From an uncultured Prevotellaceae bacterium (GTDB taxonomy: Bacteria; Bacteroidota; Bacteroidia; Bacteroidales; Bacteroidaceae), in the NCBI GenBank assembly GCA_902800435.1, contig CADCEQ010000033.1:1-38090 (forward strand): a DNA stretch of 38,090 nucleotides, given 5' to 3'. This document shows positions 1-38,090 of this stretch, piece after piece. The notes beneath the pieces were generated by a model. That model was not told the DNA's origin. It saw nothing but the letters and a program-made list of their open reading frames with translations, and searched no databases. Both the position numbers and the translations under genes were made by a program. Numbering within the stretch: the stretch's first letter is position 1; each line of letters opens with the position of its first letter.

Positions 1-24
1 AATGCGACATAGCGGATGGCGAAA

Positions 25-56
25 TTTGCCTCCGCTTTTTTTTGTCCGTATCTTTG
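25..56 (+). promoter_or_regulatory. Bacteroidetes-type promoter without an obvious gene
   Basis: TTTG at 25-28 and TATCTTTG at 49-56 are separated by 20 bp, which fits the Bacteroidetes -33/-7 pattern. The next convincing start codon is more than 500 bp downstream, so the transcript may be non-coding or the original gene may have been lost. The match is seen directly; activity is inferred. Confidence 0.45.
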
Positions 57-298
57 CATTGTGATTCGGGAGCGACCGGTCACAATCGGTCTTTGAGACT
101 GCGTTCTTTGAGACTGCGCCTCGAAAAACGGCGGAGCGTTCTTTGACTTACTGATACAATCGATCGTTCTCTTTCATTCTGATTGCGTACTCTTGAACGG
201 CGGTCAGCGGACTGCCACAACCAGCCCTGCCGTGAGGGCCCGGCTGGGTGTTTTAGGCACGGAAAAACACGGCCTTTTATCAAAGGACGCTGCTAATT

Positions 299-546
299 CC
301 CCTCCCGAGTTAGGAGGGGCTAGGGGAGGTCTGAACAGGGGAATCGTGCGGCGGTTCAGACCCCCTCTAACTCCCCCTGACTCAGGGGGAGAATCCCGCA
401 GACAGTGTTCCTCCGCGTTGTTCCGTGCCAAGAAAAACGGAGGCGGTTCAGACCCCCTCTAACTCCCCCTGGCTCAGGGGGAGAATCCCGCAAACAGTGT
501 CCCTCCGCGTTGTTCCGTGCCAAGAAAAACTGAGGCCGTTCAGACC
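299..546. repeat. Tandem 92 bp repeat with internal CTCCCCCTG palindromes
   Basis: Two 92 bp copies lie head to tail (352-443 and 444-535), and the first 11 bases of a third follow at 536-546. Each copy holds the palindrome CTCCCCCTGnCTCAGGGGGAG and the shared word TTCCGTGCCAAGAAAAAC. An inverted, diverged partial copy sits just upstream at about 302-336. GGCACGGAA near 257 is the reverse complement of part of the unit. Reading frames through this stretch follow the repeat rather than a protein. It resembles a small interspersed REP- or MITE-like element. The rest of 1-606 holds no gene I can support. Confidence 0.75.
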
Positions 547-552
547 ACATTT

Positions 553-579
553 TCTCCGAACCGCTTGGTGGTTCGGAGA
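553..579. terminator. Perfect 10 bp hairpin before vsr
   Basis: TCTCCGAACC (553-562) and GGTTCGGAGA (570-579) form a perfect stem with a 7-base loop, followed by a T-rich run. It could end transcription arriving from the left. It also overlaps the spacer of the vsr promoter, so an operator role is possible. Confidence 0.45.
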
Positions 580-595
580 ATTTTGTTTATTTTTG
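564..595 (+). promoter_or_regulatory. Promoter for the Vsr-type gene
   Basis: CTTG at 564-567, a 20 bp spacer and TATTTTTG at 588-595 fit the Bacteroidetes promoter pattern. They lie about 12 bp before the first candidate start codon at 607. Confidence 0.55.
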
Positions 596-606
596 CACAC
601 TCGTGA

Positions 607-1164
607 ATGAACAGTATGAGCATGGATAAGCTAACGACAGAGCAGCGGCATAGGAATATGGCGGCCATCAAGTCGAAGGATACGAAGCCGGAGATGATTG
701 TGAGGCGGGGGCTGTGGAGCAGGGGGTTCAGGTATAGGCTGAACCACAAGCGGCTGCCCGGGCATCCTGACTTGGTACTGAGGAAATACAGGACGTGTAT
801 CTTCGTGAACGGGTGCTTCTGGCACGGACACCATGTTGATTTGCGATTTAGCGATTTTCGATTTACGATTGAGAATTCGGCGTGCTGCAAAATTCCGAAG
901 ACGAACAGGGACTTCTGGGTGGCGAAGATTCGCAGGAACAAGGAGCGCGACAGGGAGGAGCAGAAGCGGCTGGCGGCCATGGGCTGGCATTGCATCACGG
1001 TCTGGGAGTGTGAGCTGAAGCCTGCCAAGCGCGAGGAGACGCTGGAGTCGCTGGCTTTCACGCTGAACCACATCTGGCTGCAGGACCATGCTGAACATAG
1101 TAGGAAGAACTATGCGCCAATGGAGGAGGAGAGCGGTGACTATCTGAAAGCGGCTGAGGACTGA
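607..1164 (+). CDS. vsr: Very short patch repair (Vsr) endonuclease with an in-frame insert
   Basis: The 185-residue protein has the Vsr order: TxEQRxRNM near the N terminus, then a basic region, LPGHPDLV, the zinc-site motif GCFWHGH, PKTNRDFW and GWHCITVWEC. Family members nick DNA at T:G mismatches produced by deamination of 5-methylcytosine and usually accompany a cytosine methyltransferase; none lies next to this gene. Between GCFWHGHH and CCKIPKTN about 16 extra residues (roughly 77-92) are encoded by an AT-rich repeat also found between genes at 11.9 and 13.4 kb. The insert falls beside zinc ligands, so activity is uncertain. Other possible starts are at 616 and 622. The family call is firm; function of this copy is inference. 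Confidence 0.85.
   Translation: MNSMSMDKLTTEQRHRNMAAIKSKDTKPEMIVRRGLWSRGFRYRLNHKRLPGHPDLVLRKYRTCIFVNGCFWHGHHVDLRFSDFRFTIENSACCKIPKTNRDFWVAKIRRNKERDREEQKRLAAMGWHCITVWECELKPAKREETLESLAFTLNHIWLQDHAEHSRKNYAPMEEESGDYLKAAED
838..870 (+). repeat. Repeat arm (GATTTTCGATTTACGATT type) inside vsr
   Basis: These 33 bases are built from CGATTTA/CGATTTT words, the same words that form intergenic arms at 11876-11905 and 13416-13524. Here they are read in frame as residues near DLRFSDFRFTI. Confidence 0.7.
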
Positions 1165-1232
1165 CGGGCCCCCCTGAACTGCGTCAGGAAAGGTTTTTCG
1201 CACCGAAATAAGAAGAAAAAAGGGGGTAACGC

Positions 1233-1262
1233 TTTGTAATTTGCCATTTTTTTGTACCTTTG
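1233..1262 (+). promoter_or_regulatory. Promoter for the CE12-GH2 gene pair
   Basis: TTTG at 1233-1236 and TACCTTTG at 1255-1262 are 18 bp apart and end 19 bp before the start codon at 1282. No comparable promoter precedes the GH2 gene, so the two genes are probably co-transcribed. Confidence 0.6.
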
Positions 1263-1281
1263 CAGAAAATAAACGACTACT

Positions 1282-2295
1282 ATGCTACACAGACGTATCA
1301 AACTACTGACTATCGTGGCGGCCCTGGTCATCATGCTGACGGCTGCGACAAATGAGAAAAAGACAACCATCTTCATCATCGGCGACTCGACGGCTGCCCA
1401 GAAAGACTTGTCGAAAGGCAAGCTGGAGCGAGGGTGGGGGATGGCGTTGCAATGCTACTTCGACGACAACGTCCGCGTTGACAACCACGCCGTGAACGGG
1501 CGCTCGTCGCTCTCGTTCTTCAACGAGGGGCGCTGGGCGAAGGTGCTCGAGAAGATGAAGCCCGGCGACTACGTGATCATCCAGTTCGGCCACAACGACG
1601 AGAAGGCCCCTAAGGACCGCCATACCGACCCCGGCTCGACGTTCGACTACATGCTGGCCCGCTACGTGCGCGAGACGCGCGAGAAGGGCGGCATACCGGT
1701 GCTGATGAACTGTGTGGTGAGGCGGAACTTCTTCGTCAACGCGCCCGAGAACGACGACGACGAGAAGCTGCGCACGCAGACGTTCAAGGACGGCGTGAGG
1801 ATGGTGGAGGGCGACTCGCTCATCGACACCCACGGACTCTACCGCGTGGCTCCGCGCGACGTGGCCGAGCGCATGAACGTGCACTTCGTGGATGCGAACA
1901 AGATAACGCACGACCTGGAGCAGGGTCTCGGCACGGAAGCCTCGAAGCGGCTCCACATGTGGTATCTGCCTGACACGGAGCCGACGGAGCCGAAGGGCAA
2001 GCAGGACAACACGCACTACAACGTCTACGGTGCCCACGTCGTGGCCCGTCTGCTGGCCGACGCGCTCTGCGAGGAGATTCCCGTGCTGAAGCGCTACCGC
2101 TGCGATGCCGACATCACGGTGGACCGTCAGGGGCGCGGCGACTATATGACCTTGGACGAGGCTGTGGCTGCTGCCCAGGCGCGGTCGAAGGCTGTTACGA
2201 CGATCCAGATTCTCGGCGGCGAGTGGCAGAAGCCGCAGTTGCCTAAGAAGTCGCACATTGAGTTCGTGCTGAGAGAAGGAGCAACGTGGAAGTGA
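1282..2295 (+). CDS. SGNH/GDSL esterase, rhamnogalacturonan acetylesterase-like (CE12), with truncated pectinesterase tail
   Basis: An N-terminal hydrophobic segment suggests export. The SGNH blocks are visible: IIGDSTAA (nucleophile Ser near residue 36), NGRSS, FGHND near residue 102 and a C-terminal DNTHYN with the catalytic Asp/His pair. This matches the CE12 family, which removes acetyl groups from pectic rhamnogalacturonan. After about residue 275 the sequence changes to ITVDRQGRGDYMTLDEA, which resembles the first strand of CE8 pectin methylesterases, but only about 60 residues remain before the stop; the catalytic part of CE8 is missing. CE12-CE8 fusions occur in Bacteroidetes, so this is probably a fusion that lost its second enzyme. 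A GGAGTTGAG-type repeat starts right after the stop codon. Confidence 0.8.
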   Translation: MLHRRIKLLTIVAALVIMLTAATNEKKTTIFIIGDSTAAQKDLSKGKLERGWGMALQCYFDDNVRVDNHAVNGRSSLSFFNEGRWAKVLEKMKPGDYVIIQFGHNDEKAPKDRHTDPGSTFDYMLARYVRETREKGGIPVLMNCVVRRNFFVNAPENDDDEKLRTQTFKDGVRMVEGDSLIDTHGLYRVAPRDVAERMNVHFVDANKITHDLEQGLGTEASKRLHMWYLPDTEPTEPKGKQDNTHYNVYGAHVVARLLADALCEEIPVLKRYRCDADITVDRQGRGDYMTLDEAVAAAQARSKAVTTIQILGGEWQKPQLPKKSHIEFVLREGATWK

Positions 2296-2355
2296 GAAGT
2301 TGAGGAGTAAGGAGTTGAGGAGTTGAGGAGTGAAAAGTGAAGGAGTGAAAAGTGA
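2296..2355 (+). repeat. Purine-rich tandem repeat between CE12 and GH2 genes
   Basis: Direct repeats of about 10 bp (GTTGAGGAGT, then GTGAAGGAGTGAAAA) fill the gap between the CE12 stop codon and the GH2 start. They resemble one arm of the GGAGTT-type elements at 18.7-21.8 kb but have no facing arm here. Confidence 0.65.
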
Positions 2356-2362
2356 TAAGATA

Positions 2363-4768
2363 ATGAAAAAACTACAAAGACTACTACTGATGGTTGCCTG
2401 CATGACGGCAACGACGACGATGACTGCCCAGCAGCGGGTGGTCGAGGATTTGAACTTCGGCTGGCGATTCCACGAGGGCGACGTCAACGGCGCTGCCGCA
2501 ACGGCTGCTGACGATGCCGACTGGCGCACGGTGGACCTGCCGCACGACTTCCAGATTGAGCAGCCGTGGGTGGCTCCTGCCGCCGACGAGAAGGCCGACA
2601 ATACCGACGTGGCGGCGAACATCAAGAGCCGCCTGTCGAGTCGCGGCTTCAAGGAGATGGGCTGCGGCTGGTACCGGCTGCACCTGGCGCCTGCCGACTC
2701 GCTGAGGGACCGCCGTCTGCTGCTTGAGTTCGACGGCCTGATGTACGTCGGCGACGTCTACCTGAACGGTGAGCGCATCGGCGGCACGGACTACGGCTAC
2801 GTGGGCTTCGCGATTGACGTGACGGGCAAGCTGAAGACGGGTCAGGAGAACGTCGTTGCCGTGAGGGCCGATACCCGCGATCCGGGCAACTCGCGCTGGT
2901 ACACGGGCGGCGGACTGATACGTCCCGTCCGTCTGGTGGCCACCAACCGCGAGCTCTACTTCGAGCGCCATCCGCTCTACATCACGACGCGCGACAACCG
3001 CTTTGTCTCCATTTCGGCGGAGTTCACCAACCGTGGGCGGCAGAAGGACGTGACTGTCGGCACGAAGATATACGCCCCCGACGGACGGCTGGTCTACGAG
3101 GGAACATCGAAGCAGAGCCGCAAGACCGCCTCGCGCACGATGGAAGCCCGACTGCCGGAAGTGGAAATCCAGAACGCCCAGCTCTGGGACTGCGAGCACC
3201 CCAACCTCTACCGGGCTGTGGTGACGCTGCTGAAGGAGGACGGCACGGTCGTTGACGAGGTCAGCTCGTCGTTCGGCATCCGCACCATAGAGTTCGGCCC
3301 CGAGTACGGCTTCAAGCTGAACGGACGGAAGGTGCTGCTGAAGGGCTACGCCAACCACCACTCGCTCGGCGCCCTCGGCGCAGCCGCCTATCCGCGAGCC
3401 ATCGAGAAGCGCATCCAGCTGATGAAGCAGTTTGGCATGAACCACATACGCACCAGCCACAACCCCTACAGCCGCGAGTTTATCGAACTGTGCGACAAGT
3501 ACGGCATACTGGTTGTCGACGAGCTCTACGACAAGTGGACGCGCCAGCACACGGGCGGCCGCGTGAGCTTCGAAGAGCTGTGGCAGAAGGACGTGCCCGA
3601 GTGGGTGAAGCGCGACCGCAACTCGCCCTCCGTCGTGCTGTGGAGCCTCGGTAACGAACTGCAGCAAGACCCCAACCAGCCCTATAACGACTTCGGCGTG
3701 ACGATGTTCCGGTTGCAGAAGACGCTGCTGCAGCGCTACGACTCGACACGACTGGTGACGGTGGCCATGCACCCCCGCTACCGCAACTGGGAGACCGACT
3801 CGCTACCTTGCGACCTGGCCATGATTACCGACGTGCAGGCTTACAACTACCGCTATATGTACTTCCCCGGCGACGGCCGCCGGTTCCCCTGGATGACGTT
3901 CTACCAGAGCGAGGCCTCGGTATCGGCCATGGGGCAGAACTACTTCGAGATGGATCTGGACCGCGTCATCGGACTGGCCTACTGGGGCGCCATCGACTAC
4001 TTAGGCGAGTCGCAGGGCTGGCCCGCCAAGGGCTGGGCGCAAGGCGTGTTCGACATTGCGCTCGAGCCGAAGCCGAAGGCCTACTACATGAAGTCGTTCT
4101 TCAAGGCCGACGAGCCGGTGGTTCACATCGGCGTTATTGACCGCAAGGGCGACCAGATGTGGAACGGCGTGCAGACTGGCAACGACGGTATGAGCGACCA
4201 CTGGAACAGGATTGAAGGGCAGAAGCTGTCGCTCATCACCTACACCAACGCCGACGAGGTGGAGCTGCTGCTGAACGGCAAGAGCCTGGGCCGGAAGAAG
4301 AACGACGTGAAGAACGCCAAGCTGCGCAACCAGATACGCTGGAACGACATCAGCTACGAGCCAGGCGTGCTGGAGGCTGTGACTTACAATAATAATAAGG
4401 TGATGGCCCGCCATAAGATTGAGACCACGGGCGAGGCCGTTCGTCTGTCGGCTGACGCCGACAATTCGCGATGGGTTGCCGACGGGCAGGACCTGCAGCA
4501 CATTCGCGTGGTGGCCCTCGACAAGAAGGGGCGCCGCGTGCAGACCACCGACCGCGAGGTGACGTTCAGCGTCAGCGGCGATGCCCGCATCGTGGGCGTG
4601 GTCAATGGCGACATCAACTCCGACGAGATGATGGTGGGCACGAAGCGCCGTCTCTACAACGGCTCGTGCAGCGTCATTCTGAGGGCTGGCCGCACGGCGG
4701 GTAAGGTGACGCTGACGGCCACAGCCGACGGCATGAAACCCGTCACCGTGAAGCTGCTGACGCAGTAA
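2363..4768 (+). CDS. Glycoside hydrolase family 2 (beta-galactosidase-like), secreted
   Basis: The start at 2363 gives a clear signal peptide (MKKLQRLLLM... ending near TAQ). An in-frame start 33 bp earlier lies inside the repeat and is less likely. The 801-residue protein has the GH2 order: sugar-binding domain (NFGWRFHEGD, PHDFQ), immunoglobulin-like domain, then a TIM barrel. The acid/base is in WSLGNE (near residue 431) and the probable nucleophile is Glu in FYQSEAS (near 517). C-terminal beta-sandwich domains follow, with LLLNGKSLG typical of GH2 accessory regions. GH2 includes galactosidases, glucuronidases and others; the exact sugar cannot be read here. Pairing with a CE12 esterase suggests pectin side chains. 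Confidence 0.85.
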   Translation: MKKLQRLLLMVACMTATTTMTAQQRVVEDLNFGWRFHEGDVNGAAATAADDADWRTVDLPHDFQIEQPWVAPAADEKADNTDVAANIKSRLSSRGFKEMGCGWYRLHLAPADSLRDRRLLLEFDGLMYVGDVYLNGERIGGTDYGYVGFAIDVTGKLKTGQENVVAVRADTRDPGNSRWYTGGGLIRPVRLVATNRELYFERHPLYITTRDNRFVSISAEFTNRGRQKDVTVGTKIYAPDGRLVYEGTSKQSRKTASRTMEARLPEVEIQNAQLWDCEHPNLYRAVVTLLKEDGTVVDEVSSSFGIRTIEFGPEYGFKLNGRKVLLKGYANHHSLGALGAAAYPRAIEKRIQLMKQFGMNHIRTSHNPYSREFIELCDKYGILVVDELYDKWTRQHTGGRVSFEELWQKDVPEWVKRDRNSPSVVLWSLGNELQQDPNQPYNDFGVTMFRLQKTLLQRYDSTRLVTVAMHPRYRNWETDSLPCDLAMITDVQAYNYRYMYFPGDGRRFPWMTFYQSEASVSAMGQNYFEMDLDRVIGLAYWGAIDYLGESQGWPAKGWAQGVFDIALEPKPKAYYMKSFFKADEPVVHIGVIDRKGDQMWNGVQTGNDGMSDHWNRIEGQKLSLITYTNADEVELLLNGKSLGRKKNDVKNAKLRNQIRWNDISYEPGVLEAVTYNNNKVMARHKIETTGEAVRLSADADNSRWVADGQDLQHIRVVALDKKGRRVQTTDREVTFSVSGDARIVGVVNGDINSDEMMVGTKRRLYNGSCSVILRAGRTAGKVTLTATADGMKPVTVKLLTQ

Positions 4769-4838
4769 ACGGGTCATCATTTTTAGGTATTTTGCGTGTC
4801 GCGACACTCGATGCAACCGAGTTGCAAAAAATTATTCA

Positions 4839-4846
4839 TACCTTTG
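4839..4846 (+). promoter_or_regulatory. -7 element of the feoAB promoter
   Basis: TACCTTTG lies 5 bp before the chosen start codon at 4852. No good TTTG is seen at the usual distance upstream. The very short gap suggests a nearly leaderless mRNA. Confidence 0.4.
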
Positions 4847-4851
4847 CACCC

Positions 4852-7176
4852 ATGAAACTATCAGAACTGAAGACAGGCGAGCGTGGCATCATCGTCAAGG
4901 TGACGGGCCACGGCGGTTTCCGCAAGCGCATCGTGGAGATGGGCTTCATCAAGGGAAAGACGGTGGAGGTGCTGCTCAACGCTCCGCTGCAGGACCCCGT
5001 GAAGTACAAGGTTATGGGTTACGAAGTGTCGCTCAGGCACCAGGAGGCCGACATGATTGAGGTGGTGTCGAAGGCTGAGGCCGGCAAGCAGAAGCCGCAG
5101 GACAGCGAGACCACCGACTCTGAGGTCATTACCGAGCGCTATTTGCGCAGTCGTGCGCTGAAGGAGCGCCGCCACCTGAACGTGGCCCTCGTGGGCAACC
5201 CCAACTGCGGCAAGACGTCGCTCTTCAACTACGCCTCAGGGGCACACGCCCGCGTGGGCAACTACAGCGGCGTGACCGTCGACGCCACCGAGGCCGAGGC
5301 CCATTTCTACGGCTACGACTTCTCGCTGACCGACCTGCCCGGCACGTATTCGCTGACCTGCTACTCGCCCGAGGAACTCTACGTGCGCAAGCACCTGGCT
5401 GAGCAAATGCCCGATGTGGTCATCAACGTCATCGACGCCTCGAACCTGGAGCGCAACCTCTATCTGACCACGCAGCTCGTCGACATGAACATCCGCATGG
5501 TCTGCGCCCTCAATATGTACGACGAGTTTGAGCGGCGCGGCGATACGGTCGACCTGAAGACGCTCTCCACGCTCTTCGGCATGCCGATGGTGCCCACGTC
5601 GTTCAAGACGGGCATGGGCGTCAAGGAGCTGTTCAAGGCCGTCATCCAGGTGTACGAGAACACGCAGGGCGCCTCGCGCCACATCCATATCAATTACGGC
5701 CACGAGATTGAGGACGGTATCCGCGAGATACAGAAATTCCTGAAGGCCGACGAGCACATCCGCCAGCGCTACTCGACGCGCTACCTGGCCATCAAACTGC
5801 TTGAGAACGACCCCAACATCACGCAGTACGTGGGCCAGCACCTGGCCGACGAGCACCGAGCCCATGACCGCAAACAGCTGCTGGCCGTGCGCAACCATGC
5901 TGCCGCCCGCGTGCTCGAAGAGACGGCCAGCGACTCCGAGACCGCCATCATGGACGCCAAGTACGGCTTCATCAACGGTGCGCTGCGCGAGGCTGGCTAC
6001 CAGACGGGCACCAAGGAGAACATCTACCGCACGACGCACATGATAGACCGCGTGCTGTCGAACAAGTTCGTGGGCTTCCCCATCTTCTTCCTCATCCTGT
6101 TCGTCATGTTCCAGACCACCTTTGCCCTGGGCCAGTACCCGATGGACTGGATTGATGCGGGCGTAGAGTGGCTGGGCGAGTGGATAGGCTCGACGATGGC
6201 CGACGGGCCGCTGCGCTCGATGCTGGTCGACGGCGTCATCGGCGGCGTGGGCTCCGTCATCGTCTTCCTGCCTCAGATCCTGATACTCTACTTCTTCATC
6301 TCGCTGATGGAGGACTCGGGCTACATGGCGCGAGCCGCCTTCATCATGGACCGCCTGATGCACAAGATGGGGCTGCACGGCAAGTCGTTCATACCGCTGG
6401 TCATGGGCTTCGGCTGCAACGTGCCTGCCGTCATGGCCACGCGTACCGTCGAGAGCCGCCGCTCGCGGCTTATCACCATGCTCGTGCTGCCCTTCATGTC
6501 GTGCTCGGCGCGCCTGCCCATCTACATTATGATAACGGGCATCTTCTTTGCCGGGCGCTATCAGTCGATGGTCATGATTTCGCTCTACGCCGTGGGCATA
6601 CTGATGTCGGTCATCGTGAGCAACATCCTGTCGCGCTTCGTGCTCCGGGGCGAGGACACGCCGTTCGTGATGGAGCTGCCGCCCTACCGCTGGCCGACCG
6701 CCAAGGCCATCGGGCGCCACACGTGGGAGAAAGGCAAGGAGTATCTGAAGAAGATGGGTGGCATCATTCTTGTGGCCAGCATCCTCGTCTGGGCGCTGGG
6801 CTACTTCGGCCCTATGGGAACGGCGCCGTCGCTGGCCGAGAGCTTCATAGGGCGCATGGGGCAGGCCATCGAGCCGCTGTTCTCGCTGCAGGGCTTCAAC
6901 TGGCAGCTCGACGTCTCGCTGATAGCCGGCGTCGGCGCCAAGGAGATTGTGGCCTCGACCATCGGCGTCTTAGGCGGTCTCGACGCCATCACGCCGCTGG
7001 CAGCCTACGCCTATCTGCTCTTCGTGCTGCTCTACTTCCCCTGCATCGCCACCATCGTAGCCATCAAGAACGAGACGGGCACCTGGCGCTGGGCCGTCAT
7101 CGCCGCCGTCTATACAACCTGCGTCGCCTGGCTCGTCTCCGCCCTGGTCTATCAGGTCGGGCAGCTGGTGGTTTAG
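4852..7176 (+). CDS. feoB: Ferrous iron transporter, FeoA-FeoB fusion
   Basis: The 774-residue protein starts with a FeoA-like SH3 domain (residues 1-75, LSELKTGERG ... RIVEMGFIKG). A cytosolic G domain follows with GNPNCGKTS (P-loop, near 114), DLPGTYSLT (G3) and NMYD (G4). The C-terminal membrane region has the Gate motifs GFGCNVPA and CSARLPIY and several hydrophobic helices. FeoB imports Fe2+ across the inner membrane. FeoA-FeoB fusion is common in Bacteroidetes. The start at 4852 is preferred over the in-frame one at 4792 because FeoA homology begins there and the -7 element lies between them. No separate FeoC is visible. Confidence 0.95.
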   Translation: MKLSELKTGERGIIVKVTGHGGFRKRIVEMGFIKGKTVEVLLNAPLQDPVKYKVMGYEVSLRHQEADMIEVVSKAEAGKQKPQDSETTDSEVITERYLRSRALKERRHLNVALVGNPNCGKTSLFNYASGAHARVGNYSGVTVDATEAEAHFYGYDFSLTDLPGTYSLTCYSPEELYVRKHLAEQMPDVVINVIDASNLERNLYLTTQLVDMNIRMVCALNMYDEFERRGDTVDLKTLSTLFGMPMVPTSFKTGMGVKELFKAVIQVYENTQGASRHIHINYGHEIEDGIREIQKFLKADEHIRQRYSTRYLAIKLLENDPNITQYVGQHLADEHRAHDRKQLLAVRNHAAARVLEETASDSETAIMDAKYGFINGALREAGYQTGTKENIYRTTHMIDRVLSNKFVGFPIFFLILFVMFQTTFALGQYPMDWIDAGVEWLGEWIGSTMADGPLRSMLVDGVIGGVGSVIVFLPQILILYFFISLMEDSGYMARAAFIMDRLMHKMGLHGKSFIPLVMGFGCNVPAVMATRTVESRRSRLITMLVLPFMSCSARLPIYIMITGIFFAGRYQSMVMISLYAVGILMSVIVSNILSRFVLRGEDTPFVMELPPYRWPTAKAIGRHTWEKGKEYLKKMGGIILVASILVWALGYFGPMGTAPSLAESFIGRMGQAIEPLFSLQGFNWQLDVSLIAGVGAKEIVASTIGVLGGLDAITPLAAYAYLLFVLLYFPCIATIVAIKNETGTWRWAVIAAVYTTCVAWLVSALVYQVGQLVV

Positions 7177-7219
7177 CGCCTGTCGGTGAGTCGCTTTTCT
7201 GCCTTCTCCAAACTTTTTC

Positions 7220-7243
7220 TCCGTAATATTTGGAACTTACGGA
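7220..7243. promoter_or_regulatory. Inverted repeat TCCGTAA/TTACGGA around a -33 box
   Basis: TCCGTAA (7220-7226) and TTACGGA (7237-7243) are perfect inverted repeats enclosing the TTTG at 7229-7232. The arrangement suggests a repressor site on this promoter, or a weak hairpin after feoB. Confidence 0.4.
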
Positions 7244-7260
7244 AAAACTCCGTATATTTG
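7229..7260 (+). promoter_or_regulatory. Promoter for the 78-residue gene
   Basis: TTTG (7229-7232), 20 bp, then TATATTTG (7253-7260) is a full match to the Bacteroidetes promoter, 23 bp before the start at 7284. Confidence 0.65.
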
Positions 7261-7283
7261 CAGACGGAAACATATCAATAAAC

Positions 7284-7520
7284 ATGGAAAAGAAAGACTA
7301 TCAAACCGCTCTATCTCTGAAGAAGATGGAATTCATCCGTCAAATTGTTTCCGAGACAAGCTTGGATACTCTATGTTCATGGTTGGATATGTATGAAGAA
7401 GCACGATACGTTGCATCACTTTCCAGTGATGAAGAAGAATTGAAAGAGTTTTGCCTTAAATATGAGGAATCCATAAAGAAAGGATTCAGTCGTAATACGA
7501 GAAATAATGTTGAACCCTAA
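7284..7520 (+). CDS. Small hypothetical protein
   Basis: I do not recognise this 78-residue protein. It is charged and probably helical, with many Glu and Lys (SSDEEELKEF), and has no signal peptide or membrane segment. The start at 7284 sits at a normal distance from a strong promoter. Base composition is more AT-rich than the neighbouring feoB gene, suggesting a different origin. Confidence 0.6.
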   Translation: MEKKDYQTALSLKKMEFIRQIVSETSLDTLCSWLDMYEEARYVASLSSDEEELKEFCLKYEESIKKGFSRNTRNNVEP

Positions 7521-7574
7521 AAACCAGAATGCCTATGGGCTGAGATAGAATAAACTGAACATATACGTTGAAGC

Positions 7575-7735
7575 GTCCGCTGAATCTTGTTATCCGAAAT
7601 CTGCAAATTTCAAAAACCTACAAGACGAAGTAGATGGTTCACGCCCGAGGGCGTGGGCTTTTACCCGTTTAAGTAGGTTAGGTGTTTGCAGATACCTGGA
7701 TAACGTAAGCGAAGTAATTGCTCACGTTTTTTTTG
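7575..7735 (+). ncRNA. Candidate structured non-coding RNA (6S-like architecture)
   Basis: This gap folds into one long interrupted hairpin. GTTATCC (7589-7595) pairs with GGATAAC (7698-7704), ATCTGCAAA (7599-7607) with TTTGCAGAT (7685-7693), and AACCTAC (7615-7621) with GTAGGTT (7673-7679). Inside lies CACGCCC/GGGCGTG with a CGAG tetraloop (7640-7655). Three separate perfect stems in nested order are hard to explain by chance. An intrinsic terminator follows directly. The rod with internal bulges recalls 6S-type RNA, but I cannot confirm the family; the 5' end is a guess and no good promoter was found. Confidence 0.55.
7703..7734 (+). terminator. Intrinsic terminator after the candidate RNA
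   Basis: ACGTAAGC (7703-7710) pairs with GCTCACGT (7720-7727) with one mismatch, and eight T follow (7727-7734). It overlaps the 3' strand of the RNA's closing stem by two bases. Confidence 0.65.
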
Positions 7736-7790
7736 TGTGTCTATCATACAATCAAGTAATTAACAATATTGATATAATACAAACGAAACT

Positions 7791-8108
7791 ATGGAGACTA
7801 TTGAAGTATTAAAAACAATCGAGACAATTCTTGAATTGTGTATCATGGTTTGTGGAGCTCTTTTTGCTTTATGGATTTTTTTACGTGACAAGCGTCGGGA
7901 TACTATTAAACAATTGGCGAATCAAGTGATAGCCTACAATTGTTTAGAGCAAGAATACCTTGAGGTATTGTTACAGAATAAGGATGCTCCTAAAAAGGAG
8001 GTCAAAGTGGAAATGCGTAGAAGGGCTGAGAAACATGATAAAAACGTAAACAAAGTTTATCCTGATATGAAGCCAAGCGATGCAAAAAGGCATCTTAACC
8101 TCATCTAA
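7791..8108 (+). CDS. Small membrane-anchored hypothetical protein
   Basis: The 105-residue protein has one hydrophobic segment near residues 14-30 (ELCIMVCGALFALWIF) followed by a positively charged stretch (LRDKRRD) and a Lys/Glu-rich helical tail. This suggests an N-terminal membrane anchor with a cytoplasmic tail. No known family recognised. It is AT-rich and lies just before two secreted dockerin-like genes. Confidence 0.6.
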   Translation: METIEVLKTIETILELCIMVCGALFALWIFLRDKRRDTIKQLANQVIAYNCLEQEYLEVLLQNKDAPKKEVKVEMRRRAEKHDKNVNKVYPDMKPSDAKRHLNLI

Positions 8109-8137
8109 GAATGTTTAACCAAAAAGCAAATAGAATT

Positions 8138-8692
8138 ATGAAAACAAAAAAAATATTACTAACAGCTACAATGATGCTGTTTGGTGTAGGTGCTTTTGCA
8201 CAGAGTAATGACCCTTTGAAAGGCGACGTGAACGGGGACGGAGTCGTTGATATGGCTGACGTGTCTTTCATTCTTAACATCATTCGTGAAAAGGCAAAAC
8301 AAACTCAGCCAGAGACCGAGTATTATATCTATTGTGCAAAAACGCCTCCTACTGCTGAAATGAATCCGAAGGACTATGCGCAACCACTACCAGAATCTGG
8401 CAGATTATCAATTGGATGGTACAGTTTGGGCACAACACTTCCAAGTACAATTCATGGAAAGTCGTTTCATGATGATAATGGTAGTGATGACGATGAGTGG
8501 TATGTAGCATTACCAACAGAAGGATATTATAGAGGTACTGCAACTGATTTCAGAGGAGCATCGTATCCTGATCAAATTGGAACCATTTTCTATGATGGAG
8601 TCTCTTATACGATTTTTGGGGATTCTGGTTCTCGAACTCGATATTCTGTTTGGATGGCCACATTGAAGGTAACGGATATTACAGGACGTTAA
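8138..8692 (+). CDS. Secreted protein with N-terminal dockerin-type repeat
   Basis: Starting at 8138 gives a typical signal peptide (MKTKKILLTATMMLFGVGAFAQ); the ATG at 8111 is in frame but does not. Immediately after cleavage comes GDVNGDGVVDMADVSFILNI, a calcium-binding dockerin type I half-repeat. The remaining ~130 residues are rich in Gly, Ser, Asp and Tyr and match no family I know. Type I dockerins bind cohesins in cellulosomes; in Bacteroidetes such repeats occur in secreted proteins whose partners are unknown. The next gene has a dockerin pair at its C terminus, so the two may work together. Confidence 0.7.
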   Translation: MKTKKILLTATMMLFGVGAFAQSNDPLKGDVNGDGVVDMADVSFILNIIREKAKQTQPETEYYIYCAKTPPTAEMNPKDYAQPLPESGRLSIGWYSLGTTLPSTIHGKSFHDDNGSDDDEWYVALPTEGYYRGTATDFRGASYPDQIGTIFYDGVSYTIFGDSGSRTRYSVWMATLKVTDITGR

Positions 8693-8704
8693 TAAACGGG
8701 AATT

Positions 8705-9325
8705 ATGAAAAGAATCATAACATCATTGATCTTGCTCCTAACAATTATCAATGTGAAAGCTCAACTGACATACGTGGAGGTAGTGACAGATGACCGTGGT
8801 CAGGCATCTGAATTGATTTTTGGTCGAAAGCCAGAGCCTACACTCTATTATACAACCCTTCAATTTGAACTGAACTTGCCAAACGGCATGAGTCTTGTCA
8901 CAGACAAGGTCAGACTTGCTTCCCATTTGACCCACCACGAACTACTTATAGACGACTTGGGCGAAGGTCGGATGCTGGTTATAATTTACAGCCCGCAGAA
9001 TGAGCCGTTAATGGGAGAGTTGTTACATTTGCCCATAAAGATGACATCGAGTCAGAGTATAAAGGGACTAATAAAACATACTATTTTGGGTACATTTGAC
9101 GGAATATCTTTACCCACTACCGATTTGTCATTTATAGTGAAGGAACTGATAGGTGACGTAAACGGCGACGGTGATGTCAATCTGGTTGACGTGACAATGA
9201 CCGTTAGTCACATTCTCGGCCAGACTCCTGAGGGCTTTGTGGAAGCCGCCGCCGATATAGACGGCAACAACGTGGTAGACATTCAAGATTTGGCCACAAT
9301 CATTGACATTGTTTTGAAAAAATAG
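8705..9325 (+). CDS. Secreted cohesin-like/dockerin protein
   Basis: A signal peptide (residues 1-19, ending KAQ) precedes a beta-rich region of about 120 residues (LQFELNLPNGMSLV ... LPIKMT) with the spacing of cohesin-like folds. Then come two dockerin type I half-repeats: GDVNGDGDVNLVDVTMTV and ADIDGNNVVDIQDLATII. The Asp/Asn calcium-loop residues are intact in both. It follows the previous gene by 12 bp, so they are probably one operon. A strong terminator follows. The cohesin-like call is tentative; the dockerin part is clear. Confidence 0.7.
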   Translation: MKRIITSLILLLTIINVKAQLTYVEVVTDDRGQASELIFGRKPEPTLYYTTLQFELNLPNGMSLVTDKVRLASHLTHHELLIDDLGEGRMLVIIYSPQNEPLMGELLHLPIKMTSSQSIKGLIKHTILGTFDGISLPTTDLSFIVKELIGDVNGDGDVNLVDVTMTVSHILGQTPEGFVEAAADIDGNNVVDIQDLATIIDIVLKK

Positions 9326-9344
9326 TAATATGCTTCATTTTAAG

Positions 9345-9380
9345 CCTCTCTCCTTTCCCCGTCGAAAGGAGAGGGGTTTT
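9345..9380 (+). terminator. Strong intrinsic terminator
   Basis: A 13 bp stem with one G-T pair (9345-9357 with 9364-9376, core CTCTCCTTTC/GAAAGGAGAG) is followed by TTTT. It ends the dockerin operon. Confidence 0.8.
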
Positions 9381-9459
9381 GCGTAGAGTTTGTTTGGAGT
9401 AAACTCACCGTTAGCTCGGAGTAAACTTGTAGTTTATTGCGACCAAACGCAAGCCGAGC

Positions 9460-9508
9460 GTTACAGTTACAGTTGTTACAAAACAACTGTAACAACTGTA
9501 ACTGTAAC
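9460..9508. repeat. Perfect 21 bp inverted repeat of GTTACAG words
   Basis: Bases 9460-9480 and 9488-9508 are exact inverted complements around a 7-base loop. Each arm is made of short repeats (GTTACA, GTTACAGTTGTTACA). The rest of the 9381-9796 gap is non-coding as far as I can see; a 69-residue frame at 9548-9757 looks accidental. Confidence 0.75.
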
Positions 9509-9796
9509 AAACGGCACTCGCTAATTCTTCTAAAAAGCTGAAATACAATGACATACGACGTCCGCAAGCCGACAGCGTCAAGATGCCTATACCCCAAAAA
9601 AGGCAAAAATCAGGCAAATTTCTCCTCTAAAAGGCCTCAAAAGGCATGCTTAAGACGCTTTTTCCGACGCTTTTCCCCTTACTTGGCGCACAAATTAGCG
9701 TCGAAAAAAAACAGCATTCCGACTCATTTGGAAGGTACTTTGTGGCCAAATGGCTAATCTCATGGCCGAAAATGGGGTTACCAAGGGCAAAAAAGG

Positions 9797-10603
9797 CTAT
9801 TCCTCGATGTGCGACAGGGAGTGGGCGAACGATGTGACGAAGTTGGTGAGCGTTTCGGCGGGGTAGTAGCTGAAGAACTTGGCCGAGCGGCGCACACTCC
9901 ACATCATGGCCGACGAGTTGGAGGTGTGGACGAAGATGTCCTTGCCCTGCGAGAAGTACCACTCCTCGGCGTGCGAGTTCTTCTGGCGGAACATGTCGCG
10001 TATCTGGCGCTCCATTTGCTCGTCGGTGGTCTGCTGCATGAAGGGCAGCTCGTCGGGCTCGAAGCCGAGCAGCCTGACCATCATGACGGCCGTCAGCTGG
10101 GCCATGCTCGCCAGCCGGAGGCTCTCAATCCAGGTGTGCAGTTTGTCGTAGTCAATGCGGTTGGCCGACTCGCGTATGAAGATGCCCAGTTCGGCGATGC
10201 GCTTCACGGGTATGCCGGCGTTCATGATGAAGCGGCTGGTGCCTAAGAGGTGGAGCAGGGCTGTGCGCGTCTCGGTGTTCGAGTCTTCCTGGTCGAGAAT
10301 GTCCTGCAGCTTGTGGTCGAGCAGCGGGTTGGTCAGGTGGTCGGGAGCCAGCATTTCGTTCTGGTCGTCGGTGCCGTGACAGCTGGCCTGGCTCCACTGC
10401 TGCAGCAGCTCGTCGGGAATCTGCAGGAAGAACTGGTCGCGGCAGCGCTCGATGCCCTGATAGAGCAGGGGCGCCACGTCGTGCATCTCCGACATCTGGT
10501 AGAGCCGGTTCCACTTCCAGGCTGATAGTGGCTCAATCTGCTCGTCGGTGCCGAATGCTCCGGCCCGCAGCAGGCGGTAGAAGTTGCGTTCGATGATGTT
10601 CAT
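9797..10603 (-). CDS. Hypothetical protein, possibly related to nucleotidyltransferase-like helical proteins
   Basis: A 268-residue protein starting MNIIERNFYRLLRAG. The N terminus (KWNRLYQMSEMHDVAPLLYQ) recalls the helical start of PF14907-type uncharacterised nucleotidyltransferases, but no GSxxD catalytic motif is visible, so I do not assign a function. The start at 10603 overlaps the stop of the antiporter gene by 4 bp (ATGA), so translation is probably coupled and the gene belongs to the same operon. Confidence 0.6.
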   Translation of the reverse strand: MNIIERNFYRLLRAGAFGTDEQIEPLSAWKWNRLYQMSEMHDVAPLLYQGIERCRDQFFLQIPDELLQQWSQASCHGTDDQNEMLAPDHLTNPLLDHKLQDILDQEDSNTETRTALLHLLGTSRFIMNAGIPVKRIAELGIFIRESANRIDYDKLHTWIESLRLASMAQLTAVMMVRLLGFEPDELPFMQQTTDEQMERQIRDMFRQKNSHAEEWYFSQGKDIFVHTSNSSAMMWSVRRSAKFFSYYPAETLTNFVTSFAHSLSHIEE

Positions 10604-11874
10604 GAGTATCGGCGTGGATAACGTAGGACGATGGCCAGCAGGGCGACGGCGCCGAGGGCGAACGGATAGTAGAGGTAGGGCAGTATGGCGATGGGGTTGA
10701 GCTCGGCCAGTCCGGCAGCCATGAGCATTTGAGCGCCGTAGGGGATGAGTCCCTGGGCGAAGCACGAGAACGTGTCGAGCAGCGAGGCGCACTTGCGGTT
10801 GTCGAGCCCGAACTTGTCGCCAATGTGCTTGGCAATGCCGCCTACGGTCAGTATGGCCACCGTGTTGTTGGCCGTGCAGACGTTGACCATCGACACCAGA
10901 GCGGCAATCGAGAGCTCGGCGCCCCGCTTGCTGCTGACGCGGCGTGTGAGCCGGCTGATGATGAAGTCGATGCCGCCCTGCTGGCGGATTATCTCGAGCA
11001 GTCCGCCCGCCATCATCGTGATGATGATGAGCTCGCCCATGCCGAGTATGCCGTCGCCCATGGCGCCGAACCAGCCGTAGAGGTCGTAGCTGCCGTCGGC
11101 GATGCCGATGATGCCGGTCAGGACGAGCCCCAGAGTGAGCACGGCCATGACGTTCATGCCGAAGACGGCGCAGACGAGCACGACGAGGTAGGGCAGCACC
11201 TTCAGCAGCCGTATGTCGCTGACGGCGGGCGCCGACTCCATCTCCATGCCCATGATGACGTAGACCACGAGAATGGCAAGGGCGGCGGGCATGACGATGA
11301 AGAAGTTGACGCGGAACTTGTCGGACAGCTTGCAGCCCTGCGTCTGCGTGGCGGCAATGGTGGTGTCGCTGATGAACGAGAGGTTGTCGCCGAAGAACGA
11401 GCCGCCGACGACGACGGCCGTGAGCATGGGGACCGAGGCTCCTGTCTGGTCGGCCACGCCAGCCGCTATGGGCGTCAGGGCGACGATGGTGCCCACCGAC
11501 GTGCCTATGCTGAGCGATATGAAGCAGGCGGCCAGGAAGAGCCCTGCCATGAGCATTTGGGGCGGCAGCAGGGCGAGCGTCAGGTCGACCGTCGCGTCGA
11601 TGGCTCCCATGGCCTTGGCCGAGTTGGCAAAGGCTCCGGCGAGCACGAAGATCCAGATCATGAGCATCATCTGGGGCGTGGAGGCTCCCTTCGAGAAGGT
11701 GTCGATGCGATGCCTGAGGGGGCGGCCTCCGCTGACGATGACGGCATAGACCGAAGCTGCCATGAACGCTACGGTGATGGGCACCTTGTAGAAGTCGCCT
11801 GCAACGATGCTGGTGACCAGGTAGAGGCCTATGAACACCATGAGCGGTGACAGCGCGGTCAAGCCATGTCTCAT
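10600..11874 (-). CDS. NhaC-family Na+/H+ antiporter
   Basis: The protein of 424 residues has at least ten hydrophobic segments. It shows NhaC-type signatures: SIGTSVGTIVALTPIA, GGSFFGDNLSFISDTT and NVCTANNTVAIL. Members exchange Na+ and H+, or organic acids, across the inner membrane. The start at 11874 lies just inside the repeat spacer after uxaA. Its place in a lacI-uxaA operon suggests it handles ions or acids during uronate use; this is inference. An earlier in-frame region overlapping uxaA is not part of the gene. Confidence 0.8.
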   Translation of the reverse strand: MRHGLTALSPLMVFIGLYLVTSIVAGDFYKVPITVAFMAASVYAVIVSGGRPLRHRIDTFSKGASTPQMMLMIWIFVLAGAFANSAKAMGAIDATVDLTLALLPPQMLMAGLFLAACFISLSIGTSVGTIVALTPIAAGVADQTGASVPMLTAVVVGGSFFGDNLSFISDTTIAATQTQGCKLSDKFRVNFFIVMPAALAILVVYVIMGMEMESAPAVSDIRLLKVLPYLVVLVCAVFGMNVMAVLTLGLVLTGIIGIADGSYDLYGWFGAMGDGILGMGELIIITMMAGGLLEIIRQQGGIDFIISRLTRRVSSKRGAELSIAALVSMVNVCTANNTVAILTVGGIAKHIGDKFGLDNRKCASLLDTFSCFAQGLIPYGAQMLMAAGLAELNPIAILPYLYYPFALGAVALLAIVLRYPRRYS

Positions 11875-11875
11875 T

Positions 11876-11905
11876 GACGATTTACGATTTACGATTTTCG
11901 ATTTA
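11876..11905. repeat. CGATTTA-type repeat arm between uxaA and the antiporter gene
   Basis: CGATTTACGATTTACGATTTTCGATTTA fills the whole gap, and the uxaA stop codon (complement TTA at 11903-11905) is its last triplet. The same words occur at 838-870 and 13416-13524. Confidence 0.75.
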
Positions 11906-13399
11906 CAGCGTGACGCCGTTCTTGAAGATGCTGATTTCGCGGTAGTCGTTCTCCTCGTTGCGGGCTTTCTCGCCGCTGGCCACGCTGAGCACCTTGTCGA
12001 TAAACTCGGGCAGCAGCTCCTGCATGGTGCGCCCCTCGACGAGCTGGCCGGCCGAGAAGTCGACCCAGCGCGGCTTGTTCTTGGCAAGCGTGGGGTTGGT
12101 GGCTATCTTCATGGTCGGGACGAAGGTGCCGAAGGGCGTGCCGCGACCCGTCGTGAAGAGCACGATGTGGCAGCCGCACGAGGCCAGCGCCGTCGAGGCC
12201 ACAAGGTCGTTGCCGGGAGCCGACAGCAGGTTCAGACCCTTAGCCGTCAGCCGGTCGCCATACTCCATGACGCCGCTAACGGGGGCCTTGCCGCACTTCT
12301 GCGTGCAGCCCAGCGCCTTGTCCTCGAGGGTGGAGATGCCGCCCGCCTTGTTGCCCGGGCTGGGGTTCTCGCCTACGGGCTCGCCGTGCGAGAGGAAGTA
12401 GTTCTTGAAGTTGTTGACCATCGACACCGTCTGCTCGAACAGCTCGGGCGTGCGGCAGCGGTTCATCAGGATGGTCTCGGCGCCGAACATCTCGGGCACC
12501 TCGGTCAGCACGCTCGTGCCGCCCTGGGCCACGAGCCAGTCGCTGAACTCGCCAACCAGCGGGTTGGCCGTGATGCCGCTGAAGCCGTCGCTTCCGCCGC
12601 ACTTCAGTCCGACGCGCAGCTCCGACACTGGCACCTCCTCGCGGCGGTCCTGGCGGGCTATGTCGTAGAGCTCGCGCAGCACTTGCATGCCGGCCTCTAC
12701 CTCGTCGCCCTCAACGCGCTGGGTGACGAGCAGCCGGATGCGGTCGCGGTCGTAGTCGCCCAGCATCTTCATGAAGTCCTCAGGCTGGTTGTTCTCGCAG
12801 CCCAGGCTCAGCACCAGCACGGCGCCGGCATTGGGGTGCAGGCAAATGTCGCGCAGCACCTTGCGCGTGTTCTCGTGGTCCTCCGACAGCTGTGAGCAGC
12901 CGTAGTTGTGGTGCCAGGCGTAGACGCTGTCGATGCCCTCGCAGCCCGTCTCCTGGCGCAGCAGGCGGGCCAGCCGCTCGGCAATGCCGTTGACGCAGCC
13001 CACGGTGGGCACAATCCATATCTCGTTGCGCACGCCTACGTCGCCGTTCTTGCGGCGGTAGCCCTTAAAGCAACGGTTCTCGACGGGGATGCTAAGTTCC
13101 TTGCCTACAGGCTGGTATGTGTACTCCAGCGTGCCGCTGAGGTTGGTCTGCAGGTTGTCCTCGTTCACCCAGTCGCCCGCCTTCAGGTCGCGCCGAGCGT
13201 GGCCTATGGGGTAGCCGTACTTGATGATGTCGTCGCCCGCCTTGACGTCGCGCAGCAGCACTTTGTGGCCTGCGGGCACGTCCTGATTGAGCACGGCGCG
13301 TTCGTCGCCGGCCTCAATGATGTCACCCTTCTTCTTCGGCTGCAGGCAGACCACTACCGAGTCAGCCGGATTGATTTTCAGATAAGTTTTAAGTTCCAT
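11903..13399 (-). CDS. uxaA: Altronate dehydratase
   Basis: This 498-residue protein matches UxaA over its full length: an N-terminal SAF domain (residues 1-100, NPADSVVVCLQ, DVPAGHKVLL), then the catalytic region with RNEIWIVPTVGCVN, HNYGCSQLSEDHENT, LSLGCENNQPE, CGGSDGFSGITANP and GCTQKCGKAPV. It removes water from D-altronate to give 2-keto-3-deoxygluconate in galacturonate breakdown. The upstream LacI gene and the pectin-linked CE12 gene fit this. No uxaB or uxaC is in the window. The stop codon is supplied by the repeat that follows. Confidence 0.92.
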   Translation of the reverse strand: MELKTYLKINPADSVVVCLQPKKKGDIIEAGDERAVLNQDVPAGHKVLLRDVKAGDDIIKYGYPIGHARRDLKAGDWVNEDNLQTNLSGTLEYTYQPVGKELSIPVENRCFKGYRRKNGDVGVRNEIWIVPTVGCVNGIAERLARLLRQETGCEGIDSVYAWHHNYGCSQLSEDHENTRKVLRDICLHPNAGAVLVLSLGCENNQPEDFMKMLGDYDRDRIRLLVTQRVEGDEVEAGMQVLRELYDIARQDRREEVPVSELRVGLKCGGSDGFSGITANPLVGEFSDWLVAQGGTSVLTEVPEMFGAETILMNRCRTPELFEQTVSMVNNFKNYFLSHGEPVGENPSPGNKAGGISTLEDKALGCTQKCGKAPVSGVMEYGDRLTAKGLNLLSAPGNDLVASTALASCGCHIVLFTTGRGTPFGTFVPTMKIATNPTLAKNKPRWVDFSAGQLVEGRTMQELLPEFIDKVLSVASGEKARNEENDYREISIFKNGVTL

Positions 13400-13415
13400 A
13401 GTTTGCCTTTATTAT

Positions 13416-13524
13416 TTTCGATTTTCTTGATTTTCGATTTTCGATTTATGTGTTTTCCGATTTCCGATTTGTCTCTTTGCGACTGAGTAACCAATCGTAA
13501 ATCGAAAATCGCTAAATCGTAAAT
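13416..13524. repeat. Inverted-arm element of CGATTT/AAATCG words
   Basis: The left arm (13416-13447) is made of CGATTTT/CGATTTA words and the right arm (13494-13524) of their complements (ATCGTAAATCGAAAATCG). About 45 bp lie between, including a further TTCCGATTTCCGATTT piece. It occupies the gap between lacI and uxaA. No TAnnTTTG was seen on the minus strand, so uxaA may be co-transcribed from the lacI promoter. Confidence 0.75.
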
Positions 13525-13537
13525 AGAGCCCGTCGGC

Positions 13538-14611
13538 TTAGCCTTTGAATGTTCTTCGGTAGAAGTCGACGTTCTCCTTCGTCAGGAGTTCGATGGGCAT
13601 GTAGTTCACGGGGTTCACCTTCTTCTTCAGCACGATGGCCTCAAAGAGCGAGTCGATGCACGAGTAGCCCTGACGGTAGGCGTGCTGGGCAATGAGGAAC
13701 GAGATGCTGCCCTCGCGCACGCAGACCTCGTTCTTGGGTACCATGTCGTAGCCCATGATCTGAATGTCGCGGCGGTTGGCATGCAACAGGTATTCGCCCA
13801 CGAGGTGGGCCTTCGAGTTGAACGTGATGCAATGGTGTACCTGTGGATGCTCGCGGAAGAAGTCGTCCAGAATCTTGTCGTAGTTCTCGGGGGCCTCGTC
13901 GAGCGGCAGGTTCACCTCGGTTATCTTGATGTCGGGGAAGTGGTCGCGCATGTAGTGGCGGAAGCCCGTCTCGCGGTTCTCCTGCTGCTTCGATGCCACG
14001 TTGCCGTCGCGCATTTGCTTCATCAGCATGATCTCTTTCTCCTTCCAGGCAATGAGCATCAGCATGCGGGCGGCGAAGTAGCCGCTCTGGAACGAGTCCT
14101 GACCGTAGAACGACAGCGGCCGCAGGTCGGGCATGTAGGAGTCGAGCAGTATGAACGGCGTCTGCTGTTCGTGGAGCCGGTCGGTGAACTTGCGCGTCAG
14201 CTCGAGCGAGGCGGGCACCACGATGATGCCGTCGGGCTGCTGCTTCAGGCAGTCGGCCGTCGCCTTCTCAAACGTCTTCAGGTCGAAGCGGTTGTAGTAG
14301 CTGAACTCCACCGAGATGCCGAAGTCGCGCCGGTGCTCGCAGGCAGCCAGGCAGCCCTCCTCGATTTCCTCCCAGTAGGCCTCCGACTCGTGCTTGGGCA
14401 GCAGGCAGTAGAACGTGTAGGTCTTGTTGTAGGCCAGCGCCGAGGCATACATGTTGGGCTGATAGTCCATCTCCTCGAGCGCCTTGTTCACCTTGTCGAG
14501 CGACTTCTTCGACACGTTGGGACGGTTGTGCAGCACGCGGTCGACGGTGCCGACGCTCACGCCTGCACGCAGCGCAATATCTTTTATTCTGATATTTTCT
14601 TTCTTTGCCAT
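13538..14611 (-). CDS. LacI-family transcriptional regulator
   Basis: The start at 14611 gives a 357-residue protein opening with a LacI helix-turn-helix (IRIKDIALRAGVSVGTVDRV, hinge YQPNMYASALAYN). A periplasmic-binding-protein-like domain follows (DGIIVVPASLELT, FILLDSYMP, IMGYDMVPKNE). It probably senses a uronate-derived sugar and controls the following uxaA-antiporter genes; the ligand is inferred from position only. The in-frame extension to 14665 overlaps the promoter and is unlikely. Confidence 0.88.
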   Translation of the reverse strand: MAKKENIRIKDIALRAGVSVGTVDRVLHNRPNVSKKSLDKVNKALEEMDYQPNMYASALAYNKTYTFYCLLPKHESEAYWEEIEEGCLAACEHRRDFGISVEFSYYNRFDLKTFEKATADCLKQQPDGIIVVPASLELTRKFTDRLHEQQTPFILLDSYMPDLRPLSFYGQDSFQSGYFAARMLMLIAWKEKEIMLMKQMRDGNVASKQQENRETGFRHYMRDHFPDIKITEVNLPLDEAPENYDKILDDFFREHPQVHHCITFNSKAHLVGEYLLHANRRDIQIMGYDMVPKNEVCVREGSISFLIAQHAYRQGYSCIDSLFEAIVLKKKVNPVNYMPIELLTKENVDFYRRTFKG

Positions 14612-14634
14612 AACGATTTGTTGTTTCGCGGTTG

Positions 14635-14666
14635 CAAAGTTACGCAATAAATTCCAAACGTGCAAG
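14635..14666 (-). promoter_or_regulatory. Promoter for lacI
   Basis: On the minus strand TAACTTTG (14642-14635) is preceded by CTTG (14666-14663) with a 20 bp spacer, about 24 bp before the start codon. Confidence 0.55.
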
Positions 14667-14697
14667 CAAATGGCCGGATTTGTGCACGCGCACCGTT

Positions 14698-15753
14698 CTA
14701 TTCGTAGTGTCTTATCCTGACGTCGATGCCGTCGGCCTGCAGCGTCTGCGGCACGCCGCTCACGTCGGTCTGGCCGTAGTGATAGGGGAACAGCACCTTG
14801 GGCTTGACCGTCCTGGCGGCTCGTACCAGCTGATCGGTGGTCATCGTGTAGGGCTGGTTGCAGGGCATGAAGGCAATGTCGATGTCGCCCACTGCGGCCA
14901 TCTCGGGAATGTCCTCCGTGTCGCCGGCAATGTAGATGCGAAGCCCGTCGAGCGTCAGGATATAGCCGTTGTCGCGGCCCTTGGGGTGGAACTGCTGGCG
15001 CCCCTCGGTCGTGTTGTAGGCAGGCACGGCCTCTACCGTGATGTCGGCAGCTATCTGCAGCTTGTCGCCGTTGGCCATCACCTCGCCGCTGCCGTACATG
15101 TCGGCACAGCGCTTGTTGGTAATCAGCCGCGTCGTCGCGCCGGTCAGCGTCTTGATGGCCTCGGGGCTGTAGTGGTCGCCGTGCTCGTGGGTCACCAGCA
15201 GGTAGTCGGCCTTCGGCATTTGCGTGTAGTCGATGACCTTGTTGCCCAGCTTCGTCACGGGGTCGATTTCTATCTCCTTGCCGTCATACTCTATGCGGAT
15301 ACTGGCGTGCACGAGGGCATGCATCCTGACCGTCTTGCCGCTGCGCGTCTTGAAGACGTCAATCTCGTAGTTGGCGGTCGTCACGGGCTGTCCGGCCTCC
15401 TTCCAGGCTACGATGCCCCCCTTCAGGTTAATGCACTCGTAGCCCTTGTCAGCGAGCCGCCCGGCAGCATTGGCCGAGCGCCGCCCGCTGCGGCAGTAGA
15501 CGGCTATCTTCTTGCCGGCGGGAACGGCTGTTTGCACTTGGCCGACGAAGTCGCTCTGGCTCTGGTCGATGTTGAGGGCTCCCTCGATGTGCCCCTCGGC
15601 AAACTCCGCTGCCGTGCGGACATCGAGCAGCACCACGTCGGGCTCCTTGGTCAGTTCGGCAAAATCCTTCACGTCGGCATCTTTAAAATTCGGTTGGCCA
15701 CAGGCTGTTGTCAGGCCCAGTGTAGCCATCAGACAAGCAAAAATCTTCTTCAT
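14698..15753 (-). CDS. Rhodanese / metallo-beta-lactamase-fold lipoprotein
   Basis: The start at 15753 gives a lipoprotein signal (LGLTTAC, Cys near residue 18). Residues about 25-125 form a rhodanese domain with active-site loop CRSGRRS. The C-terminal ~220 residues are a UlaG-like metallo-beta-lactamase fold with HEHGDHYS, IAGDTED and a late PYHYGQ. Family enzymes move sulfane sulfur (rhodanese) and hydrolyse phosphodiesters, lactones or thioesters (UlaG type). The order, rhodanese first, is opposite to the usual MBL-rhodanese fusions. Likely a periplasmic or outer-membrane lipoprotein. Substrate unknown. Confidence 0.85.
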   Translation of the reverse strand: MKKIFACLMATLGLTTACGQPNFKDADVKDFAELTKEPDVVLLDVRTAAEFAEGHIEGALNIDQSQSDFVGQVQTAVPAGKKIAVYCRSGRRSANAAGRLADKGYECINLKGGIVAWKEAGQPVTTANYEIDVFKTRSGKTVRMHALVHASIRIEYDGKEIEIDPVTKLGNKVIDYTQMPKADYLLVTHEHGDHYSPEAIKTLTGATTRLITNKRCADMYGSGEVMANGDKLQIAADITVEAVPAYNTTEGRQQFHPKGRDNGYILTLDGLRIYIAGDTEDIPEMAAVGDIDIAFMPCNQPYTMTTDQLVRAARTVKPKVLFPYHYGQTDVSGVPQTLQADGIDVRIRHYE

Positions 15754-15771
15754 ATCGCGTAAATTTTTATG

Positions 15772-15779
15772 CAAAGATA
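15772..15779 (-). promoter_or_regulatory. -7 element for the rhodanese-MBL gene
   Basis: TATCTTTG on the minus strand, about 19 bp before the start. A weak GTTG is 21 bp upstream of it. Confidence 0.45.
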
Positions 15780-15835
15780 ACAAATGTCGCGCTACTATCG
15801 CAACAACCCCTCTAAATATTATGATACTTTATGAT

Positions 15836-16729
15836 TTATTTCCCCAGAAACTCGCTGGGCGTGAGGCCGGTTATCCGCTTGAAGAGGCGGGTAAAGTGGT
15901 GGGGGAAATCAAATCCGAGCAGGCGCGAGGTCTCGCTGATGTTGTGACCGTTCATCAGCAGGCTCTTGGCCTGGTTGACGACGTAGTTGTGAATGTAGCC
16001 GATGGCCGTACCGCCTGTTGCCTTGTGGACGATGTCGCCGAAGTATCGGGGCGAATAGGCCAGTTCTGAGGCACAGTAGGCAACGGTGGGCAGTCCGTGA
16101 TACAGTTGCCGGTTCTCGCGGAAGTAGGTCTGCAGCAGGTTGTGAAAGCGCTTCAGCAGGTCGCTGCTGTCCTTCTCCTCTTCCGAGAGCTGCCTCAGGT
16201 AGATGCGGTTGCAGTATTCCAGTATCAGTCGAAGGTAGCCTAACAGAATAGTTCTCAACGATGGCGAGTCCTCACGCTCAGTCAGTTCCTGCCGCATCTG
16301 GACGAGCAGTTGGGTGATGTTGAGCCATTCGTCAGGCTCCATTTGCAGCGAGCCGTCGAAGAAGTACGAGAAGAACTGGTAGCGGTCAATCTGACGTTCC
16401 AGTTCTGAGCCGTGCAGCAGTTCGGGCGACCACATCAGCACCCATCCGCTCAGCGATATGCGCTCGCCGTTGTCCTCGAGTCCGCCAATCTGTCCTGGCT
16501 CTACAGCAATGATCGAGGCGTCGCTTACCTGCAGCGTCTTCATGCCGTAGGAGAGCTTATTGGGAAACTGGCGCTGAATGAACAGCCCATAGACGCCGTA
16601 GTTGTTCAGACTGTGGCGGAAGGGAGCCAGCTCATCGTAATGGACGATGCTTATCAGCGGGTGCAGCACGGGCGCATCCACAAACCTTGCATAGTCGTTG
16701 GGACTGTTCACTCTCAGTATATTTTTCAT
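15836..16729 (-). CDS. AraC-family transcriptional regulator
   Basis: The 297-residue protein has a cupin-like sensing part (residues 1-170) and a C-terminal AraC double helix-turn-helix (ELAYSPRYFGDIVHKATGG; ISETSRLLGFDFPHHFTRLF; TPSEFLGK end). It is divergent from the CMD-cupin gene. A 75 bp block before that gene is repeated before a flavodoxin gene 20 kb away, so this protein is the best candidate to bind it. Inducer unknown; redox or electrophile stress is a guess from the targets. Confidence 0.88.
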   Translation of the reverse strand: MKNILRVNSPNDYARFVDAPVLHPLISIVHYDELAPFRHSLNNYGVYGLFIQRQFPNKLSYGMKTLQVSDASIIAVEPGQIGGLEDNGERISLSGWVLMWSPELLHGSELERQIDRYQFFSYFFDGSLQMEPDEWLNITQLLVQMRQELTEREDSPSLRTILLGYLRLILEYCNRIYLRQLSEEEKDSSDLLKRFHNLLQTYFRENRQLYHGLPTVAYCASELAYSPRYFGDIVHKATGGTAIGYIHNYVVNQAKSLLMNGHNISETSRLLGFDFPHHFTRLFKRITGLTPSEFLGK

Positions 16730-16737
16730 CGCAGGGG

Positions 16738-16745
16738 CAAAGATA
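16738..16745 (-). promoter_or_regulatory. -7 element for the AraC gene
   Basis: TATCTTTG on the minus strand, 9 bp before the start codon. No clear -33 box. Confidence 0.4.
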
Positions 16746-16802
16746 CGAAAAAACGAGGTAAAATAGTCTGAAAATGGTAGTTATTTTATACTTTTTAAGC
16801 AC

Positions 16803-16877
16803 TTTCGGCGAAATTGGTAAATAATCAGCCAATTTGTGTAACGCCTATATTAAATAATGTCCGTAACTTTGCAGCCG
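16803..16877 (+). promoter_or_regulatory. Shared regulatory promoter block, copy A
   Basis: This block aligns without gaps to 36818-36892, with about 60 of 75 bases identical. The best-kept parts are GAAATTGGTnAATAATCAGC, GTGTAACG and CGTAACTTTGCAGC, the last holding the -7 element TAACTTTG (16864-16871). No good TTTG -33 box is present, which fits an activator-dependent promoter. Confidence 0.7.
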
Positions 16878-16879
16878 TT

Positions 16880-17974
16880 ATGAAGAAGATAAAAGGAATG
16901 ATACTGGCGGCACTCTTCGTGGTGGCGCCGCAAACGAAAGGACAGAATATGGTACTGACAACAAAGCAACAGGCACTTGTGGCAATAGCTGCCAACGAGG
17001 CCAAGGGAAACATCGGGGGACTGAAAGCAGCCCTGAACGAAGGACTTGAACAGGGACTGACCGTGAGCGAGGCCAAGGAGGCGCTGTCGCAGCTCTATGC
17101 CTACACGGGATTCCCGCGTTCGCTGAATGCACTCGGCGCATTGCAGCAGGTCATCAAGGAGCGCACGGACAAAGGACTGCTCATAGACGAAGGCCGCGAG
17201 GCCGACCAGCTGCCTAAGGACTACGATGCGCTGAAGCAGGGAACCGAGGTGCAGACAAAGCTCTGCGGCGGCCAGCCGTTCACCTACACCTTCGCCCCTC
17301 AGACCGACTACTATCTGAAGGCTCACCTCTTTGGCGACATCTTTGCGCGCAACAACCTGACGTTTGCCGACCGCGAGGTGGTGACGGTATCGGCCATTGC
17401 TGCCCTGCCTGGCTGCGAACCTCAACTGCAGGCCCACGTGTCGGGGGCAAGGAACATGGGCGTCAGCGACGAGACCCTCAAGGCAATGCCGGCCCTGCTT
17501 GAAACGAAGATAGGCGCAGCTGAGGCCGAGCGGCTTCGCGGAGCGCTGGCTGCTGTCTTTGGCGAGAGCCATAGCCCCGTTCAGACGGTTGACTTCTCCG
17601 TCTGGCCGAAGGGAGCGCCCAATACCGCCTACGCCCAGTATTTCACAGGCAACAGCTATCTGGCCCAGATGGAGGGCGGTATGGCCAACGTCACCTTCGA
17701 GCCCCGCTGCCGCAACAACTGGCACATTCACCACAAGCAGGTCCAAGTGCTCGTCTGCGTAGCTGGTCGGGGCTGGTATCAGGAATGGGGCAAGGAGGCT
17801 GTCCCGATGACGCCTGGCACCATTATCGCCGTTCCTGCTGAGGTGAAGCATTGGCACGGAGCCGCCAACAACTCATGGTTCCAGCATCTAACGTACCATA
17901 AGGACGTGCAAGAGGGCGCCAGCAACGAGTGGCTGGAACCCGTCACCGATGAGATTTACGGCAAGCTGAAATAG
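16880..17974 (+). CDS. Carboxymuconolactone decarboxylase (CMD)-cupin fusion protein
   Basis: The start at 16880 gives a signal-like N terminus (MKKIKGMILAALFVVAPQTKGQ). Two CMD/AhpD-like helical repeats follow (residues about 28-105 and 125-225; the second with REVVTVSAIAALPGCEPQLQAH). The C terminus is a cupin with WHIHHKQVQVL, GTIIAVPAEVKHWHG, showing the His/Gln metal site. No CxxC redox pair is seen in the CMD parts. CMD-cupin proteins of this kind are often next to flavodoxins and aldo-keto reductases under AraC control. Reaction unknown. The in-frame start at 16814 lies within the promoter block and is rejected. Confidence 0.82.
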   Translation: MKKIKGMILAALFVVAPQTKGQNMVLTTKQQALVAIAANEAKGNIGGLKAALNEGLEQGLTVSEAKEALSQLYAYTGFPRSLNALGALQQVIKERTDKGLLIDEGREADQLPKDYDALKQGTEVQTKLCGGQPFTYTFAPQTDYYLKAHLFGDIFARNNLTFADREVVTVSAIAALPGCEPQLQAHVSGARNMGVSDETLKAMPALLETKIGAAEAERLRGALAAVFGESHSPVQTVDFSVWPKGAPNTAYAQYFTGNSYLAQMEGGMANVTFEPRCRNNWHIHHKQVQVLVCVAGRGWYQEWGKEAVPMTPGTIIAVPAEVKHWHGAANNSWFQHLTYHKDVQEGASNEWLEPVTDEIYGKLK

Positions 17975-18000
17975 CCTGCCGGCCGCAATCAGAGAAGTGT

Positions 18001-18621
18001 TTACCTGATGAAGTTGGTCCGCAGCGGACTCTCCAACTGGGGATGGCCGTCCTTGCTGACGTTCAGCTTGCGAATCATCCAGGCCATGTTGCGCCCCAGC
18101 GTCCGCATGGTCTGCATGCCTTCTTCGTCCTGCGCCGCCTGTCCTGGAGTCTGTCCATAGACCATGTTCCAGTACTGCGAGCTGACCAGGGGCATGTTCA
18201 GAATCGTGAAGTACTTGTTCAGACGGTCGAAGGCTGCCGATGCACCACCCCTGCGACATACCACCACGCTGGCTCCTGGCTTGAAGCACAGGTCGCTGCC
18301 AAGCGAGTAGAACACGCGGTCGAGCAGGGCACAGAGCGAGCCGTTGGGGCCGCCGTAATAGACGGGCGAGCCGATGACCAGTCCGTCGATGCCCTCCTTC
18401 ACGGCCCGCATCACGCGGAAGTAGAGGTCGTCGCGGAACGTACACTTCCCCTCTCGTCCACACATGCCGCAGGCTATGCAGCCCTGCACGGCTTTCTTGC
18501 CGATGCTGATAATCTCAGTATCGATGCCCTCGCCGTTCAGCGTCTTTGCCACTTCGCTCAGCGCCGTAAACGTATTGCCGTTCTCCCGAGGGCTTCCGTT
18601 AATCAAAAGTACCTTTGCCAT
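18001..18621 (-). CDS. Flavodoxin-fold NAD(P)H-dependent oxidoreductase (iron-sulfur flavoprotein-like)
   Basis: The 206-residue protein begins with the flavin-binding loop LLINGSPRENGNTF and has the second loop SPVYYGGPNGSL. A Cys-rich stretch CIACGMCGREGKC lies near residues 48-60, as in multimeric flavodoxin (WrbA/Isf-like) proteins. It likely binds FMN and moves electrons to quinones or iron-sulfur sites in the cytoplasm. It faces the CMD-cupin gene tail to tail with a 26 bp gap. Confidence 0.85.
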   Translation of the reverse strand: MAKVLLINGSPRENGNTFTALSEVAKTLNGEGIDTEIISIGKKAVQGCIACGMCGREGKCTFRDDLYFRVMRAVKEGIDGLVIGSPVYYGGPNGSLCALLDRVFYSLGSDLCFKPGASVVVCRRGGASAAFDRLNKYFTILNMPLVSSQYWNMVYGQTPGQAAQDEEGMQTMRTLGRNMAWMIRKLNVSKDGHPQLESPLRTNFIR

Positions 18622-18659
18622 ATTCGTTAATTAAACTACGCAAGCTCTGCTTGCTCTAT

Positions 18660-18792
18660 GTAGACAGGGAGTTCAAGGAGTTCAAGGAGTTCAGGACAAT
18701 ACCCAATTCCCTTATCTCCTCGCATCTATTGGGATTCGGAGCAAAAAGACATATGTCTTGAACTCCTTGAACTCCCTGAACTCCTTGTCTCC
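18660..18792 (-). repeat. Inverted-arm repeat element R1 (GGAGTTC family)
   Basis: The left arm has three GGAGTTC units and the right arm three GAACTCC units, with a core containing GTATTGTCC (as its complement). Read on the minus strand it aligns with R3 (20317-20506) along its length. It starts directly after the thioredoxin stop codon. A small hairpin GCAAGC/GCTTGC (18640-18654) lies just outside. Confidence 0.8.
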
Positions 18793-19305
18793 TTACTCAT
18801 CCTCTCCTTGAACCACTTGCGGCGTCCAGTTCTTGAAGAAGCGCAGCACCTTCTCCTGGTTGTAGCCCTGTCCCTCCTCCAGGAAACTGGAATCCTGAAT
18901 GTGAATGACCTTCCCATCGCCGTCGAGAATCACAAAAACGGGGAAGCCGAAGCGGCCGGCATTGTTCAGGCGCTTCATCAGGGCCTTCCCCTGTTCCACC
19001 TTGTCGGCTCCCTGCGACTGGCGGGGATTGTAGTTCGTGTGGATATACTCAAAGTTATCGGCAATGACCTTGCTGATGGCCGTATCGTTGGCGATGAAGT
19101 CGGCAAACCTCAGGCACCAGGGGCACCAGTTGCCGCCAACCTGACAGACGACGAACTTGCCCTGCGACTTCGCTTTCACAATGGCCTTGTCAATCTGCTC
19201 AATGGGATTGACGTCCTCGTTATAGACCTTCTTCAGTCCATTCTGTGCCTTCGTGCCAACAGTTATCCAGCTGGCCAGAAGCGTTAGTATCAAAATCTTT
19301 CTCAT
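18793..19305 (-). CDS. Secreted thioredoxin-like protein
   Basis: The 170-residue protein has a signal peptide (residues 1-20, ending KAQ) and a thioredoxin fold with the redox pair in GGNWCPWCLRF and a cis-Pro region GFPVFVILDGDG. The acidic C terminus (GEDE) ends where repeat R1 begins. Such proteins act in the periplasm in disulfide exchange; the partner is unknown. The region before its start codon is entirely repeat R2, which supplies AAGGAG two bases before ATG. Confidence 0.85.
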   Translation of the reverse strand: MRKILILTLLASWITVGTKAQNGLKKVYNEDVNPIEQIDKAIVKAKSQGKFVVCQVGGNWCPWCLRFADFIANDTAISKVIADNFEYIHTNYNPRQSQGADKVEQGKALMKRLNNAGRFGFPVFVILDGDGKVIHIQDSSFLEEGQGYNQEKVLRFFKNWTPQVVQGEDE

Positions 19306-19383
19306 AACTCCTTACTCCTTACTCCTTGAACTCCTTGCGCTCGACCTTGGTCGCTCTGCTTGCAGAGAACTCCTTGTCTCCTT
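19306..19383 (-). repeat. Partial repeat element R2 (GGAGTTC family)
   Basis: Read on the minus strand this matches the left part of R3: GGAGACAAGGAGTTC, a small hairpin (CTCTGC/GCAGAG), then CGACCAAGGTCG and AAGGAGTTC units. The core and second arm of R3 are missing. It is translated as the last ~22 residues of the hydrolase gene and forms the leader of the thioredoxin gene. Confidence 0.75.
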
Positions 19384-20187
19384 ATTTCCTGCAATCCGCT
19401 TGATGTGGTCCTTCAGAATCTTGTAGGCGGGCTGCGGCATGTCCCCGTGGTCGTAGCCCTGCATCTCGTAGAGCGTCACGTCCTTGTGGCCCGCCAGCTT
19501 CAGCATGCGCCAGAAGTAGGCCTGCTCCTCGTAGCGGCCCAGCAGCTCCATCTCCCTGTCGCCCGATATGATGACGATGGGCGGCGCGTCGGCTCGTACG
19601 TAAGTGAGCGGGGCATACTGGTCGATGGTAGCCTGCAGCGGCGGTATGCCCTGCTGCTTGCGTATATTATAATGTGTGATGCACTGTCCGCTGAAGGGCA
19701 CGAGTGCTGCCAGCGAGTCGGCATCGACGCCGTATTTGGCGAGCCAGCGCTTGTCGAGCCCGATGAGGTCGAGCAGATAGCCTCCGGCCGAGTGTCCTGC
19801 CACGAATATCTTGCGCTTGCTGCCGCCGTATTTCCCGATGTTGTTGTAGGTCCAGGCTACAGCCGCCGCAGCGTCGTCGAGAATGTCGTCAATCTTGGCC
19901 TTCGGCAGCAGGCGGTAGTTGGCCGCCACCACCACGAGTCCGCTGTTCTTCAGCTGCGGGTCGATGTGCTTGTTTCCGCCCTCGATGCCGCCGCCGTGAA
20001 ACCAGACCACCACTGGAGCGTCCTTCCGGTCGGTGGGGTAGTAGACGTCGAGCTTGCAGCGCTCCTTGGCATAGGCGTCGTCCGACGTCGTGTAGGGAAT
20101 GTCGTTCTCCTGCTGGTACTGGGCGTGTGCAAAAGTCGTACAGAGCAGCATCACGATAACGGCCCAGAAAGTCTGTTTCATCTTCAT
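19312..20187 (-). CDS. Secreted alpha/beta hydrolase (esterase) with repeat-encoded tail
   Basis: A signal peptide follows the start at 20187 (MKMKQTFWAVIVMLLCTTFAHA). The alpha/beta-hydrolase motifs are FHGGGIEGG (oxyanion hole), GHSAGG (nucleophile Ser) and GYDHGD (His), as in esterase/lipase families with an HGGG motif. The fold ends near DHIKRIAGNK; the last ~22 residues (ETRSSLQAERPRSS...) are read from repeat R2 and have low complexity. The native stop was probably near that point. Alternative starts are 20181 and 20196. Substrate unknown; the neighbouring CE1 gene suggests a plant cell-wall ester. Confidence 0.82.
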   Translation of the reverse strand: MKMKQTFWAVIVMLLCTTFAHAQYQQENDIPYTTSDDAYAKERCKLDVYYPTDRKDAPVVVWFHGGGIEGGNKHIDPQLKNSGLVVVAANYRLLPKAKIDDILDDAAAAVAWTYNNIGKYGGSKRKIFVAGHSAGGYLLDLIGLDKRWLAKYGVDADSLAALVPFSGQCITHYNIRKQQGIPPLQATIDQYAPLTYVRADAPPIVIISGDREMELLGRYEEQAYFWRMLKLAGHKDVTLYEMQGYDHGDMPQPAYKILKDHIKRIAGNKETRSSLQAERPRSSARSSRSKE

Positions 20188-20225
20188 ATCGGTCATAAAA
20201 ACATAAAGAATTGTAATTATGGGTA

Positions 20226-20263
20226 CAAATATAGGGATATTTCGTGAATTATCGTTATTTTTG
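20226..20263. promoter_or_regulatory. Divergent -7 elements between hydrolase and CE1 genes
   Basis: TATATTTG on the minus strand (20233-20226) serves the hydrolase gene. TATTTTTG on the plus strand (20256-20263) serves the CE1 gene, about 255 bp before its start. Neither has a convincing -33 box. Confidence 0.45.
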
Positions 20264-20316
20264 CAAACAGTTTTAAGTGTTTTTAGAATTAAACCGTTCA
20301 AGTTGCGCATGTATGG

Positions 20317-20506
20317 GGAGACAAGGAGTTCAGGGAGTTCAAGGAGTTCTTCGCAAGCGAAGCGACCAAGGTCGAGCGCAAGACGTATGTCTGTCAACTC
20401 CGAATCCCACTCAACGCGAGGAGACAAGGGAATCAGGTATTGTCCTGAACTCCTTGAACTCCTTGAACTCCTTGAACTCCTTGAACTCCTTGAACTCCCT
20501 GTCTAC
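20317..20506 (+). repeat. Inverted-arm repeat element R3 (GGAGTTC family, expanded)
   Basis: The left arm is GGAGACAAGGAGTTC plus further GGAGTTC units. The centre holds palindromes CTTCGC/GCGAAG and CGACC/GGTCG, and a core with CGAATCCCA and GTATTGTCC. The right arm has six GAACTCC units at exact 9 bp spacing (20447-20498), then CTGTCTAC. R1 has only three such units. The element forms most of the leader of the CE1 gene, ending 12 bp before its start. Confidence 0.85.
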
Positions 20507-20518
20507 AAAAAGAAAGCA

Positions 20519-21688
20519 ATGAGCACCGTTAGAATCATCCTGTCATTCGTGCTAATGGCAGCCTTGGGCACCAGCGCGGCGGCCCAGGAAATGCGCAGGG
20601 AGCAGTTCCCTGAAGGGTCTTACTCCCCAGTGACCAACATCAACCGCAACGGCTATCCGCGCGTGCTGAGCGACGGTAGCGTGATGTTCCGCGTCAACGC
20701 TCCCCAGGCCCGAAGCGTGCAGATCGACCTGGGCGGCACGAAGTACGACATGCAGCAGCAGGGCGCAGCCTGGACCGTGACCACCAAGCCGCAGGTGCCC
20801 GGATTCCACTACTATTCCCTCATCGTCGACGGCGTCTCAGTGGCCGACCCTGCCAGCCAGTCGTTCTACGGCTGCAGCCGCTGGTCGAGTGCCATCGAGG
20901 TGAAGGAGCCTGGTATGGACGATTTCGAGGTCTGCGACGTGCCTCGTGGCGAGGTGCGCACCGTCTACTATTATTCCAAGGTCGACGAGTCGTGGCGCCC
21001 ACTGATGGTCTATACCCCTGCCGGCTATAACGAGTCTAATCGTGATTATCCCGTAGTCTATATCCAGCACGGCGGCGGCGAGGACCATCGCGGCTGGATG
21101 GAGCAGGGCCGCACGGCTCAGATTATGGACAATCTGATAGCTGCCGGCAAGGCCGTGCCGATGATCGTGGTCAGCTCCAACAGCAACGTGCGCTCGCGCA
21201 ATGGCGGCTTCGGCGGCGGCTACAGCTGGCAGGGCATGCAGACATTCCGCAGCGAGATGATTGACAATATCATTCCCTTTGTCGAGAAGACCTACCGCGT
21301 CAGGAAGGACCGCAAGAGCCGGGCCATGTGCGGACTCTCGATGGGTGGCGGCCAGTCGTTCTACATCGGTCTGCGCTCGCCCGAGGTGTTTGCCAATGTG
21401 GGCGTGTTCTCGACGGGCATGTTCGGCGGCATTCGCGGCGCTTCCGACTTCGACCTGGAGAAGGAGGTGCCTGGCATGCTGACCGACGTGAAGACGTTTA
21501 ACCGTCAGCTCGACGTCTTTTTCCTCAGCTGCGGCGAGCAGGACCCGCGTATAGAGTACACCCGCAACATTGTCAAGAAGATGCGCGACGGCGGTGTCCA
21601 GGTGCGCTTCAACTCCTATCCCGGCGACCACGAGTGGCAGGTATGGCGCAAGTCGCTGCATGAGTTCGCACAGTATTTGTTTAAATGA
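20519..21688 (+). CDS. CE1-type esterase (feruloyl/acetyl xylan esterase-like), secreted
   Basis: The start at 20519 gives a signal peptide (MSTVRIILSFVLMAALGTSAAAQ). Residues about 45-130 form an immunoglobulin-like (CBM48/E-set) domain (VMFRVNAPQARSVQIDLGG). The esterase domain follows with YIQHGGGEDHRGW, CGLSMGGGQS (nucleophile Ser near 273), GEQDPR and PGDHEW (His). This arrangement is common in Bacteroidetes xylan-linked feruloyl esterases (CE1). An in-frame extension upstream is only repeat R3. Confidence 0.87.
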   Translation: MSTVRIILSFVLMAALGTSAAAQEMRREQFPEGSYSPVTNINRNGYPRVLSDGSVMFRVNAPQARSVQIDLGGTKYDMQQQGAAWTVTTKPQVPGFHYYSLIVDGVSVADPASQSFYGCSRWSSAIEVKEPGMDDFEVCDVPRGEVRTVYYYSKVDESWRPLMVYTPAGYNESNRDYPVVYIQHGGGEDHRGWMEQGRTAQIMDNLIAAGKAVPMIVVSSNSNVRSRNGGFGGGYSWQGMQTFRSEMIDNIIPFVEKTYRVRKDRKSRAMCGLSMGGGQSFYIGLRSPEVFANVGVFSTGMFGGIRGASDFDLEKEVPGMLTDVKTFNRQLDVFFLSCGEQDPRIEYTRNIVKKMRDGGVQVRFNSYPGDHEWQVWRKSLHEFAQYLFK

Positions 21689-21700
21689 GTTCGCATGTGT

Positions 21701-21830
21701 GGAGTTATCAGGAGTTATCAGGAGTAAACAGGCTTTCAGCCTGTGGAGTTAACTGACGAATGTTCTTCCGCAAGAGTATTGTCCGCTAACTCCCATTACC
21801 TCCCTTTATCTCCCGTTACCTCCCGTTAAC
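21701..21830 (+). repeat. Inverted-arm repeat element R4 (GGAGTTA family)
   Basis: The left arm has GGAGTTATCA twice plus GGAGT. The right arm is TAACTCCCATTACCTCCC and further TCCCGTTACC units of about 10 bp. It carries a perfect hairpin ACAGGCT-TTC-AGCCTGT (21728-21744). The core GTATTGTCC is shared with R1 and R3, so it looks like a relative with different arms. It fills the gap between CE1 and msrA. Confidence 0.7.
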
Positions 21831-21850
21831 ACATAAATACCCGTAATACA

Positions 21851-22363
21851 ATGGAAAAAGAAATTTACCTTGCCGGAGGGTGCTTCTGGGGAACAGAGCA
21901 TTACTTCAAACAGATTGAGGGCGTGGTGGAAACCGAGGTGGGATTCGCCAACGGCCACACAGAGAATCCTACTTATAAAGAGGTGTATACCGACCAGACC
22001 GGCTTTGCCGAGACAGTGCTCGTCAGGTACAACCCTGAGGTGGTCAGCCTTGAGTTCCTGCTGCAGATGTTCTTCAAGGCCATCGACCCGACGAGTCTGA
22101 ACCGACAGGGGCACGACGAGGGCACTCGCTACCGTACGGGCGTCTACTACACGGACGCTGAGGACTTGCCCATTATCGAGAAAGTGTTCGCCGCCGAGCA
22201 GCAGCACTACGACCAGCCGCTGGCCGTTGAGAAGCTGCCCTTGCTGAACTTCTATACCGCTGAGGAGTATCACCAGGACTACCTCGACAAGAACCCCACT
22301 GGCTACTGCCACTTGCCCCAGTCGCTCTTTGAGTTTGCGCGGCAGGCGAATCGTCGGAACTGA
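21851..22363 (+). CDS. msrA: Peptide methionine-S-sulfoxide reductase
   Basis: A 170-residue protein with the MsrA active site GCFWGTEHYF near the N terminus, GFANGHTENPTYKEV and HQDYLDKNP near the end. It reduces methionine sulfoxide in proteins with thioredoxin. Length fits a stand-alone MsrA with no MsrB domain. The stop overlaps the next gene's start (TGATG), so the two are translationally coupled. Confidence 0.93.
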   Translation: MEKEIYLAGGCFWGTEHYFKQIEGVVETEVGFANGHTENPTYKEVYTDQTGFAETVLVRYNPEVVSLEFLLQMFFKAIDPTSLNRQGHDEGTRYRTGVYYTDAEDLPIIEKVFAAEQQHYDQPLAVEKLPLLNFYTAEEYHQDYLDKNPTGYCHLPQSLFEFARQANRRN

Positions 22364-22680
22364 TGGCCTGGAAGTTGAAGTATCGCTGCAGCGTCTGCGG
22401 CTACGAGGCCGAGGTGTACGAGGGTAGGGGACTCTTCCGTCAGGAGATCACGGCCATGCTGTGCCCCGACTGCAAGACCATCCAGAACATCGTCGTCGGA
22501 GGCATCATTGCCGACGTTGCGCCATCCTACAGGAGCGAGGTGGGCCGCCTCTGCCTGAACTGCGGCAGCGATAACATCCGCATCTGGGACGGGCATACGT
22601 GCCCCAAGTGTGCCTTTCGTCCAGATGCCAGTGCTAAGGGGGAGATGGTAGCTACTGGCGAAAGAGAGTTCTGGACTTAG
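22363..22680 (+). CDS. Small zinc-ribbon protein
   Basis: The 105-residue protein has four CxxC pairs (CSVC, CPDC, CLNC, CPKC), enough for two zinc ribbons. No catalytic motif is visible and the family is not known to me. It is coupled to msrA by a one-base stop/start overlap. Confidence 0.75.
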   Translation: MAWKLKYRCSVCGYEAEVYEGRGLFRQEITAMLCPDCKTIQNIVVGGIIADVAPSYRSEVGRLCLNCGSDNIRIWDGHTCPKCAFRPDASAKGEMVATGEREFWT

Positions 22681-22713
22681 CCCCGCTTCGGCTTGTTCTC
22701 CGTCCCGTTCAGC

Positions 22714-23178
22714 CTACCCGTTGCGCAGGTCCTCGAGCAGCGCCTCGCAGCCTTCGAGCACGTCGCGCCAAGTGGCTTCAAAGTCGCCTGTGTACCAGGG
22801 GTCGGCTACGTCGCCCGGTCTTTTGGTGAAGTCCATCAGCATCACGATCTTGCCTTGCGGGTCGCCGCCACAGATGCGGTTCATGTTGCGGATGTTCCAC
22901 GAGTCCATTCCAATCAGCAGGTCGTAGCGGTCGTAGTCCGAGCGGGTCATCTGGCGCGCTGTCTTGCCCTGACAGCCGATGCCGTGCTCCGCCAGCTTGC
23001 GCCGTGCCGGCGGGTAGACGCCGTTGCCGATTTCCTCAGTCGATGTTGCTGCCGACTCAATCACGAAGCGGTCATCCAGCCTGGCTTCCCTCACCAGATC
23101 CTTCATCACGAACTCCGCCATGGGGCTGCGGCAGATGTTTCCGTGACAGACGAAGAGTATTGCCTTCTTGTTTTTCAT
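22714..23178 (-). CDS. Low-molecular-weight protein-tyrosine phosphatase
   Basis: The 154-residue protein starts with the P-loop VCHGNICRS (CX5R) preceded by a beta strand (KAILF), and has DPWYTGDF with the catalytic Asp near residue 126. Family members remove phosphate from tyrosines, often on capsule-export kinases. It faces the zinc-ribbon gene tail to tail; no kinase is nearby. Confidence 0.93.
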   Translation of the reverse strand: MKNKKAILFVCHGNICRSPMAEFVMKDLVREARLDDRFVIESAATSTEEIGNGVYPPARRKLAEHGIGCQGKTARQMTRSDYDRYDLLIGMDSWNIRNMNRICGGDPQGKIVMLMDFTKRPGDVADPWYTGDFEATWRDVLEGCEALLEDLRNG

Positions 23179-23374
23179 CTTTCTTTCGCGCGCGTCGTCG
23201 CCAGTTCCGTTTAGCTAATTGGCCGTTTTAGCTGTTCTGTCTGCCGCAGTTTGACGTCTTAACTGCCTCAGTTTTCCGTCGCCGGACGACTTCTCGTATA
23301 CAGCTACAAAGGTACAAAAAAAATCCGAAACCACCAAACATTTCCGCTATTTTTTTTCGCATTTTCTGCAAAAC

Positions 23375-23543
23375 CTTACAATCTTACATTCTTACATTCT
23401 TACACGGGGTGTTTTCGTAGTCGATTTATGGGTAATAATAATATAATATTATAATATTATATTATTATTAAGAATACAATCCCCTTTTTCGCATGTCCAC
23501 ATACCCCTATGTAAGATTGTAAGATTGTAAGATTGTAAGATTT
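23375..23543. repeat. Inverted-arm element of TTACAATC words with a 38 bp perfect palindrome
   Basis: The left arm (23375-23410) is TCTTACAT-type units ending CACGGGGT. The right arm (23503-23543) is ACCCC then GTAAGATT units at 8 bp spacing. Between them bases 23433-23470 are a perfect self-complementary AT run built from TAATAATAATATAATATT and its complement. No gene is seen in 23179-24169; the rest holds a second arm copy, a promoter with a leader-like stretch, and island repeat C1. Confidence 0.8.
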
Positions 23544-23587
23544 TCGAAGTTTTTTTCTGATGTGCAGTAAAAATAAACTGAAATTTA

Positions 23588-23619
23588 TTTGGTTATGTGC
23601 CCGATTTTTTGTAACTTTG
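23588..23619 (+). promoter_or_regulatory. Full promoter driving a non-coding stretch
   Basis: TTTG (23588-23591), 20 bp, TAACTTTG (23612-23619) is an exact pattern match. The following 200 bases carry no intact reading frame but contain stems such as AGCAGC/GCTGCT (about 23620-23641) and GCCCTGC/GCAGGGC (about 23716-23733). Confidence 0.6.
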
Positions 23620-23820
23620 CAGCAGCAAAGCCCAAGGCTGCTAATCTAAGGTTTGGGGGGAGAAAAGAACCTGAAATGGCAGCTATTAGGTAGGACGAGC
23701 ATCTTGCGATTGATGCCCTGCTGCTGCAGGGCTGGCTGATTGTATGCCGCTCCAGAAGAGAAGCACGATCTGCCCCGCATCCTCATGGGGACAGGTAGGC
23801 TGGTCTCACCACGATGGTTA

Positions 23821-23880
23821 CACAAATCTTACAATCTTACATTCTTACACGGGGTGGTTCCACAGTTGATTCTGCCGATG
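23821..23880 (+). repeat. Second copy of the TTACAATC arm
   Basis: TCTTACAATCTTACATTCTT and the following CACGGGGTG match the left arm at 23375-23412. Weaker similarity continues to about 23880. No facing arm is present. Confidence 0.65.
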
Positions 23881-23939
23881 TAACAACTAGGGAATCCCAA
23901 ATCAACAATGTTGCCCTGAAATTTGAAATGACAAGGGGG

Positions 23940-24107
23940 CCTGGGGAAAAGGAATGTGGGCTCAAATTTGAGCTCACATGTCTCAGCGGGACGGGACTTG
24001 GACAAGCCAAGCGGGCTGGGCCCGAGCGCTTTTGTTACACGATTTATTAAATAATGTGTAAAAACCGCGTAAAAACGCTGAATTCTTGCTGGAAATGAGT
24101 ATATTTG
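23940..24107 (+). repeat. Island repeat C1 with the first hsdM promoter
   Basis: This begins CCTGGGGAAAAGGAATGTGG and includes the near-palindrome TGTGGGCTCAAATTTGAGCTCACA, then GGACAAGCCAAGCGGGCTGG. It ends with the -7 element TATATTTG (24100-24107). The same block, with one short insertion, occurs at 35366-35566, and its first part at 31064-31112. Confidence 0.8.
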
Positions 24108-24169
24108 TAGGCTAAAAGTTTAAAGGTTTTGCTATATGCGATAACAAAAGTCACTCTTTTTATGGTTAT

Positions 24170-25627
24170 ATGAAGTACGAAAATACATTCAAAGCGATAG
24201 ACCAAATACTCTGGAAGGAGCAGGGCTGCGGCAGTGAGCTGGACTATCTGGAGCAGAAATCGTGGATGCTCTTCCTGAAATACCTCGACGACCTGGAAAC
24301 AGAACGCGAGGAAGAGGCCGAGCTTGACGGCAAAAACTACAGGCGACTGGTGTCAGGCTTCTACCGCTGGAGCCAGTGGGCAGCACCCAAGAAGCGCGAC
24401 CCTCAGACGGGCAAGATGGTGCTCGATACTGTCAACGCGATGAGCGGCGACGACCTGGTGGAGTTTGTCGACCAGAAGCTCTTCCCTTACCTCAAGGACT
24501 TCCAAAATACTGCGACTCAGACGGATAGCCTTGAATACAAGATAGGTGAAATCTTCGGCGAGCTGCACAACAAGATCCGCTCGGGCTTCAACATGCGCGA
24601 GATTATCAACATGATTGACGAGCTCCACTTCCAGAGCGCTGAGGACAAGCACGAGATGACGGTGCTCTACGAGAGCAACATCCAGCGCATGGGTAATGCA
24701 GGCCGTAATGGTGGCGAGTATTACACGCCGCGCCCCTTGATTCGCAGCATCATCCGTGTGGTTGACCCGAAGATAGGCGAGACGGTCTACGACCCTGCCT
24801 GTGGTTCGGCTGGTTTCCTCTGCGAGGCTTTCCTCTACATGAAGGAGAAGATCAAGAGCGTGAAAGACCATGAGACCTTGCAGCGAGACACCTTCTACGG
24901 CAAGGAGAAGAAAGGGCTGCCCTATATCATCGCCACGATGAACATGATATTTCACGGCGTATCGGCACCCAACATTACGCACGGCAACACGCTGGCGATG
25001 AACCTGAGCCAGATTCAGGAGAGCGACCGCAAGAACGTCATCCTGGCCAATCCGCCCTTCGGTGGCAATGAGCGAGGCGAGGTGCTGCAGAACTTCGAGA
25101 TTCGCACGTCGGAGACGGCCTATATGTTCATGCAGCACTTCATCAAGATGCTGAAGGCTGGCGGTCGGGCGGGTATTGTCATCAAGAACACCTTCCTGAG
25201 CAATGGCGATGCCAGCGCCATCCGCAAGATGCTCTTGGAGAACTGCAATCTCCATACGATTCTCGATCTGCCTTCGGGCGTGTTCACAGGTGCCGGCGTG
25301 AAGACGGTTGTGCTCTTCTTCACTAAGGGCGAGCCGACGCAGAAGATTTGGTACTATCAGGTAGACAAGCACTTCACGAAGACGCAGCCGCTGACTGAGG
25401 CTGATATGGAGGAGTTCCTCAGTTTGCAGAAGACGCAGGCAGAGAGCGAACACTCGTGGACGCTCGATGTGAGCACCCTCGACGACAGTTGCGACCTCAG
25501 CGTAAAGAATCCCAACAAGGTAGAGGCGGTTGACGAGCGCACACCCAGCGAGATTGCAGAGACCATCCTTGCCCTTGGGCAGGAGAATCAGACGCTTATT
25601 GACGAAATCATGGAGATGGTGAAATGA
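24170..25627 (+). CDS. hsdM: Type I restriction-modification system, methyltransferase subunit M
   Basis: The 485-residue protein has an N-terminal HsdM helical domain (residues 1-140, EQKSWMLFLKYLDDLE) and an N6-adenine methyltransferase domain: YDPACGSAGFL binds AdoMet and ANPPFGG (near 293) is the catalytic NPPF. HsdM with HsdS methylates the host target site to protect it. It heads an operon, overlapping the next gene by 4 bp (ATGA). A damaged copy of its ends is found at 35567-35650. Confidence 0.93.
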   Translation: MKYENTFKAIDQILWKEQGCGSELDYLEQKSWMLFLKYLDDLETEREEEAELDGKNYRRLVSGFYRWSQWAAPKKRDPQTGKMVLDTVNAMSGDDLVEFVDQKLFPYLKDFQNTATQTDSLEYKIGEIFGELHNKIRSGFNMREIINMIDELHFQSAEDKHEMTVLYESNIQRMGNAGRNGGEYYTPRPLIRSIIRVVDPKIGETVYDPACGSAGFLCEAFLYMKEKIKSVKDHETLQRDTFYGKEKKGLPYIIATMNMIFHGVSAPNITHGNTLAMNLSQIQESDRKNVILANPPFGGNERGEVLQNFEIRTSETAYMFMQHFIKMLKAGGRAGIVIKNTFLSNGDASAIRKMLLENCNLHTILDLPSGVFTGAGVKTVVLFFTKGEPTQKIWYYQVDKHFTKTQPLTEADMEEFLSLQKTQAESEHSWTLDVSTLDDSCDLSVKNPNKVEAVDERTPSEIAETILALGQENQTLIDEIMEMVK

Positions 25628-26706
25628 AAGAAGAGAATAACGAGATTGTCTCCGCTGCGGAGACAATCTCTGCCGATTATGAGGAAATACTGCAACGAGC
25701 CGTTGCAGTTATTGAGAATGCTCGTACCAGCGTGGCAAGACACTTGGCTACCACAGCCAGCAATACCTATTGGGAGATAGGTAAACTGCTCCATGAGAAG
25801 AAACTGGAGAGTAAGCATGGTAGTGAAGTTGTTAAGAGGCTTTCTTCCGACTTGAAAGAGCGATATCCCAAGATGGGTATGTCCCCACGTAATCTGTGGT
25901 ACATGAAGACATTTTATGAGCGATATAATGGCTGTGATTTAAAACTGCAACGCTCCGTTGCACTTTTGCCATGGTCGCATAACACTCTGATACTCAGTAA
26001 GGATTTGAATGATTCTGCCACTTTGTATTATGCTCAAGAGAGCGTTGCTAAAGGATGGAACCGCGATCTTCTACTTAATGCATTGAAGCTGAAAATGCAT
26101 GAGACACATGCTCTGGCTTCAACGGATAACAACTTCTCTTCTACACTTCCTGCCACGCAAGCTCAATATGCCAACGAGGTATTTCGTAGTTCATATAATT
26201 TGGGGTTCCTTGGCGTAACAGAGCCAATCCTCGAATTGGAGTTAGAACGCCGACTAGTAGAGAAGATCAAGTTGTTCCTACTCGAACTTGGCAAAGGCTT
26301 CACTTTTATTGGTAACCAGCACGTCTTGGAATACAATGGCAAGGAATATCGCGTAGATTTACTTTTTTTCCATAGGAAGTTGCGTAGTCTGGTGGCTATC
26401 GATTTGAAGATTGGTGAGTATAAGCCAGAGTATGCAGGCAAGATGAATACTTACTTGTCTATTCTCGATCGCATAGAGAAATCTGATGACGAGAACCGTT
26501 CTATTGGCATTATACTATGTGCTGAGAAAGATAACGTTGAAGTGGCGTTGTCGCTCGAAGACATGGGTAAACCTATAGGAGTTGCTGACTATCAGCTGAT
26601 TATTCCAAAGGAAGAACTGCAGAAGACGATATCTGCGGAAATACACTCTTTCGAACTGGAGCAAGCTGTAAAAGAACAACAGAAAAAGAAGGAGGAAGAG
26701 GCATGA
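25624..26706 (+). CDS. DUF1016/YhcG-like PDDEXK nuclease in a type I operon
   Basis: Residues about 20-170 match the DUF1016 N-terminal domain (WEIGKLLHEKK, GWNRDLLL). The C-terminal half looks like a PD-(D/E)XK nuclease: LELGKGFTFIG, then YRVDLLFFHRKLRSLVAIDLK, with Asp in RVDLLFF and the D-x-K of IDLK. The family is widespread in bacteria and often sits near restriction systems; its role is not settled. ATGA overlaps on both sides join it to hsdM and hsdS, so it is made with them. Confidence 0.85.
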   Translation: MKEENNEIVSAAETISADYEEILQRAVAVIENARTSVARHLATTASNTYWEIGKLLHEKKLESKHGSEVVKRLSSDLKERYPKMGMSPRNLWYMKTFYERYNGCDLKLQRSVALLPWSHNTLILSKDLNDSATLYYAQESVAKGWNRDLLLNALKLKMHETHALASTDNNFSSTLPATQAQYANEVFRSSYNLGFLGVTEPILELELERRLVEKIKLFLLELGKGFTFIGNQHVLEYNGKEYRVDLLFFHRKLRSLVAIDLKIGEYKPEYAGKMNTYLSILDRIEKSDDENRSIGIILCAEKDNVEVALSLEDMGKPIGVADYQLIIPKEELQKTISAEIHSFELEQAVKEQQKKKEEEA

Positions 26707-27881
26707 AAGAAGGGTGGGAATATAAGAAGATTAAAGATATTGGATCAGTAATAGGCGGAACTACGCCCAATACAAACATTGCGGAGTATTGGGATGGAAA
26801 TTTATGTTGGATTTCACCTGCAGAACTAGACGGCAGTCACTATCTTTATGATTCAAGGAAGAAGATAACCGAGGCTGCTGTTAAAGCAAAAAGCTTAAGG
26901 TTACTACCAGAGGGAACTGTCATTTTATCTTCAAGGGCGCCAATCGGTAAGGTTGTCATCAATAAAGTTCCGACATACTGTAATCAAGGCTTCAAATGCG
27001 TTGTATGTGACAAAGAAATATATAACGAATATCTATATTGGTGGTTTTGGGGAAAGACAGAGTACTTAAATTCCTTGGGAACTGGAGCTACATTCAAAGA
27101 AATCTCGAAAAAGGTGGTTGAAGAAATAACAATCCCTGTTCCTCCTCTTTCCGAGCAGCAATCCATTGTTGATTATCTTGACTCTGCTTTTGCTAAGATA
27201 GATGCGATGAAGGCTAATGCAGAAAAAGCCCTGGGTGAAGCCAAAGCCCTCTTCCAAGCATCACTCAAAGAAATGCTTGAACCAAAAGAAGGGTGGGAAG
27301 AGAAGACGCTTAAAGAGTTAGGTCAGACTCAAACAGGAACCACTCCATCAAAAAGTGATAAGGATAATTATGGTGATTATATACCATTCATTAGACCATC
27401 TGAAATAGATTTTGATGGTTCTGGTAGAATCGAATATAACAGTGCTTTAAAATTAAGTAAAAAGGGGGCAGATAATGGTCGTGTTTTTGATGCTCACTCT
27501 ATTTATATGGTGTGCATAGGCGCAACGATTGGTAAGGTTGGATATGGTGAACGAGCAATATCATGTAATCAACAGATTAATATTTTTTCACCAAACAGCT
27601 CAGTTAATTATAAGTTTGCTTATTATGCCATGAAAAATGATGGCTTTCAGCAAAAAGTAATAAAAGAGGGAACTAGCTCACAGGCAACATTACCAATTAT
27701 CAACAAAGGGAAATGGGAAAAGTTATGTATATCATATCCGCCTCTCCCCGAGCAGCAATCCATCGTCGACACTCTCGACTCTCTCAAATCCAAGGTTGAC
27801 CGCCTTCAAGCGAACTACGAGAAGATTTCTCAGGAGTGCGATGCATTGAAACAAGCCATATTACGACAAGTATTTGAATAA
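26703..27881 (+). CDS. hsdS: Type I restriction-modification system, specificity subunit S
   Basis: The 392-residue protein has two target recognition domains, each ending in the conserved PPL(S/P)EQQSIVD helix region (residues about 145-165 and 350-365). Two halves start alike (KEGWEYKKIKDIG; EGWEEKTLKELG), so both half-sites are specified. It fixes the DNA target for HsdM and HsdR. Base composition is more AT-rich than hsdM, as is usual for exchanged recognition domains. Confidence 0.92.
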   Translation: MKEGWEYKKIKDIGSVIGGTTPNTNIAEYWDGNLCWISPAELDGSHYLYDSRKKITEAAVKAKSLRLLPEGTVILSSRAPIGKVVINKVPTYCNQGFKCVVCDKEIYNEYLYWWFWGKTEYLNSLGTGATFKEISKKVVEEITIPVPPLSEQQSIVDYLDSAFAKIDAMKANAEKALGEAKALFQASLKEMLEPKEGWEEKTLKELGQTQTGTTPSKSDKDNYGDYIPFIRPSEIDFDGSGRIEYNSALKLSKKGADNGRVFDAHSIYMVCIGATIGKVGYGERAISCNQQINIFSPNSSVNYKFAYYAMKNDGFQQKVIKEGTSSQATLPIINKGKWEKLCISYPPLPEQQSIVDTLDSLKSKVDRLQANYEKISQECDALKQAILRQVFE

Positions 27882-27885
27882 AGAA

Positions 27886-28152
27886 TCAGACGTAATGACC
27901 TCTCAACGAAAAGACATACACATATATGCGCCCGCTGCTGATGGAGTAAACCATGCGGTGCTCATCGGTGATACGGCGGCTCCACTTGCCCTGAAGGTTT
28001 CCTTTCAGGGGTTCAGGCTTGCCCTTGCCCGTAAACGGATGCTGCTCTATGTCTTTCAGCAGTTCGGTAATGCGCTTTATGATTTTCACATTACCCGTCT
28101 GCTTCCAGTAGTCACGGTCTTTTTGGGCTTTCTTCAGCAGGACTACTTCCAT
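27886..28152 (-). CDS. yoeB: YoeB-family toxin
   Basis: The 88-residue protein matches YoeB closely: KPEPLKGNLQGKWSRRITDE followed by HRMVY, and a C-terminal Arg-Gly-His-Tyr. YoeB is a ribosome-dependent mRNA interferase of the RelE superfamily. The conserved Glu, Arg and C-terminal His-Tyr are present. It overlaps the antitoxin gene by 10 bp, and lies antisense within the type I operon between hsdS and hsdR, starting 5 bp beyond the hsdS stop. Confidence 0.9.
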   Translation of the reverse strand: MEVVLLKKAQKDRDYWKQTGNVKIIKRITELLKDIEQHPFTGKGKPEPLKGNLQGKWSRRITDEHRMVYSISSGRIYVYVFSLRGHYV

Positions 28153-28382
28153 AGGTCATCTATGGCAATGGGTTGGAAATTACCTTCGGCGATGTCTTTC
28201 TCGCCCTGGCGCACTATGTCCTCCAGTTCGGCCATCGACATCACTTCAGCATCTTTTGCCTGCTTCTGCAAAGCAATACGTTTGAGCGAGCGAACGGCTT
28301 TTTTCATCAGACCCTCATCGCCCGATATGGTTTGGAGAGCTCCGAAGAGTTCTGCATTAAGTTGCATCTGTACTGCTGTCAT
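28143..28382 (-). CDS. Antitoxin partner of YoeB
   Basis: A 79-residue protein directly upstream of, and overlapping, the toxin gene. It is helical and charged, ending in a short acidic tail (EGNFQPIAIDDLWK) of the kind that wraps a RelE-type toxin. The N terminus lacks a clear YefM/Phd DNA-binding sequence, so the antitoxin family is not named. A good promoter precedes it. Confidence 0.75.
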   Translation of the reverse strand: MTAVQMQLNAELFGALQTISGDEGLMKKAVRSLKRIALQKQAKDAEVMSMAELEDIVRQGEKDIAEGNFQPIAIDDLWK

Positions 28383-28410
28383 ATCTGATTCTATAAAATG
28401 ATTACCGCTG

Positions 28411-28441
28411 CAAAATTAAGCATAAAAAACGAAACAACAAA
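28411..28441 (-). promoter_or_regulatory. Promoter of the toxin-antitoxin pair
   Basis: On the minus strand TTTG (28441-28438), 19 bp, TAATTTTG (28418-28411), followed by the antitoxin start at 28382. Confidence 0.6.
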
Positions 28442-28461
28442 ATAAATACCCATAAAACTAT

Positions 28462-30912
28462 ATGAACGAAGCGCAGACACGACTGAACAAGATTGACCCC
28501 AAGCTGAGGGATGCCGGCTGGGGAATAGTTCCAGGGAGTAAGATTCTGGTGGAGCAGAGTGCATATATTGCGCCTGGCCGCCTCACGGCTTCTGGCAACA
28601 AGAATCCGAAGAAGGCTGACTACATACTGGAATACAAGGGGCAGAAACTGGCCGTGATTGAGGCTAAGAGCGACGAGAAGGACGTGTCTGAAGGCGTGGG
28701 ACAGGCCAAGCTCTATGCCGATGCGCTGAAGATTCGCTATACCTATAGCACCAATGGCGACGACATCTGGTTTATCGACATGGGTGTTAAGTCTGGTAAG
28801 GGAGAGTATATCATTCCCAGCAAGGAGCAGGATATTGACCATTTCCCCACGCCGCAGGACCTGTGGCAGATGACCTTCCCCGACGAGAACCCCTGGCGCG
28901 ACAAGTTCAATCTGTGTGCGCTGAATCGTAGTGGTGGCCGCCAGCCTCGCTACTATCAGGAAATAGCCATCAAGAACGTGCTGGAGGCTGTGGCGAAGCA
29001 GCACAACCGCATCTTGCTGACGATGGCAACTGGAACGGGAAAGACTTACACAGCCTTCCAGATATGCTGGAAACTGACGCAGACGAAATGGAACATCAGA
29101 GGTGTGGAGCGTGCGCCAAGAATCCTGTTTATTGCCGACAGGAACATTCTTGCCAATCAGGCCATCAACGACTTCGACCAGTTCCCCGAAGACGCCATGT
29201 GCCGCGTGACGCCGAAGGAGCTGCGAAAGAACAACTACAAGGTGCCGACAGCCCGCAACCTCTACTTCACCATCTTCCAGACCATGATGACGTCGCCCAA
29301 TGCACAGAAGGCAGAGGAGCAGGGCATCAGGCTGGCAGAAGGTGCGAGCGACCAGCCTTACTACATGCAGTACGAGCGCGACTTCTTCGACTTCATCATC
29401 ATCGACGAGTGCCATCGTGGCGGCGCCAACGACGAGAGCGAGTGGCGGAAGCTGATGGAATACTTCGACAGCGCCTATCAGCTCGGAATGACTGCTACGC
29501 CCCGAAGGAAGGACAATGCCAACACCTATGCCTACTTCGGCGACCCCGTATACACCTACTCGCTGAAACAAGGCATCGAGGACGGTTTTCTTGTCCCCTT
29601 CCGCGTTGAAATCTCTACGAGCAACATCGACGACTATCAGTTCCAAGAAGGCGACGTCGTGAAGAGCGGAGAGATTGACCCCGAGAAGATTTACTCGGAG
29701 TCGGACTTCTATAACGGCAGAATCCAGATCAAGGAGCGCGACGAGCACCGTGTGCAGGAACTGCTCGGCAAGATTGACCCCGACGAGAAGACCATCATAT
29801 TCTGTGCCACACAGAAGCACGCCATGATTGTGCGCGACATGGTGAACAAGCACAAGCGGCGCCCTGCCAGCAACTACTGCGAGCGAGTGACGGCCGACGA
29901 CGGCGAAGTGGGCGAAGCAACGCTGAGAGCCTTCCAGGACAACGAGAAGCTGTTGCCGACGATACTGACCACATCTTACAAGCTGAGCACTGGCGTTGAT
30001 GCCCGCAACGTGCGCAACATCGTATTGATGCGCCCTGTTCAGAACATCGTGGAGTTTAAGCAGATTATAGGTCGAGGCACGCGCCTGTTCGACAAGAAGT
30101 ATTACTTCACCATCTACGACTTTGTAGGAGCAAGCGACATGTTCAGAGACCCCGACTGGGACGGCGACCAGTATTGCCCCGTATGCGGCAACTGGCCTTG
30201 TACGTGCAGGAAGAGAAGATTTGATGATGAGGAAGAAGGGTTCCATGGGGCTATGGATGATTTTAATCCTCCCGTACCTGACCCCTGTCCTATTTGTGGC
30301 CATCTGCCCTGCACGTGCGAAGGTCCGCGGACAAATCTGATAGACATCAAGTTGTCTAACGGCAGAAGGCTGTCGCTCGAGACGACCTGGGAGCAGAAGA
30401 TATTCTTCGGCGACGAGTTCATCAGTCTTGACGACTATGTTGAGAAGCTCTTTGGCAGGATTCCCGAATTCTTCGCTGATGCCGATGACCTCAGAGCGAA
30501 ATGGGCTAACCCCGAAACACGCGAGCAGCTGCTGAGAACGCTTGACGAAGCAGGCTTTGCTGAGGACAAGCTGAACCTGCTGAAGAACATGCTGAAGATG
30601 CAGAAGTGCGACTTGCTCGACGTGCTTGAATACATCGCTTACAACTCGACGCCCATCGAGAGGGCCAAGCGAGTGGAACTTGTGAAGCAGCAGTATGTAG
30701 ACGCCCTGAACAAGGAGCAGCGAGAGTTCGACGACCTTATTCTGGAATACTATGCCAGCAACGGCTTCAAGGAGCTCGGCGCCGACAAGCTGAAGACCTT
30801 TATCAACATCAGGTTCAACTCCATGAGCGATGCCAAGCAAAGGCTGCAGATGTCAGTGGCCGACATACGGGCTCACTACTATGAGTTGCAGCGGAGGCTG
30901 TACTACGCGTAG
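28462..30912 (+). CDS. hsdR: Type I restriction-modification system, restriction/translocase subunit R
   Basis: The 816-residue protein has an N-terminal PD-(D/E)XK nuclease (KADYILEYKGQ, VIEAKSD), then superfamily 2 helicase motifs: ATGTGKT (near 190), DECHRGG (near 315), GMTATPRR and QIIGRGTRLF. After the helicase come two copies of a Cys motif, CPVCGNWPCTC (near 572) and CPICGHLPCTC (near 610), probably zinc binding. The C terminus is helical, for binding the methylase core. HsdR pulls DNA and cuts unmethylated foreign DNA. It is separated from hsdS by the toxin-antitoxin pair. Confidence 0.93.
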   Translation: MNEAQTRLNKIDPKLRDAGWGIVPGSKILVEQSAYIAPGRLTASGNKNPKKADYILEYKGQKLAVIEAKSDEKDVSEGVGQAKLYADALKIRYTYSTNGDDIWFIDMGVKSGKGEYIIPSKEQDIDHFPTPQDLWQMTFPDENPWRDKFNLCALNRSGGRQPRYYQEIAIKNVLEAVAKQHNRILLTMATGTGKTYTAFQICWKLTQTKWNIRGVERAPRILFIADRNILANQAINDFDQFPEDAMCRVTPKELRKNNYKVPTARNLYFTIFQTMMTSPNAQKAEEQGIRLAEGASDQPYYMQYERDFFDFIIIDECHRGGANDESEWRKLMEYFDSAYQLGMTATPRRKDNANTYAYFGDPVYTYSLKQGIEDGFLVPFRVEISTSNIDDYQFQEGDVVKSGEIDPEKIYSESDFYNGRIQIKERDEHRVQELLGKIDPDEKTIIFCATQKHAMIVRDMVNKHKRRPASNYCERVTADDGEVGEATLRAFQDNEKLLPTILTTSYKLSTGVDARNVRNIVLMRPVQNIVEFKQIIGRGTRLFDKKYYFTIYDFVGASDMFRDPDWDGDQYCPVCGNWPCTCRKRRFDDEEEGFHGAMDDFNPPVPDPCPICGHLPCTCEGPRTNLIDIKLSNGRRLSLETTWEQKIFFGDEFISLDDYVEKLFGRIPEFFADADDLRAKWANPETREQLLRTLDEAGFAEDKLNLLKNMLKMQKCDLLDVLEYIAYNSTPIERAKRVELVKQQYVDALNKEQREFDDLILEYYASNGFKELGADKLKTFINIRFNSMSDAKQRLQMSVADIRAHYYELQRRLYYA

Positions 30913-31063
30913 GAGAAACTACATATAACAGGGCGCCTTTTGTTACAAGATAAGTGCAAGATCTACGTAGCAAGCAGCCGTAGCAGCATCGGCCGGAGGT
31001 GCCAGGATGTAAAAGTATATCAGGGCAAAATTGCCCGCTCATCAATGACCATGATGGAAGCGG

Positions 31064-31112
31064 CGGCAATACCCTGGGGAAAAGGAATGTGGGCTCAAAT
31101 TTGAGCTCACAT
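31064..31112 (+). repeat. Island repeat C2 (short copy)
   Basis: GGCAATACCCTGGGGAAAAG and the near-palindrome through GAGCTCACAT match the start of C1 and C3, then the similarity ends. It lies after hsdR, next to the hsdR remnant of the second system. The rest of 30913-31063 shows no gene. Confidence 0.75.
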
Positions 31113-31284
31113 CGGAAAGGGTGAAGATGCACCTAAGTTTTGGGTATTAAGATTTGAAGTCTTTATCATCTCCTGAGCCAGCTTCAACAGCTCCTGGATG
31201 ACCTCTTCATTGGTCAACAACCCCTTGACATAGCGGTTAAGCAATCAAGGCCTGTTCGTATTCGTTTTCTGTATATCCGTTCAT
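31107..31284 (-). pseudogene. Remnant of a second hsdR (both ends, middle lost)
   Basis: From an ATG at 31284 the minus strand reads MNGYTENEYEQALIA and stops; this resembles the N terminus of another type of HsdR. In another frame directly after comes RYVKGLLTNEEVIQELLKLA followed by QEMIK, resembling the DUF3387-like C terminus of HsdR. About 50 codons remain of a gene usually near 1000. It stands where hsdR would be in the minus-strand system. The identity is inferred from short matches. Confidence 0.5.
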
Positions 31285-31296
31285 AGACTTTGTTAT

Positions 31297-32172
31297 TTAG
31301 TCTTCCTGTTCGTAATAATAAGAATAGTCGATGCCCTTCATAAACATCTCGCGATCATCAATCTTGTCGGTCAGAGCACCTTTTAGCAACGCTTTGATGG
31401 CACGGGCATCAGTTGTGCTCTGTCGCATGGCAGCTAAGTATTCCTTCTTATCGATCTTACTCCAATCCACGCACAGCTTCAGTTGTTTCTTGAATATCAA
31501 GTCAAGCCAGAGGCGCGTGCTTCGTCCGTTACCTTCCATAAACGGATGGGCTACGTTCATCTCTACGTATTTGTTGACAATCTCGTCGAATGTCGTTTCA
31601 GGCATCGCCTCGATAATACTCAGATTCTTCATCAAATACTCTGCACGGCAGAATAGTGTGCCATCCTTCCAGATGGTTTTTGTGCGAATCTGACCTGCAA
31701 AATCGTAAAGTCCACCAAACAGGTAAGCATGAATCTGCTGCAGGCATTCGATTGTCCCAGGCTCCAGCGAGTCAAGCAACCCACTCTCTACGAGGGTATA
31801 AGCCTTTTTCTTGCTCTGTCCGTCGATGGAGCTGTCGCTATATACGAACCAGTCGAGGAAGGCAGTGGCCTTCTGGTTGGGTATAGCCTTGGCAAGTGCT
31901 GTGATACCTTCGGCATCCATCATGTCTGTATTATACCGTTTACCATCAGCAGCACGCAGTTTCAGTTGGTTAGTGGCACTAACCAACTCATTCCCTTCTT
32001 TACGGAGTTTGGTCTTCAGATACTTCCAGTAGTTGCGGGTCTTGGCATAGTCGGGCTGTTCGTTAATGGCACCAATCACGTCGAGCACAGAGAAGAACCA
32101 CTTATTATCCTCCTCGCTCCACACCGCTCTCACCTCGTGGTCTTTATAGAATCGAATAGATACTTTGTCCAT
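31297..32172 (-). CDS. BRO-N/Fic fusion protein
   Basis: Residues 1-115 resemble BRO-N/phage antirepressor domains (WFFSVLDVIGAINEQPDYAK, RKEGNELVSATNQLKL). Residues about 120-291 are a Fic domain with the catalytic loop HPFMEGNGRSTRLW. Fic enzymes usually transfer AMP to target proteins; the loop is complete, with Glu in place of the usual Asp. It sits in the minus-strand type I cluster, 5 bp after the truncated hsdS. Target unknown. Confidence 0.85.
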   Translation of the reverse strand: MDKVSIRFYKDHEVRAVWSEEDNKWFFSVLDVIGAINEQPDYAKTRNYWKYLKTKLRKEGNELVSATNQLKLRAADGKRYNTDMMDAEGITALAKAIPNQKATAFLDWFVYSDSSIDGQSKKKAYTLVESGLLDSLEPGTIECLQQIHAYLFGGLYDFAGQIRTKTIWKDGTLFCRAEYLMKNLSIIEAMPETTFDEIVNKYVEMNVAHPFMEGNGRSTRLWLDLIFKKQLKLCVDWSKIDKKEYLAAMRQSTTDARAIKALLKGALTDKIDDREMFMKGIDYSYYYEQED

Positions 32173-32176
32173 AAGC

Positions 32177-32524
32177 CTACACTTTTATTTGACCAGACAT
32201 TAGTTTGGGAAGAAGGGTGTCGCGGAGAGTGGAGAGACGGGTTGATTCCTGTATGGCTTTATTCTCCAATTTCAAAAGATCTCCCACTAAATTGCAGAAC
32301 ATAGCGATTGCATCTTTGTCGTAGGCTAATCTTCTAGATAGGATAGCATTAGCATATATTCGCTGATGGCTATTTTTCTTTTCTGTATCATAAACATAAC
32401 GGCAATCTCCGGCAAAATCCTTTACCGAAAGCCAACAAATATCACCATTCCAGTATTCAACAACTGATGTTTTAGGTGTACCCCCACCTATTATTTGACA
32501 TATTTCAGGTATACGATAATTCAT
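32177..32524 (-). pseudogene. Internally deleted hsdS (second system)
   Basis: The frame of 115 residues starts like an HsdS target recognition domain (MNYRIPEICQIIGGGTPKTS, VEYWNGDICWLSVKDF) but after TEKK jumps to the conserved C-terminal helix (LENKAIQESTRLSTLRDTLL, PKLMSGQ). A normal HsdS has about 400 residues, so the central ~280 are missing. The reading frame is intact and may still make a short protein. A purine-rich AGGAGGAAGGAG precedes the start. Confidence 0.75.
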
Positions 32525-32613
32525 ACTCCTTCCTCCTTTCTGACAACTTCCCAATGACCTGTTTTGTCAGAGCCTATATGGCGTGTAAACTTATAATCTT
32601 TCCACTCTTCCAT
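32521..32613 (-). CDS. Possible 30-residue coupled peptide
   Basis: From an ATG at 32613, 3 bp after the RhuM stop, the frame reads MEEWKDYKFTRHIGSDKTGH and ends with a TGA overlapping the hsdS start (ATGA). Its position fits a gapless operon, but the length gives no family match. It might be the end of a longer lost gene. Confidence 0.35.
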   Translation of the reverse strand: MEEWKDYKFTRHIGSDKTGHWEVVRKEEGV

Positions 32614-32616
32614 ACT

Positions 32617-33639
32617 CTAATTCTGCTGGTTAATCAGATTTACAACGACTTTTACCATTACATCCTTTTCTTCTGTTCGGCTTTCAGCAATCATCAGTGT
32701 TAGGGCCACAAGGGTGTTGTCGGCTATGCGCTTGCTTCCGTCAGGACGATAGAGAATGCGGTTGTTGTTGAGGAACCAAAGGAACAGCGTGGCGGCAATA
32801 CGCTTGTTGCCGTCGCTGAACGAATGGTTCTTCGTGACGAGATAGAGCAGCATCGCTGCTTTCTCCTCCACACTGGGATAAAGTTCCTCACCTCCGAAGG
32901 TTTGATAGATTTGTCCTATCGAGCTCTTGAACGAGTCGTCCTTCTCGTTGCCAAAGAGGCTGCTACCTCCACGCTCGGCTTTGCCGCTTTGCTTAGCAAA
33001 GAATTTCTCACGTAGTCTGTCGATGGTCTCCAGCGCATTCTCATAGGTGGCATGGAAGGGTTCGTCTTTAGTGGTCTTGTTAATCGTCAGACGCTCGTAG
33101 TCGTAATTATCCAGTGTGTCCAGCGCATAGCTGTAGTCAGTAACTACCTCGAAGAGGGCAATGGTCTCATCGGTTGAGAGAAGAGGCTGGTTCTGGATGG
33201 TACGTCCGAGCATCCCTACAAGTTGGCGCAGTTCGCCAATCTGCTCTTTTCGGATGCGCTCGTTTACGGCATAGCCTTTGACGAGATAATCCTTTAAGAT
33301 TTTGTTCGCCCATTTCCTGAACTGTACCCCTCGACTGCTCTTAACACGATAACCGACGGATGTCACCATCTCCAGATTAAAATATTCCAATTCATGAGTC
33401 TGGGTTTTGCCCTCGATTGCACCGTGTTGGGTGGTATTCTCAAATTTTGCGACTACCACTTCATCAGCCAATTCTTCTTTTAACGCATTGTTTATATGTT
33501 TACTTATCGTCTTATAGTCTCTCCCAAACAATGTAGCAATCTGCTGACGAGTAAGCCATACCATATCTCCATCCAACTTTACCTCAAGCTGAATAGAATT
33601 ATTTTTATCCTTATATATTACAATTTTGTTCTCTTCCAT
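32617..33639 (-). CDS. RhuM-family protein with C-terminal Fic/Doc domain
   Basis: The 340-residue protein starts with the RhuM (virulence protein) region: WLTRQQIATLFGRDYKTISK and GYRVKSSRGVQFRKWAN. Its C terminus has a Doc-type loop HSFSDGNKRIAATLF. Doc proteins with NKR in place of NGR are kinases rather than AMP transferases, so it may phosphorylate its target. It begins 4 bp after the second hsdM stop, clearly in the same operon. RhuM genes are often found inside type I loci; the role there is not known. Confidence 0.87.
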   Translation of the reverse strand: MEENKIVIYKDKNNSIQLEVKLDGDMVWLTRQQIATLFGRDYKTISKHINNALKEELADEVVVAKFENTTQHGAIEGKTQTHELEYFNLEMVTSVGYRVKSSRGVQFRKWANKILKDYLVKGYAVNERIRKEQIGELRQLVGMLGRTIQNQPLLSTDETIALFEVVTDYSYALDTLDNYDYERLTINKTTKDEPFHATYENALETIDRLREKFFAKQSGKAERGGSSLFGNEKDDSFKSSIGQIYQTFGGEELYPSVEEKAAMLLYLVTKNHSFSDGNKRIAATLFLWFLNNNRILYRPDGSKRIADNTLVALTLMIAESRTEEKDVMVKVVVNLINQQN

Positions 33640-33643
33640 AACC

Positions 33644-35221
33644 TTACTTCACGTTGAATCCGATCCCTGCGAGTTTCTCACGGATGCCAGCCTCCAGGCG
33701 ATGGCTCTCTGCAAAGAGATCGCCGAGTTCTGAGGTCAGGCGGGCCATCTTTTCCTCGAAGGGTTCCGCATCCTCTTCCTCGTCAGCAATGCCGACATAG
33801 CGGCCTGGGGTGAGCACCCAGTCCTGTTTGCCAATCTCGTCGATGGTGGCTACCTTGCAGAAGCCCTTGACATCTTCAAGGGTTCCGCTCTCGTAAGCTC
33901 GGAAAGTGGCTGCTATGCGCTGCACATCGCACTCCTCAGCAGGGAGGCTGGCCCAAGGCTTGTCTTCCTTCTTGACGGTATCGTAGCGTACAAGGTCGTC
34001 GCTGAGTTCTCGATGGGTGCGGTCCACCATCATACCCATCTCACGGGCATCGATGAAGAGCACCTTGCCCGGATTCTTTTTCTTGCGATTGAAGAACCAG
34101 ACGCAGACGGGGATAGAGACGTTGTAGAACAATTGGTTAGGCATCGCAATAATGCCCTCCACCAAGTCTGCCTCAATCAGTCGTCTGCGGATATCGCCTT
34201 CGCCACCCGTTGTTGTGGTCAAAGAGCCGTTGGCAAGCACCAAACCGATGCGACCTGTAGGCGAGAGATGATGCACCATGTGCTGAATCCAGGCGTAGTT
34301 GGCATTACCTTCTGGCGGCACGCCATATTTCCAGCGGACATCATCTGCCAAACGGCTGGCGCCCCATTCACTCATATTGAACGGCGGATTGGCCATGATG
34401 AAGTCGAACTTCTTGGTGGCATGCTTATCGTCGCCGAAAGAGTCGCCCCAACTGTCGCCAAGGTCTGCCTCCAAACCACGAATGGCAAGGTTCATGTGGG
34501 CCATCTTCCAGGTGTTGGCGTTGAACTCCTGACCGTAGATGGTGACATTGCGTAGGTTGCCCTGATGCTGCTGAACGAACTTGGCACTCTGCACAAACAT
34601 ACCACCAGAGCCACAGGCAGGGTCATAGACACGGCCTTCGAAGGGCTGAAGCACTTCAACGATGGTGCGGACAATGCAGGAGGGCGTGTAGAATTCACCA
34701 CCTGACGACTGGGTTTCAGCTGCAAAGTTCTGCAGGCAGTATTCATACACTCGTCCGAAAAGGTCGATGCCTTCGCCTTGTGCATGCATATCCATGTTGT
34801 CGAAGATCTCCACCACCTCGCCCAAGCGAATCTTGTCGATCTCTGGACGTGAGTAGTTGTTGGGCATCACCTTCTTCAGGCGGGGATTCTCACGGCCAAT
34901 CTCTTCAAGGGCATGGTCTATCACTTGTCCAATCTCAGGACTATGCGCCTTGCTGGCTATCACCTGCCAACGGGCATCCTGAGGCACCCAGAACACGTGC
35001 TCTGCAGTATATTCGTCGCGGTCTTCCTCGAAGCCGTCACCTTCGTCAACGAGTTCCTTATAACGCTTCTCAAAACAGTCACTGATATATTTAAGGAACA
35101 CGAGACCAAGTACCACATTCTGATACTCTGATGCAGTGAGATTGCCACGAAGCTTGTTCGCGCTGTCCCATATACGGTCTTCAATAGACTTCTCCTTAAC
35201 TATTTTCGCTTTCTTTGCCAT
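33644..35221 (-). CDS. hsdM: Type I restriction-modification system, methyltransferase subunit M (second system)
   Basis: The 525-residue protein has the HsdM N-terminal domain (RIWDSANKLRGNLTASEYQN), the AdoMet motif YDPACGSGGMF and catalytic ANPPFNMSEWG. It is from a different HsdM group than the plus-strand one, longer and little alike outside motifs. Its own hsdS and hsdR are reduced to ends, so it probably cannot act on its own site unless it borrows another S subunit. It may be an orphan methylase. Confidence 0.93.
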   Translation of the reverse strand: MAKKAKIVKEKSIEDRIWDSANKLRGNLTASEYQNVVLGLVFLKYISDCFEKRYKELVDEGDGFEEDRDEYTAEHVFWVPQDARWQVIASKAHSPEIGQVIDHALEEIGRENPRLKKVMPNNYSRPEIDKIRLGEVVEIFDNMDMHAQGEGIDLFGRVYEYCLQNFAAETQSSGGEFYTPSCIVRTIVEVLQPFEGRVYDPACGSGGMFVQSAKFVQQHQGNLRNVTIYGQEFNANTWKMAHMNLAIRGLEADLGDSWGDSFGDDKHATKKFDFIMANPPFNMSEWGASRLADDVRWKYGVPPEGNANYAWIQHMVHHLSPTGRIGLVLANGSLTTTTGGEGDIRRRLIEADLVEGIIAMPNQLFYNVSIPVCVWFFNRKKKNPGKVLFIDAREMGMMVDRTHRELSDDLVRYDTVKKEDKPWASLPAEECDVQRIAATFRAYESGTLEDVKGFCKVATIDEIGKQDWVLTPGRYVGIADEEEDAEPFEEKMARLTSELGDLFAESHRLEAGIREKLAGIGFNVK

Positions 35222-35246
35222 ATTTACGTTTTAGTTCAGCTGCCTG

Positions 35247-35254
35247 CAAAGATA
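35247..35254 (-). promoter_or_regulatory. -7 element of the second hsdM promoter
   Basis: TATCTTTG on the minus strand, 25 bp before the start. A CAAA (TTTG on the minus strand) lies 23 bp upstream. Confidence 0.5.
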
Positions 35255-35365
35255 CACATTTCCCGCAAGAAACGATACAAAGGGTGGGGATTTTTTTGTT
35301 TTTACCTTATTTTTTCGCGCGAAGAGGGGTGAAACCGGAGGGCCAGGTGCTTGATTCTTCAACAA

Positions 35366-35566
35366 AGGGGCAATACCCTGGGGAAAAAGGATGTGGGCTC
35401 AAATTTGAGCTCACATGTCACAGCGGGACTCTTTTGTTATATGTTACAGACGGTTCTTGGACAAGCCAAGCGGGCTGGGCCCGAGCGCTTTTGTTACACG
35501 ATTTATTAAATAATGTGTAAAAACCACGTAAAAACGCTGAATTCTCGCTGGAAATGAGTATATTTG
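35366..35566 (+). repeat. Island repeat C3 with duplicated hsdM promoter
   Basis: This is a longer version of C1: the same near-palindrome, about 27 extra bases (near TCTTTTGTTATATGTTACAG), then the same run to TATATTTG at 35559-35566. Most bases match C1. Confidence 0.82.
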
Positions 35567-35650
35567 CAGCGAGCTGGACTACGTGGAGCAGAAATCGTGG
35601 ATGCTGTTCCTGAAGTAAGTCGACGACAGCTGCGACCTCAGCGTGAAGTC
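35567..35650 (+). pseudogene. hsdM remnant with deleted middle
   Basis: Bases 35568-35620 match hsdM 24230-24283 (GAGCTGGACTA, GAGCAGAAATCGTGGATGCT). Then CGACGACAGCTGCGACCTCA matches hsdM 25480-25500. The junction falls at CTCGACGAC, which occurs in intact hsdM at 24284-24292 and at 25478-25486, exactly 1194 bp apart (398 codons). So the middle was probably lost by recombination between these 9 bp repeats. A second deletion joined the promoter to codon ~21. Confidence 0.85.
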
Positions 35651-35692
35651 GACTATTTCAGAATCAAGTATTAATGAGAGGACGTGGTCGCT

Positions 35693-36736
35693 ATGCTCGA
35701 CGCTATCAAATCCATTGAAGAGATTATGTATCAGCCACCATTCAACATAACGCCGGAGATGCTGCATCTGATTTCAGGGATATCAGAGCGGGTAGGCATT
35801 ATCAATGCGCGATTAGGCGAGAATGTTCCTTCGCCCATATTGCGCAAGAAGAATCAGATAAAAACCATCCATTCATCGCTGGCTATCGAGAACAACACGC
35901 TTACGCTGAAACAGGTGACGGACATCATTGACGGTAAACGAGTGCTGGGCGCTCCTGATGAGATACAGGAAGTGAAGAACGCCATTGAGGCCTATCGACT
36001 GATGCCACAGCTGGATGCCTTCAAGGAGAAGGATTTGCTGAAGGCACATGAGCTGATGATGAAAGACCTGGTGAAACAGGCAGGCCACTACCGTCAGGAG
36101 GGTGTGGGCGTGTTTGACGGGAATGGTAACTGTCTGCACATGGCGCCTCCTGCTGATCGTGTGCCACAACTGATGGGCGACCTTTTCCAATGGGTGAAAA
36201 CCACGAAAGAACACCCATTGATTCATTCGTGTGTGTTCCATTACGAGTTTGAGTTCATCCACCCGTTTATTGATGGTAACGGACGTATGGGCCGTTTCTG
36301 GCAAACGATGTTGCTCTCTCGTTGGAAAGGCATCTTTGCGTGGCTGCCTGTAGAAACTATCGTGAAGGAACATCAGCAGGAATACTATAATGCCATTGCC
36401 CAGAGCGATGCAGCTGGTGAGAGTACTAAGTTCGTGGAGTTTATGCTGAAATGCTTGCTCGATGCAATGGAGCATTATGAGGATGCAGAAGAAACAGAAG
36501 GACTGCACGATATACTGCACGATAAACTGCACGATAAATTCCCTGAACTTTCCGAGAAGGCCTTTGAAGTATTGGAAGTATTAAAAGAACATCCGGGACT
36601 AAAAGCTGAGGATATCGGTGCGCAAGTTTCTCTTTCTGAGCGGCAGGTCAAAACATATCTCAATGCATTGAAACAGGCTGGTCTTATCGTCCGCGTAGGC
36701 AGCAACAAGACGGGCTATTGGAAAGTAACTATTTGA
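35693..36736 (+). CDS. Fic-family protein with N-terminal inhibitory helix and winged-helix tail
   Basis: The 347-residue protein has the inhibitory motif SLAIEN ([S/T]xxxE[G/N]) near residue 60, so it is an autoinhibited class II Fic. The catalytic loop is HPFIDGNGRMGRFW. A repeat (LHDILHDKLHDKF) leads into a C-terminal helix-turn-helix (LKAEDIGAQVSLSERQVKTY). It probably transfers AMP; target unknown. It lies directly behind the duplicated hsdM promoter and hsdM remnant. A GTG at 35684 is an alternative start. Confidence 0.88.
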   Translation: MLDAIKSIEEIMYQPPFNITPEMLHLISGISERVGIINARLGENVPSPILRKKNQIKTIHSSLAIENNTLTLKQVTDIIDGKRVLGAPDEIQEVKNAIEAYRLMPQLDAFKEKDLLKAHELMMKDLVKQAGHYRQEGVGVFDGNGNCLHMAPPADRVPQLMGDLFQWVKTTKEHPLIHSCVFHYEFEFIHPFIDGNGRMGRFWQTMLLSRWKGIFAWLPVETIVKEHQQEYYNAIAQSDAAGESTKFVEFMLKCLLDAMEHYEDAEETEGLHDILHDKLHDKFPELSEKAFEVLEVLKEHPGLKAEDIGAQVSLSERQVKTYLNALKQAGLIVRVGSNKTGYWKVTI

Positions 36737-36817
36737 AGAGCCACTTGAAGGGGGTGAAGGGATGGCGCAAAGAACCGCATACCTATTTCTGGTATGTTTT
36801 TTTGTATTAAGCCCCGT

Positions 36818-36892
36818 TTTCCGTGAAATTGGTTAATAATCAGCTAATATGTGTAACGGCAGGATAAGATAATGTTCGTAACTTTGCAGCGT
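36818..36892 (+). promoter_or_regulatory. Shared regulatory promoter block, copy B
   Basis: Ungapped match to 16803-16877, with -7 element TAACTTTG at 36879-36886 at the same offset (20015 bp). It precedes the flavodoxin gene. Confidence 0.7.
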
Positions 36893-36911
36893 GATTCAAA
36901 AACGAAAGGAA

Positions 36912-38018
36912 ATGAAGCAGATTATTTTGTTTTTAGCAGCTTTGCTGCTTAGCTGCTGTTCATCTGACAGCGAGGCGATGGCAGAGGTTACTGCCACTAA
37001 TGCCGGCAAGACGCTGGTGGTGTACTACAGCTACACGGGCAACTGCCGCGAGATTGTGAACAAGCTGACAAGCCAGATTCAGGCCGACGTGCTGGAGATT
37101 CAGCCTGCCGAGAAGGGACTGAAGTACGAGGCTAACGGCTATGCGCTGGGTACTCAGCTGCTGAACGCCATCAAGGCTAATCCGAACGATGCCGGCAGCT
37201 ACCCGGCCATCGACCCTGTGACAACCTCGCTCAGCGGCTATCAGAACATCATCGTCGTCACGCCGCTGTGGTGGAGCCAGATGGCTGCCATCATGCAGAC
37301 TTACCTGTTCAACTACGGAGGGCAGATGGCTGGCAAGAATGTCGGCCTGATTGTGTCGAGTGCGAGCAGCAGCATCAGCGGTGTGGTGAGTGATGCCAAG
37401 CGGCTGCTGCCTGGCGTTACTTGGATGGGCGACGCGCTGTGGATCAATAACTCGAATCGCAGCAATACGACCTCGCTGATAGAGGGCTGGCTCAAGACGC
37501 AGAAATTCGCTGAACAACAAACTGCTATGGATAAAATGTATATCACCATCGACGGAAAGACGCAGAGCGTGACTCTCGCGGACAATGCTGCCACCAGGGC
37601 TCTGGTGGAAAAGCTGAAGCAGGCGCCTGTCACTGTGACGCTGAACAGCAGCGGCGGCTTCGAGATTTGGGGAGCACTGGGCTTCGCGCTGCCGACGAGC
37701 AACGAACAAACGACGGCTCAGGCCGGCGACGTCATCCTCTACAACGGCAGCAACATCTGCCTGTTCTACGGCTCTAACTCTTGGAGCTACACCCGGCTGG
37801 GAAAGATTGACGGCCTTTCGGAGAGCGAATTGCGCACTTTCCTGAAAGCCGGGGAAAGTAATATCGGCGTAGTCTTGTCGCTGGATAATTCCGCAGCCAT
37901 CAAGGAGGTGAAGAGCAATGGGTCGGAAGATGGAACCTATTACTCGGTGAATGGTCAGCGGGTACAGAACCCTACACATGGCATCTATTTGAAGAACCAT
38001 AAAAAAGTTATCCTATGA
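36912..38018 (+). CDS. Flavodoxin - cyclophilin-like lipoprotein with sorting-type tail
   Basis: The start at 36912 has GAAAGGA before it and gives a lipoprotein signal (LLLSCCSS). Residues about 35-200 are a flavodoxin fold (VVYYSYTGNCREI, VVTPLWWSQMAA). Residues about 205-330 resemble the cyclophilin-like domain often following such flavodoxins (MYITIDGKTQSVTL, GDVILYNGSNICLFYG). The last ~25 residues (YYSVNGQRVQNPTHGIYLKN) look like the C-terminal tail of secreted Prevotella proteins. It likely reduces a substrate outside the inner membrane. The GTG at 36891 is less likely. Its stop overlaps the next start (ATGA). Confidence 0.85.
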   Translation: MKQIILFLAALLLSCCSSDSEAMAEVTATNAGKTLVVYYSYTGNCREIVNKLTSQIQADVLEIQPAEKGLKYEANGYALGTQLLNAIKANPNDAGSYPAIDPVTTSLSGYQNIIVVTPLWWSQMAAIMQTYLFNYGGQMAGKNVGLIVSSASSSISGVVSDAKRLLPGVTWMGDALWINNSNRSNTTSLIEGWLKTQKFAEQQTAMDKMYITIDGKTQSVTLADNAATRALVEKLKQAPVTVTLNSSGGFEIWGALGFALPTSNEQTTAQAGDVILYNGSNICLFYGSNSWSYTRLGKIDGLSESELRTFLKAGESNIGVVLSLDNSAAIKEVKSNGSEDGTYYSVNGQRVQNPTHGIYLKNHKKVIL

Positions 38019-38090
38019 ACGTCAACAAACCTATCAGTCGAAGAAAAGCACTCAAGGTCATGGGCCTTGGAATGCTTGCAGCCTGCGTTC
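38015..38090 (+). CDS. Start of an exported protein (cut by window end)
   Basis: Only 25 codons are visible: SRRKALKVMGLGMLAAC has a twin-arginine pair, a hydrophobic run and a Cys, so a Tat-type or lipoprotein signal. It overlaps the flavodoxin stop by 4 bp. In similar loci an aldo-keto reductase or another flavodoxin follows; this cannot be checked here. Confidence 0.7.
   Translation, partial: MNVNKPISRRKALKVMGLGMLAACV

Follow-up and report, generated by a model that had tools for sequence, protein, structure and literature searches.

How do two genes that lie 20 kb apart and encode unlike proteins come to be preceded by nearly the same 75 bases? The question is raised by the window, i.e. 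the whole stretch of 38,090 nucleotides analysed here, in which one copy of the sequence (block 1) stands before a gene for a carboxymuconolactone decarboxylase-cupin protein (CMD-cupin) and the other (block 2) before a gene for a flavodoxin-like lipoprotein (Table 1). Judged by sequence comparison, the AraC-type protein encoded next to block 1 very probably has its binding site in this block, and we have considerable confidence that both blocks serve as operators and core promoters of one regulon under the control of this predicted regulator.

Two copies of one block

Blocks 1 and 2 align without gaps with 61 of 75 bases identical, in line with the approximately 60 given in an earlier note on this DNA, and the pair is also recovered among the repeats of the window as a 73-base family of 84% identity. 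No further 75-mer on either strand of the whole window matches block 1 at more than 35 of 75 positions. The word GAAATTGGTNAATAATCAGC, with up to three mismatches allowed, has two matches in the window, both exact and both at the blocks, where shuffled sequences lead one to expect 0.02. A position matrix search, which the earlier note had suggested, gave high scores in the window to the two blocks only: with a matrix trained on 30 outside sites, those of the window and of G001, the nearest genome, being excluded, block 1 scored 102.8 and block 2 69.4, compared to -41.1 for the runner-up in the window and -32.2 for the top of 60 simple shuffles (one strand). The conserved words that the note had picked out call for small corrections: the conserved stretch begins at TC (16805-16806 and 36820-36821), and of GTGTAACG it is mainly TGTAA that is kept among relatives, the later bases being variable.

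Table 1. Positions of the regulator gene, the two blocks with their predicted elements and the target genes in the window
Feature	Position	Strand	Basis
AraC/XylS-type regulator gene (297 aa), reading away from block 1	15836..16729	-	Pfam, predicted structure
Block 1, predicted operator and core promoter of the CMD-cupin gene	16803..16877	+	Alignment with block 2; position matrix
Upstream half-site TCGGCGAAATTGGTA, block 1	16805..16819	+	Direct-repeat element
Downstream half-site TCAGCCAATTTGTGTA, block 1, extending to the place of the -33 element	16825..16840	+	Repeat of the upstream half-site
-7 element TAACTTTG, block 1, 23 nt beyond the operator	16864..16871	+	Read from sequence
CMD-cupin gene (carboxymuconolactone decarboxylase + Cupin_2), 364 aa	16880..17974	+	Pfam; member of the operon in relatives
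Block 2, predicted operator and core promoter of the flavodoxin gene	36818..36892	+	Alignment with block 1; position matrix
Upstream half-site TCCGTGAAATTGGTT, block 2	36820..36834	+	Aligned with block 1
Downstream half-site TCAGCTAATATGTGTA, block 2	36840..36855	+	Aligned with block 1
-7 element TAACTTTG, block 2	36879..36886	+	Read from sequence
Flavodoxin_4 + Cyclophil_like2 lipoprotein gene, 368 aa	36912..38015	+	Pfam; orthologues in the operon of relatives
Start of the C8 gene, cut by the window end	38016..38090	+	Translation MNVNKPISRRKALKVMGLGMLAAC equals the C8 start of L054

Anatomy of the predicted operator and promoter

The conserved stretch contains a direct repeat made up of TCtGCGAAATTGGTA, the consensus of the upstream half-site in 34 non-redundant sites (the two of the window included), and TCAGCCAATTTGTGTA. 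In block 1 the half-sites are 20 bp apart in box A (TCnGC) and 21 bp apart in box B (GGTA/TGTA), and this 20/21-bp form is the one that the operator takes at target promoters in the clade of the window; the ancestral equivalent of the upstream half-site reads TCnGTRA...GGTA. The consensus of the 34 sites runs TCtGCGAAATTGGTAtATaATCAGCCAATtTGTGTAAt, a loosely conserved spacer and TAnnTTTGC. In this set the search word itself accounts for part of the conservation of the core, whereas TCtGC and the -7 box were free of such selection at the sites found by the exact core word (see below); the loci picked by the AraC protein provide an unbiased check on the columns. The distance from the end of the operator (TGTA) to the -7 box is 23 nt in 52 of 52 full-length sites with the exact core word; among the 18 sites of the genus sample, which were picked with that spacing, a single one (L113) has TTACTTTG in place of the -7 box.

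Promoters of Bacteroidetes have the consensus TAnnTTTG at -7 and TTTG at -33, 19-21 nt upstream. The -7 element TAnnTTTG is present in both blocks; the TTTG of the -33 element is absent at its expected place, where both read within TGTAACG, in agreement with the earlier remark that neither promoter has a good -33 box. A palindrome, AAATTGG-N11-CCAATTT, was dropped as a description of the operator because it is broken in block 2 and in several relatives, whereas the direct repeat recurs at the level of the order.

Predicted target genes and a probable split operon

A search for the exact core word AATTGGTNNATNATCAGCNNATNTRTGTA across one genome per species (84,980 species, contigs of at least 3 kb) gave 53 places, in assemblies titled Prevotella, Xylanibacter, Prevotellaceae, Bacteroidaceae, Muribaculaceae or Bacteroidales. 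The downstream gene is cut off at 10 of them. At the 43 where it is in view, the first gene encodes an Fe-alcohol dehydrogenase (Fe-ADH; 20 places), a position taken in the window by CMD-cupin, a flavodoxin/cyclophilin-like protein (14), an Amidohydro_2-ABM protein (7), another Flavodoxin_4 protein (1, L067) or a hexapeptide acyltransferase (1, L084), and genes for FMN reductase, alpha/beta hydrolase, CMD-cupin, the 4Fe-4S protein C8 and a DUF362 protein lie further downstream. With the full core word, all 43 visible genes fall within this set rather than among many unrelated genes. The genes at these loci were called by a mechanical longest-ORF rule (at least 90 aa), and the labels C8, C10, C11 and C29, coined from the same loci, were later given the Pfam assignments 4Fe-4S, hexapeptide acyltransferase, Flavodoxin_4 and DUF362; the C8 protein of L060, for example, carries 4Fe-4S domains. 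A 20-base word with three mismatches proved unspecific, matching 88 of 150 genus genomes, with a reversed control that also matched in many and with many of the inspected matches falling inside unrelated genes or in front of them; a match is informative only if it is to the block or to the longer word.

In four relatives (L081, L086, L087 and L097) the flavodoxin and CMD-cupin genes stand in a single run behind a single block, whereas in the window the AraC and CMD-cupin genes are found at 15.8-18.0 kb and the flavodoxin gene with C8 from 36.9 kb. Because relatives keep both genes in one operon, we read the arrangement in the window as an operon that has been split, each piece having its own block in front. 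G139 also has two blocks, one beside the AraC gene and the other before an Fe-ADH gene on a separate contig, and the orthologous flavodoxin gene in G001 (L001) is preceded by the same block. No Fe-ADH gene was found in the window by tblastn. The earlier note had proposed a small regulon of the AraC gene, CMD-cupin, the flavodoxin lipoprotein and the gene after it; the same operon and block beside the AraC orthologue in relatives bear this out, and these comparisons support a regulon that would be both larger and older than proposed. Its view of the two genes as unlike, with common ancestry by gene duplication unlikely, needs an amendment: they are partners of one operon, so that block 2 may be an old copy of block 1 carried along at the split.

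Such an origin could also mean that block 2 is only a leftover of the duplication, a promoter copied with the moved gene and now drifting, and that the two genes are no longer co-regulated. The single promoter shared by both genes in relatives, the lower matrix score of block 2 and the retention of block 2 in G001, which shows no AraC, are all consistent with this idea. We consider it improbable, however: the blocks differ at 5 of 36 operator positions, at 0 of 8 positions of the -7 box and at 7 of 23 positions of the spacer, so that the functional parts are better preserved than the spacer, small as these numbers are, and detached blocks recur before target genes in several genomes. Our preferred reading remains that of two pieces of one regulon. 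The operon would have been split in the lineage of the window, with CMD-cupin staying beside the AraC gene and the flavodoxin and C8 genes now lying 20 kb away, beyond a type I restriction/Fic island; both pieces would have kept a copy of the operator and promoter.

The island between the blocks (24170-36736) encodes HsdM, a YhcG-like nuclease, HsdS, HsdR, a second HsdM and three Fic-domain proteins. In G001 (L068), too, the flavodoxin block has a Fic gene and an HsdR-like gene directly upstream of it. Near-identical repeats (53 and 121 nt, 85-96%) surround the restriction genes at 23940-24110, 31073-31125 and 35377-35569, and HsdM sequence is repeated at 24231-24292 and 35566-35627; these repeats are possible traces of duplication or recombination. 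An FMN reductase gene at 18001-18621 is convergent to CMD-cupin and has no block before it; FMN reductases are members of the operon in relatives. The region 18648-20518 contains inverted repeats rich in GAACTCCTTGAACTCC and a pair of arms, at 18665-18765 and 20374-20474, that are 85% complementary.

The AraC-type regulator and its co-occurrence with the block

The gene divergent from block 1 had been described as AraC-type, which is confirmed by its Pfam HTH domains (HTH_18, 61.6 bits for a cut-off of 33.6; HTH_AraC, 37.7 bits for a cut-off of 26.6); the N-terminal domain received no Pfam assignment. The predicted model (mean pLDDT 88, pTM 0.61) has a beta-rich N-terminal domain and a double HTH. 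The best solved matches in Foldseek are AraC-type regulators, which superpose well only domain by domain: the DNA-binding domain aligns with those of the AraC family at a TM of 0.61-0.78 of target and the N-terminal part with the regulatory domain of RhaR at 0.66-0.70 of target, while whole-chain superpositions are poor (TM about 0.3), the domain arrangement being different. AraC, RhaR, ToxT, Rns and CsvR have, like the window regulator, two C-terminal HTH motifs.

An AraC orthologue of 78-90% identity lies divergent beside 36 of the 53 places with the exact core word; three are cut too near to tell and 14 are detached. The position of block 1 relative to the AraC gene and to the -7 box is the same in relatives. 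The closest AraC sequences (P0001-P0007) are 98-99% identical to that of the window. In the genus sample of 150 genomes, with the block at up to three mismatches and AraC at 83% identity or more, 15 genomes have both (including G035, whose AraC gene has an interrupted frame and was counted as present), one has only the block (G001), one has only AraC (G033) and 133 have neither (Fisher 1.6e-18), counts that are inflated by adjacency and shared ancestry. Some sites of this sample are the same places as exact-core-word loci, and the two sets are not additive. G001 has no AraC match at E<=1e-40 in an assembly that is 85% complete, and G033, with an AraC of 87% identity, has no block within three mismatches.

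The detached blocks provide a better test, because co-occurrence mostly reflects one linked locus in related genomes. An AraC orthologue is present in 8 of the 14 assemblies with detached blocks, in two within 4 kb and in one only as a 193-residue fragment, and was not seen in the other six, assemblies of unstated completeness; against the AraC base rate of 16/150, the binomial probability is 2.8e-5 for 8/14, or 7.7e-4 for 6/12. In L079, a 62-residue piece of AraC lies about 3 kb from the detached block. When loci were picked by AraC alone (at least 85% identity, genus sample), 11 of 15, a number that excludes two further places without a locus, had the block upstream of the AraC gene, 62-204 bp from its start, and three of the other four genomes keep it before targets elsewhere, about 4-5 kb off in G098 and G010 and on another contig in G060, the fourth being G033.

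A putative older operator in distant relatives

The block has also been found in G251 (L173), a genome of another family than G001, together with an AraC of 88% identity; it scores 77.0 and precedes a lipoprotein gene that resembles, by appearance, the alpha/beta hydrolase of the operon. Horizontal transfer of this cassette is possible on the strength of these similarities. Orthologues of 70% and 67% identity are accompanied by degraded forms of the block (47.9 and 23.4), and none of the 61 upstream regions of AraC relatives of 31-53% identity has a block of the window type. A direct repeat of TCnGTRA at exactly 21 bp is present in 18 of these 61 regions (0.00 in 50 shuffles), and among the other spacings from 10 to 40 it occurs only at 20 and 28, once each; the word was chosen after inspection of these loci, and the enrichment is therefore not a blind one. 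The exact repeat is missing from the other 43, including most of the group of 40-46% identity. Given the repeat in distant relatives, the operator looks old and the form of the window clade drifted.

Of 198 order-level genomes, 24 contain the older operator with up to two mismatches, at 45 places in total (reversed control, 1), and an AraC relative is found in 22 of these 24 compared to 34 of the 198 overall. An AraC gene stands next to 16 of the places; of the 29 others, 27 lie in genomes that have AraC, and the 29 non-adjacent places are the part that is independent of the repeat count above. The gene behind the operator, examined at 30 of the 45 places, belongs to the same enzyme families in 22: aldo/keto reductase (6), Fe-ADH (1), flavodoxin (4), CMD and/or cupin (4), ABM (2) and alpha/beta hydrolase (5, of which two match below the Pfam cut-off). 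The eight outside these six classes encode 4Fe-4S proteins (2), hexapeptide acyltransferases (2), a metallo-beta-lactamase fold, DUF3737, DUF6263 and a C25 peptidase (1 each); the peptidase place is in G347, a genome without AraC, as is G155, which has a weak hydrolase match. The strict -7 word follows 23 nt after the operator in 17 of 31 sites, 24 nt in one, 22 nt in one and is lacking in 12.

Site and recognition helix differ in parallel between the clades. In the close clade, residue 228, which is the third of the first recognition helix, is R (17 sequences) or H (2); the 62 distant sequences have N (45), G (12) or S (5) there, and among them the 21-bp repeat accompanies N in 17 of 45, G in 0 of 12 and S in 1 of 5. 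Cys173 in the linker helix and Cys219 in the first HTH are present in 19 of 19 close sequences and in 49 and 50 of the 62 distant ones, a conservation that would fit thiol sensing.

The block might instead be the operator of another regulator, a second AraC-type protein or a global factor, of which the divergent AraC gene is merely a target, and a second AraC-like gene, 21-23% identical, does lie near the site and operon in L054, L061, L071 and L103. We find this very improbable, as it is the orthologous AraC gene that is the constant neighbour (36/53), the site changes together with the clade of that gene, and sites track its family in the 198 order-level genomes. That the blocks resemble each other merely as strong core promoters or copies of a mobile repeat is scarcely credible, for despite the -7 word in both and the other kinds of repeat common in the window, among 17 window stretches aligned on TAnnTTTGC no pair other than block 1/block 2 has more than 42 of 75 bases in common (all-pair mean 28), conservation is highest upstream of the spacer, and the block precedes one gene set at the 43 places with a visible downstream gene.

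A predicted activator of detoxification genes

If the blocks are operators of one AraC-controlled regulon, as we favour, a dimer of the protein would occupy both half-sites, which face the same side of the DNA at a distance of about two helical turns, with the downstream half-site at the -33 place and 23 nt before TAnnTTTG. Because this half-site occupies the -33 place, bound AraC could replace the missing -33 contact and recruit RNA polymerase. This would be class II activation, the way in which AraC acts at araI. From the fold of the predicted model, the direct repeat and the fixed spacing to the -7 box, we infer that the regulator is a class II activator. Class II activators of the AraC/XylS family likewise have a direct-repeat operator adjoining the core promoter; they differ from the window system in operator sequence, targets and probable signal.

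The targets, oxidoreductases and hydrolases, suggest a detoxification pathway for reactive carbonyls or electrophiles, such as aldehydes and quinones, which might also provide the inducer. The regulator appears to turn on detoxification genes in rumen Prevotella and, with the older site, in many related bacteria. It is most likely an activator of an electrophile-detoxification regulon that works like YqhC of E. coli and comes from another subfamily. More speculatively, and less probably than not, it could belong to an undescribed, Bacteroidales-wide family of electrophile-sensing AraC proteins with a Cys173/Cys219 thiol switch, a shifting set of carbonyl/quinone detoxification enzymes, an operator that drifted with the change of N228 to R or H, and a regulator-operator-enzyme cassette that spreads between families.

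An activator operator is an ordinary kind of element. Here, the regulator, the operator at base resolution, the promoter geometry and the targets are predicted jointly over much of an order, and this wide reach and tight geometry make the prediction easily testable. If true, it would be a clear case of regulon pieces moving apart yet retaining their operator, and of operator drift parallel to one recognition-helix residue. To our knowledge, the targets of few regulators other than those of sugar use are known in Prevotella and related bacteria, and the literature searched, consisting of titles and the beginnings of abstracts and covering few subscription journals, contained no description of this regulon or of the family of its regulator.

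MhqR, YodB and NemR are repressors of the MarR/TetR type that control quinone/electrophile regulons, whose mix of genes (hydrolase, flavin reductase, reductase) we take to be similar to the one found here; unlike them, the present regulator is AraC-type and, by its geometry, a predicted activator. The iron-starvation flavodoxin FldA of other Bacteroidetes was set aside as a counterpart, being part of a different gene pair, fldA-DUF2023 (PMC10434189).

In the YqhC-yqhD/dkgA system of E. coli, an AraC-type gene is divergent from an operon whose first gene encodes an Fe-alcohol dehydrogenase (YqhD), much as at those loci of the relatives where Fe-ADH comes first (20 of 43 sites); in the window that place is taken by CMD-cupin. 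YqhD and the Prevotella Fe-ADH share 33% identity over 356 columns. DkgA is a methylglyoxal reductase of the aldo/keto class, a class also found behind the older operator. YqhC is the activator of yqhD and dkgA and is important for tolerance of glutaraldehyde (PMC8262776). The window regulator was rejected as an orthologue of YqhC: their similarity is confined to the C-terminal HTH (28% over 80 residues), and the AraC_N domain (PF06719), which scores 138.6 bits in YqhC, was not detected at E<=0.1 in the window regulator or its L064 orthologue. The set of genes behind the block is also wider than that of YqhC.
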